Shown here: positions 1-47,916 of the stretch, piece after piece
How positions within the stretch are numbered: the first letter of the stretch is position 1
Layout: every line of letters starts with the position of its first letter
Source of the DNA: a virus
Direction: 5' to 3' (one strand)
DNA: 47,916 bases
IMG/VR virus record: IMGVR_UViG_3300021090_000036
Span: 1-47,916 of that record
Program-made: the position numbers and the translations under genes
Notes under the pieces: model-generated
The model's database searches: none
What the model was told of the DNA's origin: nothing
What the model saw: the letters and a program-made list of their open reading frames with translations, nothing else

Positions 1-105
1 CTATCCGCGCCGTGGGCGGACAATGCAGTTTGTAGAAATATGACGACACACTCAGCGCTATACAATACGCTCTGCCTGGTGCTATAGGACCAACAAAGTC
101 ATATC
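1..105. other. Leader region without a gene
   Basis: No convincing reading frame is seen here. Positions 4-20 can form a small GC-rich hairpin (TCCGC/GCGGA). Positions 12-24 (GTGGGCGGACAAT) are nearly the reverse complement of 47815-47826 (ATTGTCCGCCAC), just after the tape measure gene at the other end of the window. Confidence 0.4.
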
Positions 106-142
106 CTGTCCTTTCATAAGCCTTTAGGCGATTCTATTTTCG
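106..142 (+). promoter_or_regulatory. Late promoter P1 (CTGTCCTTTCAT, 19 bp, TATTTTCG)
   Basis: CTGTCCTTTCAT lies at 106-117 and TATTTTCG at 135-142. The TTTC at 112-115 is 19 bp from the box, matching the Bacteroidota -33/-7 layout (TTTG, 19-21 bp, TAnnTTTG) with one mismatch in each element. The GTG start at 148 is 6 nt after the box, so the transcript should be nearly leaderless. The same layout recurs at 27911, 38436, 39128 and 44345. Confidence 0.7.
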
Positions 143-147
143 TATCA

Positions 148-465
148 GTGCAGGGTACTATCACATTAGCAGAAGTAATTGACAAAATGGATGCAGGAGA
201 TGTCTTTAGCATTCGTTTCGTCACCTGTGATCATAAGAAGGACTCGGGTGGTGAGTTGGTTGATATTTATAAGGCTGTGAAAAATGGATCAGTTAAGAAA
301 GAACATAGGGTACAGTCCTCATTACAACCAGTGTCCAGGCTTTTGCTCAAGGATCCTAACCATTTCGAAAATAGTACCAGGAACATTAAGATTTTAAATA
401 ACGGTGAGATAAGAAAGCTGCACATAAGGTTGATTCGCCGCTTCAACGGGAGAGTTGTACTATGA
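148..465 (+). CDS. Hypothetical protein, first gene of the portal operon
   Basis: This 105-residue protein of mixed charge has no signal peptide or membrane segment, and I do not recognise its family. The GTG start is chosen because it sits 6 nt after the -7 box of promoter P1, the same spacing as at other late genes. It overlaps the portal gene by 4 nt (ATGA), so the two are probably translationally coupled. Its place directly before portal suggests a virion or assembly role, but that is inference only. Confidence 0.7.
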   Translation: MQGTITLAEVIDKMDAGDVFSIRFVTCDHKKDSGGELVDIYKAVKNGSVKKEHRVQSSLQPVSRLLLKDPNHFENSTRNIKILNNGEIRKLHIRLIRRFNGRVVL

Positions 466-1859
466 GCATAACAATTAAAGACGATATAGCATTCAGCACC
501 TCTTCTAAGGCTGCATACATAATTGCTCAGTCCAATAACCCCGATGCTAAGAAATTCACCAATCCCACAGAAAGACAACTACAAACCTATCCATATGCAT
601 ATTGGGGCACTAACAATGATCTCCCCATTAAAATGGGACAGGACATTGAAGAGTGTGGTGTGTTGAACGCCGCATTAGATGCCAAGGCCCGTATAGCAGT
701 GGGCAAAGGAATACAACCCTTCCTGCTAACCAACATTAACGCTGATGGTAAGGAAGAGCTGGAGTATGTCGATGATGCTGAGATATCAGACTTCTTTGAT
801 CTCAATGATAGTTTCGGATTCAGCATCAACAGCTGCTATGATCTGTTTGGTTATGGCTGGACTGTACAGCAATTGCTGTTATCCAGGAACAGACAAAAAA
901 TAAATCGCATAAAAAGAACCGATGTCTATGAAGCCAGGCTGGAAAGAAAAAATAAATCCACCGGTTTGATCGATCACGTTTATTTATCAGCAGATTGGTC
1001 ATGCTTCAATAGTATGGACTCCGAGTATGTTTCTAAAATTCCAATTCTTGAAGAGAACGCTGAGATCTACGATATCGGCGAACGCACAGAATACGAATTC
1101 GCAATCCTAAATCGTCAGCTGCGCAACGGCCACCAATATTATCCACCTCCGTTGTGGTATAGCACTAAAAAATGGGTTGACATTGCTAAAAGCGTTCCTC
1201 AAATGAAGAAAGCAATGTTCAATAATCAAATGACCATAAAATACCTGGTAACAATCAGTCAAAATTATTGGCGCCGCATCCATACGCAATGGGACATCTT
1301 TACTCCTGAAAAAAGAAAGACGATCCAGGAAGATAAACTAGATGAAATCGATAAATATTTGACCGGGTCCGACAATCAATACAAAAGCATTTTTGCAAAC
1401 TCTTACGTGGATCCTGTTACAAAAACAGAAGTTCCGGATATCAAGATCGATGTGCTGGATGACAAAGTAAAAGACGGAAAACTTTTACCCGATAGTGCCG
1501 CAGCAAATTCAGAAATTCTTTTTGCATTGATGGTGAACCCAGCACTGTTTGGCGCTGGCCAGCCGGAGGGCGCATATTCTAACAACGCCGGGGGTAGCAA
1601 TATTCGTGAGAGCTACATGGTACAGCTGATGTTGCTAGAGTGGGAGCGCCGGCAGAATTCAAAATCGTTCAACATTGTTAAACGATACAACGGCTGGGAT
1701 AAAAGACTTGAAGTTGAAAGATCGATCGTCGCAGTGAATGCACAGAATGATCCCGCAACACCACAGAAAAAAATTAAGCCCAAACTTGTTTTCCGATATC
1801 CTTCGGGATTGCTTACAACATTGGATACTGGTAAATCAACAAAACCTGAGGTACTGTAA
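462..1859 (+). CDS. Phage portal protein
   Basis: The 465-residue protein would form the dodecameric ring at the capsid vertex through which DNA is packaged and to which the tail attaches. The call rests on length, on the order portal then connector genes, and on the C-terminal portal-like stretch around residues 360-390 (NPALFGAGQPEG, then GGSNIRES). This resembles the clip/crown segment of Bacteroidota phage portals, where a small residue-rich loop precedes an Ile-Arg-Glu helix. The N-terminal region has the usual alpha/beta wing pattern with aromatic residues. No minor head protein is fused to it. It ends on the ATG of the next gene (1-nt overlap). Confidence 0.8.
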   Translation: MSITIKDDIAFSTSSKAAYIIAQSNNPDAKKFTNPTERQLQTYPYAYWGTNNDLPIKMGQDIEECGVLNAALDAKARIAVGKGIQPFLLTNINADGKEELEYVDDAEISDFFDLNDSFGFSINSCYDLFGYGWTVQQLLLSRNRQKINRIKRTDVYEARLERKNKSTGLIDHVYLSADWSCFNSMDSEYVSKIPILEENAEIYDIGERTEYEFAILNRQLRNGHQYYPPPLWYSTKKWVDIAKSVPQMKKAMFNNQMTIKYLVTISQNYWRRIHTQWDIFTPEKRKTIQEDKLDEIDKYLTGSDNQYKSIFANSYVDPVTKTEVPDIKIDVLDDKVKDGKLLPDSAAANSEILFALMVNPALFGAGQPEGAYSNNAGGSNIRESYMVQLMLLEWERRQNSKSFNIVKRYNGWDKRLEVERSIVAVNAQNDPATPQKKIKPKLVFRYPSGLLTTLDTGKSTKPEVL

Positions 1860-2845
1860 TGTCTATAATAAAAAATACGGCCACTGCAAAAAAGTTTGTT
1901 GATATAAATTTTATCAATAGCATTACCAGCCTTCCGGATTTTACTCTTGCTGAGCAAAGATTTCTTGTGCCATTGATCGGGCAGGAAATGTATGATTTAG
2001 TGATCGAGTTGGCAGATGCAGAGGTTCCTGATGATCCGGATCTGCTCCTGCAATGCCAGGGTCTTGTTGCTCCATTGGGCTATCTTTTAAAACTCCCAAC
2101 CATACAGGTCCAATTGACCGATGCCGGATTAAGAACCATTAGTTCTGATACGATGCAAGCAGCTCACCGGTGGGAATATAATATAGTAAGAGATCAATTA
2201 CATGATAATGGTTGTTATGCAATAGAAGCGCTGTTGATATATCTGTATACAAATGCCGGTGATTATGCTGAATGGACTAACAGCGACGAATACAATGACC
2301 TCTCCGGATTAATATTCAAAACCGGCACAGAATTCAACAAATACTATATGCTTCATCAAAAGCACAGGATATTCTGGTCCTTGCGGCCACTCATAAAGGA
2401 AATAGAAGATCAGTACATGATATCAGCGATGGGAGAAACATTTTACAGTGCATTAAAGACTGCAGCGGATCCATCAGCTGCAGAAATCGAATCGCTTAGG
2501 TTAATAAAAAGCGCAGTCGCTAATTACACTATCGTGCGTGCGATTGAAAAGCGATCAGTTACTATGACCGAAAACGGATTCAGCATTTTGCTTGCTGCCG
2601 GCAACTCAGATGCAGTCAATTCAGGTGATTATCCAATTGAAAGCATAGATCCACGCATGGACATGCTTTATAAAAGTTGTGAACGCACAGGTGATGCCTA
2701 CCTGGTGCAATTGAAACAATATCTGAATGCAAAAGCTTCAGCACTTGTCTTCGCTGATTATTTCGCTAGTGAACTATACGAGGATCCTGCGGTCACTGCA
2801 CTAAAACCAAACCCCAATGAGAAGAGAAAGATTTTTGGAATGTGA
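1859..2845 (+). CDS. DUF6712-like head-tail connector protein
   Basis: The 328-residue protein has two similar helical halves. The first begins with a FVDINFINSI-type segment and a PLIGQEMYDLV motif, and the second repeats this layout around residues 170-220. This two-part architecture and the place right after portal match the DUF6712 proteins that Bacteroidota phages carry where head-completion adaptors sit. A role in closing the head-tail interface is inferred from context. The stop codon overlaps the GTG start of the next gene. Confidence 0.6.
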   Translation: MSIIKNTATAKKFVDINFINSITSLPDFTLAEQRFLVPLIGQEMYDLVIELADAEVPDDPDLLLQCQGLVAPLGYLLKLPTIQVQLTDAGLRTISSDTMQAAHRWEYNIVRDQLHDNGCYAIEALLIYLYTNAGDYAEWTNSDEYNDLSGLIFKTGTEFNKYYMLHQKHRIFWSLRPLIKEIEDQYMISAMGETFYSALKTAADPSAAEIESLRLIKSAVANYTIVRAIEKRSVTMTENGFSILLAAGNSDAVNSGDYPIESIDPRMDMLYKSCERTGDAYLVQLKQYLNAKASALVFADYFASELYEDPAVTALKPNPNEKRKIFGM

Positions 2846-3630
2846 AAAACATTTTCTACCATAAAAAAAAATGCCTGCATCTACCAGATAATCTCGATGA
2901 ACTATCACCGCATCAATATTTGGGCATTGCAAATCTTCTCTATGATGGGGGCAATGAAATTGCCTGTAAAGTAAAAGCATTAAGGATTCTTTCTGATATC
3001 AGCAAAATCAGATTGCTGCTAATACCTTCAGAAAAAATAAGCCGTTGCCTTGAGTATGTTGATTGGATTTTTGAGGCAATGAACATTACCAAACAACTTC
3101 TCCCATCGTATAAAGGCTATTACGGACCCGCTGACGAGCTGGACAATTTAAAAATGAAAGAATTCCATTTCTCAGAGCATTTTTATCACAGGCATTTAAT
3201 TGATAAGGATGAAACTGCATTGGACAAGTTGATAGCAACGCTCTATCGCAAACCAAAATCATTTTTTAAATACGATCGAAAAAAAAACATTGATGGTGAT
3301 CTCCGGGAGCCATTTAACCTTAACCTGGTAGAAAAGCATGCCGCGCTGATCAGCCGCTGGCCGGAATCCGTTAAATATGCCATTTTCCTTTTTTATGATG
3401 GCTGCCGGCAACAATTCATCGATGATTTCCCAATGATATTCAAAGAGCCTGTGAAAAGTGGATACCAAAGCCAATATAATGCGGGTTTGTATGGCATGAT
3501 GCTGAACCTGGCAGGAGAAAAATTGGGCCGCATTGACCAGGTAGAGGAAATGTATGTGCCTACAGCGCTGCTCACACTCGGAATGATGAAGGAACAAGAG
3601 AGATTTTTTGAAGAAGAAATGAAAAAATAA
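2842..3630 (+). CDS. Hypothetical phage protein in the head-tail connector block
   Basis: This 262-residue soluble protein is rich in Leu, Lys and aromatic residues, with no signal peptide. It begins at a GTG (2842) that overlaps the upstream TGA (GTGA), a coupling arrangement. The segment LSPHQYLGIANLLYDGG near the N-terminus suggests a small helical domain. The C-terminus ends in a charged helix (QERFFEEEMKK). I do not recognise the family. In this position phages often carry tail-terminator or assembly-chaperone functions, but nothing in the sequence decides this. Confidence 0.7.
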   Translation: MKNIFYHKKKCLHLPDNLDELSPHQYLGIANLLYDGGNEIACKVKALRILSDISKIRLLLIPSEKISRCLEYVDWIFEAMNITKQLLPSYKGYYGPADELDNLKMKEFHFSEHFYHRHLIDKDETALDKLIATLYRKPKSFFKYDRKKNIDGDLREPFNLNLVEKHAALISRWPESVKYAIFLFYDGCRQQFIDDFPMIFKEPVKSGYQSQYNAGLYGMMLNLAGEKLGRIDQVEEMYVPTALLTLGMMKEQERFFEEEMKK

Positions 3631-3635
3631 AACTC

Positions 3636-3824
3636 ATGACTATAAACCTGGTATACCCTATCGCATATCTTATTGGTTTTGCCTATTGCTTTTACTTAAT
3701 TCGTAAAGCAGAACTAAATGGTATAGCATGGAATCCATTAATAATTAAAATTATCTGCTGCCTGTTGTGGCCTGCGATATACTTTATACTAATCTATGAT
3801 TTTTTTAAACGGTCCAAAAAATAA
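3636..3824 (+). CDS. Small two-helix membrane protein
   Basis: This 62-residue protein has two hydrophobic segments, around residues 5-22 and 37-56, and a basic tail (KRSKK). It sits between connector genes, overlapping the next ATG by 1 nt. A holin-like shape is possible, but the lysis genes lie elsewhere (35986-38311), so I leave the role open. Confidence 0.6.
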   Translation: MTINLVYPIAYLIGFAYCFYLIRKAELNGIAWNPLIIKIICCLLWPAIYFILIYDFFKRSKK

Positions 3825-4348
3825 TGGGATTCTTCAACGATAGGACCAATTACTTTAAAAGCATTGCTCATCTGAACAAACTTATTGCACACAACCAGGA
3901 AGTAGAAGGAGTGACCCGCGCAAGTTTTTTCGGAATGAACGATGAAGATGAAGTGCTGGCCGCTTGTGTCAATTGGGGTCATTTCCCCTGCATGGTTCAA
4001 TTTGATTTCTCCGGAAGATATACCAGCAACATAACCGGTGAACCAAAAAGAAAAATTTCCAATGCCATTTGGATCCTGGATAAAGCAACTGTGACCAACA
4101 TGGCATCCATCCAGGCGGCAAAGGATAGATCTTTCGAAGTAATTGAGCAAGTGATCAGTGCTATGTGGGATGATTTCAAAGAGCAGGGCTTCTGTGGCAA
4201 TCTACAGTACGTTGACCTGGCACAATTCAATTTCTTACCGATCGGGATCGTAGGATCCTCACTGTACGGATGGCAATTAAATTTTGGTGATGATACGCAG
4301 GCAACTGCAGTAACAACAAAGGATCCTGAACAATGGTATGATGAGTAA
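3824..4348 (+). CDS. Hypothetical protein, putative tail component
   Basis: This 174-residue protein is acidic and rich in aromatics. It has no signal peptide or membrane helix and starts at an ATG overlapping the upstream stop. It lies between the connector genes and the FN3-bearing tail protein, which suggests a tail completion or tail-terminator job. I do not recognise its family. Confidence 0.65.
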   Translation: MGFFNDRTNYFKSIAHLNKLIAHNQEVEGVTRASFFGMNDEDEVLAACVNWGHFPCMVQFDFSGRYTSNITGEPKRKISNAIWILDKATVTNMASIQAAKDRSFEVIEQVISAMWDDFKEQGFCGNLQYVDLAQFNFLPIGIVGSSLYGWQLNFGDDTQATAVTTKDPEQWYDE

Positions 4349-4362
4349 AAGAAAAAACAATC

Positions 4363-6927
4363 ATGGCTTACCAGTTAATAGAGCGTCCGCATAAATTTTC
4401 GTTTAGCAAAAACCCGGTTCGATATGTTTTTAATATCACTAACCCGGCAGCTGCCGGCTGTGCATTGGAAATAGAGCTTTACTCGCTGGCAATTGGTTCA
4501 TTAACTCTCCCTGGCACACTGATCACCAGGCAAACGCTCACGCCAAACCCCGATGGATCCCTTGAATTTTATTGTGAGGATTTTCTGAATTCATTTCTTG
4601 ATTGGGAATTGCCAAACCTCACCAACAATGATATACTTGCATGTACCAGTCAAATTGCAAAGTTCTATATCCGGTACAGGCAAACAACAAAAAACAATCC
4701 ATCACCGCCATATGCAACGGAAGAAGAGAATGTGCGTATTGTATTAAAAGGTGGTGTAGCAAAAGAAAAATTCGATCGCAATAATTTTTTTATAAACTAC
4801 CTGCCGGCAAACAAACCTTTCCTCACCTGGTTGCCCGATCGTCATTTTGTCGGCACTGAAGAACGTAGATACCTCACCTACTTCCATTATTCAGGTGATC
4901 AGCTCACAGATGTTTTGCAGGAAATTATTTATAAAGAAAATATGGAGTGGGCTGCATCCAGTAACAGCGGCAATATTGATGTGGCCAGCCCAAACAATCC
5001 TAAAGAAGGATTGCTGGATATTGAGGCCACGGATTCTGAAGATGGAAATGAAGTAACACTCATCGGCGCCGGCGTTGTGCTCCCTGATTTCAATACACTG
5101 CTATTTGATATCCGGAGTAAAGGTCCATGGGATCCCGGGGAGAAGATCATCTTTTCATTTTACAATGAGGTCACATTAATCGGGTCCGTTGAGTTGGCAG
5201 ATGGAGATTATGGATTCGATAGTGCAAACGTTGATGACTATCAAACAATTTCCATTCCCATAGCATTCCTGGATTCTGCGGATCGCCTAAAGATCACCAG
5301 GGACGGTGTTACCACGATCGGATTTTACCTGGATAATATCATTCTAAAACAATTGGAAGAACTTCCACCGGTGCTCAAGCTCAAGGGCCGAGCAGTGTGG
5401 ACAGATGGAACTCAGGAAACAGTCACTATAGATTTCCCATTACTTTCAGAATCATTATTATTTCATTGCCCTGCAGGGCTTGATCAACTTGGCCTGGCAG
5501 GCCTGCACCCGGATAAGAAGATGTGGTATTATGATGTGAGTGTTGAAGATGATGCAGGAAATGTTTTTGCATTGCCTTACCGGCTATATGCAGACCATCG
5601 CAAATACTACAATGTATTTTCTTTCATCTATCACAACAGCCTCAGTGGCATTGATACCCTGCGCATCCGGGGTGAATATGATCTTGAAATAAACAGGGAT
5701 TTCACAGAAATACAGAAAGCCACAGGTGGCAACTTCTCCAATGAAATTTTGCCAACAGAAAACGGCGCCATTAACATCAGCAAGTTTGAAGTTTATAAAG
5801 GTGATGCCGGCTTAATGAATACTAAAAGGCAACAGGATGCCTGCCAGGATCTGTTGTTGTCTGAAAATGTTTATCGTGTCATCTTCAATCGTTGGCTCCG
5901 GGTTGTTAACATGCAAAAGAACCAACCCATGGGCGCCACGGATGATACTAAATGGATTTTCCCTTTGCAATGGCGCTATACTTTTGACAACACACAGTAC
6001 ACTCCTTTTAATAAAGATTTTGGTGCCGGCAGCAATACGGAGGATCCCGGCGCTGTCTATGGCCAGTGCACAGCGCCAACCGACCTCGCTGTTGAATTTG
6101 TTGGTCCCGATGGTGGTGGCAAGCAATATCATTTCTCCTGGAACGCGGTCATAGGTGCAGAGTCTTATGAAGTTCAGTATACGGATATACTCACCGGGGC
6201 CTGGATCACGATCGGCCTTCCCGCAACAAATGAATTGGATTATACTTTTGAAACCGTCGAAGGAGATTATTCCTGGAGAGTGAGAACAAAATGTGGCGAA
6301 GATGACTATAGTGGTTATGCAAATGGTCCCGGGTTCCATATTACAGAAGATAGTTTTGCTTGCGCCGGCCCGGATATTGGATCGCTGAGCACTACTCTTC
6401 AGAATATAGATGATACCAATGCAACAGTTCGCCTGGCTTGGGGTGCCGTTGGCGGAGTGCTGGGTTATATTGTGGAATGGCGCGTATATAATACCGGCGC
6501 CTGGAATACTGCGTTCACTGCAGCATTATTTTATGATGTAACCGTTCCAAATGATGCTCAGTATGAATGGCGTGTAAAATCTCAATGCAACGATACTCCT
6601 GATTATAGTGGTTATACCTATGGTCCGCATTTTATTCCAGCAAACATGGTGGGCACTTGCAATGGTCCATCCGGGTTAAATGCTGAAGTATTTATTTTTT
6701 CTTTTTTCGCATTAACAAGATTTTTCTGGGTCAATGCTCCTGCAGTGACTGATTATAATTTGCAGTACCGGGAAGTTGCTACCACAACCTGGTCAGAAGT
6801 AAATAATATCAATAGCGGTTATTCAACGTTTGTAGATAAGTTCAAAACCTATGAATGGAGAGTAAGATCAAATTGCGCCGCTGGTGGATTTAGCGGCTGG
6901 ATGAATGGTCCAAATTTTAATTCATAA
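4363..6927 (+). CDS. Large tail/baseplate protein with three C-terminal FN3 domains
   Basis: The protein has 854 residues. The first about 560 form a beta-rich region typical of tail-tip or baseplate components. Then come three fibronectin type III-like domains (about 565-660, 670-765 and 770-854). Each opens with a Cys-x-GP/AP segment and closes with a YxWRVRSxC stretch followed by SGY/SGW and a GPxF turn, so they look like internal duplications. FN3 domains on phage tails are commonly linked to weak binding of surface polysaccharide. The gene starts 14 nt after the upstream stop and is followed closely by another tail gene. Exact tail position is inferred from gene order. Confidence 0.7.
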   Translation: MAYQLIERPHKFSFSKNPVRYVFNITNPAAAGCALEIELYSLAIGSLTLPGTLITRQTLTPNPDGSLEFYCEDFLNSFLDWELPNLTNNDILACTSQIAKFYIRYRQTTKNNPSPPYATEEENVRIVLKGGVAKEKFDRNNFFINYLPANKPFLTWLPDRHFVGTEERRYLTYFHYSGDQLTDVLQEIIYKENMEWAASSNSGNIDVASPNNPKEGLLDIEATDSEDGNEVTLIGAGVVLPDFNTLLFDIRSKGPWDPGEKIIFSFYNEVTLIGSVELADGDYGFDSANVDDYQTISIPIAFLDSADRLKITRDGVTTIGFYLDNIILKQLEELPPVLKLKGRAVWTDGTQETVTIDFPLLSESLLFHCPAGLDQLGLAGLHPDKKMWYYDVSVEDDAGNVFALPYRLYADHRKYYNVFSFIYHNSLSGIDTLRIRGEYDLEINRDFTEIQKATGGNFSNEILPTENGAINISKFEVYKGDAGLMNTKRQQDACQDLLLSENVYRVIFNRWLRVVNMQKNQPMGATDDTKWIFPLQWRYTFDNTQYTPFNKDFGAGSNTEDPGAVYGQCTAPTDLAVEFVGPDGGGKQYHFSWNAVIGAESYEVQYTDILTGAWITIGLPATNELDYTFETVEGDYSWRVRTKCGEDDYSGYANGPGFHITEDSFACAGPDIGSLSTTLQNIDDTNATVRLAWGAVGGVLGYIVEWRVYNTGAWNTAFTAALFYDVTVPNDAQYEWRVKSQCNDTPDYSGYTYGPHFIPANMVGTCNGPSGLNAEVFIFSFFALTRFFWVNAPAVTDYNLQYREVATTTWSEVNNINSGYSTFVDKFKTYEWRVRSNCAAGGFSGWMNGPNFNS

Positions 6928-6939
6928 TTATAAGAGTGA

Positions 6940-8727
6940 ATGCTCGGCATAAAAATAAACAATCAATTCCTCGACCTGTCACCAGGTACTTCTGTGCAAA
7001 TAGAAAGGATATCGCCATTTTTTAACTTTGAAGATCTTTCAGGTGAATACACTTTACCGCTCACATTTCCTTACACGCCAAAAAATTCACGTCAGCTCGA
7101 TCTGCCCAACCATTATTACACTAAACGCCTCAAATCAAAATTCCCCGCTCAGCTCTATGACAATAATAATTTCTCGCATGCCGGTGACCTGATTGTCCAA
7201 ACGGCATCGCTTAATGTTAATGACATAAATAAAAGCTCCATAGATGGTTTTTTTGTCACCGGTATCAGCAGCTTTTTCCAGCTGGTTAAAAATAAAAAAC
7301 TTAAGGATCTCTTTCTCGGCGGCATTCGCTCATTTGCCTGGACAAACAATGATCCGGATGCTACTAATAATGGTTTCTGGCAGCACATCCATAAAACACT
7401 GGATGGCACAATGGATTATTCCTTCGCGCCTATCAGGAATGAAAAATGGTCCGGCAGCACCGAAGACGGCACTCCGGATTGGATCAACAAACTAGACAAC
7501 ACCGGCAAAATTGATTATGATAATAATTTCACAACACTTGCACCGCAGGTATCATTAAAATATCTGCTCACCTGCATCCTTGAAGAGCACAATTGGCAGC
7601 TGGATCATTCAGAAATGAATGGCACATCCTGGGATATTTTATTCATTCCTTCATTTTACTCTGTCAGTTGGAAAAAGATTGTTGCAATAGAGGATCCTCC
7701 ATATTTCCTGCAGGCCCCGCTGCCTAATATTGATATCAATTTGCAAAACCATGTGCCTCCGGAAATGTATATCAGCAATTTTATCATTGCTCTTCGCAAC
7801 CGGTACAATTGGGGATTTGATTTTGATAGCAACACCCGCGTCTGTAAAATGCGGCCACTAAAGAACCTGGCTATCGGCACAAAAAAAGACTGGACAAGAT
7901 TCATGGCTGCGAAACTGTTGAGCAGCTTTTCAGAAGATCCTAAAGTTTTTTCCTTCACCAATGAAATAGATAGTCACGATGATCTTTCGTCAGCTCCGGA
8001 TTTTGATAAACCGGTTTATGGCGCTCCTGTAGAAACATTTGCTGACCTGCCGGCAGCAGCTGAGGGCAACTTCAATAATGTGATCTATGTGTTCAAGGAA
8101 AATAAATTTTACCAGTGTCACTATAATGAAACTGACCTGGTATATCAGTGGGACATTTTTGCTGATAACATTTATGATTACAAGCCTGCCGGCAGCAATA
8201 CAGAAATTCCAACGGTGGCCAGCACCATGCCGGTTTATAAAACGCTTTACCGAGACACGGGAATAACAGAATACTACGGTCTATTCCCCCTTTGTTCGCA
8301 GGAAGGAAACTGGGAAGGCAAGCAAGGTGATTTTGTCCCTTGGGGACTCAGGACATTGTTTCATCGCGGCATGGTTTGGGAGGCGCTTGATAATGGCACC
8401 ACCGGTGCACAGAAATATCCTTATCTCACCAGCATTGCATTCACCATCACCCAGGAAGAGCCGGATCTTGATTGGAGCAATGTTTACGTTCATGATTTCA
8501 CAGGCATTAATCTCGGAATTATAAACTACTGGTGGAAAGACACTCTCAAATACATACAGCAAACCGATATCATCACACTCGATCTTTATTTGCCGCGCAC
8601 GGAGCTGGTGAATTTTCGATGGAGCGATGTCATCATTTTGCGAAACATTCCATATGCGGTTCAAAAAATTACAGAGAGCATACCCTATCCAAATTTTATA
8701 ACAACAGAACTAAGGAGGATCGGATGA
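6940..8727 (+). CDS. Tail-tip / baseplate hub-like protein
   Basis: The 595-residue beta-rich protein opens with IKINNQFLDLSPGTSVQIER, which resembles the N-terminus of distal-tail or hub proteins in Bacteroidota phages. It has no signal peptide. A stretch around residues 360-410 (TFADLPAAAEGNF, then NVIYVFKENKFYQC) resembles the small carbohydrate-binding-like insertions found in tail tips. It starts 12 nt after the FN3 tail gene and overlaps the next gene by 4 nt (ATGA). A role in the adsorption apparatus is inferred. Confidence 0.6.
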   Translation: MLGIKINNQFLDLSPGTSVQIERISPFFNFEDLSGEYTLPLTFPYTPKNSRQLDLPNHYYTKRLKSKFPAQLYDNNNFSHAGDLIVQTASLNVNDINKSSIDGFFVTGISSFFQLVKNKKLKDLFLGGIRSFAWTNNDPDATNNGFWQHIHKTLDGTMDYSFAPIRNEKWSGSTEDGTPDWINKLDNTGKIDYDNNFTTLAPQVSLKYLLTCILEEHNWQLDHSEMNGTSWDILFIPSFYSVSWKKIVAIEDPPYFLQAPLPNIDINLQNHVPPEMYISNFIIALRNRYNWGFDFDSNTRVCKMRPLKNLAIGTKKDWTRFMAAKLLSSFSEDPKVFSFTNEIDSHDDLSSAPDFDKPVYGAPVETFADLPAAAEGNFNNVIYVFKENKFYQCHYNETDLVYQWDIFADNIYDYKPAGSNTEIPTVASTMPVYKTLYRDTGITEYYGLFPLCSQEGNWEGKQGDFVPWGLRTLFHRGMVWEALDNGTTGAQKYPYLTSIAFTITQEEPDLDWSNVYVHDFTGINLGIINYWWKDTLKYIQQTDIITLDLYLPRTELVNFRWSDVIILRNIPYAVQKITESIPYPNFITTELRRIG

Positions 8728-9386
8728 TTCATAATTTTCTTCTATCAAAATGGCTCGCCGGCAGAAATAATTTTTTTGTTGGCTCGGTGCTTTATAAAGT
8801 TTTTGGCAACGATGAAAAATTAAAAACTCTTTTCTCTTCCTGCCTGCAACCCGATGATTATTTAAAACATCGACTTGAGCATGAATTGCAAAAACTCACC
8901 GATAAACAAGATGCACTGCTCCCCTCTCCACCAAAGGTGGAGAGGGGTTGGGGGGTGAGGTTCCCAGAGTCTTCCGACCCCGTTCTCTCCGCCCTCCGCA
9001 ATGAATGGCTACCCCTCTACCAAAGAATGAACTACCTGCGCTATGAGCTGGATCGCTATGAAGAAAATACAAACGAGCAAATTGTTATACGCAAACCAAT
9101 GGCATTCGAAATTCTGGAACTGGAACAAAAATGCATGCTCATTTGGGCAAAACGTGATCATTATGTTCAGCATGGCCAGCTCCCGGAAGTAAAGCAAAAA
9201 AAGATCGATATACCGTCTGATCCGATTCTCCTGGGAAAAATGATAGAAACTCTGAAAAAAAATATTCGTCGCAATAAAAGTCTCATGACCAAACATCCGG
9301 ATAATGTAGTATATCCATTAAAATTTAAGAATTACACGCAGGAGTTAGAAAAATTATTATCTAAAATAAATCAACCACTGTCATGA
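8724..9386 (+). CDS. Hypothetical protein carrying an in-frame palindromic repeat
   Basis: The 220-residue charged, mainly helical protein is of unknown family. The ATG at 8724 is chosen over an upstream extension because it overlaps the previous stop (ATGA) and is preceded by AAGGAGGAT at 8712-8720, an unusually good Shine-Dalgarno sequence for this phylum. Residues about 66-79 (PSPPKVERGWGVRF) are encoded by a perfect 12-bp-arm palindrome plus a G-rich tail, a mobile repeat type, so the peptide is probably a late insertion tolerated in a linker. The gene lies just before the small terminase. Confidence 0.75.
   Translation: MIHNFLLSKWLAGRNNFFVGSVLYKVFGNDEKLKTLFSSCLQPDDYLKHRLEHELQKLTDKQDALLPSPPKVERGWGVRFPESSDPVLSALRNEWLPLYQRMNYLRYELDRYEENTNEQIVIRKPMAFEILELEQKCMLIWAKRDHYVQHGQLPEVKQKKIDIPSDPILLGKMIETLKKNIRRNKSLMTKHPDNVVYPLKFKNYTQELEKLLSKINQPLS
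8921..8960. repeat. CCCCTCTCC-type palindromic repeat, copy 1 (inside a gene)
   Basis: CCCCTCTCCACC (8921-8932) and GGTGGAGAGGGG (8936-8947) are perfect 12-bp arms around AAA, followed by a G-rich tail ending GTGAGG (8948-8960). The core is the same as in the intergenic copy at 14099-14143. The repeat keeps the reading frame of the host gene open. Confidence 0.85.
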
Positions 9387-10051
9387 AGGACCTGGTTAAA
9401 ACAGATAACCGCGTTGACAGCAACCGGGAAACCATTCAGCTCCACCTGCAGAGTGAAGAAGGAACCGTGCCATTGACCGATAAGCAAAAAGAATTATTGA
9501 CGCGGTGGGAATATGTTGATGAGCTTGTTCGCATCAATGGCATTCGTGGCCGTGAGGTAGTGGCCAAAATGGTTATGCGCCGGCACCAGGTAAGCAAGCA
9601 AACCGCTTACCAGGACATTGTGAATGCAGAGGCGGTATTTGCCAGCTCCACACCACTAAACAAAAAATATCGCATCGGCTTGCGCATTGAGTTCCTGGAA
9701 CAAAAGATCGATGAGCTTTATGGCATGGTGAAAATGGAGCCATCCCCCTCTTTAGAGGGGGAAGCCCCGAAGGGGCAGGGGGAGTCAGAAGAGGATATCC
9801 TTGCCCGCGTGGCTCGCATCAAAGGCAACCAGGAGTATTTGCATGAAGCAAAAGAGCTGGAAAAAATTTTGCAAAAATATTATCATGATTACCCGGAGAT
9901 CGTTCAGCCACGTTCACCAAAGAAAATAATTTACGTGTTGCCTGTCCAACAAATGCCGGCAGCGCCATTGACTGCTGACGACGCAATGAGAAAAGCAGGC
10001 CTTGTCATTGACATCACCCCAAAAAATCCACCTGTTAATGATACAAGATGA
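9383..10051 (+). CDS. Putative terminase small subunit
   Basis: This 222-residue protein directly precedes and overlaps the large terminase. Residues about 45-90 (RWEYVDELVRINGIRG, then EVVAKMVMRRHQVSKQTAY) look like a helix-turn-helix that would recognise the packaging site, followed by a long helical region (about 95-165) suited to oligomerisation. Residues about 120-134 (EPSPSLEGEAPKGQG) derive from a palindromic repeat inserted in frame. It overlaps the upstream stop by 4 nt (ATGA). The terS call depends on position plus the HTH pattern, so it is moderate. Confidence 0.6.
   Translation: MKDLVKTDNRVDSNRETIQLHLQSEEGTVPLTDKQKELLTRWEYVDELVRINGIRGREVVAKMVMRRHQVSKQTAYQDIVNAEAVFASSTPLNKKYRIGLRIEFLEQKIDELYGMVKMEPSPSLEGEAPKGQGESEEDILARVARIKGNQEYLHEAKELEKILQKYYHDYPEIVQPRSPKKIIYVLPVQQMPAAPLTADDAMRKAGLVIDITPKNPPVNDTR
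9744..9782. repeat. Palindromic repeat, copy 2 (inside the putative terS)
   Basis: CCCCCTCT (9744-9751) pairs with AGAGGGGG (9754-9761). A second hairpin follows, GCCCC (9764-9768) with GGGGC (9772-9776), and then GGGGGA. This is the other common subtype of the dispersed Bacteroidota palindrome. It too sits in frame inside a gene. Confidence 0.8.
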
Positions 10052-11663
10052 TCCGAATTCAAAAACCGTCAACCTTAACCGCAGCCAGGCAATGGTTAAT
10101 TTGATCAATGCTAACATCACCATAGCAGCATGGCCAAGAGGCCAGGGTAAAACATCGATCATCGGATCCAGGATACTTCACCTCTCAGAAGCAATGCCCC
10201 GGGCCCAGGTGCTGCTCATATCAGATACATTTGAAAGATTGGAAGAAGTGACGATACCAGGGCTGGAAAATTTTTTAAAAATTGAATTGGCATTAGCGCC
10301 GGGTGTAGATTATCTAATGCATGCGAAACCTCCCGATCATTGGCTGTCACCTTATTTTGTGCCGGTGGATTATGATCATGTAATTTCTTTTGCCTCCGGG
10401 TTTGCAATTTGTGAAGTGAGCATGAAGAAACAAGGATCCGCTGCGGGCTTCAACGCACAGGCCGGCATTGGTGATGAGTGGAAATATGTTGACGCCAAAA
10501 GATTCAACGCTGAGGTCAGGCCGGCCATTCGTGGTGCAAAAAATACAGTAGCAAAAAAATTACATGATGGCAGCGTTCTAAAGTGGTATGATATCCCGGA
10601 ATTTCAAAGCCTTTGGTTGTTCACAGATAAGTTCCCTACAAAAGGATCTGATCTCAATTGGGTCCTCGATCAACGCAAAAAAGTAAACCAGGGCTATGTC
10701 GATATCATTTATACACTGCAGCTCGAATGCATTAAGCTGGAGCAGCAAATAGAAGAGCTTTCCAGCAATGATGCAAAATATAAACGCATCAGGATGATCA
10801 GGGAATATGAAGAAGTGATGAGAAAGCTCCGCATGGACCTTGTTTATTATTCAGACGCTCTTCCCTATGAAAATATTGAAAACCTGGGCGACAGGTATTT
10901 CCGGGACCAGAAACGTGACCTGACGAAATATGAGTATGAAGTTGCAATAGAAAACAAAGATCCTGATAAAGCCATCACTCCTTTCTACCCGGCGCTCGAT
11001 CGCAAACATTTTTACCAGCACAACAATGATTACAATCCAAACAAACCGCTGATCATTGCCCTGGATTACCAGTTCAGCATCACACCCATTCCCATTTGCC
11101 AGTTCGACCGGTTGCCTGGCTCTCCATTCATTTCACTAAACTTCATTCAATCGGTCCACTCCCTGCAGGGCGAAGGCGGCATGGATGCGGCGCTTAATAA
11201 ATTTTGCGAAGCCTATATTGATCACCCTGCCAAAGTGGTGTTTTATATCTTTGATCACACAGCTATTGGCCGATCACCGTACGGCAAAAGCTTCAAAGAT
11301 CACGTCTGTAATTTTTTGATCAACAAAGGCTGGTCAGTCATTGAGGTTTATACAGGCGATGCTCCCTATCATGACATCAAATACCTGGCAATAGACAAAT
11401 GGCTGAAGTGGCAGAGCGATGGACAGATCCGTATAAATGAATTAAGGAATGAATCCATGAAAACTTCTATAGAGATGACCGGCGCCATGAACGTGATGGG
11501 CAAAACAAAAAAAGATAAATCTTCGGAGAAACAAAATTCAAAAACGCCACCGGAAAAAGCAACACATTATAGCGATGCCTTTGATCAAATTGTTTGGGGA
11601 GGATTGGAGCTCCAGCTGGTGCCTATGATTGATGATGTGGGGATGGATATCATGTTGAGATGA
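10038..11663 (+). CDS. terL: Terminase large subunit (packaging ATPase-nuclease)
   Basis: The protein has about 541 residues from the ATG at 10038. A TTG-started extension to 10002 is open but lacks support and would overlap terS by 50 nt. The N-terminal ATPase has a Walker A (PRGQGKTS, residues about 32-40) and an acidic motif GDEW (about 145-148) in the Walker B place. The C-terminal RNase H-like nuclease shows three acidic positions: IIALDYQ (about 340), FYIFDHT (about 402) and HYSDAFD (about 512). It would cut concatemers and pump DNA through the portal. It is the last gene of the operon, and its stop abuts the stop of the convergent gene with no gap. Confidence 0.88.
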   Translation: MIQDDPNSKTVNLNRSQAMVNLINANITIAAWPRGQGKTSIIGSRILHLSEAMPRAQVLLISDTFERLEEVTIPGLENFLKIELALAPGVDYLMHAKPPDHWLSPYFVPVDYDHVISFASGFAICEVSMKKQGSAAGFNAQAGIGDEWKYVDAKRFNAEVRPAIRGAKNTVAKKLHDGSVLKWYDIPEFQSLWLFTDKFPTKGSDLNWVLDQRKKVNQGYVDIIYTLQLECIKLEQQIEELSSNDAKYKRIRMIREYEEVMRKLRMDLVYYSDALPYENIENLGDRYFRDQKRDLTKYEYEVAIENKDPDKAITPFYPALDRKHFYQHNNDYNPNKPLIIALDYQFSITPIPICQFDRLPGSPFISLNFIQSVHSLQGEGGMDAALNKFCEAYIDHPAKVVFYIFDHTAIGRSPYGKSFKDHVCNFLINKGWSVIEVYTGDAPYHDIKYLAIDKWLKWQSDGQIRINELRNESMKTSIEMTGAMNVMGKTKKDKSSEKQNSKTPPEKATHYSDAFDQIVWGGLELQLVPMIDDVGMDIMLR

Positions 11664-12191
11664 TCACCAATTGGAATTCGATTTATCCGCCATCTGTTTT
11701 TTTAAAATTTCAATGAGTGATCTTATCTCAATTCCAGTTTGATCCTTTACTTTCTCCCATTGTTTTTTTGTAAATTCCGGAACCTTTTCCTGCTCCAAAT
11801 TGCTGGTATATGTAGTTGTGATTTTACCGGACTGATAAACAGATTTGAAGTCAGTGAAAGAATATTTGTATCTGCTATCCTTGCATTGAAGATTCACAGT
11901 AAACCAAACTTGTATATAAAATGCCGGCCAGAATCCGGGAGGAATCCTCACTTGCATCCAGCCCTTAGCGATTATGCTATTTGCGTTTTCGTCAATGACT
12001 TGTGTCGCATCCTTGCCACTATTAAAGGCCTTTGTTATAAACATTTTTGACCTATATAAGAGATCTTTCGCACTCGAAGAATCAATAGAAACAATATCTG
12101 CAAATTCAATTTTGCCATCAATATTTTTCGGAAGGTCCTGACCGGACACATTTTGATAAAACAGGAATGAAACTATAAATAGAATTCTCAT
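11664..12191 (-). CDS. Exported DUF4468-family protein
   Basis: This 175-residue protein has an N-terminal signal peptide (MRILFIVSFLFYQNVSGQ) that should be cut near residue 18. It then shows the pattern of DUF4468 proteins (TBP-like fold): an aspartate/serine segment before LLYRSKMFI, then an SIIAKGWMQVR strand, and a YKYSFTDFKS strand near the end. These are common secreted proteins of unknown function in Bacteroidota. It is transcribed against the late operon and downstream of the repressor, a place typical of lysogenic-conversion genes. Whether it is expressed from the prophage is inference. Confidence 0.75.
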   Translation of the reverse strand: MRILFIVSFLFYQNVSGQDLPKNIDGKIEFADIVSIDSSSAKDLLYRSKMFITKAFNSGKDATQVIDENANSIIAKGWMQVRIPPGFWPAFYIQVWFTVNLQCKDSRYKYSFTDFKSVYQSGKITTTYTSNLEQEKVPEFTKKQWEKVKDQTGIEIRSLIEILKKQMADKSNSNW

Positions 12192-12397
12192 AAAAAGTTT
12201 TTAAGTCAACCAAGCTACTAATTCCTTTGTCATCAAAAAAGATAATTCAAATCAAATTGTGACCATATACCCACTTAGTAGTATATGCCGCATCAATTCA
12301 GCATTTAATATTGCAATAGTCCTTAGTAGAAAAACGAAAACCTTTTCCACCATGAATACATATTGCGCCACCTGCCCCAATAATGGGGAATGCATCT
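12192..12397. other. Intergenic region with two inverted repeats
   Basis: CATATAC (12264-12270) and GTATATG (12281-12287) form a dyad with a 10-nt centre. CCCCA (12375-12379) and TGGGG (12384-12388) form a hairpin just past the repressor stop, but no T-tract follows on either strand. A weak -7-like TATCTTTT can be read on the minus strand at about 12234-12241. No gene is supported. Confidence 0.4.
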
Positions 12398-12985
12398 TTA
12401 TTTCCCGTCCTTTAGAATATCGTTTGTTATTGTGTTCAAAAATGCTTGAGCCTCCTGTTTTGATTGGAATGATTGTTTCTTTACGGCCTGTTCAATTACA
12501 AATTCCTGAAGAGCCAACAATTTGGCGCCAACGGCTTTCAGGGTTTCTTTCGCAACATTCCCAGTAGAATTCTTTACCATCTGAACCAATTCCTCATGAC
12601 TTTTAGCAAGGCTGACTTGTGATTCAGCCATTAGCCGATTACTTTCAGTGAGATTTACAATGGCTTGAATAGACAATTGACCAGCATCAAGTGGATCATT
12701 ATTCGATGGGCGCTTAGTATAAGGGGTAATCTCTTCATTCATTATTGAATCCAAATCTGAACGGAATTCATTTTCTAAGTTTTTCAATAATCGCTCGCTC
12801 ACTTGGTTCTTACTTTTAACCTGAGAAAGCCTGCCTTTGGCATAATTCATTCTTTTTTCAATTCCCTCCAAATTCAGTTTTGTGGCGAATTTTATGCGTT
12901 CGATCAACTGATCGAACTCTGAATTAATATTTTTCAATTCTGATGGCTTGTTTGTTGAATGTTTTCTAAATATTGCCTTAGGCAT
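12398..12985 (-). CDS. Probable phage repressor (XRE-like N-terminus)
   Basis: The protein has 195 residues. Residues about 25-70 (QLIERIKFATKLNLEGIEKR, then MNYAKGRLSQVKSKNQVSER) follow the five-helix XRE spacing: an initiating helix, a short HTH, and SQVKSKNQVS in the recognition position. The rest is helical and coiled-coil-like, suited to oligomerisation, with no protease (LexA/S24) signature. It is divergent from a small HTH gene, and its promoter is covered by three tandem operators, as expected for an autoregulated lysogeny repressor. The identification rests mainly on this architecture. Confidence 0.6.
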   Translation of the reverse strand: MPKAIFRKHSTNKPSELKNINSEFDQLIERIKFATKLNLEGIEKRMNYAKGRLSQVKSKNQVSERLLKNLENEFRSDLDSIMNEEITPYTKRPSNNDPLDAGQLSIQAIVNLTESNRLMAESQVSLAKSHEELVQMVKNSTGNVAKETLKAVGAKLLALQEFVIEQAVKKQSFQSKQEAQAFLNTITNDILKDGK

Positions 12986-13016
12986 TGTTTTAGTGCTTTA
13001 GGCAACCTATATTCGC
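12985..13016 (+). promoter_or_regulatory. Candidate rightward early promoter
   Basis: TATATTCG (13009-13016) matches TAnnTTTG at all but one position, the same C substitution as in P1. A weak TTG (12985-12987) lies 21 bp upstream. The start site would be near 13022, inside the operator array, so repressor binding would block it. The -33 match is poor. Confidence 0.4.
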
Positions 13017-13018
13017 AC

Positions 13019-13054
13019 TGTCAACCCAAATGTAAACCAATCTGTCAACCAATC
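13019..13054. promoter_or_regulatory. Operator array: three tandem 12-bp repeats
   Basis: TGTCAACCCAAA (13019), TGTAAACCAATC (13031) and TGTCAACCAATC (13043) follow each other at an exact 12-bp pitch. They cover the whole leftward promoter and the presumed rightward start site, which is what a lysogeny switch operator would do. Confidence 0.65.
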
Positions 13055-13057
13055 AAA
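13027..13057 (-). promoter_or_regulatory. Leftward repressor promoter (TTTG-N19-TACATTTG)
   Basis: On the minus strand TTTG (13057-13054), a 19-bp spacer and TACATTTG (13034-13027) match the Bacteroidota promoter consensus perfectly. It points at the repressor start at 12985, leaving a leader of about 35 nt. Confidence 0.75.
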
Positions 13058-13076
13058 TACAACTATAAGGTAAATC

Positions 13077-13328
13077 ATGGTAAACAATTCAATCAAAGCA
13101 GCAAACAGCTTAACCATCCGGGGCATCAAAAAAAAGATGCAGCAGGTAAATGTCACTGAGCTGGCTGATCGGCTTGGCTATAGCAGGGCCAATATATACA
13201 AGCACCTGGATGAAAAAGAACCGGAGAAAGCAAACGTCGATCAGCTAAAAAAGATCATGGATGAAATTGAATGCATGATCACAGAAGAGCATGAAAAAGC
13301 ATTAGAACTTTCTAAAAAAGCTTGTTAA
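13077..13328 (+). CDS. Small HTH protein (Cro/excisionase-like)
   Basis: The protein has 83 residues. Residues about 15-60 form a helix-turn-helix (KMQQVNVTELADRLGYSRAN followed by IYKHLDEKE), similar to Cro/XRE and other small phage regulators. A charged helical tail follows. It is the first rightward gene after the operator array and divergent from the repressor, so a Cro-type or early-switch role is likely. The binding targets are not known. Confidence 0.65.
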   Translation: MVNNSIKAANSLTIRGIKKKMQQVNVTELADRLGYSRANIYKHLDEKEPEKANVDQLKKIMDEIECMITEEHEKALELSKKAC

Positions 13329-13330
13329 CA

Positions 13331-13531
13331 ATGACAGCCAATAGCATCACACTCACCATCCAGCATTACGATGCTATCAGGGAACTGCTCACATCAAAAG
13401 GATATACAGCTCCGGCCATCGCCATCATTGTCATTGATGATGGAGATGAATTGATAATTCGTGACAGCAGTGAAATGCTAATAGGAATAATTTCTAAAAA
13501 TAAAAACCTAAATCATGATACAGCCGCATGA
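13331..13531 (+). CDS. Small hypothetical early protein
   Basis: This 66-residue soluble protein has a beta-rich middle (APAIAIIVIDDGDELIIRDS). The ATG at 13331 is preferred over one 9 nt upstream that overlaps the previous gene. The family is not recognised. It overlaps the next small gene by 17 nt, so the early genes form a tight cluster. Confidence 0.6.
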   Translation: MTANSITLTIQHYDAIRELLTSKGYTAPAIAIIVIDDGDELIIRDSSEMLIGIISKNKNLNHDTAA

Positions 13532-13736
13532 AATTCTATACCTGAAGCTCATCGCAGTCTTCTGCACCATCGTTGCGCTGATCGCCATCCGTGCCTGGGC
13601 AGAGTCGGAAACAGTCATCACCTGGTGCCATAAAGAATTCCACAAAGATGCCAGGCTGCCCGGCCGCTGGCCCAAACCATCACGCATCCGCAGATTTTTC
13701 TTTTTCATTTTCAACCTCAAACATAAAAGCATATGA
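13515..13736 (+). CDS. Small single-pass membrane protein
   Basis: The 73-residue protein has one membrane segment (about residues 9-26, LYLKLIAVFCTIVALIAIRA) and a basic C-terminus (RRFFFFIFNLKHKS). Its ends overlap both neighbours. The function is unknown. Confidence 0.55.
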   Translation: MIQPHEILYLKLIAVFCTIVALIAIRAWAESETVITWCHKEFHKDARLPGRWPKPSRIRRFFFFIFNLKHKSI

Positions 13737-14089
13737 AAATTACAGCCTCATTTATAGATCGCCTCGTGGCTATGACGCCATATGAACGTGGCCGTTTCTT
13801 CCAGGAACATAAAACTGAAATTGATTTCACTGCTCTTATTACCAGGGCAAAAGAAAGACTAATAGAGATCACAGAACCAATCACAAAAACAGAAAAGACC
13901 GACGCAGAAAATAATTGGGTAGTGAAGCAGCAGGAAAATATAGAAGAGATCATTGATGATTCGGTTCTATATGCCGCTGCGGAGCTGCACCCTGGCGCAG
14001 TAGAAGGTCCTTTCCTGGTTGAAAAAGATTTAAGATCAAACCCTTCCGAAATATCTGCTGGCAAATACCAGGACAGAATATTTCGATAG
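13733..14089 (+). CDS. Hypothetical early protein
   Basis: This 118-residue acidic, helical protein is of unrecognised family. The start overlaps the preceding stop (ATGA). Residues about 1-40 contain a hydrophobic-charged helix (SFIDRLVAMTPYERGRFFQE). It is the last gene before the repeat and tRNA-bearing non-coding stretch. Confidence 0.6.
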   Translation: MKITASFIDRLVAMTPYERGRFFQEHKTEIDFTALITRAKERLIEITEPITKTEKTDAENNWVVKQQENIEEIIDDSVLYAAAELHPGAVEGPFLVEKDLRSNPSEISAGKYQDRIFR

Positions 14090-14098
14090 TAGTATTTG

Positions 14099-14143
14099 CC
14101 TCACATCCCCTCTCCACTTGTGGAGAGGGGCAAGGGGGTGAGG
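14099..14143. repeat. CCCCTCTCC-type palindromic repeat, copy 3 (intergenic)
   Basis: Outer arms CCTCAC (14099-14104) and GTGAGG (14138-14143) enclose inner arms CCCCTCTCCAC (14107-14117) and GTGGAGAGGGG (14120-14130). This nested inverted repeat is the complete form of the element whose partial copy interrupts the gene at 8724. On RNA it would fold into a long hairpin downstream of the gene ending at 14089. Confidence 0.85.
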
Positions 14144-14246
14144 TGTGTCCGTGGCAGCGGAGGACATTAATATGACGCTGCGCACCGTCGCTTAAAGACA
14201 AGTAAAAACAAGTTGGGCGGTTTTTTGTTTTGGGAGCGGCGGATAT
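14144..14246. other. Non-coding stretch before the tRNA
   Basis: No supported gene. A short unlinked AUG frame of a few codons (ATGACGCTGCGCACCGTCGC) and a T-rich run at about 14219-14231 are visible. The whole stretch 14090-14444 (355 bp) holds only the palindromic repeat, the tRNA and a terminator. Confidence 0.4.
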
Positions 14247-14336
14247 GCGGAGATAGCTCAGCGGGTCCTGTTAAAATCAGGCAAGAGCGTTGTTCTTCCA
14301 GGGCAAAGGTCGAAGGTTCGAATCCTTCTCTCCGCT
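14247..14336 (+). tRNA. tRNA-Gly(UCC) with an enlarged D-loop
   Basis: The acceptor arms GCGGAGA (14247-14253) and TCTCCGC (14329-14335) pair perfectly. The D stem is GCTC/GAGC (14256-14259, 14285-14288). The anticodon stem TTGTT/GGCAA encloses CTTCCAG with anticodon TCC at 14297-14299. The variable loop is AGGTC, and the T arm is GAAGG-TTCGAAT-CCTTC. The D loop is 25 nt instead of about 8-9, because an extra mini-hairpin CCTG-TTAAAAT-CAGG sits at 14267-14281. CCA is not encoded. It could be a functional phage tRNA with an insertion, or a decaying gene. Confidence 0.75.
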
Positions 14337-14364
14337 CTGTTTTTAGTTGTTAGAATAAAATTAT

Positions 14365-14391
14365 CCGGGCTGTGTCTACAGCCTGGTTTTA
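14365..14391 (+). terminator. Hairpin terminator after the tRNA
   Basis: CCGGGCTGT (14365-14373) and ACAGCCTGG (14378-14386) pair with one mismatch around GTCT, followed by TTTT. A smaller hairpin CCGCA/TGCGG follows near 14400-14413. Confidence 0.6.
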
Positions 14392-14444
14392 ACCTCTCCC
14401 GCAGAATTGCGGTAAAAAATTCAATCGAAATAGATCCAAAACAA

Positions 14445-14627
14445 TTGAAACAAAGAAAACAAATAGTGGAGTTATTAAGTTATGGCTTTAAGGCCAAAGA
14501 CATCTCTAAAAAGATTGGCATAAGCAATAGAACGGTTGAGGTACACATTAGAAAGATGTTACTTGAAGGCTATGACAATACGACTCATTTGGTAGCAACA
14601 TATTTAAGGAAGGGGGTTATAAAATAA
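14445..14627 (+). CDS. LuxR-type (GerE) HTH protein
   Basis: The 60-residue protein consists almost only of a LuxR/GerE-like helix-turn-helix: IVELLSYGFKAKDISKKIGI, then SNRTVEVHIRKML, matching the pattern of a G-x-S/K-xx-I-A turn followed by a TVxxHI recognition helix. No ATG is available. TTG at 14445 is the first usable start, and the frame stays open some codons upstream, so the N-terminus is uncertain. It lies 7 nt before a sigma-region-4-like gene. Together they are candidates for transcriptional regulators of phage genes. Confidence 0.6.
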   Translation: MKQRKQIVELLSYGFKAKDISKKIGISNRTVEVHIRKMLLEGYDNTTHLVATYLRKGVIK

Positions 14628-14634
14628 AACAATA

Positions 14635-14865
14635 ATGACACCTGAAGCCGAAGAAATGAAAAATGAATTTGTCCACTCTATTGTAGCGGCCATTAAATCC
14701 TTACCAAAAGATCAGTACCAGGTGAAGATTTTATTGGACATAGAAAAGCTATCAATAGAAAATGTTTCTAATCGTCTTGGAATAACCATTGATAGTGTCC
14801 GGGTAAAAAAAGCAAAGGCCGATCATGCAATCGGGGTTTTTCTTAAAAATAAAATTGAACAATAA
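14635..14865 (+). CDS. Stand-alone sigma-70 region 4-like protein
   Basis: The protein has 76 residues. Residues about 18-65 (AIKSLPKDQYQVKILLDIEK, then LSIENVSNRLGITIDSVRVK) follow the sigma region 4 pattern: ALxxLPxxQ, a helix, an EIAxxLGIS-like turn, and a VRxxxxRA-like recognition helix. No region 2 is present, so it cannot be a complete sigma factor. In sigma factors region 4 contacts the -35 element, so a phage copy could act by binding the upstream element of late promoters or by replacing host sigma region 4. This role is inferred from the fold and the special -33 motif. Confidence 0.65.
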   Translation: MTPEAEEMKNEFVHSIVAAIKSLPKDQYQVKILLDIEKLSIENVSNRLGITIDSVRVKKAKADHAIGVFLKNKIEQ

Positions 14866-14906
14866 AATTAAGGCAACTATATAGCTATTCATCCTAAAAA
14901 AAGAAT

Positions 14907-15200
14907 ATGAACTACAATATTTTAGAAGCAAGAATTGAATTTGAAAAAAACAAAATTCAAAGAATTACGGTGCTTGTAGATTGTACAGGGAGCTATTCCA
15001 GCTCGTTCAGTGACGTTCGAGCAATATTCGCAACAACAAAACCAAGAGGGGGCTACATGAACATTTCGCCATCTGCAGATATTAGCGAAAAGCTATTACA
15101 AGATGTTGCTGCTGCTGGTATGCAAACAGTAGACATAGACAGAGACGAAATTTTCCCTGGTTGGGAAAAAAAATATGCAAATACTGACAAAGTTAAATAA
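14907..15200 (+). CDS. Hypothetical protein
   Basis: This 97-residue soluble protein has a beta-alpha pattern (KIQRITVLVDCTGSYSSSF, then a helix DISEKLLQDVAAAGMQ). Its family is not recognised. It follows the sigma-4-like gene after a 41-nt gap. Its C-terminal end overlaps a reading frame leading into the next gene. Confidence 0.55.
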   Translation: MNYNILEARIEFEKNKIQRITVLVDCTGSYSSSFSDVRAIFATTKPRGGYMNISPSADISEKLLQDVAAAGMQTVDIDRDEIFPGWEKKYANTDKVK

Positions 15201-15225
15201 GTATATAATCACGAAAATTAATACC

Positions 15226-15468
15226 ATGAAATGGATCATCATCGCTTTGCTGTTTGCATCATGTGTTGCTGCAAAGCCAACAGAAAATAAAAAAACTTTT
15301 GAGGTATCAAAAGTAGTGTTGCTAAAAGATGGATATCGCCGCATCTATGCGCAATCAGTACCAGGTGGCGCACGATATACCACCGTGTGCCAGTGCGACA
15401 CTATGATAAAAGGCAAACAATTCACAGCTATTTTTCTCCGCAAGCTAAGTCCATCAATATATAAATAG
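15226..15468 (+). CDS. Small predicted lipoprotein
   Basis: The 80-residue protein starts at the ATG at 15226, where MKWIIIALLFASC gives a signal peptide ending in a lipobox-like LFASC. An in-frame upstream extension overlaps the previous gene and would bury the signal. The mature part is small and basic with a short CQC motif. A periplasmic or outer-membrane-anchored product made early in infection or lysogeny is plausible. The function is unknown. Confidence 0.6.
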   Translation: MKWIIIALLFASCVAAKPTENKKTFEVSKVVLLKDGYRRIYAQSVPGGARYTTVCQCDTMIKGKQFTAIFLRKLSPSIYK

Positions 15469-15515
15469 AATTTCATTATGAAAAATTTAATCATCGCCTA
15501 AAAGAATACCTGCTC

Positions 15516-15875
15516 ATGCAAACCATCAAACGGGGGGAACTGTACGCCATAGAAGAAGAGATCATTCAATTCAAAAAAAACTCACCTGCTCTTAACATTT
15601 TACTCCAGGACAAGATCCGGATATTCTTCCAGAAAAATGCACAGCAGTTTAAAGTAATGCATGCCCGGTTCAAAGGCATAAAACAAAAATATATTCAGCA
15701 GGATCCTGCCGGCAATTTCAAAACCACCGGTGAGGATGAAAAAATCAAATGGGTGTTCATCGACAATCTTGATCAGCTCCGTGCAGCACAGGTCCTTGAT
15801 GTTAGCCAGGTAGAAAATCAGTTCCTGCAGGAATGCGAAACACTATTTCAACAAAACATTCAAATCAACTGGTAA
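15516..15875 (+). CDS. Hypothetical protein
   Basis: This 119-residue, mostly helical protein has charged coiled-coil-like segments (IEEEIIQFKKNSPALNILLQ) and a short beta insertion around GNFKTTGEDEKIKWVF. The family is not recognised. It overlaps the following 42-codon gene by 1 nt, so it probably lies in the same transcript. Confidence 0.6.
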   Translation: MQTIKRGELYAIEEEIIQFKKNSPALNILLQDKIRIFFQKNAQQFKVMHARFKGIKQKYIQQDPAGNFKTTGEDEKIKWVFIDNLDQLRAAQVLDVSQVENQFLQECETLFQQNIQINW

Positions 15876-16003
15876 TGGCACTGAAGAAAGTACATCCCGA
15901 TCCCGATGAGGATAATCTGAAATACCTGGGCATTATCTGCATTGTTATGATCATAGTAGTCATTGCCGGCATCATCATCTTTTCAATTTTCGTAAAAAAA
16001 TAA
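15875..16003 (+). CDS. Tiny single-pass membrane protein (42 residues)
   Basis: The ATG at 15875 overlaps the upstream stop (TAATG). The 42-residue product has a charged start (MALKKVHPDPDEDNLK), one strongly hydrophobic segment (about residues 18-39, rich in Ile/Val) and a KK end. The next gene starts 3 nt after its stop. The tight packing and clean membrane helix support a real gene. The function is unknown. Confidence 0.6.
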   Translation: MALKKVHPDPDEDNLKYLGIICIVMIIVVIAGIIIFSIFVKK

Positions 16004-16005
16004 TC

Positions 16006-16302
16006 ATGGATATAATTGGGCATTTAATTCAAGACACAGAGATCATCGGCATAGGCCCTCTTTATACACAACCGTCTAAAGACCTCGCGTTGCGGTCTCT
16101 CTATAATTCGCAAAGGTTTATTTTCAATGTCCACACAAAACACAATTCAATTGAAATAGCCAGTCATTATTTCATGCCAGGCCCGCCTGATATGAAGAAC
16201 GAAGATGAAAGGAATAAAATGCGGAGATGGGAAGATGACTATTACAAAGCTCGCCAGCTGATCGCTGATCAAATTGGTGAGATTATTCCGGAACAAAAAT
16301 AA
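16006..16302 (+). CDS. Hypothetical replication-region protein
   Basis: This 98-residue soluble protein has a beta-rich middle (RFIFNVHTKHNSIEIASHYF) and a charged C-terminal helix (NKMRRWEDDYYKARQLIADQ). It lies directly upstream of the primase-helicase with a 43-nt gap to the preferred start. The family is not recognised. Confidence 0.6.
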   Translation: MDIIGHLIQDTEIIGIGPLYTQPSKDLALRSLYNSQRFIFNVHTKHNSIEIASHYFMPGPPDMKNEDERNKMRRWEDDYYKARQLIADQIGEIIPEQK

Positions 16303-16345
16303 TCCTCTCTTGAAAACCTTACTAACCACTTTACTAATCCTGACT

Positions 16346-18991
16346 ATGGCAAAAGCCGAAGAAATTAAGCACGACTCCACTGAATCCTCAGCGGAGCTTT
16401 CCTATTTCCATCAACGCCTGCAGCTGCTTGGGATTACTGAGCAAACCAATCTTGTAGGTATCTGGGAGTTGAAAATTCCCCTCGAGCACAAAAGGAATCC
16501 GAACGGCACAATGGATTCAGTTAAAGAAATAAAAGATGTGCCGGTGTTTAGGCAACATGAGCAGGGCATAGAGATCATAGTGTACACACTAGACAGGAAA
16601 TATATTTACCATCAGCAACCTGAGCAGCTGGATGAAGAAAGCGGAAAGATCACAAAGCCAAGATCAACAAGTAAAAAATATGCATTGATCCGTTATGAGA
16701 AGCCACGTATCAATAAGGACGGATCTGTTCAAAAATATCACATACCGAAAGGTGCCGGCACATATCCCTTCTTCCATCCATCGCTGATAGATAAATTTGA
16801 GAAGAAGCAAAACATCGACACATTATTTCTCACCGAAGGTTATTTCAAATCCTGGAAGGGTTGCATGCATGGGATCCCGATCGTGGGGCTATCATCCATC
16901 ACACATTTAAAAGACAAAGAAACAGGAGGGCTGCATCCGGATATTCTAAAACTAATGCTCACCTGCAATGTAAAACGAATGGTGTGGCTGACGGATGGAG
17001 ATTGCCTGGATATCACCAGCAAGGAGATCACTGACGGAACAGATCTGTACAAACGTCCAAAAGGTTTTTTCTCCAGCTGCGAAAATTTTAAAACGCTGCT
17101 AGATGATTATGATGTTGACAAATGGTTCTTTCACATAGATGGTGACAACCTTGTTTCCAACTCACTTTTTTCTCCCAACGCTGGCCAGCCGGTCACCAGG
17201 GACAAAGTGAAAGGCCTCGATGATCTGCTGATGACATTTCCCGATCGTATTCCGGAGATCGTCGATGATGTCCTGTCTGTTTCAAAACAATCGCCATGGT
17301 TTGTAAAGCACAACATCACCACCGGCACCAGGAAGATCCACACTTATTTTCATTTGCTTAATGTAAATGATTTCTTTTTGTTCCATGCTGAGCGCCGGCC
17401 GGAGATAAAAGGGAAAGAATTTGTTTTCAATGGAACTCGTTACCGCTATGATGAAAAAGATAATGACTGCAAGATCGTCACGCCGGCAGAAGCTAAGCTT
17501 TATTTTCGTGTGGGTGATAACTATTACAAGTTCGTCGAGAAAATAAATCAGTTCGGTGTAATTGAAAAAGGTTTTGTTCCCCGCCTCAAATCAACCATCA
17601 TCGATGATAATGGCCGTTATTTTCCAAAGCACATTCCTAAGTATGAAACGTTTTGCAATTATCCTGATCATACAAATTTTCAGCAGGTCATTCACAACAA
17701 CTTCAATGTCTATTCTCCATTTGAGCATGAACCCGAGCAGGACAAATGCACTGAAGATGATTGCTCTACCATCATGTCATTCTTCAAACACATCTTCGGA
17801 GAAAAAGAGATATCTATAAAGCAAAAAGATGGCGATAATATAAAAACCGCTTATTACCAGCTGGGGCTTGACTTGGTGCAGCTGCTTTATCAAAAGCCAA
17901 CACAAAGGCTTCCAATCCTATGCCTGGTTAGCCGTGAAAATGAAACCGGCAAATCAACCTGGTTTGATTTTCTCAAAGCAGTGTTCACCAACAATGCAGC
18001 TGTAGTGGGCAACTCAGACCTGGCAGATGATTTCAATTCATTTTGGGCGCCGAAGCTGCTGATCATGTGTGACGAAACAAAGATTGAAAAGCTCACAGTG
18101 GTGGAGCGTGTAAAGATGTTGACGTTCGCAAAAAAAATACCGCTCAGCTCAAAAGGGAAAGACAAAGTGGAAATAGATTTCTTCGGTCACTTCATGATGA
18201 ATTCAAACAACGAAGAAACTTTTGTTTACACCAGTGAAGAGGATACCAGGTTCTGGATCATCAAGGTTCCCCGGGTGGGATCCAAAAATCCCGACCTGCT
18301 TCAGAACATGATCGAAGAAATACCGGCATTCCTTTCTTTTTTGAATGGCCGAAAGATTGTTGCTCCCCGGGTGAACCGCATGTGGTTCGATGAACAACTG
18401 CTGAGAACCGAGGCGCTTAAAAAAGTTATCGCATATAGCCACAGCACAGTGAAAAAAGAATTGGTTTATCATCTAAAGCAAACTTTCCTTGATTTTGGTG
18501 TAAAAGAAATTTACATGACCTGCCGCGATATCCGAAACAGTTACTTCAAACACAAAGAAGAAAATTATGTAGAACGTGTCCTGAAAGAAGAAATGAAAAT
18601 AATACCTGTGCAATGCTGGATGTTTAAAGGGAAAAAGTATAAAACAGAACAAGATGCAATTGCAGCTGCAGTGAGCTTGGGGTTGAATGAAATGGAAGCG
18701 CTTGATCAAATAACCAGGAAAGGGGATGTAATGCGATACAGTTATCCCGGGTGGGAAATGAAGCAGGTGGAGATGGGCAAGCCAATGGAACGCGTTGCCT
18801 TCATAGTGAAAGAACAACCCGGCCGGCCATACAAATTTTTGAGAGAAGATTTTGTGAAGCCGGAAGATGAAGTGGAGATATCGGATGAAGTTAAATACAT
18901 GAATGATATTCTTCCATCAGCTAACGGGCACCCATTGACAACAGCAGAGGTGCACGGCAAAGAAGAACCACAAGGAGATTTACCATTTTAA
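16346..18991 (+). CDS. Primase-helicase (Toprim-like domain plus SF3/DUF5906-type helicase)
   Basis: The protein has about 881 residues from the ATG at 16346, preferred over a 24-residue hydrophobic extension that overlaps the previous gene. Residues about 155-220 show a Toprim-like pair: LFLTEGYFKSWKG (catalytic Glu) and VWLTDGDCLD (the DxD). The C-terminal third has an SF3 helicase: Walker A ENETGKST (about 530), Walker B LLIMCDET (about 573) and motif C FMMNSNNEE (about 617). It would unwind and prime phage DNA. The arrangement is typical of D5/DUF5906 replication proteins in Bacteroidota phages. No phage DNA polymerase is visible in the window. Confidence 0.8.
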   Translation: MAKAEEIKHDSTESSAELSYFHQRLQLLGITEQTNLVGIWELKIPLEHKRNPNGTMDSVKEIKDVPVFRQHEQGIEIIVYTLDRKYIYHQQPEQLDEESGKITKPRSTSKKYALIRYEKPRINKDGSVQKYHIPKGAGTYPFFHPSLIDKFEKKQNIDTLFLTEGYFKSWKGCMHGIPIVGLSSITHLKDKETGGLHPDILKLMLTCNVKRMVWLTDGDCLDITSKEITDGTDLYKRPKGFFSSCENFKTLLDDYDVDKWFFHIDGDNLVSNSLFSPNAGQPVTRDKVKGLDDLLMTFPDRIPEIVDDVLSVSKQSPWFVKHNITTGTRKIHTYFHLLNVNDFFLFHAERRPEIKGKEFVFNGTRYRYDEKDNDCKIVTPAEAKLYFRVGDNYYKFVEKINQFGVIEKGFVPRLKSTIIDDNGRYFPKHIPKYETFCNYPDHTNFQQVIHNNFNVYSPFEHEPEQDKCTEDDCSTIMSFFKHIFGEKEISIKQKDGDNIKTAYYQLGLDLVQLLYQKPTQRLPILCLVSRENETGKSTWFDFLKAVFTNNAAVVGNSDLADDFNSFWAPKLLIMCDETKIEKLTVVERVKMLTFAKKIPLSSKGKDKVEIDFFGHFMMNSNNEETFVYTSEEDTRFWIIKVPRVGSKNPDLLQNMIEEIPAFLSFLNGRKIVAPRVNRMWFDEQLLRTEALKKVIAYSHSTVKKELVYHLKQTFLDFGVKEIYMTCRDIRNSYFKHKEENYVERVLKEEMKIIPVQCWMFKGKKYKTEQDAIAAAVSLGLNEMEALDQITRKGDVMRYSYPGWEMKQVEMGKPMERVAFIVKEQPGRPYKFLREDFVKPEDEVEISDEVKYMNDILPSANGHPLTTAEVHGKEEPQGDLPF

Positions 18992-19007
18992 AAATAAAAC
19001 AAACAAC

Positions 19008-19274
19008 ATGGAAAACAACAGAGACAATTTGGGTAAAAAAGCAAAAGACAAGATTACAGGCTTCTCGGGGATCATTGTAACGAAACTGATCTGTCTTTTT
19101 GGTTGCAATCAATATGGAATTGCTGGCCAGGCGTATGACGATAAGGAACAAAAAAGAGCACCAACTGAATATTTTGATGAGGGCCGTGTCGAGATATTGG
19201 GTGATGGTATAACTGCAGCTGAAGTTTCTGTTGATCGCCCGGGTGCTGATTTTAATGCTGATGCACCGAGATAA
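19008..19274 (+). CDS. Conserved small phage protein
   Basis: The 88-residue protein belongs by eye to a widespread phage family with the signature LGKKAKDKITGFSGI, then LFGCNQYGI, then EYFDEGRVEIL and a C-terminal PGADFN. No function is known for it that I can state. It follows the helicase closely (16 nt) and is probably in the same transcript. Confidence 0.65.
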   Translation: MENNRDNLGKKAKDKITGFSGIIVTKLICLFGCNQYGIAGQAYDDKEQKRAPTEYFDEGRVEILGDGITAAEVSVDRPGADFNADAPR

Positions 19275-19287
19275 AAACAAAACCACC

Positions 19288-19602
19288 ATGGCAAAATTTA
19301 AAAACTTACAGCATTGGCAGATCAATGTGATCACCAGGGATCATGCCACCAACACTGCAAAGCAAATAGCAGTAAAGGCAAAATGCACAAAGGAAAAAGT
19401 GTATGAAATCTGCAAAGAGAAGGGAATAAAAACGCTCACTCTAAAGCAGTTCAGAGATTCATTGAACAACCAGAGGTTGGCAAATATCATTGTCCTGCCC
19501 AAAGAAAAACCTGAAGAGAAGTGGCAGCGGCCGGCGGCGGAATATTCCAACAGGACGCCATATGGAATAGCTACAGAATTACACCAGGGAAAAATGTTTT
19601 AA
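19288..19602 (+). CDS. Hypothetical protein with possible HTH
   Basis: The protein has 104 residues from the ATG at 19288. An upstream extension overlaps the previous gene and is not favoured. Residues about 20-55 (NTAKQIAVKAKCTKEKVYEI) resemble a helix-turn-helix, with a basic character suited to DNA binding. The C-terminus is Arg/Pro-rich. The family is not recognised. Confidence 0.55.
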   Translation: MAKFKNLQHWQINVITRDHATNTAKQIAVKAKCTKEKVYEICKEKGIKTLTLKQFRDSLNNQRLANIIVLPKEKPEEKWQRPAAEYSNRTPYGIATELHQGKMF

Positions 19603-19635
19603 TCAAAATAATAGAACAACTACAAAAATTTTACA

Positions 19636-20694
19636 ATGAAAAAGAAAACTGCCACAAAGAAAACGTCTCGGACAAAGCAAGAACCTTCAGCGCCTCCAGA
19701 AATAACACCGGTTAAAGGCTTCAAGATTTTCAATCCTGATTTCTCCTGCAACGGGATGCAGTATAAAGAAAACGATAAATTCAAACATACTGGCGCGATT
19801 GAAATATGCAGTCGCGGCCTGCACTTTTGTTTAAAGGCACAGGATTGTTTTAGATATTATTCTTTCGATCCTGCAAACATTGTTTGCGAAGTAGAAGCAA
19901 TTGGTAAAGTAGTCTATCATGAAGAAGATTCAAAAGCTTGCACGGATATATTAGTCGTTGGCCGCAGATTGTCCTGGCACGAAGTTTTAGCTGTAGCGAA
20001 TTCAGGCAGTAATAATACTGGTCATTCGAACAGCGGCAACAGGAACAGCGGCAACAGGAACAGCGGCAACAGGAACAGCGGCAACAGGAACAGCGGCAAC
20101 AGGAACAGCGGCGACAGTAACAGCGGCAACAGGAACAGCGGCGACAGGAACAGCGGCGACAGTAACAGCGGCAACTGGAACAGCGGCAACTGGAACAGCG
20201 GCGACTGGAACAGCGGCAACTGGAACAGCGGCAACTGGAACAGCGGCGACAGGAACAGCGGCGACAGTAACAGCGGCGACAGTAACAGCGGCAACAGGAA
20301 CAGCGGCAACTGGAACAGCGGCAACTGGAACAGCGGCGACAGTAACAGCGGCAACAGGAACAGCGGCGCCTTCTGCACAGACCCAAATCCAGTAATTTTT
20401 TTATTCAATAAACCAACTTCTCTCACTGTCAAAGAATGGGAACGGCATGAGGCTATAAGCATCATGTCCAATTTAGAACCCACAATTTGGGTTCCTGATC
20501 ATGCAATGACAGATAAGGAGAAAGAGGCAAATCCAAAATGGGAAACCACAGAGGGATATCTGAAAACAATTTCCATGAAGGAAGCCTGGGCAAATCTTTG
20601 GCACAACTTAACCTATAAGAAGAAACAGGTTTTCAAGGCCCTTCCAAATTTTGATGCAGCTATTTTCCAAGAAATAACTGGATTGAAATTATGA
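19636..20694 (+). CDS. DUF7666-like protein with a variable pentapeptide (NSGxx) repeat
   Basis: The protein has 352 residues. Residues about 25-125 (VKGFKIFNPDFSCNGMQYKE, then ICSRGLHFC) match the DUF7666 pattern seen in phages. Residues about 132-245 are 22 tandem NSGxx pentapeptides, in which xx takes only the values NR, DR, NW, DW, NS and DS. This resembles the Pentapeptide_2 (NxGxx) coil fold. A C-terminal globular part of about 105 residues follows. The gene lies in the early region, so a structural tail role is unlikely. A protein- or nucleic-acid-mimicking or binding role is possible but unproven. Confidence 0.65.
   Translation: MKKKTATKKTSRTKQEPSAPPEITPVKGFKIFNPDFSCNGMQYKENDKFKHTGAIEICSRGLHFCLKAQDCFRYYSFDPANIVCEVEAIGKVVYHEEDSKACTDILVVGRRLSWHEVLAVANSGSNNTGHSNSGNRNSGNRNSGNRNSGNRNSGNRNSGDSNSGNRNSGDRNSGDSNSGNWNSGNWNSGDWNSGNWNSGNWNSGDRNSGDSNSGDSNSGNRNSGNWNSGNWNSGDSNSGNRNSGAFCTDPNPVIFLFNKPTSLTVKEWERHEAISIMSNLEPTIWVPDHAMTDKEKEANPKWETTEGYLKTISMKEAWANLWHNLTYKKKQVFKALPNFDAAIFQEITGLKL
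20029..20368 (+). repeat. 15-bp tandem repeat array (22+ units) inside a gene
   Basis: The unit is AACAGCGGC followed by AAC or GAC and then AGG, AGT or TGG. The units follow each other with no spacer, and only the last two codons vary, by single-base changes. The array is a coding minisatellite that can gain or lose units in frame. Confidence 0.95.
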
Positions 20695-20966
20695 TCGAGC
20701 CAAAACCAACCGCAATTGTTCATTTATGCCAGCTCATCACCGGTGACAGGTTTTATTTAAAAAGCGATAACAAAAAAGTGGTGTGGGAACTTCGATTTCA
20801 TACACAAATAAAATTAAGGGGCACTATGAAAAAGCTGTCGCAATGTAAAAACGATCTTGGCGGGGTAGACAGATTTGACGCCAATCGGGTTGCGGTCTTC
20901 ATGCGCAGAACAAAACCTGTTATAAAAAGGAAACGAGAATTTTCAATCGATAGATATTTCGCCTGA
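20691..20966 (+). CDS. Small basic hypothetical protein
   Basis: This 91-residue protein is very basic at the C-terminus (RRTKPVIKRKREFSIDRYF). It overlaps the repeat gene by 4 nt (ATGA) and the next gene by 1 nt. The central strand pattern (TGDRFYLKSDNKKVVWELRF) suggests a small beta domain. The family is not recognised. Confidence 0.6.
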   Translation: MIEPKPTAIVHLCQLITGDRFYLKSDNKKVVWELRFHTQIKLRGTMKKLSQCKNDLGGVDRFDANRVAVFMRRTKPVIKRKREFSIDRYFA

Positions 20967-21547
20967 TGCCATATAGAAACGGAAATATTGTTTGGAATGG
21001 AACTCAGTGGAGCGAAGAAATGATATCATTTCTTCGCAACAATTATTTGTCTATGACGAATCAAGAGTTAGCAGATTATCTAGGCCTGAGAAAAACAGTA
21101 ACCAGGAATAAATTGCGTGAGCTCGGATTGAAAAGAATGGAATTAGAATATTGGAATAAGGAGATGATACAATTTTTGAAATCTAGTTACAAGACAATTG
21201 GAGACGTTGAGATCATGGAGTTTTTCAAAAAATATTATCCTAAAGTAAAAGGATGGAAGCGTGGCGCCATCAGGAAGAAAAGAAAACAGATGAACCTAAT
21301 GAGAACGGAAAGGCAATCAAAAAAGATTGCGGCACGTAATACGAAGAGAGGCGGAAGGTGCTACACAATAGATAAGAATAGTGCTAGCAAAAACATGCAC
21401 CCCCGGTGGGTAGCTCAGCAAATCGCCCGTAGAAATCCCGAGCTACAAAAAGAGCTTATAAAATATCCGGAAATTATTGAAGCAGCAAGAACCCTTTTAT
21501 TATTAAAACGAAAAATTAAATCCCTGAAGGTTGAGAAAGCGGCGTAG
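20966..21547 (+). CDS. HTH DNA-binding protein, paralogue of the next gene without the HNH domain
   Basis: The protein has 193 residues. Two successive helix-turn-helix modules (about residues 14-55 and 60-105) begin WSEEMISFLRNNYLSM and WNKEMIQFLKSSYKTI, the style found at the N-termini of homing-type HNH proteins. The C-terminal segment WVAQQIARRNPELQKELIKY is shared with the downstream gene. Between them the HNH-bearing insert of the neighbour is missing, so this copy probably binds DNA without cutting. Tandem duplication is inferred from the shared architecture. Confidence 0.65.
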   Translation: MPYRNGNIVWNGTQWSEEMISFLRNNYLSMTNQELADYLGLRKTVTRNKLRELGLKRMELEYWNKEMIQFLKSSYKTIGDVEIMEFFKKYYPKVKGWKRGAIRKKRKQMNLMRTERQSKKIAARNTKRGGRCYTIDKNSASKNMHPRWVAQQIARRNPELQKELIKYPEIIEAARTLLLLKRKIKSLKVEKAA

Positions 21548-22376
21548 TGATATCATTGCAGGTAGCCCCGATTTTGTCTCGTTCATTAAAAGGAATTGGA
21601 AGAAAATGGACAATAACGCCCTTGCAAAGAAATATGGTTGTGGGATTTGTTCTGTTCGTAAGCAGTGCTATGACCTCGGCCTTTTGCGAATGAAATTGGA
21701 ATACTGGACAGAAGAACAAATTGAGTTTCTAAAGAATAACTACAGGATAATGGGTGACACGGAGCTTGCTGAGATTTTTAATAAAACCTTTAAGAAAAAA
21801 AAGACCTGGACTATAAAGCACATAGAGAAAAAGAGAATATACCTCAAGTTGAAACGAACAAAAAAACAACTCATTGAAATAGAGCAGCGGAATCTTGATC
21901 AAGGCAGATTAAATGTTCACAAGAAAAAAGGAAAATCAAAATTTCTCACTAAGGGACCAGCAAAACAAGGGGAGATAAGAATGTATTTGGGACCGAATGG
22001 CCAGACTATTACTTCCAAGATCAGGATCGGTAAACAGTGGCTATACTGGCCAAGATGGGCTTATAAAAAATATATAGGGGCCATTCCAAAAGACCATGTG
22101 ATCGTTCTGAAAGATGGTGATCCTTATAATACAGTACCAGAAAATCTTGAAGCAGTTACGCGTGGGGAATCCACTAGGAGGTATGCTGCCAAAACTTCAA
22201 TTAATCTTTCTGATGGTTATGTTGCTGCACAAATGGCATATGGTAACCCTGAATTACGCAAAGAGATAAAAACGAACCCAGACCTGATTGAAACCTATAG
22301 AACACTCATGTTATTAAAAAGAAAAATTAAACTCAAAAAAAATGAACAACAAAAACCAGGCAGAAGAGCTGCGTAA
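21531..22376 (+). CDS. HNH endonuclease-like protein with HTH modules
   Basis: The protein has 281 residues from a TTG at 21531 that overlaps the upstream stop by 17 nt. The first ATG (21606) would cut the first HTH. It has HTH modules at about 10-55 and 58-105. An HNH-type region at about 180-225 (GAIPKDHVIVLKDGDPYN, then TVPENLEAVTRGE) has the Gly-x-Ile-Pro turn, the DGD and the Asn-Leu end. The expected first His is replaced (WPRWAY), so activity is doubtful. The C-terminal helix is shared with the upstream paralogue. It is probably a free-standing homing-type gene or a domesticated derivative. Confidence 0.65.
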   Translation: MRKRRSDIIAGSPDFVSFIKRNWKKMDNNALAKKYGCGICSVRKQCYDLGLLRMKLEYWTEEQIEFLKNNYRIMGDTELAEIFNKTFKKKKTWTIKHIEKKRIYLKLKRTKKQLIEIEQRNLDQGRLNVHKKKGKSKFLTKGPAKQGEIRMYLGPNGQTITSKIRIGKQWLYWPRWAYKKYIGAIPKDHVIVLKDGDPYNTVPENLEAVTRGESTRRYAAKTSINLSDGYVAAQMAYGNPELRKEIKTNPDLIETYRTLMLLKRKIKLKKNEQQKPGRRAA

Positions 22377-22596
22377 GTATTTATTTGATCAACTCGATAG
22401 ACTCAGCGATCCGCAAGCAAATCTGGAAGTGGAATTGAAAAGAGCAGACGCCCTTGCTAAAGTAGGCACTGTGATCGTTAATAGCCACAAACAGGAAATT
22501 TACTTTTACAAATTATCCGGTGCAAGAAAGCCATCCGGAGCCAAGCAAATAGAGATGAAACCGATTAAAGGCAAAAAAGTATCCAGTGGCAAATGA
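22342..22596 (+). CDS. Conserved small phage protein
   Basis: The 84-residue protein contains LRKYLFDQLDRLSDP, then ELKRADALAKVGTVIVNSHK, a pattern common in early regions of phages across phyla (two amphipathic helices around an R-A-xx-I element). No firm function is known to me. It overlaps the preceding gene by 35 nt in another frame, so initiation within the upstream gene is expected. Confidence 0.65.
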   Translation: MNNKNQAEELRKYLFDQLDRLSDPQANLEVELKRADALAKVGTVIVNSHKQEIYFYKLSGARKPSGAKQIEMKPIKGKKVSSGK

Positions 22597-23026
22597 TTTC
22601 TCATTAATAGAATTGCGCATCGCAAGAAGCCTGATCACAAAAAAATCAGTTCAATTTATTTCTGAAGTATTGAACAGGCCTTATGAACAGACCCTAGATC
22701 TTATTCGAAACATGTCTGATTCACAAAAGCTAATTCCATTCGAAAAACAGCTTGATAATAATAAGCTGAAGGTGAAATTGAAAAAAAAAAATCAAAAACG
22801 GTTTGACGACCAGGATAGAGTTGAAAAGAAGCGCCGCACTGCTAAACAACTATATGAACAGGAAAGGGACAGCAAAAAAAGAGCTGGACCCCAATTCAAA
22901 ACAAGAGTGATCAACATGAGTGAACTAGTGGCAGTGAAGATCGATCACAAAACTACAGTTTACGTTAAGCCTGGGACAGATATAGAAGCAACAAGAAAAA
23001 AATACAATAAAGCACTACACCATTAA
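22586..23026 (+). CDS. Basic hypothetical protein
   Basis: This 146-residue protein starts with GTG at 22586, overlapping the previous stop. Residues about 15-50 (SLITKKSVQFISEVLNRPYE) look like a small HTH. The middle is extremely Lys/Arg-rich, and the C-terminus (LVAVKIDHKTTVYVKPGTDI) is a beta element. DNA binding is plausible. The family is not recognised. Confidence 0.6.
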   Translation: MANDFSLIELRIARSLITKKSVQFISEVLNRPYEQTLDLIRNMSDSQKLIPFEKQLDNNKLKVKLKKKNQKRFDDQDRVEKKRRTAKQLYEQERDSKKRAGPQFKTRVINMSELVAVKIDHKTTVYVKPGTDIEATRKKYNKALHH

Positions 23027-23271
23027 TGCCGGTCAACAATACATACCTGCTCATTGCATTCGATGTAGACAAACCTGCAGAAGAATGTCATTGCATGCAC
23101 ATGTATATAGATAGAATTCTGTTCACGCAATTAAAGGACCCCGTAGTGAAAGAAGTTTTCCTGGAAGAAAAATTATATAGCATCACCGGCAGGAGAACCG
23201 CAGTAGTTCCCTACCTGGCCGGCAACCTGACCTGGATCGTGATCATGGATGTAAAAAAATCAGCAGCATGA
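23026..23271 (+). CDS. Small hypothetical protein
   Basis: This 81-residue soluble protein has alternating strands (TYLLIAFDV, then WIVIMDV) and a CHCMHM segment that could bind metal. It overlaps the next gene by 4 nt (ATGA) and the previous by 1 nt. The family is not recognised. Confidence 0.55.
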   Translation: MPVNNTYLLIAFDVDKPAEECHCMHMYIDRILFTQLKDPVVKEVFLEEKLYSITGRRTAVVPYLAGNLTWIVIMDVKKSAA

Positions 23272-24188
23272 GTGTCATCCTTGCCAACGCGCAACATATC
23301 GCCAACAGAATCGTGCAGATCTTGGGGCCGCACTGTGATCTCATTCACATTGCCGGCAGCATCCGGAGGAAGCAGGCCCAGGTGAAAGATATTGAGATCG
23401 TTTGCCTGCCAAAAAGAGATTCACAGAATGAGGATCTGTTTGGCGCCGGCGAAGAGGTTCTTTCACCAGGGTTTGTCAATGCATTGGCTGGCATCACACG
23501 ATTAGTCGTAAAAGGTAGGCCTCAGGGACGCTATATGGAAATCGTTCTCCAAAACTGCAGCCTGGTGCTCGATCTGTTTCTGCCAACAAAAAATGATTAC
23601 TGTCGGCAGTTGGCCATCCGCACCGGCAGTGCAGATTTTTCACAAAAAGTGCTGGCCCATGGTTGGCGCCGGCATGGTTGGGTTGGCTGCGGAGAGCTGG
23701 GCCTGAGAAAAGAAACTGATTGCATTAATAAGGATGACAAATGGAAATGCGTCAAGCTGGATGGAGAGCTTCCACCGGTTTGGAAGAGTGAAGAAGAATT
23801 TTTTGACTGGATTGGCGTCAACTGGATTCCACCTGAATTGAGAGATTTGAAAACAACGATAGATCAAAAACAATTAACAACCGTTTTCAATTCACATAAA
23901 CCGGCCACCGGTGAGAGTGGTAGATCAATCATGGACAAGTTCGATATCGACTATCAGTTTGACTTCTATCTACAAAAAGTAAAACTTAGAAAGGAAGACA
24001 TGTCTCCCACTCAACTAGTGGAGACAAAACAGGCGTTCATAGCTGGCATCAGTTCAATGCTTGTGATGAACACTGAAATAGGCTTGATGCAGTTTGAGAA
24101 ATCAAAACCAATTATTGAAAAACTTTGGGGTCAGTGCATGTCCTTCTGGAATGAAAAACTACAAGATATGCAGGGAAGACAAAATTAA
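23268..24188 (+). CDS. Pol beta-type nucleotidyltransferase fused to a phage helical module
   Basis: The protein has 306 residues. The N-terminal domain has the nucleotidyltransferase signature HIAGSIRRKQAQVKDIEIV (residues about 27-45: GS, then RR, then DxE) and a third acidic strand LVLDLFLP (about 103-110), as in pol X palms. The C-terminal module (about residues 223-300, DYQFDFYLQKVKLRKEDMSP) is a helical domain that other phages carry as a separate protein. A 26-bp repeat lies exactly at the junction and again after the stop. This suggests a fusion of two genes by loss of the intergenic stop. A role in DNA repair or end processing is inferred. Confidence 0.65.
   Translation: MSVILANAQHIANRIVQILGPHCDLIHIAGSIRRKQAQVKDIEIVCLPKRDSQNEDLFGAGEEVLSPGFVNALAGITRLVVKGRPQGRYMEIVLQNCSLVLDLFLPTKNDYCRQLAIRTGSADFSQKVLAHGWRRHGWVGCGELGLRKETDCINKDDKWKCVKLDGELPPVWKSEEEFFDWIGVNWIPPELRDLKTTIDQKQLTTVFNSHKPATGESGRSIMDKFDIDYQFDFYLQKVKLRKEDMSPTQLVETKQAFIAGISSMLVMNTEIGLMQFEKSKPIIEKLWGQCMSFWNEKLQDMQGRQN
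23897..23922 (+). repeat. 26-bp direct repeat, copy A (domain junction)
   Basis: The sequence TAAACCGGCCACCGGTGAGA, continuing GTGGTA, lies in frame at the junction between the transferase and the helical module and is followed by ...ATGGA. Copy B at 24186-24211 differs at two positions and is also followed by ATGGA, the start of the next gene. Confidence 0.75.
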
Positions 24189-24211
24189 ACCAGCCACCGG
24201 TGAGGGTGGTA
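24186..24211 (+). repeat. 26-bp direct repeat, copy B (intergenic)
   Basis: The sequence TAAACCAGCCACCGGTGAGG, continuing GTGGTA, begins at the transferase stop codon and ends 9 nt before the ATG at 24221. It is the probable ancestral intergenic form of copy A. Confidence 0.75.
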
Positions 24212-24220
24212 AATAAAATT

Positions 24221-24433
24221 ATGGATATCCAGAAAATAAAAGAAGCAAATAGGCATAGTATAAAATCCCATGACAAAATTTACTTCTCTTGGATTCCCAG
24301 ACGAACAGAAACCGGAATCAAATGGCTAACATGGTTGCGTGATGTCGTTGTATCTGAAAATGAAGGCCCATATGAATTGTTGAAAAGGGAAAAATATCGT
24401 TATACCAAATTTTGGTTTTTCAGGACAGCATGA
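24221..24433 (+). CDS. Small hypothetical protein
   Basis: This 70-residue aromatic-rich protein (MDIQKIKEANRHSIKSHDKI, then FSWIPRRTETGIKWLTW) is of unknown family. The ATG at 24221 is preferred over a GTG 21 nt upstream that lies inside the direct repeat. The stop overlaps the next ATG (ATGA). Confidence 0.55.
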   Translation: MDIQKIKEANRHSIKSHDKIYFSWIPRRTETGIKWLTWLRDVVVSENEGPYELLKREKYRYTKFWFFRTA

Positions 24434-24579
24434 TCTCTGTCGAAACGATATCATCCTTGACGATCGTGCAGGCAGATCCACCGGCGCCGGTGAAATATTT
24501 ACTTTCTCCGGAGGAAAAACAATTCTTAGATTTATTGGCTGAAATATGGACCGAGCAAATTTTAAAAACTGAGCAATGA
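24430..24579 (+). CDS. Tiny hypothetical protein (49 residues)
   Basis: The ATG at 24430 overlaps the upstream stop (ATGA), and the TGA at 24577 overlaps the next ATG at 24576 (ATGA again). This double coupling supports a real gene. The product is MISVETISSLTIVQADPPAP, then a helical SPEEKQFLDLLAEIWTEQIL segment. The function is unknown. Confidence 0.6.
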   Translation: MISVETISSLTIVQADPPAPVKYLLSPEEKQFLDLLAEIWTEQILKTEQ

Positions 24580-24959
24580 AAATATATATAAATGCTATCC
24601 TGCCTCTTCTTGTTTTATTATCCTGCAAGCTGTCTGTTGGGCCTGATGAAAGTCAAGCACCAACCGAAATAAAACAAAAGTCCCCCTACATCCAAAAACC
24701 AATGGACGGGGAAAAACTTATCGTAAGCACATGCATGGTGACCAATACCGGCTTATATGGTTATTTGGGAAAGGGCTCGGCGTTGTTTGATTATAGTAAC
24801 TGTGTAAGGGGATACAGAATACAAGTTTTCAATAATGATGAACTCGTTTCCACTTCTTACTGCCCACAACATGAACTGCAAAAATATTTGGAGATAATAA
24901 AGTATGAAATGTCTATAAAAGATAGTGTGATCACAGGCAGTAACTTAATAATAAAATGA
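24576..24959 (+). CDS. Predicted lipoprotein
   Basis: The 127-residue protein begins with a signal peptide ending in a lipobox (LPLLVLLSCKL, Cys at about 17). The mature region starts with a flexible PDESQAPTEI stretch. It would be anchored in the inner or outer membrane. It is next to the integrase, a frequent site for lysogenic-conversion genes. It overlaps both neighbours by 4 nt. Confidence 0.65.
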   Translation: MKIYINAILPLLVLLSCKLSVGPDESQAPTEIKQKSPYIQKPMDGEKLIVSTCMVTNTGLYGYLGKGSALFDYSNCVRGYRIQVFNNDELVSTSYCPQHELQKYLEIIKYEMSIKDSVITGSNLIIK

Positions 24960-26545
24960 AACGAGCCATCGGCTATGCACGTATATCTGATGAAGATCAG
25001 TCCACCTGGTCGCTGCCTGGCCAGCTGGAGCTGATCACCGAATACTGCAGCCAAAACAACATTGAACTGGTGGCTACCTTTACAGATGATGGTGAGAGTG
25101 CAAAAAATTTCGATCGGGCAGACTGGAAGCGCTTGGAGGAATTTGTAAAAAAAAATCATGGCCAGGTCGATCAACTGCTGGTAATGGCATGGACCCGTTT
25201 CAGTCGCAATACAAAAGAGGCGCTCACGATGATCGAGCAGCTGGAGAACCGATATCACATTCGTGTAGTAAGCATTCGTGAACCGCTGCACATGCATCCA
25301 CAATCACCATTCTTCCATCATATTCGCACACAAATGATCCAGTATGGAGAGCTGGAATTAAACTTTATTAAGGACCGCACAAAATTTGGGATCCACCAGG
25401 CACAGAAGTCGGGCCGATATCTTAACAGGGCTCCACGCGGATATCTCAATGCAAGAAATGAAAAAGATGAACCCATCATCATCATTGATCAAACCAGGGC
25501 GCCACTGATCCGACATATCTACGATCGATTTTTAATTGGCGACACCATTGACAGCATCCGCAAACAGGTTAAAGAGAGAGGCATGAATGTGAAAGGAAAC
25601 AGTATGGTCCAAAACATACTGCGCAACCCAGTATATATGGGATGCATAAAACAAATTGCTTACTATGACGCACCGGAAGCGATCGTGAAGGGCATACATG
25701 AACCCATCATCGATGAAAACACCTGGTGGAAGGTGCAGGCGCTGTTCGAAAATAAAAAATCAATTCATCGTTCAATCCTCAATGAAGATTTCCCGCTACG
25801 TGGTGTACTAAAATGTTTCTGCAATAGAAATGTTACTGCAGCATTCAGCAAGGGAAGGAACAATCTCGTTGGTTATTACAAATGCAATTCACACACGGCA
25901 ATAAATCTGAATGCAAAAAAACTGCACCTTCAGTTTGATGAAATCCTAAAAGAGATCAGCCTGCCGGCATTCCATATTGACTACCTGCAAAAAAAGATCC
26001 TGGAGAATTTAACCGCAAAGCTTCGCAACAGGGAAAAGGAGATGCAGGAGAAGCAGCAGCAACTTTCGGCGCTGCAAAAAAAGATCGACAGCATGGAAGA
26101 AAAATATATCCTGGGCGACCTGGATAAAGAAGCATACATGAAGTGGAAGGGTCGCTACCATTCAGAAACATCCTTGCTGCAGGCGAGCCTCGCCGATCTG
26201 CGCAGACCGGTGGATCAGATCTGGAGGAATTACAAGTCATCCACCAGTGACCTGGCCAACCTCCAGTTTATTTATAACAAAGGATCTGTACAGCATAAGC
26301 AGAGCTTTGTCAGGATGGTGTTCAACAACCAGCTCTACTACCAGGAAGGCGTTTATCGAACCCCGTGGATCATGCCTGTTTTTGCCAGCAAATCCGCATT
26401 CCTGGCGGAACAGCGGCTGCTCGTAATAGAGCAACCACCCGCCGAAACGACAAATTTGGCCATATGTGCCCCGTCAGGGAGCATAATTGAACCACTCTTC
26501 CAGCTTCTCAACTTGTTTTCAGAGATAAAATCAAAAACAGCTTAG
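24956..26545 (+). CDS. Large serine recombinase (phage integrase)
   Basis: The protein has 529 residues. The N-terminal resolvase domain has IGYARISDEDQS with the nucleophile Ser at 11, and TRFSRNTKE with the active-site arginines at about 80. The recombinase domain begins near 160 (RAPRGYLNA) and a zinc ribbon follows at about 285-325 (LKCFCNRNV, then YYKCNSH). A coiled coil (about 345-385) and a distal tail complete the usual large serine integrase plan. It would integrate phage DNA at a short attB. The attP was not identified, but the repeat-dense stretch directly downstream is a candidate neighbourhood. Confidence 0.88.
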   Translation: MKRAIGYARISDEDQSTWSLPGQLELITEYCSQNNIELVATFTDDGESAKNFDRADWKRLEEFVKKNHGQVDQLLVMAWTRFSRNTKEALTMIEQLENRYHIRVVSIREPLHMHPQSPFFHHIRTQMIQYGELELNFIKDRTKFGIHQAQKSGRYLNRAPRGYLNARNEKDEPIIIIDQTRAPLIRHIYDRFLIGDTIDSIRKQVKERGMNVKGNSMVQNILRNPVYMGCIKQIAYYDAPEAIVKGIHEPIIDENTWWKVQALFENKKSIHRSILNEDFPLRGVLKCFCNRNVTAAFSKGRNNLVGYYKCNSHTAINLNAKKLHLQFDEILKEISLPAFHIDYLQKKILENLTAKLRNREKEMQEKQQQLSALQKKIDSMEEKYILGDLDKEAYMKWKGRYHSETSLLQASLADLRRPVDQIWRNYKSSTSDLANLQFIYNKGSVQHKQSFVRMVFNNQLYYQEGVYRTPWIMPVFASKSAFLAEQRLLVIEQPPAETTNLAICAPSGSIIEPLFQLLNLFSEIKSKTA

Positions 26546-26907
26546 TGTTACAAAACAGTTACATACATGAATTTCAACTATATACGACCGAAATCTAATA
26601 GAAGGAGGGGTTGTAGTAGCCGCAATACCATAAAAATATTGGGTATTATAGCTGTTTTCAGCCTCCTGGCGATCGTTTCTGACGAAAATTTTTATCAAGG
26701 AAGTGCTGTTACAACTGTTACAATTACCTCTCTTAATATAATAAAAAACAATACCAGCAAGTGTTACAAGGCTGTTACACACACCATGAAAATGGACGTT
26801 TGTGTAACATTACTGTAACAATCTGTTACACTACTGTAACAAAATTGTTACAGCCTTGTGTTACAGCCTAACGATATTAAAATCAAACAGTTGAAAAAAT
26901 TGTTACA
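26546..26907. repeat. TGTTACA/TGTAACA site array downstream of the integrase
   Basis: Eleven exact copies of the 7-mer in either orientation lie at 26546, 26707, 26716, 26762, 26773, 26803, 26814, 26824, 26835, 26846 and 26859, plus 26901, with a near copy AGTTACA at 26557. From 26803 to 26859 the steps are 11, 10, 11, 11 and 13 bp, near one helical turn, with mixed orientation creating overlapping palindromes. This looks like a cooperative protein-binding array (replication origin, partition, attP arm sites or immunity). The stretch 26546-26966 has no other strong gene. Confidence 0.8.
26567..26818 (+). CDS. Doubtful small membrane protein
   Basis: An 83-codon frame with one hydrophobic segment (TIKILGIIAVFSLLAIVS, about residues 21-38) after a basic start. 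The second half runs through the TGTTACA array and has a biased composition. It may be a real small protein or a chance frame. I give it low confidence. Confidence 0.25.
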   Translation: MNFNYIRPKSNRRRGCSSRNTIKILGIIAVFSLLAIVSDENFYQGSAVTTVTITSLNIIKNNTSKCYKAVTHTMKMDVCVTLL

Positions 26908-26966
26908 GACAGACCCCCTAAAAATGCAAGTCGCAAAAAATTTCTTGAAAATCAAATTCTACTACA

Positions 26967-27314
26967 ATGGCAACCCATATTAGCAAGTTCGCTACGAATT
27001 TCAACAACAAACTAGCCTGCCCTAGATTCATTCATATTGACCTGGCACCAAAGTCCGGAATCCCTGAATCGATCCTGGAGAAAGCGGAATACGAGATCCG
27101 GACGGAAGATAATTCCCACTCACCCGTGAAAGTGAAGTTGGATGATCTGTGCAGGATGTCGATAGATAAAATTTCAGGACTCGTGACCTGGCAAAGCCAC
27201 GGTATGACGCGGATAGAATTCATAGATTTTCTCATCAATAGCGGCAAGGAGATCACTGGCGAAACGCAACTAGCAATTTATTTTTTCAAAGCAATTAACA
27301 ACGAAGGCCCATAA
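26967..27314 (+). CDS. Hypothetical protein
   Basis: This 115-residue soluble protein has a short strand FIHIDLAPKSGIPE, a helical middle (DLCRMSIDKIS) and a C-terminal helix (ETQLAIYFFKAIN). The family is not recognised. It follows the site array and precedes the last gene before late promoter P2. Confidence 0.6.
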   Translation: MATHISKFATNFNNKLACPRFIHIDLAPKSGIPESILEKAEYEIRTEDNSHSPVKVKLDDLCRMSIDKISGLVTWQSHGMTRIEFIDFLINSGKEITGETQLAIYFFKAINNEGP

Positions 27315-27346
27315 AAAAATTGTAACTTTAGGCAACCCACTGATAC

Positions 27347-27901
27347 ATGCTAATTCCCCCAGGCAAGTACATAATTATAGTGCCCACAAAACCCTATTTG
27401 AGAAAATGGGTATATGCAAGATATGGATCACCAGTGAAGCTAAATTACCATTCTACCATTGGCACTATAATACTTTGTTTGCTGGATAAAAAAACATTTA
27501 CACTAAACTATTTCAATGCTGAAAAAAAAGAGATCCGCCTGGCGAAAATGACAGATCATATTGAATGCATTAAACCCCGGAGCGCTATGTACTATGCCGG
27601 GTTTTCATTGGATGATAATAAGATCATTGCAATCAACAGGTATTTTGAAGAGCAGTTCCAGGAAGAGTTATATAATTTTTGCCAGAACAATATCAAAGAT
27701 AAAAAGTGGCGCCCCGGTATTGCAAAAGCTATTGCATCTTTCACAGAGACATACGGCATCATCATGGATGAAGATGTTACTTTGGATGCACTCAAGCAGG
27801 CAGAATTCAGGCATAGAAAAAATATTGAGAAAACTTTACAGACTTTTGTCCCCCAACTTAAAACCCACAACAGTAAAGGGTTTCACCGTATCACAGCCTG
27901 A
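27347..27901 (+). CDS. Hypothetical protein, last gene before late promoter P2
   Basis: The 184-residue protein has a beta-rich first half (PGKYIIIVPTKPYLRKWV, then GTIILCLLDKK) and a helical basic C-terminal half (QFQEELYNFC, then FRHRKNIEKTLQTF). A -7-like TAACTTTA lies at 27323-27330 but without a good -33. The family is not recognised. Confidence 0.6.
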   Translation: MLIPPGKYIIIVPTKPYLRKWVYARYGSPVKLNYHSTIGTIILCLLDKKTFTLNYFNAEKKEIRLAKMTDHIECIKPRSAMYYAGFSLDDNKIIAINRYFEEQFQEELYNFCQNNIKDKKWRPGIAKAIASFTETYGIIMDEDVTLDALKQAEFRHRKNIEKTLQTFVPQLKTHNSKGFHRITA

Positions 27902-27910
27902 TTACATATC

Positions 27911-27947
27911 CTGTCCTTTCACTCCCGTTATTAGTTAATCATTTTTG
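27911..27947 (+). promoter_or_regulatory. Late promoter P2
   Basis: CTGTCCTTTCAC (27911-27922), a 19-bp gap from TTTC, then CATTTTTG (27940-27947). The ATG at 27953 is 6 nt after the box, so the mRNA would be essentially leaderless. The architecture is identical to P1. Confidence 0.75.
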
Positions 27948-27952
27948 TATGC

Positions 27953-28765
27953 ATGTCATCCCAAACTTCCTATTTAGGGATTGTTCCGCTACATCGAAAC
28001 GCAACTTACATAGGAGGTTTCTGCAGGTTCTGGTATATACCTGTTGAAGATTGTTCGGTATTTCCCAGGATAAATTCTGAAAACCAGTTCTTAATTGATG
28101 AGCCATCGCTGGTTCCTGGCAAAGCATGGTTCGGACCGATTGATGTGCCAAAAAATAAACTCGGATTCACGGAGGTGATGAAAAAAATAAAAGCCGGGAT
28201 CTATTATGAACAAAAAATTGAAGGCATTCATATAGGAGATAGTGAGATCAGCAGGGTGAACCTGGAGAATATGGTTTACCACAAATACCTGGTAGTGGCA
28301 AAAGTGAGAGCGGGCGGTTTTTATAATTTATTCGGAAGCATTGACAGCCCGATGTCGTTCAACCCGGAATATAAGAGCGGGATATCGGCAGGGGAAACGG
28401 CAGAAACTATTTTTTCATTTTTCACAGAGCATATCAGTAAAGCCTATGTACTTCCACAATTTACGGCAGATCAGCTGGCGCCAGGCAGTGGTGGAAGCGG
28501 AGGCAGTGAGGATCCTGATTGTATGGTGAATCAAAAAGAAATAATACCATTTGTAAATGAGCCGCTGATAAATGTTCCGTGGACACCTACAAGGCTCGCA
28601 AAATTTGGAACGTTCCCTATTGTTGAAGTGTGGATAGATGATGGAGTGAATCCACCTTTTCTTAGTATGGGAGGAAGTATTGAAGTGGATGCGGCGCCGC
28701 CGGCATTTACAGAATTGAATGTTAACCTGGGAGGAAATCCTTCAGGGTTTATTGTGCTGACATAA
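27953..28765 (+). CDS. Late structural protein, probable tail component
   Basis: This 270-residue protein without a signal peptide is the first gene of late operon 2. It directly precedes the tail fibre gene. A Gly/Ser linker (GSGGSGGSEDPDC, about residues 180-192) splits it into two beta-rich domains, the second ending in a short SIEVDAAPPAFTEL segment. This hints at a tail adaptor onto which the fibre docks. No family is recognised. The start is fixed by the 6-nt spacing to the P2 -7 box. Confidence 0.65.
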   Translation: MSSQTSYLGIVPLHRNATYIGGFCRFWYIPVEDCSVFPRINSENQFLIDEPSLVPGKAWFGPIDVPKNKLGFTEVMKKIKAGIYYEQKIEGIHIGDSEISRVNLENMVYHKYLVVAKVRAGGFYNLFGSIDSPMSFNPEYKSGISAGETAETIFSFFTEHISKAYVLPQFTADQLAPGSGGSGGSEDPDCMVNQKEIIPFVNEPLINVPWTPTRLAKFGTFPIVEVWIDDGVNPPFLSMGGSIEVDAAPPAFTELNVNLGGNPSGFIVLT

Positions 28766-28775
28766 AAACCTGATC

Positions 28776-31700
28776 ATGAAAAAAATATTCTTATCACTGG
28801 TCATTTCATTTTCTGGAATGATCAGCTATTCACAGGTTGTAAAGATTCTTGGAGATAGCACTAAATTCTATCAGACCGGGTCCGGTCACAATGAACTGAT
28901 CATAGAAAATGCTACAAAAGGTAATACAAAGGGCTTCCTGCAGAACAATAATAATGGAAGAACAAAATTTGCATTTGCACTAGATTCTGTTTGGAGAGAA
29001 GGAGATCTGCTGAAGTTTAGAAGGGGCACAACAGTTTTATCTTTTAACCTATTAGTTGATACATCATCAGGAGCTGTTGATACAACCTCTCTTTCAAATA
29101 GAATAAATTTAAAGCTGAATATTTCCGACACATCCAATAAATGGGTGAATAACATTTACAGAACTCCGGGTATCGACAGCATTTATTTTAGGATCGGCGC
29201 TACCGTTTATGCTATTAAAGATTCAACAGGCGGAGGTGATGGTGGATTACAAACTTTACAACAAACAATTGATCTGGAACCAGGCGGAGCATTAACAACA
29301 AAAGGGGATACGGTTATATTAAACACAAATGATTTTACATTTCTCAATACTGGAGGTACGACTAATGGTTTAATTAGGTTAACAAAAAACGATACAACGA
29401 AGACGGTAATTTTACCTGGCCGCATTCAGTTATATTCCACCGCTTTTCCAGATGTTCATTTTTATTCCAGGACAAAAAACGGCAATGGAAATACTGAAAA
29501 AATGGGTTTTGGATATGATCCGGGGGGTATTGATACTTATCTAGATCACACATATATAGATTGTAGGGATTCTGTAGGTTTTTTCACCATTGAATTTGGG
29601 CCTGCTACGGCTCAGTTTTTTAATAACGTGCCACTTTATAAAGGACGAACAAATCTTGGGCTATTGGGTGATGGGAAAGTAATTATATGGGGACCCGGAG
29701 CTACTAATGCAGTAGAACCCCCACAAAAATTTTCCGTATTTGGTTCAATGTGGGTTAAGGATTCAATAGTAGTTCCAGATGGTGTAACGCTTGCTTCTTC
29801 ATCTTCTATTGATAGTGTATGGGTGAAAGATGCTGTAACTGGAGTATTTAAATTAAGAGCGCAATCTGATCTTTCTATTATAGAAACACAGAATTGGGAC
29901 AATGTTTTATCTCAGGGAGGCAGTCAATCGGCTACAAGAAAATGGGATGCTAATAATAATACTTTAGAGTTTGATTCGGTTGCAAATTTCAATACTTACT
30001 CTACCACTAATTCTAGCTTTAGGTCAAGAATAAATCAAAACCAGTTTACGGTTTTAATCGGGTCCACTAAAACAGGTGAGGCAAACAATACTATTCAAGC
30101 AGGAAGCACAGGTAATCAAATATTCAGTCAGGGAACTGGTGTAGCGGGCACATTTCAATATTTCATTAAAACAGATACACTAGGGATCAGTATAAAATCA
30201 AATGCAAGTCTTACATCTGTAGAGCAGATGAAATTATTTATGGACGGCACAAACACAACGTTTACTGATTCAAGAGGAACAACAAAAGGAATTGAATATG
30301 CTGCTAACTATGGGTCAGGATTTACAAGCAGATCATTAATTGATAAAGGATATGCTGATAGTTTACACGCTCTTAGTTCAGGCGATGTTACACTTGCTGC
30401 ATTTGGATCAACTCCTAATGCAAACGGATTAACTCTTTCAGGTCAAGTTTTGAATATGGAGCCAGCAAGTAATTCACAACCGGGCGGAGTATCTACAACA
30501 ACACAAACATTTGCCGGAGCAAAAACTTTTAATGGTTCATTTACTACAGCTAAAGCATTTTATCTGTCAAGTTCTGCAACGGAAACAGTAAATGCTAATA
30601 TAAATGACTATGCACTTTCATCAACTGTATCGTATGTCCATTTAGAACCTTCCAGTGGATCTGTATTTGACTTTACTGGCATGGACCCTGGGGCATCACC
30701 ACAGGGTAGAATTGTTATTTTATTTTGTAATGGTGCCGGTAGAATTGCTATTAAAAATGAAAGCAGTAGTTCAACGGCAGCAAATCGTATTATTTTTAAT
30801 AATGCAATCGGTGATATAATACTACACAGGAAGCAGTCAATAATGCTACGATACGAACTTACAAACCCTGCCGGATTAGGTGGTAGATGGGAGGTAGTAT
30901 CAAGAACACCGGTATTGTTTAATACAACCGATTTTGTTGAGGAATCGTTAGGCGGTGAAATTACCCTTAGTTATTCACAGGTTGCATCATCAGGTGTTAC
31001 AGGTTATTTATCAGGTACAGATTGGGATATATTTAATGGAAAACAGGGTGCAATTACACTGACAACAACAGGCACAAGTGGTGCTGCAACATTAATAAGT
31101 AATACATTAAACATACCTCAATATAGCGGTGGTGGCGGTTATACAAATCTTACTCAATTCGTCGATCAAACAAACTGGATTGTTCCTTATACAAATGGTA
31201 GTGGTGACGTTCAGGAGCTTGCATTAGGTGCAGCGGGAACTTATTTACAATCCAATGGTGCATCGTCTGCACCTACATGGGTAACGCCATCTGGTAGTCC
31301 CCACGTCATCCAGGAAGAAGGCACACCATTAACAGCACGGGCAAACTTAAATTTTATAGGTACTGCTGTAACCGCAACTGATAATAGTGGGGCAAATTCT
31401 TCGGATATAACTTTTGATTCTGATCTGAATACAATTGCCGGATTAATAGCCACAACAGATAATTTTTTAGTTTCAGTTGCTTCTGCCTGGGCTTCTCGTA
31501 CACCGGCGCAGGTGAAGACAACGCTTGGCTTAGTGATCGGTACAGATGTTCAAGCGTATGATGCCGATTTAACAACATACGCAGGCATTACGCCTTCTGC
31601 AAATGTTCAGACGTTATTAGGTTCGGCTGACTACTCAGCATTCAGAACATCATTGGGTTTGGTTATAGGAACTAATGTACAGGCTTTTGATGCCGATTTA

Positions 31701-32543
31701 ACGACTTGGGCTGGTTTGACTCCTACAACAGTCGGCCAAAATCTTGTTACACTAACAAACCCTTCTGCTATTACATTTTTAAGAATCAATGCTGACAACA
31801 CGGTTACCGCAAGATCGGCCGCTAACTTTAAGACAGACCTCAGTTTAACGATTGGAACAGATGTACAAGCCTTCGATGCAGACCTCACAACATGGGCAGG
31901 GATTACACCGGGTACAGGCGTGGGCACATTTTTAGCCACGCCATCCAGTGCAAACTTAGCCTCGGCCGTTACAGACGAAACAGGATCTGGCTCTTTGGTT
32001 TTTGGTACATCCCCGAGAATAACAACCGGTATAAATGACGCTAACGGCAACGAACTCTTTCTATTTACTGCCACAGGATCGGCAGTAAACGAAATTACAA
32101 TAGCCAATGGGGCAACGGGGAACAATGCTACTATAACAGCCAGCGGTGAAACAAATACCGGAATTACAATCACTGGCAAAGGGACAAAGGGGGTTTCTGT
32201 TGGCAATGCTTTACTTGAAAAAGTTGTAACTGTTTCAGATGGTGCGGGTGCGGTGATCGATGCTTCTTTAGGAAATGTATTTACATGGACGGCGGCGGCT
32301 GATCGCACAGCCGGAACAACTACGAATCCAACAGTAGGGCAGAAAATGATAATCTCATTCATAGCTTCTGGCGGTGCAAGGACATTAACATTGCCAACAG
32401 CAACAACAGGTGATTTTGCATTTGGTTCTGATATAACAGGATTGACTCAAACCGCTTCCGGTAAAGGTGATATGATAGGCTGCGTATATGGAATACCGGT
32501 TGCGAATCGCTGGAATATTGTTGCAGTGGCAAAAGGCTATTAA
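28776..32543 (+). CDS. Tail fibre-like protein with N-terminal signal peptide
   Basis: The protein has 1255 residues. After a Sec-type signal (MKKIFLSLVISFSGMISYSQ) the body is rich in Thr, Ser, Gly and Asn, in the style of trimeric fibres. Residues about 905-1050 contain three near repeats of the phage fibre motif LGLVIGTDVQAYDADLTTYA. The C-terminus ends in a typical fibre tip (GIPVANRWNIVAVAKGY). It would recognise the host surface. The signal peptide is unusual for a virion protein and suggests the product, or a fraction of it, is exported. It is co-transcribed with other exported proteins. Confidence 0.75.
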   Translation: MKKIFLSLVISFSGMISYSQVVKILGDSTKFYQTGSGHNELIIENATKGNTKGFLQNNNNGRTKFAFALDSVWREGDLLKFRRGTTVLSFNLLVDTSSGAVDTTSLSNRINLKLNISDTSNKWVNNIYRTPGIDSIYFRIGATVYAIKDSTGGGDGGLQTLQQTIDLEPGGALTTKGDTVILNTNDFTFLNTGGTTNGLIRLTKNDTTKTVILPGRIQLYSTAFPDVHFYSRTKNGNGNTEKMGFGYDPGGIDTYLDHTYIDCRDSVGFFTIEFGPATAQFFNNVPLYKGRTNLGLLGDGKVIIWGPGATNAVEPPQKFSVFGSMWVKDSIVVPDGVTLASSSSIDSVWVKDAVTGVFKLRAQSDLSIIETQNWDNVLSQGGSQSATRKWDANNNTLEFDSVANFNTYSTTNSSFRSRINQNQFTVLIGSTKTGEANNTIQAGSTGNQIFSQGTGVAGTFQYFIKTDTLGISIKSNASLTSVEQMKLFMDGTNTTFTDSRGTTKGIEYAANYGSGFTSRSLIDKGYADSLHALSSGDVTLAAFGSTPNANGLTLSGQVLNMEPASNSQPGGVSTTTQTFAGAKTFNGSFTTAKAFYLSSSATETVNANINDYALSSTVSYVHLEPSSGSVFDFTGMDPGASPQGRIVILFCNGAGRIAIKNESSSSTAANRIIFNNAIGDIILHRKQSIMLRYELTNPAGLGGRWEVVSRTPVLFNTTDFVEESLGGEITLSYSQVASSGVTGYLSGTDWDIFNGKQGAITLTTTGTSGAATLISNTLNIPQYSGGGGYTNLTQFVDQTNWIVPYTNGSGDVQELALGAAGTYLQSNGASSAPTWVTPSGSPHVIQEEGTPLTARANLNFIGTAVTATDNSGANSSDITFDSDLNTIAGLIATTDNFLVSVASAWASRTPAQVKTTLGLVIGTDVQAYDADLTTYAGITPSANVQTLLGSADYSAFRTSLGLVIGTNVQAFDADLTTWAGLTPTTVGQNLVTLTNPSAITFLRINADNTVTARSAANFKTDLSLTIGTDVQAFDADLTTWAGITPGTGVGTFLATPSSANLASAVTDETGSGSLVFGTSPRITTGINDANGNELFLFTATGSAVNEITIANGATGNNATITASGETNTGITITGKGTKGVSVGNALLEKVVTVSDGAGAVIDASLGNVFTWTAAADRTAGTTTNPTVGQKMIISFIASGGARTLTLPTATTGDFAFGSDITGLTQTASGKGDMIGCVYGIPVANRWNIVAVAKGY

Positions 32544-32557
32544 ACAAACATGGAATT

Positions 32558-33397
32558 ATGAAAAAAATATTTTTTATACCGAGTTTCTTAGTTTGCATTT
32601 TATCTAATGCACAGCCTACTTTTTTTGGATTGGCTGTTATTCCATCAGATAACGGATCGAATGCAACCGACCCAACAGTAGCAATAGCAGAACCAGCTTC
32701 AATGTTAGCTGGTGATCTATGTTTTGTATATGCTTCTAAAAGAACAGCTTCAGGTGCAATTTCTGTAAATGCCACAGGTGGACAAACATGGACAGCATTT
32801 ACAACGACGGCCTCAGCTAATGCCACATTATCAGCCAATGTCTTTTGGTGCAGATTTAATGGAACGTGGAGCGCACACCCATCATTTACATACAATGCGA
32901 CAACCAACAATAGTTTTATCATGTTGGTTTTCCGCCCGGTAACCCAATCTAATTCATGGGCAGTTGATGCTGCACAGACAGGAATTTTTGTTGACCGAGC
33001 TGCTGCGGCATCATTCACCATTACAGGATGGACTCCCGGTCATGCAAATAATGTAAATATCGGGGCATGGAACACAGATGATGATAATACATGGGGGACA
33101 TTAACAGGAGATAATTGGACAAAAGGAACGTTGTCTAATCAGTACCGTAATATCGCTGGTAATGATGTCAGCGCCTCATTTGCCTATCAGCTACAGGGAT
33201 CAGCAGCCGCAACAAACAATGTTTCTCAAACAGAAGCAACAAATGGTAATGATGGAGGATTCACGTTTGCCATTTCCTTTTACGAATATACTCCTGCTGC
33301 ACATGACAATAAGCAAGATTTTTTCAAATTATTTGGAGCTAAAACGAAGCAGCCGGATTATATATATGGAACTTCATTTAAATTTTTTGCCCGATGA
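32558..33397 (+). CDS. Exported fibre-region protein
   Basis: The 279-residue protein has a signal peptide (MKKIFFIPSFLVCILSNAQP). The rest is one beta-sandwich-like domain with conserved aromatic strands (GGQTWTAFTTT, then VFWCRFNGTWSAHPSFTY), the kind found in fibre-associated or adhesive proteins. The C-terminus has a short basic helix. Function unknown. It overlaps the T9SS-cargo gene by 4 nt. Confidence 0.6.
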   Translation: MKKIFFIPSFLVCILSNAQPTFFGLAVIPSDNGSNATDPTVAIAEPASMLAGDLCFVYASKRTASGAISVNATGGQTWTAFTTTASANATLSANVFWCRFNGTWSAHPSFTYNATTNNSFIMLVFRPVTQSNSWAVDAAQTGIFVDRAAAASFTITGWTPGHANNVNIGAWNTDDDNTWGTLTGDNWTKGTLSNQYRNIAGNDVSASFAYQLQGSAAATNNVSQTEATNGNDGGFTFAISFYEYTPAAHDNKQDFFKLFGAKTKQPDYIYGTSFKFFAR

Positions 33398-34488
33398 AAA
33401 ACATATTCATCATCCTTTTTTTAATCACCACTTTGCTTTCATCTGGTCAAGGAACAAGCTGCGGCAATGCGATCAATATTCCTTTGAACAACAGTTGCGC
33501 CACCTTTTCTGTTTCATCAACATTAGGAAACGCTGGAGTGGTTTGTAATTATATAGGGACGAATGGAAGGGTCACGTATTTCAAGTTTACTTCGAGTGCA
33601 AATCCAAACTGCATTGAGATAAATTTTTCCGCATCGACAACGATCGAGATATTGGATTATGATCATTGCCCTGTAAATAACAATAACAATATCCCTTCTC
33701 TTGGATTGTGTATTGATAATGGCAATGGCATCTGGGCAACCGACTATTCTAATCTACCACAGCCAAACAAAACTTATTACCTGGAAGTTCACACCGGTAA
33801 TAATTATACGGACACCATAAGGGTTTGCGGGAAATATTACACTCCGCCAAATGATCTATGCACCGGTGCTACGCCGATTGATTCAAATATTATTTCTGAC
33901 AACAATGCATGCCATACACCAAACGGCGGCAACATAATACCACAGCAGTCCTGCGCATTATCATTTGAAAACACTGCATGGTATAGTTACACTGTTGCGC
34001 AGACCGGCATCTCTATCATTAATATCAGTAACATCAACTGTGTGAATAACACGCAGGGTGGTGGCACTGCGGGCGCTGGATTTCAAATTGGATTCTTTGC
34101 CGGCACTTGCGCGAATCCACAATGGTTAAGTTGCCAAACAGATACCGCGGATGGTAACGGATTCGTTCAGTTTACTTCTACATCACTTCCCGCAGGGACG
34201 CATGTTTATGTTTCAATAGATGGAACTGCAGGAGCTAACTGCAGCTATGGTATCAATGCATTTAATGCACTTGGTATTTTATCGCTCAGAAAAGATATCA
34301 TCCACGAACGATCACATATTACTGTGAAGCTATTTGGTGACATCTGGTTGTATAATATGCTTGGTCAAGTTTTATATCAAGGGCGCGGAAGAAATATTGA
34401 TGTGCCCATTGATCACCTGCCTCATGGAGTGTATATGCTCATACTCAATGACGGAAGGTTTAACCGCACCTACAAGTTTGTAAAATGA
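33394..34488 (+). CDS. Secreted surface protein with T9SS type A sorting domain
   Basis: The protein has 364 residues. It has a signal peptide (MKNIFIILFLITTLLSSGQG) and two Cys-rich beta domains of the kind common on Bacteroidota surfaces (first opening TSCGNAINIPLNNSC, second PPNDLCTGATPI). Residues about 300-364 form a T9SS type A C-terminal sorting domain: a DIWLYNMLGQVLYQG strand pair, then DHLPHGVYMLILNDG and a terminal YKFVK. This domain directs cargo through the host type IX machine to the cell surface. A phage-encoded T9SS client is unusual. Surface exclusion or adhesion is inferred. Confidence 0.7.
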   Translation: MKNIFIILFLITTLLSSGQGTSCGNAINIPLNNSCATFSVSSTLGNAGVVCNYIGTNGRVTYFKFTSSANPNCIEINFSASTTIEILDYDHCPVNNNNNIPSLGLCIDNGNGIWATDYSNLPQPNKTYYLEVHTGNNYTDTIRVCGKYYTPPNDLCTGATPIDSNIISDNNACHTPNGGNIIPQQSCALSFENTAWYSYTVAQTGISIINISNINCVNNTQGGGTAGAGFQIGFFAGTCANPQWLSCQTDTADGNGFVQFTSTSLPAGTHVYVSIDGTAGANCSYGINAFNALGILSLRKDIIHERSHITVKLFGDIWLYNMLGQVLYQGRGRNIDVPIDHLPHGVYMLILNDGRFNRTYKFVK

Positions 34489-35354
34489 TCAACAAAGTAC
34501 AATTAATACGGTGGGCACTGGTCTGGCTGCTTATAGGAGCTATTATTGTTCTTATCGGTGAAAGATGCATTGGCCAGGGAGTGATCACCAGAGACCGGAC
34601 AATAGAGGTGGGCGCAAACTTTGGGATGACAGATTACCTTGGAGACATACAAGGCAACAGAGGGACAGGAAAAACATTTTTAAAGGACCTGAACACTGCA
34701 AATTCAAAAATGGTCAAAGGGTTTTTCTTAACCTATTACCCTAAAGCAACCGGACGAATAGGAATGAGAATGTCCATCAACATGATCAGTCTCACTGCAG
34801 CTGATAGCCTGATAGCGGATCATGGTGGTGCGGAATTATTTAGGAAAAGGCGCAACCTGCACTTTAGAACAGATATATATGAAGTGAACGTGGTTGCTGA
34901 ATATTATTTAAGCAAAAGATCTTTCAGGCCTTTCGTAGTGGCCGGCGTTGGGCTGATCTCATTCACTCCAAGAGCTATGTATCAGAATGAGTGGGTTGAT
35001 CTTTCGCAGTATCACACCGAGGGAATAAAGTATAAAACAAAAGCATTTGAATTACCAGTTGGATTTGGTTTCAAGTTCTGCAACGGAAACAAAGTTTTAT
35101 CAGCTGAAGTGTTGCACCGGTTCACCTCTACGGATTACCTGGATGATGTGAGCACGGTCTACCCGGATCCATACATCCTGACAGAAGCAGGAAGAGAATT
35201 GTCATACAGGAACAGCGGGTACAAACCCGGCGATCAGCGAGGGGATGAAAGGGATATGGATTCATTTTTTTCTGTAGCAATAAAGCTGAGTGTATTACTC
35301 AATCAAAACCTAAGGTATAATCAAAAACAAACGTGGAAATGCCCGGTATTATAA
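34485..35354 (+). CDS. DUF6089-type outer-membrane beta-barrel
   Basis: The 289-residue protein has a hydrophobic N-terminus (about residues 10-28) acting as signal. The barrel then shows the family marks: EVGANFGMTDYLGDI, RRNLHFRTDIYEVNVV, and a late STDYLDDVSTVYPDP segment. DUF6089 proteins are Bacteroidota outer-membrane barrels, and from memory the T9SS factor PorG belongs to the same family. It is coupled (4-nt overlap) to the T9SS-cargo gene, which suggests they act together at the surface. Receptor masking is another possibility. Confidence 0.7.
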   Translation: MINKVQLIRWALVWLLIGAIIVLIGERCIGQGVITRDRTIEVGANFGMTDYLGDIQGNRGTGKTFLKDLNTANSKMVKGFFLTYYPKATGRIGMRMSINMISLTAADSLIADHGGAELFRKRRNLHFRTDIYEVNVVAEYYLSKRSFRPFVVAGVGLISFTPRAMYQNEWVDLSQYHTEGIKYKTKAFELPVGFGFKFCNGNKVLSAEVLHRFTSTDYLDDVSTVYPDPYILTEAGRELSYRNSGYKPGDQRGDERDMDSFFSVAIKLSVLLNQNLRYNQKQTWKCPVL

Positions 35355-35401
35355 AAGGGACAGTGGGGTATAGTAACAATCACTCTTTATAAACAACAAC
35401 A

Positions 35402-35689
35402 ATGAAAAAACTAATCTGCCTCATGTTGACAATTTCTGCATTGGTAATTTCTGTCAACGCACAATATAAAAAGAATACCGCTGATTCTACTAAATCGAAT
35501 CAACAAAAAATTCAACAGGCGCCACAGCCAAATTATTTTATCATTGGTCAGATGGACGCATTTAAGCTGCTGGTTATGGCGATCACCTCACCCGATGATG
35601 TGACAGCCAATGAGAGAAAAAGGTTATTGTACTGGTTGAATAATAACCTGCTGGCCTTGCCAACGGATACAACGGGTAATAAAAAATAA
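35402..35689 (+). CDS. Small exported protein
   Basis: The 95-residue protein has a signal peptide (MKKLICLMLTISALVISVNA) cleaved near residue 20, then a disordered Lys/Gln stretch and a helical C-terminus (FKLLVMAITSPDDVTANERK). It belongs to the run of exported late gene products between fibre and lysis genes. The function is unknown. Confidence 0.6.
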   Translation: MKKLICLMLTISALVISVNAQYKKNTADSTKSNQQKIQQAPQPNYFIIGQMDAFKLLVMAITSPDDVTANERKRLLYWLNNNLLALPTDTTGNKK

Positions 35690-35713
35690 TCATAAAACAA
35701 AAGAAAAACCCCC

Positions 35714-35989
35714 ATGCATTTGTTACAAGTACAACTCGGAACGGCTGAGTGGATTTTTATGATACTGGGGCTTGCACTTGTTTCATTCTTTTCGCTTCGT
35801 TTTTATTTAACTGTTGAGGAAATTAGAAAAGATGTCAAGATGCTGCTGATAAAATCAGCGCAGGGAGAAGAAAAAATAAAACAGTTGCAGGAAGATGTTG
35901 ATGATATAAAAAAAACGGTGCATGAACAGGGAAACCTTATACAGAAACATGAATTTCAATTGTCGATAATAAAACTCAAAACACCATGA
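35714..35989 (+). CDS. Membrane-anchored coiled-coil protein
   Basis: The 91-residue protein has one membrane segment (about residues 11-32) and a long coiled coil (RKDVKMLLIKSAQGEEKIKQ, then LQEDVDDIKKTVHEQG). It overlaps the putative holin by 4 nt. This shape fits lysis-region accessory proteins (antiholin or spanin-like), but no specific family is recognised. Confidence 0.6.
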   Translation: MHLLQVQLGTAEWIFMILGLALVSFFSLRFYLTVEEIRKDVKMLLIKSAQGEEKIKQLQEDVDDIKKTVHEQGNLIQKHEFQLSIIKLKTP

Positions 35990-36237
35990 AAGATTTTCTT
36001 ACAGGCCCTGCCGGAGAGCAATCTTCAAAGCGCCTTTTCACCTTGGCATTGATGGTAGTTTACATTATGATCTTATGTGTAAACCTGTTCACCGGTAAAA
36101 AGCTCGATGCAACATTACAGGAGCAACTGTATTACATGATCCTGATTTTTTATGGTGCTATTGCAATTGAGGGATGGAAGAATTTCAGGAACATTAATGT
36201 GAACCCGGTGGATAAACCAAAGGAGCAGCAACCATGA
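35986..36237 (+). CDS. Putative holin
   Basis: The 83-residue protein has two membrane segments (about residues 20-36 and 49-64) and a charged, proline-containing C-terminus (NPVDKPKEQQP). Size, topology and the gene order coiled-coil/holin/spanin candidate/CHAP endolysin support a holin that would permeabilise the inner membrane at lysis. The sequence itself is not diagnostic. Confidence 0.6.
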   Translation: MKDFLTGPAGEQSSKRLFTLALMVVYIMILCVNLFTGKKLDATLQEQLYYMILIFYGAIAIEGWKNFRNINVNPVDKPKEQQP

Positions 36238-36854
36238 TACACCAACCCATTGATAAATGCGCATTAAAAATAATTGCAATTGTCCTGGTATCTGCATTGA
36301 TACTTTCTTTTCTCAGTTGCAAAACTTCAAAACACATCACAACATCGGTTGTAACTGTGGATAGCAGCTATCTAAAAGAAAAAATAGATTCGGTTCATGT
36401 ACTGTTGGAGGAAAAATCAAGGCTGGAATCAACGATAAAGGAGCTGCAATATGCCGGTGTTGTTTTCGACAGCAGCAAATGCCCACCAAGTCAGTTTGTG
36501 ATCGATAAGAATTGCAATGTTGATAGTATTCTACGAATCCTGGATGAATATAAGAACACGGTGAAGATCTACGCAGATGGAACTATAGAAGCCCAGGGCA
36601 AACTGAAATCAGCATATTACACCAAAAACAAGCTAACTCAAACCATTTCAGAATTGACGAACACAATTGATTCGCTGCGCAAAATGAAGCAGACTAAAAG
36701 CATAGCATATAAAACGACCATTGCAACTGTTGATAAGGAAGTGAAGCGAAGTTTCTTTTCACAATGGTGGATGTGGTTGATTGTATTTGTGGCCGGCTGC
36801 TATATTGACCGAAGATCGTTGAGCAAAATCAAATTATTCAAACTCAAAAAATAA
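36234..36854 (+). CDS. Candidate unimolecular spanin
   Basis: The protein has 206 residues. The N-terminal hydrophobic segment ends in a lipobox-like FLSC (Cys 29). The middle is a long coiled-coil region (about residues 45-170, KEKIDSVHVLLEEKSRLEST, then SELTNTIDSLRKMK). A C-terminal membrane helix (WWMWLIVFVAGCY, about 178-192) is followed by basic residues. An outer-membrane lipid anchor plus an inner-membrane helix joined by a periplasmic rod is the plan of a u-spanin, which disrupts the outer membrane. The lipobox is loose, so the N-terminus could be a plain membrane helix. Confidence 0.55.
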   Translation: MIHQPIDKCALKIIAIVLVSALILSFLSCKTSKHITTSVVTVDSSYLKEKIDSVHVLLEEKSRLESTIKELQYAGVVFDSSKCPPSQFVIDKNCNVDSILRILDEYKNTVKIYADGTIEAQGKLKSAYYTKNKLTQTISELTNTIDSLRKMKQTKSIAYKTTIATVDKEVKRSFFSQWWMWLIVFVAGCYIDRRSLSKIKLFKLKK

Positions 36855-36859
36855 AATTT

Positions 36860-37345
36860 ATGTCAAAATCTAAAACTTTCGATCGTGGCTCGTTAATCGT
36901 TGGCCTTGGCTACACAATATTCTTTTTATTCACAATGCTGTTCATAAGAACAAACCACCATTTCCAAATTGGCAATGATGATAAAGTACACCTCTCGCCG
37001 GCAATGGTACAAGCTGCAGTACCAGGCCTGGTGAAGTTTCTCTCTTGGGCAATGCTTGTGGTGATGTGGGTAGTTATTGTTATGGGCTGTAATGGGGTAT
37101 TTGAAACGAAATCAGGCGCTAATGGGAAAGGCCTTGCAATCCTTGGAGCATCTCTTTTACTGTGCCTGGTATTCACACTTGGATGGTATAGTGGAAAGAC
37201 TGATAACAATTATGTGCAAATCACGGAGCAACAAAAAATAGATTGGGTGACAAATGGTGCCATTAAAAAAACCGGTGAGAATAGTTACAAGGATAACACC
37301 GGTGTGCTGAAGGCATTATTTGCTAATAAGGAGATGATCAAGTGA
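36860..37345 (+). CDS. Multi-pass membrane protein in the lysis block
   Basis: The 161-residue protein has three hydrophobic segments (about 13-29, 60-78, 91-107) and a soluble C-terminus. It lies between the spanin candidate and the CHAP endolysin, so a lysis or superinfection role is possible. The family is not recognised. Its stop overlaps the GTG of the next gene (GTGA). Confidence 0.55.
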   Translation: MSKSKTFDRGSLIVGLGYTIFFLFTMLFIRTNHHFQIGNDDKVHLSPAMVQAAVPGLVKFLSWAMLVVMWVVIVMGCNGVFETKSGANGKGLAILGASLLLCLVFTLGWYSGKTDNNYVQITEQQKIDWVTNGAIKKTGENSYKDNTGVLKALFANKEMIK

Positions 37346-37842
37346 GGTTCGTCATCCATAAAAACAATCATAGAGCGTGGCCACCACATTTTGGTTTATG
37401 GCTTAACAAATATGCCATCCGCAAGGCTGTCTGTTTCATCCACGGATGCAATTATGACCTACACAGTGAAGACCAGGAAGACACTAACAAACTTTTCGGA
37501 ATTGGATATTTCTGGAATCATCACACGGATTCCGCAAGGTTTGGATGGCTGTTTAAGGAAGGAAAGATTCAAATCAATGGCTACTTATATGTCAACGGTC
37601 AAAAGATTATAGAGCGGCTATGTTCCGTTCCACTTGGCTTCAAGATGGAATTTCATTTGATCGTTAACCATGCTTTGAAGTATTACACTTTCAAAGTAAA
37701 GAACCCGGCCAACGGTGTGATACTATCGGAAAGGGACTTCTCATTTACGCATGATAAGACGTTGAGTTTTCCGCTGGGCATTTATTTCGGTGGCAATCGC
37801 ACAGCTCCGCAACGAATGACTATTGAAATGAAAAATGTTTAA
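37342..37842 (+). CDS. Hypothetical protein in the lysis block
   Basis: This 166-residue soluble protein starts with GTG. It is rich in His, Trp and aromatic residues, with conserved-looking stretches CNYDLHSEDQEDTNKLFGIG, HTDSARFGW and PLGIYFGGNRTAPQR. It overlaps both neighbours. I have seen similar sequences in Bacteroidota phages but know no function. Confidence 0.6.
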   Translation: MRFVIHKNNHRAWPPHFGLWLNKYAIRKAVCFIHGCNYDLHSEDQEDTNKLFGIGYFWNHHTDSARFGWLFKEGKIQINGYLYVNGQKIIERLCSVPLGFKMEFHLIVNHALKYYTFKVKNPANGVILSERDFSFTHDKTLSFPLGIYFGGNRTAPQRMTIEMKNV

Positions 37843-38311
37843 TATAATCCCTATGACAGTAAGAGAAATTGCATTAGAGACAGCTATCACACAACTCGGC
37901 GTTCATGAAGATGCCGGAAATAGAAACACAGGTCCTCAAGTCAATGCATATTTAGCATCCACGGGCCTGCCACCAGGAAATAGCTGGTGTATGTCATTTT
38001 GTTATTGGTGCTATGACCAGGCAGCGAAAAGGATGGCTGTAAAAAACCCACTCGCAAAAACTGCCGGCGTGCTTGATCAATGGAATAAAAGAAAAACAAC
38101 GAATGGAACAGTTACACCTAATCCCGGCGATATTTTCATTATGGATTTTGGAAAAGGACTTGGCCATACCGGTATCGTTGAAAAAATTGAAGGCATTTGG
38201 ATCTATACGATAGAAGGAAATAGCAATGATGAAGGAAGCAGGGAAGGATATGAGGTATGCCGGCGCCGCAGAGATCCCGCTAAAATGAAAGGCTTTTTAC
38301 ATTTTACATAA
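37835..38311 (+). CDS. CHAP-domain endolysin
   Basis: The protein has 158 residues. The CHAP catalytic Cys (NSWCMSF, Cys 52), His (GLGHTG, His 111) and the acidic/polar partner (TIEGNSN, Glu 127/Asn 129) are in order with typical spacing. It would cut peptidoglycan peptide bonds at lysis after the holin opens. There is no signal peptide, so holin-dependent release is expected. The start is at 37835 (overlapping the upstream stop), or possibly the internal ATG at 37853. It is the last gene of late operon 2 and is followed by a terminator. Confidence 0.8.
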   Translation: MFNIIPMTVREIALETAITQLGVHEDAGNRNTGPQVNAYLASTGLPPGNSWCMSFCYWCYDQAAKRMAVKNPLAKTAGVLDQWNKRKTTNGTVTPNPGDIFIMDFGKGLGHTGIVEKIEGIWIYTIEGNSNDEGSREGYEVCRRRRDPAKMKGFLHFT

Positions 38312-38356
38312 AGCAGCGTTGAATAATTTTCATGAGCAGTTAGTTTTGGTTGAAGA

Positions 38357-38390
38357 GATCCCTGCTATTCCTGGCAGGGGTCATTTTTAT
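38357..38390 (+). terminator. Intrinsic terminator of late operon 2
   Basis: CCCTGC (38360-38365) pairs with GCAGGG (38374-38379), extended by weaker pairs at the base (GAT/GTC), and is followed by ATTTTTATT. It sits 46 nt after the endolysin stop. Confidence 0.8.
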
Positions 38391-38435
38391 TACAATTCCG
38401 CCATGAAAATCCCACAAAATACCACCATTCATTTC

Positions 38436-38472
38436 CTGTCCTTTCACTGATGGTCATCAGAAAATACTTTTG
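38436..38472 (+). promoter_or_regulatory. Late promoter P3 (exact -7 box)
   Basis: CTGTCCTTTCAC (38436-38447), TTTC to box 19 bp, then TACTTTTG (38465-38472), a perfect TAnnTTTG. The start codon at 38519 lies 47 nt downstream, so this one has a normal leader, unlike P1, P2, P4 and P5. The spacer contains the dyad CTGATG-GT-CATCAG. Confidence 0.8.
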
Positions 38473-38518
38473 TTATCACTATAATTCATGTTCACCAATT
38501 GAACTAAAATCTATTAAG

Positions 38519-39094
38519 ATGAAAAAATATTTGTTTGGCCTGGTTGCCCTGTTAAGCTGTATAACATTATTCACTATTCCCGAGCGGTCGGAGGCGCAGA
38601 TCGTTAAGCCGATCAGCATTGCTGCAGCTGATGACACACTGACGAACGCTGACACTGCCCTTGTTGCGCTCACCTTTGATGCAAGTTTTAAAAGTGTTGA
38701 AGTCTGGGTTAAGGAGGTAACCGGCACCACCGGCGGAAAGGTTTACTTCCAGGCAGAATACCCGCATGGCGGCGACTACAGTGATCTTGACTCGCTTACT
38801 CTTTCAGACGTTGCGACGGCGCAATTTGCATTATTTACTGTTCCTAATCCACGACTATATAAATCTTTTCGATTGAAATATATTAAGTCGGGAACCGGCA
38901 CAGCAGAAATTAAAGGTTACTATGTGCGATATACGGGCGGCGCCATTCTATGGGCAAAACCAGATGTTGCAATGCAATTTGATCCTGAAAAGAAAAGCCT
39001 TGCGGCGTTAAACCGGCAGGGTTATAGTGATCGATGGTATGATAAATATATTTTGACCAGGCAGAGATCATTCAAGCAAAAAGTTTCGACGTAA
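38519..39094 (+). CDS. Exported late protein with own promoter
   Basis: The 191-residue protein has a signal peptide (MKKYLFGLVALLSCITLFTI, cleavage near the ERSEAQ end), then a beta-rich domain (VWVKEVTGTTGGKVYFQAEY, then FRLKYIKSGTGTAEI). An upstream frame to 38450 exists but would disrupt the signal. It is a monocistronic unit between P3 and a terminator, so it can be expressed strongly on its own. The family is not recognised. An exported protein just before the prohead protease is unexpected. Confidence 0.65.
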   Translation: MKKYLFGLVALLSCITLFTIPERSEAQIVKPISIAAADDTLTNADTALVALTFDASFKSVEVWVKEVTGTTGGKVYFQAEYPHGGDYSDLDSLTLSDVATAQFALFTVPNPRLYKSFRLKYIKSGTGTAEIKGYYVRYTGGAILWAKPDVAMQFDPEKKSLAALNRQGYSDRWYDKYILTRQRSFKQKVST

Positions 39095-39104
39095 AAAATA
39101 TTTG

Positions 39105-39137
39105 ATGCAGGCTGGCTTCACGGCGGCCTGCATTTTC
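39105..39137 (+). terminator. Terminator overlapping late promoter P5
   Basis: ATGCAGGC (39105-39112) pairs with GCCTGCAT (39126-39133) and runs into TTTTCATT. The 3' arm and T-tract double as the upstream element of promoter P5. Confidence 0.75.
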
Positions 39138-39164
39138 ATTATCAGCCTAATGAAAACCTATTTG
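39128..39164 (+). promoter_or_regulatory. Late promoter P5 (degenerate)
   Basis: CTGCATTTTCAT (39128-39139) matches the late element at 9 of 12 positions. TTTC (39134-39137) is exactly 19 bp from CCTATTTG (39157-39164). The ATG at 39169 is 5 nt after the box. The spacing and the start-codon offset are what identify it. Confidence 0.6.
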
Positions 39165-39168
39165 TATA

Positions 39169-40080
39169 ATGAATTTCAGACTGGCATCAAGCATATACAG
39201 CAAGCCCTGGCTAATAGAGGCTCAATCGGCATTGGCATATATACAGATGCTTGAAGATGGCAGGCTGAGCGGATTTAAAAGTTCTTTTTTTAATGATGAT
39301 GATGAAGAAGAGCCGAAAACAATTTTTCAAAAGCTCTTTTCAAGCAACAATGTTTCTGTAGCACCGATTCACCGGGCCGATGCTATTGATCATCCGGGTT
39401 ATGAGGGCAAAACGATCGGGATACTTCCCGTGATAGGTCCTATGATGAAAGAAGATTTTTGCGGATGGTTTGGTACTGCTAATCTGAAGAACGAATTGAA
39501 CAAGATGAGCAATACCAGCAGCATTAAAACCATTGTTGCGCTAATGGATACACCCGGAGGCACTGTCGATGGCACACAAGCTTTTGCAGACGCCTACAAG
39601 GCCAGCGAAAAAGAAAAGATCACTTTGGTGGATGGAATGATGTGCAGCGCTGGTTATTGGTTTGGATCCGGGGGCGATGAGCTGATCATGACTGCCGGCA
39701 CGGATGAAATAGGAAGCATAGGAACGATGATAGCTTTCTATGATAATACAGAAGCGGTAAAGCAGCGCGGTTATGTTCTGAGAGAATTTTACGCTACGGC
39801 ATCTAAAGACAAGAACCTTGATTTTAGAAATGCCAGGCAGGGAGATGGAAAATTGCTGATAGAAAATATTTTGAATCCCACCAATGATGTTTTTCTGAAT
39901 GCGGTGAAAAAGAACAGGGGTGGGAAATTGAACGAGAAAGAAACATTGAGCGGAAAAGTTTTTGTGGGGCAGGATGCAGTGGATGTAGGATTGGCTGACA
40001 GCATATCATCGATAGATGAAGTTTTAAACAGGCTATTTCAAAAACACGATAAAAGTTCAACATTAAAATTCACATTATGA
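39169..40080 (+). CDS. Prohead protease (S49/ClpP-fold)
   Basis: The protein has 303 residues. The serine protease core has MDTPGGTVDG (oxyanion region, about 122-131) and the nucleophile in DGMMCSAGYW (Ser about 160), followed by IGSIGTMIAFYDN. These are S49-family marks. It would cleave scaffold and capsid N-termini during head maturation. It lies upstream of the scaffold-like and capsid genes and overlaps the next gene by 4 nt (ATGA). Confidence 0.85.
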   Translation: MNFRLASSIYSKPWLIEAQSALAYIQMLEDGRLSGFKSSFFNDDDEEEPKTIFQKLFSSNNVSVAPIHRADAIDHPGYEGKTIGILPVIGPMMKEDFCGWFGTANLKNELNKMSNTSSIKTIVALMDTPGGTVDGTQAFADAYKASEKEKITLVDGMMCSAGYWFGSGGDELIMTAGTDEIGSIGTMIAFYDNTEAVKQRGYVLREFYATASKDKNLDFRNARQGDGKLLIENILNPTNDVFLNAVKKNRGGKLNEKETLSGKVFVGQDAVDVGLADSISSIDEVLNRLFQKHDKSSTLKFTL

Positions 40081-40466
40081 AAATCTTCAAAAATATTCTT
40101 TCGTTCCTGAAGCTTGACGCTGCAACAACTAAAGTTGAATTGAGCGAAGAGCAAAAAGAAAAAATTGATCTCGCATTGGGAGAATTGCAGACCATCACCA
40201 CGGAACGTGATGGACTAAAAACAAAAGTTAGTGAATTGGAAACGGCAGCAACAACATCCTCTTCTAAAATCACTGAGCTGGAAGGCCAAGTGTCTACTCT
40301 TACTACTGATAACACAAAGCAGAAGACAGAGATAGAAAGATTAGGTGCACTGGATGCCGGCAAATTCACGAAGACAAAGGGCCAGGAAGAGATAAAAACT
40401 GATGCAGGGGCAATTGAATTTTCTGAATCACACAAAGAATCATTGGAAAAAGCAAAAAACTTATAA
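40077..40466 (+). CDS. Putative head scaffolding protein
   Basis: The 129-residue coiled-coil protein (ERDGLKTKVSELETAATTSS, then TELEGQVSTLTTDNTKQKTE) has a short basic C-terminus (ESLEKAKNL). The order protease, coiled coil, capsid is the usual head module, so a scaffold role is likely. Confidence 0.7.
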   Translation: MKIFKNILSFLKLDAATTKVELSEEQKEKIDLALGELQTITTERDGLKTKVSELETAATTSSSKITELEGQVSTLTTDNTKQKTEIERLGALDAGKFTKTKGQEEIKTDAGAIEFSESHKESLEKAKNL

Positions 40467-40505
40467 GCCCAAAAAATTAATTCAAACCTTTAAAAACGTT
40501 ATACC

Positions 40506-41489
40506 ATGTCATTAGTGATCACCGATATCGTCACGGACTTTGGGGCCTATTACAAGCCCGGTTCCGACAATCAAAAGAATCTGCGCAAGATGCTCTACAA
40601 GCCATCTGAAACAGCAGCATTCTTTCAGCCAAGGCCAACAGAAGATACAATATGGCGTGGTACGTTTGCTTCATTGACAAGAGTGTTACAGCCTTTTCAA
40701 AAAGCATTTACACCAATTAGTTCATTGACCTTCCAGCCCAACTCCTTTGATCTTTACAAGTTGAAGATCGATGCCAAGGAATATCCTGATGAGCTGGAAC
40801 CTTCATTTGTTGGATTTCTTGCCAACATGGAAGAGCTTGACCGTACAAAATGGCCCTTCGGTCGCTATTGGGTTGAAGAGCATCTGCTTCCTAAGAGCGT
40901 GGAAGATTTTGAAACGCTGGAATGTTTTGCAGGTGTTTATGCAGCTCCCGCACCAGGTGTTGCCGGTGCAGCTGGCACATCAATGAACGGCTTGCGCAAA
41001 GTGATCCGCACTTATAACACTGCCGGCAGAACAAACCTGGGCGATGGCGCCATTGTTACCGGCGCCGCTGCAGGAGATGATGCAGATTTTTGCACGCAGG
41101 TGGAAGAATTTGTGGCAGATATTCCTTCTCTTTTCCGCAGCAAGATCGATCATGTGTTCATGAGTAAAGCCCTGGAATTAAAATATAAGAGAGGCAAGAG
41201 AAAAAAATACGCTGCTTATGTAAACTTCATTGAATCACCAGGCCTTTACACCATCGAAGATTTCCCGAATGTGAGTGTGAAAGGTTTGGAGAGCCATGAA
41301 GGAAGCGGACTTTATTGGGCCTCACCCTCCATCAACAGGATCAATCCTAAAAAGAAAGCAGCATTGAAAAACACAATGGTGCTCAAAGAATTCAGCGCCC
41401 GTGAAGTGAGTGCCTATACTGATTGGTGGGAGTGTTTGAATTATGAAGTTCCTGAGTTCATTTTCCATAATGACCAGGACCTGGCCTAG
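40506..41489 (+). CDS. Major capsid protein (probable HK97 fold)
   Basis: The protein has 327 residues and follows protease and scaffold. The sequence has an extended N-arm, a Phe/Pro-rich E-loop-like part (FQPRPTEDTIWRGTFASLTR), and a C-terminal P-domain/A-domain pattern with the late VLKEFSAREVSAYTDWWECL stretch. Length and position fit the main capsid subunit. The fold assignment is inferred from context more than from motifs. Confidence 0.75.
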   Translation: MSLVITDIVTDFGAYYKPGSDNQKNLRKMLYKPSETAAFFQPRPTEDTIWRGTFASLTRVLQPFQKAFTPISSLTFQPNSFDLYKLKIDAKEYPDELEPSFVGFLANMEELDRTKWPFGRYWVEEHLLPKSVEDFETLECFAGVYAAPAPGVAGAAGTSMNGLRKVIRTYNTAGRTNLGDGAIVTGAAAGDDADFCTQVEEFVADIPSLFRSKIDHVFMSKALELKYKRGKRKKYAAYVNFIESPGLYTIEDFPNVSVKGLESHEGSGLYWASPSINRINPKKKAALKNTMVLKEFSAREVSAYTDWWECLNYEVPEFIFHNDQDLA

Positions 41490-41580
41490 ATCTTACTAAC
41501 CTTATTTTATAACTGGGACTTGCAAGGGACTAAAGAGTGGCGGCATCCTTTTCAAAATCAAATTATTTAAAAATATTTTT

Positions 41581-41997
41581 ATGGCGAAAGAAGAAAAAAA
41601 ACCGCAACCGACAGATATAGAAACAGCCAACACAAAGATTGAAGAACTGCAGCAGGAGAATGAAACCCTGAAGCAGCGTGAAGAGGATAAGAACTTTGAG
41701 ATTGCTAATCTCACAGAAGATAATAAAATATTGAAGCAGGTGAATGAAGAGCTGACAAAAAAACTGGAAGCAATTGGTGATGTGAAAACTGTTGCACAGG
41801 CAGCTGAAAAAATTTCTGAGAACAAACCAGCAATCATACCGACAGAAAGTTTTGAAGTCAATGGCGTGAAATACAAGTTTATTTCACCGTCGTTCTCATT
41901 TGAAAAGAAAAAATTCAAATCATCGGATGCAATCTTAGATGCAGATCTGCTGGCCAGGCTGGTGGCAAGAGGTGTGGGATTTATTGTGCAGGCATAA
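41581..41997 (+). CDS. Coiled-coil structural protein
   Basis: The 138-residue protein has a long Glu/Lys coiled coil (TANTKIEELQQENETLKQRE, then EIANLTEDNKILKQVNEE) and a short beta domain at the C-terminus (FEVNGVKYKFISPSF). It sits between the capsid gene and neck genes, so a head-decoration or connector role is plausible. The family is not recognised. It is followed directly by a palindromic repeat. Confidence 0.65.
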   Translation: MAKEEKKPQPTDIETANTKIEELQQENETLKQREEDKNFEIANLTEDNKILKQVNEELTKKLEAIGDVKTVAQAAEKISENKPAIIPTESFEVNGVKYKFISPSFSFEKKKFKSSDAILDADLLARLVARGVGFIVQA

Positions 41998-41998
41998 A

Positions 41999-42026
41999 TG
42001 TAGAGACAAGGCATGCCTTGTCTACA
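41999..42026. repeat. GTAGAGACAAGGC-type dispersed palindrome
   Basis: The near-perfect palindrome has arms TGTAGAGACAAGGC and GCCTTGTCTACA, differing only by a GA insertion in one arm. It starts one base after the stop of the gene ending at 41997. The core resembles the AGAGAC...GTCTC repeats dispersed in many bacterial genomes. It could also fold as a 3' hairpin. Confidence 0.85.
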
Positions 42027-42062
42027 AAATAGTCATTAAATAAAAATTTAAAAATACCGATC

Positions 42063-42626
42063 ATGTCAACAGCCAGATATAAAAATTACAAGAGCAACAA
42101 TATCAAAAATGCTCAGCCAGGTTACGCACCCAATGCGTTTCTTACGCCAATCAGCTGGCTGGATACAGAAGCTGATGTGGTTGGTAATGCTGCCGCCGGC
42201 GACCGTGTAACTATCGATAGTAGTCACGTATGGACAACAGACCATGGCGCAATCCAGGTTTATTGTGTGCCTGGAACAAATGAAGGCGATGCCGATGTAG
42301 TTGGCGAAACCCTTGCAAAAAGATATGCCCACAAACCAAAATTGATAATTGCCGGCGATAGCGCTGAATTACTTGATATGGCCCTGGGCATTTTGAACGA
42401 ATCTTTCATCCTGCATTCTAAAGACAGCGAATGTAATGCATTGGGATATGTTCAACATGGCTGTGGTTGCGATCCATGTATTGTGAACACTGGATCCTTC
42501 AAAAGTGGAAAATTAAGTGATGGAAGAAAGCAATACGAATTTGAATTGCTGACCTATCACAAGTATTTCTATAATGGTATATTGACTGTGATCGATGATG
42601 CCGCTGATATATTAGCAACTGAGTAA
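42063..42626 (+). CDS. Hypothetical structural protein
   Basis: The 187-residue protein has an N-terminal region MSTARYKNYKSNNIKNAQPG and a Cys cluster (YVQHGCGCDPC, about residues 137-147) that could bind metal or form disulphides. The end is beta-rich (YHKYFYNGILTVIDDA). It lies between capsid and neck genes, so a head-completion or tail role is inferred. The family is not recognised. Confidence 0.65.
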   Translation: MSTARYKNYKSNNIKNAQPGYAPNAFLTPISWLDTEADVVGNAAAGDRVTIDSSHVWTTDHGAIQVYCVPGTNEGDADVVGETLAKRYAHKPKLIIAGDSAELLDMALGILNESFILHSKDSECNALGYVQHGCGCDPCIVNTGSFKSGKLSDGRKQYEFELLTYHKYFYNGILTVIDDAADILATE

Positions 42627-42656
42627 AACACATTTTTCATTTTTAAATAAACTGTC

Positions 42657-42875
42657 ATGAACGCAAACGTCACATTAAAAAGAGCAGAAGTTGCAGAAAA
42701 GTATGAATCACCAAGCGAAGCCGATGTAGTAGTACACTGCCAGGGCTATAGTGGCAAATTAAGCAACATCAATTTGTCCGGAGCAGAACACCTGGTGAAG
42801 TCGAAGAGCCCGCTATTGAAAGAAAGGGCCGCTCCAGCGAAAGAAAAATCAACCCCAGCAAATAAAAGCAATTGA
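42657..42875 (+). CDS. Small hypothetical protein
   Basis: The 72-residue protein has a beta-rich first half (EADVVVHCQGYSGKLSNINL) and a disordered Lys/Ala/Pro tail (KERAAPAKEKSTPANKSN). It is the last gene before a strong terminator. The family is not recognised. Confidence 0.6.
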   Translation: MNANVTLKRAEVAEKYESPSEADVVVHCQGYSGKLSNINLSGAEHLVKSKSPLLKERAAPAKEKSTPANKSN

Positions 42876-42913
42876 GCAGCGTCTTAATTCATCTTCCTAT
42901 TAAAACAACCGTC

Positions 42914-42945
42914 AAAGGTTCCGGGTTCTCCGGGACCTTTTTTTT
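42914..42945 (+). terminator. Intrinsic terminator after the capsid unit
   Basis: AAAGGT-T-CCGG (42914-42924) pairs with CCGG-G-ACCTTT (42930-42940) around GTTCT and is followed by an eight-T run ending 42945. It is one of the strongest terminators in the window. Confidence 0.85.
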
Positions 42946-42957
42946 ATGTCTCATAGA

Positions 42958-42969
42958 CTGTCCTTTCAT
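42958..42969 (+). promoter_or_regulatory. Orphan late promoter upstream element
   Basis: CTGTCCTTTCAT (42958-42969) is an exact copy of the late element, but nothing like TAnnTTTG exists 19 bp downstream (42987-42994 is GTGGCCCG). The TCA within it is the stop codon of the reverse gene 42966-43193. The element looks like the left half of a late promoter whose right half (ATAATTTG at 43921) was separated by an insertion. Confidence 0.55.
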
Positions 42970-43193
42970 TTGCGTGTTGCGAAAATGTGGCCCGCAACGG
43001 TTTCAATATCTGCTGCCATGTCTCGCAGGATTACTTTCAATCGTTCTAATTCTTGTTCTGTAAAATGATAGGCCGTTTGCACTTCGCTTAATTTGTTTTT
43101 GAAAGTGCCTCTTGGCATTCCCATTTTAGAAGCCAAATGAGATTTGTTGAGTGCATGCATGTCTATCAATTGGCTAACTGTTTGTTTTTTCAT
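42966..43193 (-). CDS. XRE-like HTH regulator
   Basis: The protein has 75 residues from the ATG at 43193. A helix-turn-helix occupies residues about 3-35 (QTVSQLIDMHALNKSHLASK, then MGMPRGTFKNKLSE), the small XRE type used in repressors and antitoxins. It is in reverse orientation in the late region. The upstream 43281-43781 gene may be its partner. It could be an antitoxin or a regulator of the cassette. The ORF can be extended to 43229 but the added residues are not supported. Confidence 0.55.
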   Translation of the reverse strand: MKKQTVSQLIDMHALNKSHLASKMGMPRGTFKNKLSEVQTAYHFTEQELERLKVILRDMAADIETVAGHIFATRK

Positions 43194-43280
43194 TTGCGAT
43201 CTTTCTTTCACCGCCAAACCCCGCACCATTTACGGTTGCGGGGCGACAGCCTGCATGAACTTTGCAGGTAAACACACAGG
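43194..43280. other. Two hairpins between the reverse genes
   Basis: CCCCGCA (43219-43225) pairs with TGCGGGG (43237-43243), and CCTGCA (43250-43255) with TGCAGG (43263-43268). On the minus strand these lie between the two cassette genes and could be RNA processing or attenuation elements. Neither has a U-tract on that strand. Confidence 0.5.
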
Positions 43281-43781
43281 TCATTCAACTTTTTTCAAGA
43301 ACACATTATGAGCAGAGCCTGTGACCCTGAATATTCCTTGCCATTCATAGACGTAATCTTTTTGGTTGCCATCCTCAATGAAGATTAAGTGGTGAGTGGT
43401 TGACTGACCGATTGCTTTTTCATTGCGTTCAACAACGTCTATAACCTCTATGTTCATTTCATTTTCATAACCGCTGGAAGTGCGGTAGGCAGCAATTATC
43501 TTTTTGCCGATCAATGATTTTGCGAGTTCGATAGTGAGCAGTTCGTCGCTGGTTTTTACTTCGGTTAATTCATTCCACACCTCAAGGAGTGATGATTGAA
43601 ATTTTGTCTCTCCAAAAAACCTGAATCCGCTAATATTTTCTTCATCAACTTCCGTTGCTTCAAATCCGTAAGGCTTCCCTTTGTGAAATCTGTAAATTGA
43701 AGGATTTTCTGAATCTAAATCGAAGTTCATTCCATAGTCGTTAGCTATTCCTTCTAACTGTGTTTTTGTAATCTGTTTCAT
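43281..43781 (-). CDS. Hypothetical cassette protein
   Basis: The protein has 166 residues from the ATG at 43781. A 21-codon N-terminal extension to 43844 would run through the promoter and is disfavoured. The protein is acidic and beta-rich (SGFRFFGETKFQSSLLEVWN, then IFIEDGNQKDYVYEWQGIF) with no signal peptide. I do not recognise it. It has its own promoter and sits against the direction of the late genes, the typical setting of a moron that acts in the lysogen. Confidence 0.6.
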   Translation of the reverse strand: MKQITKTQLEGIANDYGMNFDLDSENPSIYRFHKGKPYGFEATEVDEENISGFRFFGETKFQSSLLEVWNELTEVKTSDELLTIELAKSLIGKKIIAAYRTSSGYENEMNIEVIDVVERNEKAIGQSTTHHLIFIEDGNQKDYVYEWQGIFRVTGSAHNVFLKKVE

Positions 43782-43813
43782 TTTGCAAAGTTTTTGTTTG
43801 TGATTTAATACAG

Positions 43814-43845
43814 CTAAGATAAACCAATTTTGGTTTAAATCCAAA
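43814..43845 (-). promoter_or_regulatory. Promoter of the reverse cassette
   Basis: On the minus strand TTTG (43845-43842), a 20-bp spacer and TATCTTAG (43821-43814) fit the Bacteroidota consensus with one box mismatch. The transcript would start near 43808 and reach the ATG at 43781 after about 27 nt. Confidence 0.5.
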
Positions 43846-43932
43846 TAGATTTAACTAAAGTTATCCACATTAGGGAAAATACTACCTTTGGGTTAAAAAG
43901 CTATATAGTTACCGCGTAAAATAATTTGCAAT

Positions 43933-44325
43933 ATGCCTTTCAGACCAGGAGATATTGACGGCTTCAATAGTGATGTGGATGATTGGACCAGGGACACAAA
44001 GAGCCAGGTGGTGGATGAAATGAATTCCCTGGGCATTATTCATCGCCCGGGCAGCACAAGTCCCGTGCCGGCACAGCGGGCGTTAAAGACAGGGTTAAGA
44101 AAAAATGCCGGCATCACTAATAGGATCTCTTTTAAATTTCCTCGGCACCTGGTGTTTGTTCACAAAGGTGTGGGCCGTGGAACAACCATTGGCCAGGTGG
44201 GATCCACATCCAGGAAACCGGCGCCTTTCCTAAATCCTGTTATCGATCGCAACCTGGACAAGCTCACCGGCATTGTTGCCGATCATCACGGAACTCTTAT
44301 TGTTAACGCATTAATGATTAGGTAA
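43933..44325 (+). CDS. HK97 gp10-like neck/tail protein
   Basis: The 130-residue protein ends in the typical gp10 layout: a basic middle (RKNAGITNRISFKFPRHLVF) and RKPAPFLNPVIDRNLDKLT, the PFLxPxI stretch seen in HK97 gp10-family proteins that join head and tail. The ATG lies 5 nt after ATAATTTG (43921-43928), the late-gene offset, but no upstream element is found 19 bp away. It precedes the tape measure gene. Confidence 0.65.
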   Translation: MPFRPGDIDGFNSDVDDWTRDTKSQVVDEMNSLGIIHRPGSTSPVPAQRALKTGLRKNAGITNRISFKFPRHLVFVHKGVGRGTTIGQVGSTSRKPAPFLNPVIDRNLDKLTGIVADHHGTLIVNALMIR

Positions 44326-44344
44326 TATACAAAGCATTCAATTG

Positions 44345-44381
44345 CTGTCCTTTCATAGCCCCATACCGGGGGCTATTTTTA
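44345..44381 (+). promoter_or_regulatory. Late promoter P4
   Basis: CTGTCCTTTCAT (44345-44356), a 19-bp gap, then TATTTTTA (44374-44381). The ATG at 44386 follows 5 nt after the box, so the tape-measure mRNA should be leaderless. Confidence 0.75.
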
Positions 44382-44384
44382 TTT
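44357..44384 (+). terminator. Terminator nested within promoter P4
   Basis: AGCCCC (44357-44362) pairs with GGGGCT (44369-44374) around a 6-nt loop and is followed by ATTTTTATTT. The hairpin occupies the 19-bp promoter spacer and its T-tract is the -7 box of P4. Confidence 0.75.
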
Positions 44385-44385
44385 A

Positions 44386-47300
44386 ATGGCAAATACAGAT
44401 GTTAAACCAAAAGCAGTCAATATTTATATTGATGATGCTCCATTGATAGATGCTTACAACCGGCTGGTGAAAAAGCAGGATGAGTATAATAAAAAAATTG
44501 ATGAGAGCAGGAAGAAACAAAATCAGCTGACAGCTGATATACAAAAAACAAAGGATGCTGGTAAAAATTATGAGGGTTTGAGCAAGCAGCTTACAAAAGT
44601 GAACACGGATATTGGTAAGAATGAGAAAGCATTGAAGGGTGTGGTTGATCAGCAAAAAAATCTTGAGCAGCAAATTAATTCCAAAACAGGGCCATCGCTG
44701 AGGCAGATGCAAACATTTGTGCAGCGCTTGGAGAATGAGTATAAAAATTTGGGGCAGAATACTGACGAGGCGAAGAATAAGTTGGTGGAGCTGGGGGCTG
44801 CAAACAAAGTGCTTGATCAAATGAAGAATAAGCTGAATGAGGTGAAGAATGCTCAGAAGGCTACAAACGAGCAGGCCGGATTATTTGGTAAAATATTTTC
44901 GGGAGCGCTTGCAGCTAATCTTGTTGCAAGTGCAATAGGGAAAGTGAAAAGTCTTTTTAGTGATGTAATTGAGGAAGCAATTGACGCGGATAAAAAAATA
45001 ACACAATTCAGAAACACACTTGATACCGTTGGCCGCTCCGATGCTTTTGAAAGACTGACAAATGCTGCTGATGATATGCAGAAGAAATTTTCCTTCCTGG
45101 ATAACGATGACATTATACAGGTTTTCAGGAAACTAATTGATTATGGAAAACTTACTGAGGGGCAAATAAGATCCCTTACACCGGTGATCATTGATTTTGC
45201 CACAAAAACAGGTTTATCCCTTGAAGAAGCATCGAACCAAATTATCCAGGCGATTGGAGGTGGAAAAGTTGGCGGAGAGTTAAGAAGATTTGGAACAAAC
45301 CTGAAAGATGCAAAAGATGAAGGGGAAAGATTGAATATTGTAATGACGGATTTGAAGTCTAAGGTTGATGGCGCAGGCGATGCGTTTGCGAAATCAGCAT
45401 CAGGAGGTATCGCATCAGCCAAACAACAATTTAAAGATCTTAAAGAAGAAATTGGAACTGGGTTGCTTCCGGTGCTGAATGCATTATTAACGTTTTTAGT
45501 AAGATCGGCACAAGGCGCTAAGAAGTTAGGTGAAGATTTACTACAAGGATTTGTGGACCCTATCTTAGATAAATTTGCTGCTGGACGAGAAGCAATTTAT
45601 GCAAGAGAGGCTAAAAAACTACAAAAAATTAATGAGCAGATTGGCAGAGATATGGCTAAGGAATTTATTGGAGCTACTGATGAGGCGATTAATGATGAGA
45701 TTTCAAAAATTGCAGATGAAATTCCCACACTTGAAAAAGTAATTATCGCAAAGAAAAGAGCAATTGATGGTGGCTATGAAAATGAAAACGACCGAAAGGA
45801 ATTAAGACAAAGAACAGATCGTCAGCAGGCACTGCAAGCGGAGCTTAAAGAACTGCAATCGTTAATATCTAAAAACCCATTGGGCATTGATGTAGGTGGT
45901 TCAGGTAATTATGATGACCTATTAAGTAAAGCAGAAGCTTTCAATAAAAAACTCCGCGACCTGGTACAGCAAAGTGAAGACGCAAACCTTACAGCAAACC
46001 AAAAAGAGATTGCGGACGCAAGGCATAAGTATGAAGAGATACTTATAGAGTACCACAAGGTGGTAAAAGAATTAGGTAAGTCAGGAATTCCTATATTCCT
46101 TGAAATAAATGGAATAAAAAAGAAATTAACTGAAGCAGATATAACTAAGCTGGAAGAGAAAGAACTGCAGGGAATTTTATTGAAGCAGCAGCGGGAAACA
46201 AACGATAAGTTGGCAAGACAAGGAATTGAAGATGGGGAAAAAAGATATAAGGAAGCATTACAGGTATCAGATGCAATATTTGAGCAAGAAAAACAGGAAC
46301 GGTCAAAACAGTTAATAGCCGGTGAGATCAACGAAACACAATACCAAGCAGATATTGCTGCAATTGATGTTTTATCTCAGCAAAATCGTTTAGCAATTGC
46401 AAAAGTTTATTCTGGTTACAAAGTAACTATCCTTGAAAATGGAGTGGAGAAAGAAGTTGCCCTGGTGAAAACAGCGGATGAGGACCTGACAAAGTTTAAG
46501 AAAGAAATTTTAGACAAGCAGACAGCTGATCAGCTGGCGGCATTTAAAAAACGGGAAGAGAATATAAAATTATTTGATGCGCTGGAGAAACAAACGGCGC
46601 TCAGCCATGCACAGGCAAAAGTAACTACAGCAGAAAACCCTGCAGCATTGTTAAAGGCTCAGCAGGAACTGTTGAAAGTGCAGCATGAGCAGCAGACAAA
46701 AGATTTAGAAAAACGCCGTGAGGAATTGTTGAAAGCTGCCGGCGAAGACGGTGAGCTGCAGAAAAAAGCCAATGATGATATTAACCAGCAGATCGCTGAT
46801 GCTGATGCAATTTTTCAGCAACAGCAGGATGAGCTGAAGAGAAATCATCTCATCAAAGAGATCCAGCAGGAATTGGATTTTGCAAAGCAGGCGCTATCCA
46901 TTATCGAAACGTTTTTCCAAAGCAGGAATAATAAAGAGCAGGCTGCATTCAATAAAGAGATATCGCAGAACAACCAGCGCAAAGCTGCATACCAAAGGTT
47001 GCTGAATCAAAAGTTGATCAGTCAACAGGAATTCAATCGCAGGATCCATGAGCTGGATGCAGATCTGGATAAGAAAAAATCTGTATTAGCGAAAAAAGAA
47101 TTTGAGCGCAATAAAAAATTACAGATTGCGCAGGCGCTGATCAATGGTGCATTGGCAGTAACAAATATTTGGGCCACCACACCGAAGGCGGATTTTGGTG
47201 TTTCCACCTATATCATGCTCGCCTTATCCGGAATCGCAACGCTTGCAGCAGTATCTAAGATTGCAAAAACAGAATATGATGACTCCAGCGGCAGCAAGTT

Positions 47301-47814
47301 TGAAAAGGGCGGTATTGCAAAAGGCAGCAAGCATGCAGAAGGAGGAATAAACCTTGTGGATAGCAGATCTGGTAAAAAGGTGGGAGAAATGGAGGACCAG
47401 GAGCCATACATGATCCTCAGTGGTAAGACATATAAAAACAATAAGCGTGTAGTGGATCAGCTGCTATACAATAGCATGTACAAGGATGGTGCAAGGATAC
47501 AGCCAGTGTTTCTTACCCGGACATATAAGAGCTTTGATTACGAAGGAATCAATAAAACAATAACCAAGGTGCGATACTTTGAAAGTGGGGGCATCATCCA
47601 AACTAATGCATCCGCATCAACTGCATCCACGGAGGCACCACCGGCACAACCAACGGTTATTTCCGCACTAACTCCAGACCAGGAGTTATTATTGAGAACT
47701 TTATATGCCCGGCTAAATGAACCCATTGAGGCCGTAGTAGTGTATAGCAAGCTTCAAACCGCCGGCGACCGGTTAAATCAAATAAAGGCAGATTCTACTT
47801 TTAAAAACAACTAG
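44386..47814 (+). CDS. Tail tape measure protein
   Basis: The protein has 1142 residues. Long coiled-coil stretches (e.g. RLVKKQDEYNKKIDESRKKQ and KKLQKINEQIGRDMAKEFIG) flank a hydrophobic part at about 165-190 (LFGKIFSGALAANLVASAIG). A phage minor-tail-like region follows at about 220-345 (QIIQAIGGGKVGGELRRFG). A second hydrophobic segment is near 940-970. Tape measure proteins set tail length and enter the host at DNA ejection. The C-terminal GGIAKGSKHAEGGINL motif is typical of siphovirus tape measures. It is the largest gene of the capsid/tail unit and its promoter P4 is leaderless. Confidence 0.85.
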   Translation: MANTDVKPKAVNIYIDDAPLIDAYNRLVKKQDEYNKKIDESRKKQNQLTADIQKTKDAGKNYEGLSKQLTKVNTDIGKNEKALKGVVDQQKNLEQQINSKTGPSLRQMQTFVQRLENEYKNLGQNTDEAKNKLVELGAANKVLDQMKNKLNEVKNAQKATNEQAGLFGKIFSGALAANLVASAIGKVKSLFSDVIEEAIDADKKITQFRNTLDTVGRSDAFERLTNAADDMQKKFSFLDNDDIIQVFRKLIDYGKLTEGQIRSLTPVIIDFATKTGLSLEEASNQIIQAIGGGKVGGELRRFGTNLKDAKDEGERLNIVMTDLKSKVDGAGDAFAKSASGGIASAKQQFKDLKEEIGTGLLPVLNALLTFLVRSAQGAKKLGEDLLQGFVDPILDKFAAGREAIYAREAKKLQKINEQIGRDMAKEFIGATDEAINDEISKIADEIPTLEKVIIAKKRAIDGGYENENDRKELRQRTDRQQALQAELKELQSLISKNPLGIDVGGSGNYDDLLSKAEAFNKKLRDLVQQSEDANLTANQKEIADARHKYEEILIEYHKVVKELGKSGIPIFLEINGIKKKLTEADITKLEEKELQGILLKQQRETNDKLARQGIEDGEKRYKEALQVSDAIFEQEKQERSKQLIAGEINETQYQADIAAIDVLSQQNRLAIAKVYSGYKVTILENGVEKEVALVKTADEDLTKFKKEILDKQTADQLAAFKKREENIKLFDALEKQTALSHAQAKVTTAENPAALLKAQQELLKVQHEQQTKDLEKRREELLKAAGEDGELQKKANDDINQQIADADAIFQQQQDELKRNHLIKEIQQELDFAKQALSIIETFFQSRNNKEQAAFNKEISQNNQRKAAYQRLLNQKLISQQEFNRRIHELDADLDKKKSVLAKKEFERNKKLQIAQALINGALAVTNIWATTPKADFGVSTYIMLALSGIATLAAVSKIAKTEYDDSSGSKFEKGGIAKGSKHAEGGINLVDSRSGKKVGEMEDQEPYMILSGKTYKNNKRVVDQLLYNSMYKDGARIQPVFLTRTYKSFDYEGINKTITKVRYFESGGIIQTNASASTASTEAPPAQPTVISALTPDQELLLRTLYARLNEPIEAVVVYSKLQTAGDRLNQIKADSTFKNN

Positions 47815-47916
47815 ATTGTCCGCCACATATAGGAAATAAGAATCCAATTAATTTTTGTTACTTAAACGTAACAGCTGTCGGGGAAACTTTTTTCTCTCCA
47901 AAGGCATCCTTTTCAT
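47815..47916. other. End of window after the tape measure gene
   Basis: No gene is seen. TGTTAC (47856-47861) and GTAACA (47868-47873) form a dyad with a 6-nt centre, the same core as the array at 26546-26907. CATCCTTTTCAT (47905-47916) resembles the late promoter upstream element (8 of 12) and ends exactly at the window edge, so the -7 box, if any, lies outside. Confidence 0.45.

Follow-up and report, generated by a model that had tools for sequence, protein, structure and literature searches.

A phage record with adjacent genes for a putative T9SS type A cargo and a PorG-family barrel

The phage and its fibre-to-endolysin run

The window, i.e. the whole stretch of DNA analysed here, is the complete IMG/VR virus record IMGVR_UViG_3300021090_000036 (47,916 bp, classed linear). 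Judging from its genes it is a temperate tailed phage, since it encodes a terminase, a portal-type protein, a serine integrase, a primase, a protease, a capsid protein and a tape measure (Table 1). Its large terminase (TerL) is 21-28% identical to those of Flavobacterium, Porphyromonas, Polaribacter and 'Microcystis' phages, and these relatives point to a Bacteroidota host, whose possession of a T9SS is our assumption. The last of these phages, Mea-Yong924-1 (MZ447863), has a TerL, portal, adaptor and S49 protease resembling those of the window and of other Bacteroidota phages; its recorded cyanobacterial host may be wrong, and the phage could instead infect a Bacteroidota bacterium associated with Microcystis. 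At 19636-20694 the window also encodes a protein whose long repeat is of the NSGN/NSGD/NSGNW pentapeptide type; this protein matches phrog_14105 (E 1.4e-108), a family to which no function has been assigned.

Table 1. Positions of the genes and other features in the window
Feature	Position	Strand	Basis or remarks
Portal-type protein	462-1859		Homologous to portal-position genes in related phages
Portal neighbour	1859-2845		Homologous to adaptor-position genes in related phages
Large terminase	10002-11663		phrog_2
Primase	16274-18991		
Serine integrase	24956-26545		phrog_95, E 9.7e-76
Conserved protein 5' of fibre, first of the co-directional run	27953..28765	+	Homologues in related phages
Tail-fibre protein	28776..32543	+	phrog_24210 (tail fiber) E 2.9e-9; phage tail-protein matches; Q-rule Sec signal MKKIFLSLVISFSGMISYS followed by Q
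Predicted exported protein, 279 aa, no assigned family	32558..33397	+	Q-rule Sec signal
Putative T9SS type A cargo, 364 aa, 14 Cys after signal peptide	33394..34488	+	
Predicted Sec signal peptide of cargo, 18 aa, cleavage between SSG and Q	33394..33447	+	Q-rule script
Putative T9SS type A C-terminal sorting domain (CTD), residues 314-364	34333..34485	+	TIGR04183; independent CTD profile
Predicted PorG-family outer-membrane barrel, 289 aa	34485..35354	+	NF052316; BLASTP to Prevotella PorG
Predicted signal peptide of PorG-like protein, 30 aa, cleavage between CIG and Q	34485..34574	+	Q-rule script
TDYLDDVS motif in barrel	35130..35153	+	Aligned with SDGLDGVK of Prevotella PorG
Tail Cys286 codon, candidate link to host GldK/PorK	35340..35342	+	Tail NQNLRYNQKQTWKCPVL
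Predicted exported protein, 95 aa	35402..35689	+	Q-rule Sec signal
Two small membrane proteins, putatively holin-like	35714..36237 (35714-35989, 35986-36237)	+	Hydrophobic segments; position before endolysin
Putative spanin-like protein	36234..36854	+	N-terminal lipobox-like segment LSFLSC; C-terminal TM
CHAP-domain endolysin	37835..38311	+	PF05257 E 3.4e-15
Terminator-like hairpin after endolysin, closing the run	38357..38382	+	11 pairs, 6 GC, T tail
S49 protease	39169-40080		
Capsid protein	40506-41489		Homologous to capsid-position genes in related phages
Tape measure	44386-47814		

All genes from 27953 to 38311 point in the same direction, and neighbours either overlap slightly or lie no more than about 50 bp apart. 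The conserved protein that opens this run is followed by the fibre, the 279-aa exported protein, the cargo, the barrel, the 95-aa exported protein, the two holin-like proteins, the spanin-like protein, two further genes and the endolysin, so that the cargo/barrel pair sits between tail-fibre and lysis genes. The product of the opening gene has homologues 59%, 45% and 45% identical in the related phage loci L013, L016 and L017, and partial ones in L111 and L112. For the 279-aa protein profile searches gave no family match and phage records no relative. Both open reading frames of the pair lie where the original prediction had put them and overlap by 4 nt (ATGA). This overlap is not peculiar to them, as it recurs at 33394/33397, 35986/35989 and 36234/36237. 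Since 4-nt overlaps are common in the run, this one is no proof, by itself, of a functional coupling between cargo and barrel. GC3 is about 0.27 in the fibre and 279-aa protein genes (28776-33397) and about 0.38-0.47 in the cargo, the barrel and most of the core phage genes tested, a contrast which suggests that the fibre segment has a different origin.

The hairpin after the endolysin is the strongest terminator-like site in a scan of the 26-40 kb region, and a consensus scan for the TAnnTTTG element, which provides weak evidence, found none on the + strand from 16.8 to 38.3 kb. Because the genes are packed from fibre to endolysin, with no promoter seen for the pair and the strongest terminator after the endolysin, expression late in infection together with the fibre and lysis genes seems likelier than expression as lysogenic conversion. 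The conversion proposed in the original prediction is thus disfavoured, and the late role that it offered as an alternative fits better with the position of the genes. A stand-alone lysogenic-conversion moron was rejected on the same consensus scans, which found neither a promoter of its own nor a stronger terminator-like hairpin before the end of the run. We also rejected bacterial contamination of the contig: phage genes flank the pair on both sides in one packed run.

Sec-exported proteins of Bacteroidota typically expose a Q after cleavage (the Q-rule; PMC10653852). We called such signals with a rule-based script, rather than with SignalP, and took shuffled N-termini as the null. The script found them in 6/50 genes of the window against a per-gene null of 1.35%, and five of the six are in consecutive genes, starting at 28776, 32558, 33394, 34485 and 35402 (span 28776-35689). 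The fibre itself is among them. Q-rule-like Sec signals are found on the fibres of the window (28776-32543) and of several relatives (L013:1115-3190, L016:5569-7587, L017:3632-4264, L110:11049-13067), and are lacking in the equivalent proteins of L111 and L112. An exported fibre protein is a puzzle, given that virions are put together in the cytoplasm, and these fibre-like proteins may be secreted rather than parts of the virion. Outside the run, a signal-peptide protein (38450-39094; Met at about 38519, cleavage between SEA and Q) lies directly 5' of the S49 protease gene of the window, as it does in several relatives (e.g. L014:9431-9952 and L015:9429-9980), and these three proteins have no detectable similarity in sequence to each other.

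The putative cargo and the neighbouring barrel

The original prediction endowed the cargo with a signal peptide and a T9SS type A sorting domain, and both are upheld. Its Sec signal, MKNIFIILFLITTLLSSG followed by Q, obeys the Q-rule. TIGR04183, the profile on which the prediction had staked this assignment, scores 24.8 bits, above its curated cut-off of 23 (E 1.6e-5), over residues that reach exactly the C-terminus; in a six-frame search of the record the cargo scores 29.4 bits (E 3.2e-8). An independent profile, constructed from 11 CTDs that other phages and plasmids carry, puts the cargo at the top of the 506 open reading frames of the window (E 2.3e-6; 0.26 for the runner-up). Given that no related phage record (0/50) reaches the TIGR04183 cut-off, the match is beyond chance. 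Yet, it is marginal, just over the cut-off, and truncated at its start: it begins at position 20 of the profile, lacking the N-terminal "PNP" part, and the Pfam profile PF18962 gives 15.8, under its cut-off of 27. All 14 Cys of the protein are downstream of the signal peptide, which suits a disulfide-bonded extracellular protein. Outside the CTD, profile searches found no convincing family match, a PDB sequence search was uninformative and BLASTP detected no internal duplication in the N-terminal region. A single-sequence AlphaFold2 model, with no deep alignment behind it, has a mean pLDDT of 39, too low to be informative.

The next gene had been predicted to encode a DUF6089 barrel of the family including PorG. 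The second part of this claim stands: the NCBIfam profile T9SS_PorG (NF052316) matches the protein with 65.5 bits (E 5.5e-18) over profile positions 2-199 of 209, and BLASTP aligns it with the PorG of Prevotella (22% identity, E 2e-7). The first part does not, as PF19573 (DUF6089; gathering cut-off 23.2) fails to match it even at E 10. The score for NF052316 is about half of the equivalog cut-off of 130 and does not reach it, whereas the Prevotella reference scores 206.5 bits with this profile and 48.9 with PF19573. By these profiles the barrel is a homologue within the PorG superfamily, under the equivalog level. Members of the superfamily should fold as barrels of 8 strands; the single-sequence AlphaFold2 model of the phage protein, which had no alignment behind it, has a mean pLDDT of 35, too low to be informative on this fold.

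In host bacteria, the periplasmic C-tail of PorG is disulfide-bonded by its Cys to GldK/PorK, the moving track that powers both the T9SS and gliding (PMC12635249). In F. johnsoniae these tail Cys are required for type A export. The tail Cys of PorG bond Cys343 of GldK, and their loss blocks both type A export and gliding (PMC12635249). The PorG of P. gingivalis has a single tail Cys (PMC12635249). The C-tail of the phage barrel, 17 residues ending in NQNLRYNQKQTWKCPVL, also has a single one, Cys286, and the mature protein contains another, Cys199. Prevotella PorG ends in AAKCRTCHNDDE and has CRTC in its tail. Tail Cys do not appear to be universal in the superfamily, since the PorG-like protein of Persicobacter (L106, 48 bits) lacks one, and one Cys in a 17-residue tail could be there by chance.

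Related phages and the variable slot

An alignment of the S49 protease retrieved 80 related loci; the integrase, used as bait, retrieved nothing. The closest relative, L013 (63% identity in the portal and 51% in the capsid), has in its fibre-lysis slot three other signal-peptide proteins, non-homologous to those of the window, one of them with a beta-helix match. We found nothing comparable in the slot of L016, L017 or L110. Among 50 related records none has a PorG match or a TIGR04183 match above the cut-off. Since the slot holds other exported proteins or nothing in relatives, and neither CTD nor PorG was found in the 50 records, this comparison of gene content makes the pair an accessory element inserted into a variable slot.

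Wider searches were also negative. The phage barrel and Prevotella PorG, used as queries, found no PorG relative in 50,697 phage records. No relative of cargo or barrel turned up in IMG/VR, GTDB genomes, phage or plasmid records, where IMG/VR and GTDB were searched with short exact peptide patterns, which makes for a weak absence; pattern scans of IMG/VR for the canonical CTD motif and for TDYxDDVS gave chance matches only. These searches yielded no second phage carrying a cargo with a PorG homologue, hence a joint function has no support from conservation. The survey of phage CTDs called for by the original prediction was empty among the 50 related records but gave a clear case in an isolated phage, Flavobacterium phage vB_FspM_immuto (MW353177), whose gp15 matches with 44.8 bits. 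In a 735-kb phage (LR756501, L012:9752-11092) a T9SS CTD (42 bits) sits mid-protein, ahead of a Fib_succ_major domain. Three human-gut fragments with CTD matches (L009-L011) were not counted as phage precedents, the records being short and unverified.

Possible roles and known systems

The reading we favour, with a probability of about 0.45, is that the pair is an accessory late surface-remodelling cassette of a temperate tailed phage whose Bacteroidota host is assumed to bear a T9SS. For both proteins, the signal peptides strongly indicate transport across the inner membrane by the Sec route. The Cys-rich cargo, given its type A CTD, would be exported by the SprA/PorV translocon of the host and be displayed or released, and the PorG-like protein, given its family, would fold as an outer-membrane barrel. 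One might speculate that the Cys in the tail of the barrel links it to the GldK/PorK track of the host, and that the barrel either assists the export of the cargo or competes with host PorG. The host surface would then be altered late in infection and, probably, the re-adsorption of progeny or superinfection reduced, which is the function we infer. In F. columnare, phage resistance arises with mutations in gldK, gldM, gldN, sprA and sprE (PMC9233685), hence an altered T9SS output plausibly alters susceptibility to phages. Besides these mutations, the favoured reading draws on the CTD, the five Q-rule genes, the 14 Cys, the PorG match, the tail Cys, the late position and the variable slot. It is at odds with a CTD that is marginal, without its N-terminal part and under the Pfam cut-off, with a barrel below the equivalog level and without a DUF6089 match, with a single tail Cys that is possibly fortuitous and that Persicobacter lacks, and with the lack of a second phage with the pair. 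The most specific form of interaction, in which the PorG homologue of the phage is disulfide-bonded to the GldK/PorK track and redirects or jams the T9SS (and gliding) while the cargo of the phage is surfaced late, we deem rather unlikely.

Outer-membrane barrels (Lom) are encoded close to the tail-fibre genes of lambdoid phages. The barrel of the window might similarly be a generic conversion or adhesion barrel, acquired beside the fibre and playing no role in the T9SS, with an unrelated secreted protein next to it. The score under the PorG equivalog cut-off would suit this explanation, but the family matched is specifically PorG, over nearly its full length, and there are the tail Cys and a T9SS cargo next door; we regard it as slightly more doubtful than the bond to the track. 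A shade less probable still is a decoy, or dominant-negative, T9SS component that occupies the Cys of GldK/PorK by its tail Cys and slows type A export and gliding, in such a way that phage receptors are lost and superinfection is excluded, the cargo being a separate accessory. Cys286 and Cys199 of the mature barrel, the block of type A export and gliding upon loss of the PorG-GldK bond (PMC12635249) and the phage resistance of T9SS/gliding mutants of F. columnare (PMC9233685) speak for it. Yet, GldK reportedly far outnumbers PorG and SprF in molar terms (PMC12635249), which may render simple competition weak, a jammed T9SS would halt the cargo of the phage too, and the barrel gene has a late position.

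Alternatively, the barrel could serve this particular cargo as its own partner or anchor in the outer membrane, just as SprF does for SprB. The genes are adjacent and overlapping, the adhesin-barrel pair of SprB and the adjacent sprF provides a precedent (PMC9143113), and in immuto the CTD cargo gp15 is followed by gp18, which has a signal peptide and whose C-terminus is barrel-like. Still, partners of the SprF/PorP type are 14-stranded FadL-family barrels serving type B CTDs, whereas here a type A CTD, a type whose cargoes use PorV, comes with a barrel of the PorG family; moreover, the barrel-like protein of immuto has no family match. We thus rank this pairing below the decoy. The least probable explanation is that host surface genes were captured as passengers of a variable slot without any selected function. 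The pair was indeed found in one phage only, and the fibre-lysis slot is variable. But passengers would hardly be expected as two intact, overlapping open reading frames in a packed run, with the signals of the cargo intact at both ends, and the GC and GC3 of the pair resemble those of the core phage genes, giving no sign of a very recent arrival.

PorG was recently shown to be a covalent link between the T9SS and the moving track, and a phage with a homologue of it would offer a defined and testable case in which a virus tunes the secretion motor of a bacterium. The pair would also bear on the frequent T9SS and gliding mutations among phage-resistant Flavobacterium.

The export of a cargo by a phage, which the original prediction held to be little described, already has published precedents. 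In Cryophage (Bellas et al. 2020), type A sorting domains are found on phage proteins in variable genes, and secretion by the host T9SS was proposed with a role in competition or superinfection exclusion (PMC7468147). Like the window, it encodes type A cargo; unlike in the window, this consists of an endoglucanase, a GH39 and a PA14 protein, and the parts of the paper dealing with them mention no T9SS machine component alongside (PMC7468147). In cluster 2 of crAss-like phages, CTD-bearing genes are also near structural genes of Bacteroidota phages, but the context is that of BACON domains, and the account of these genes mentions no PorG relative (PMC6949934). We found no experimental follow-up of the phage-encoded T9SS cargo known from a few phages, nor, among open-licence papers, any report of a phage-encoded PorG relative. 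Immuto has a run of signal-peptide proteins (gp13-gp18) which includes, like the window, a CTD cargo and a barrel-like protein. This run differs by lying beside the replication genes of a 160-kb phage, by having a cohesin cargo and by a gp18 without PorG or Pfam match. The annotation of this cluster (L008:9342-14683), which comprises a C-type lectin, the CTD-bearing cohesin protein and the barrel-like protein, is silent on the T9SS.

Among cellular systems, host PorG (NF052316; Fjoh_1692 in F. johnsoniae, PG0189 in P. gingivalis) shares with the phage barrel a near full-length match, a signal peptide and a C-tail Cys. The phage protein differs in reaching half of the equivalog cut-off and in being phage-borne, within a fibre-lysis run, and it has, compared with Prevotella PorG, one Cys in a longer tail. 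SprB-SprF also brings together the genes of a surface cargo and of an outer-membrane barrel, but with a type B CTD and a 14-stranded barrel of the FadL type. Hence, the cargo of the window is, by itself, of a kind already published, whereas its pairing with a component of the T9SS appears to be new.
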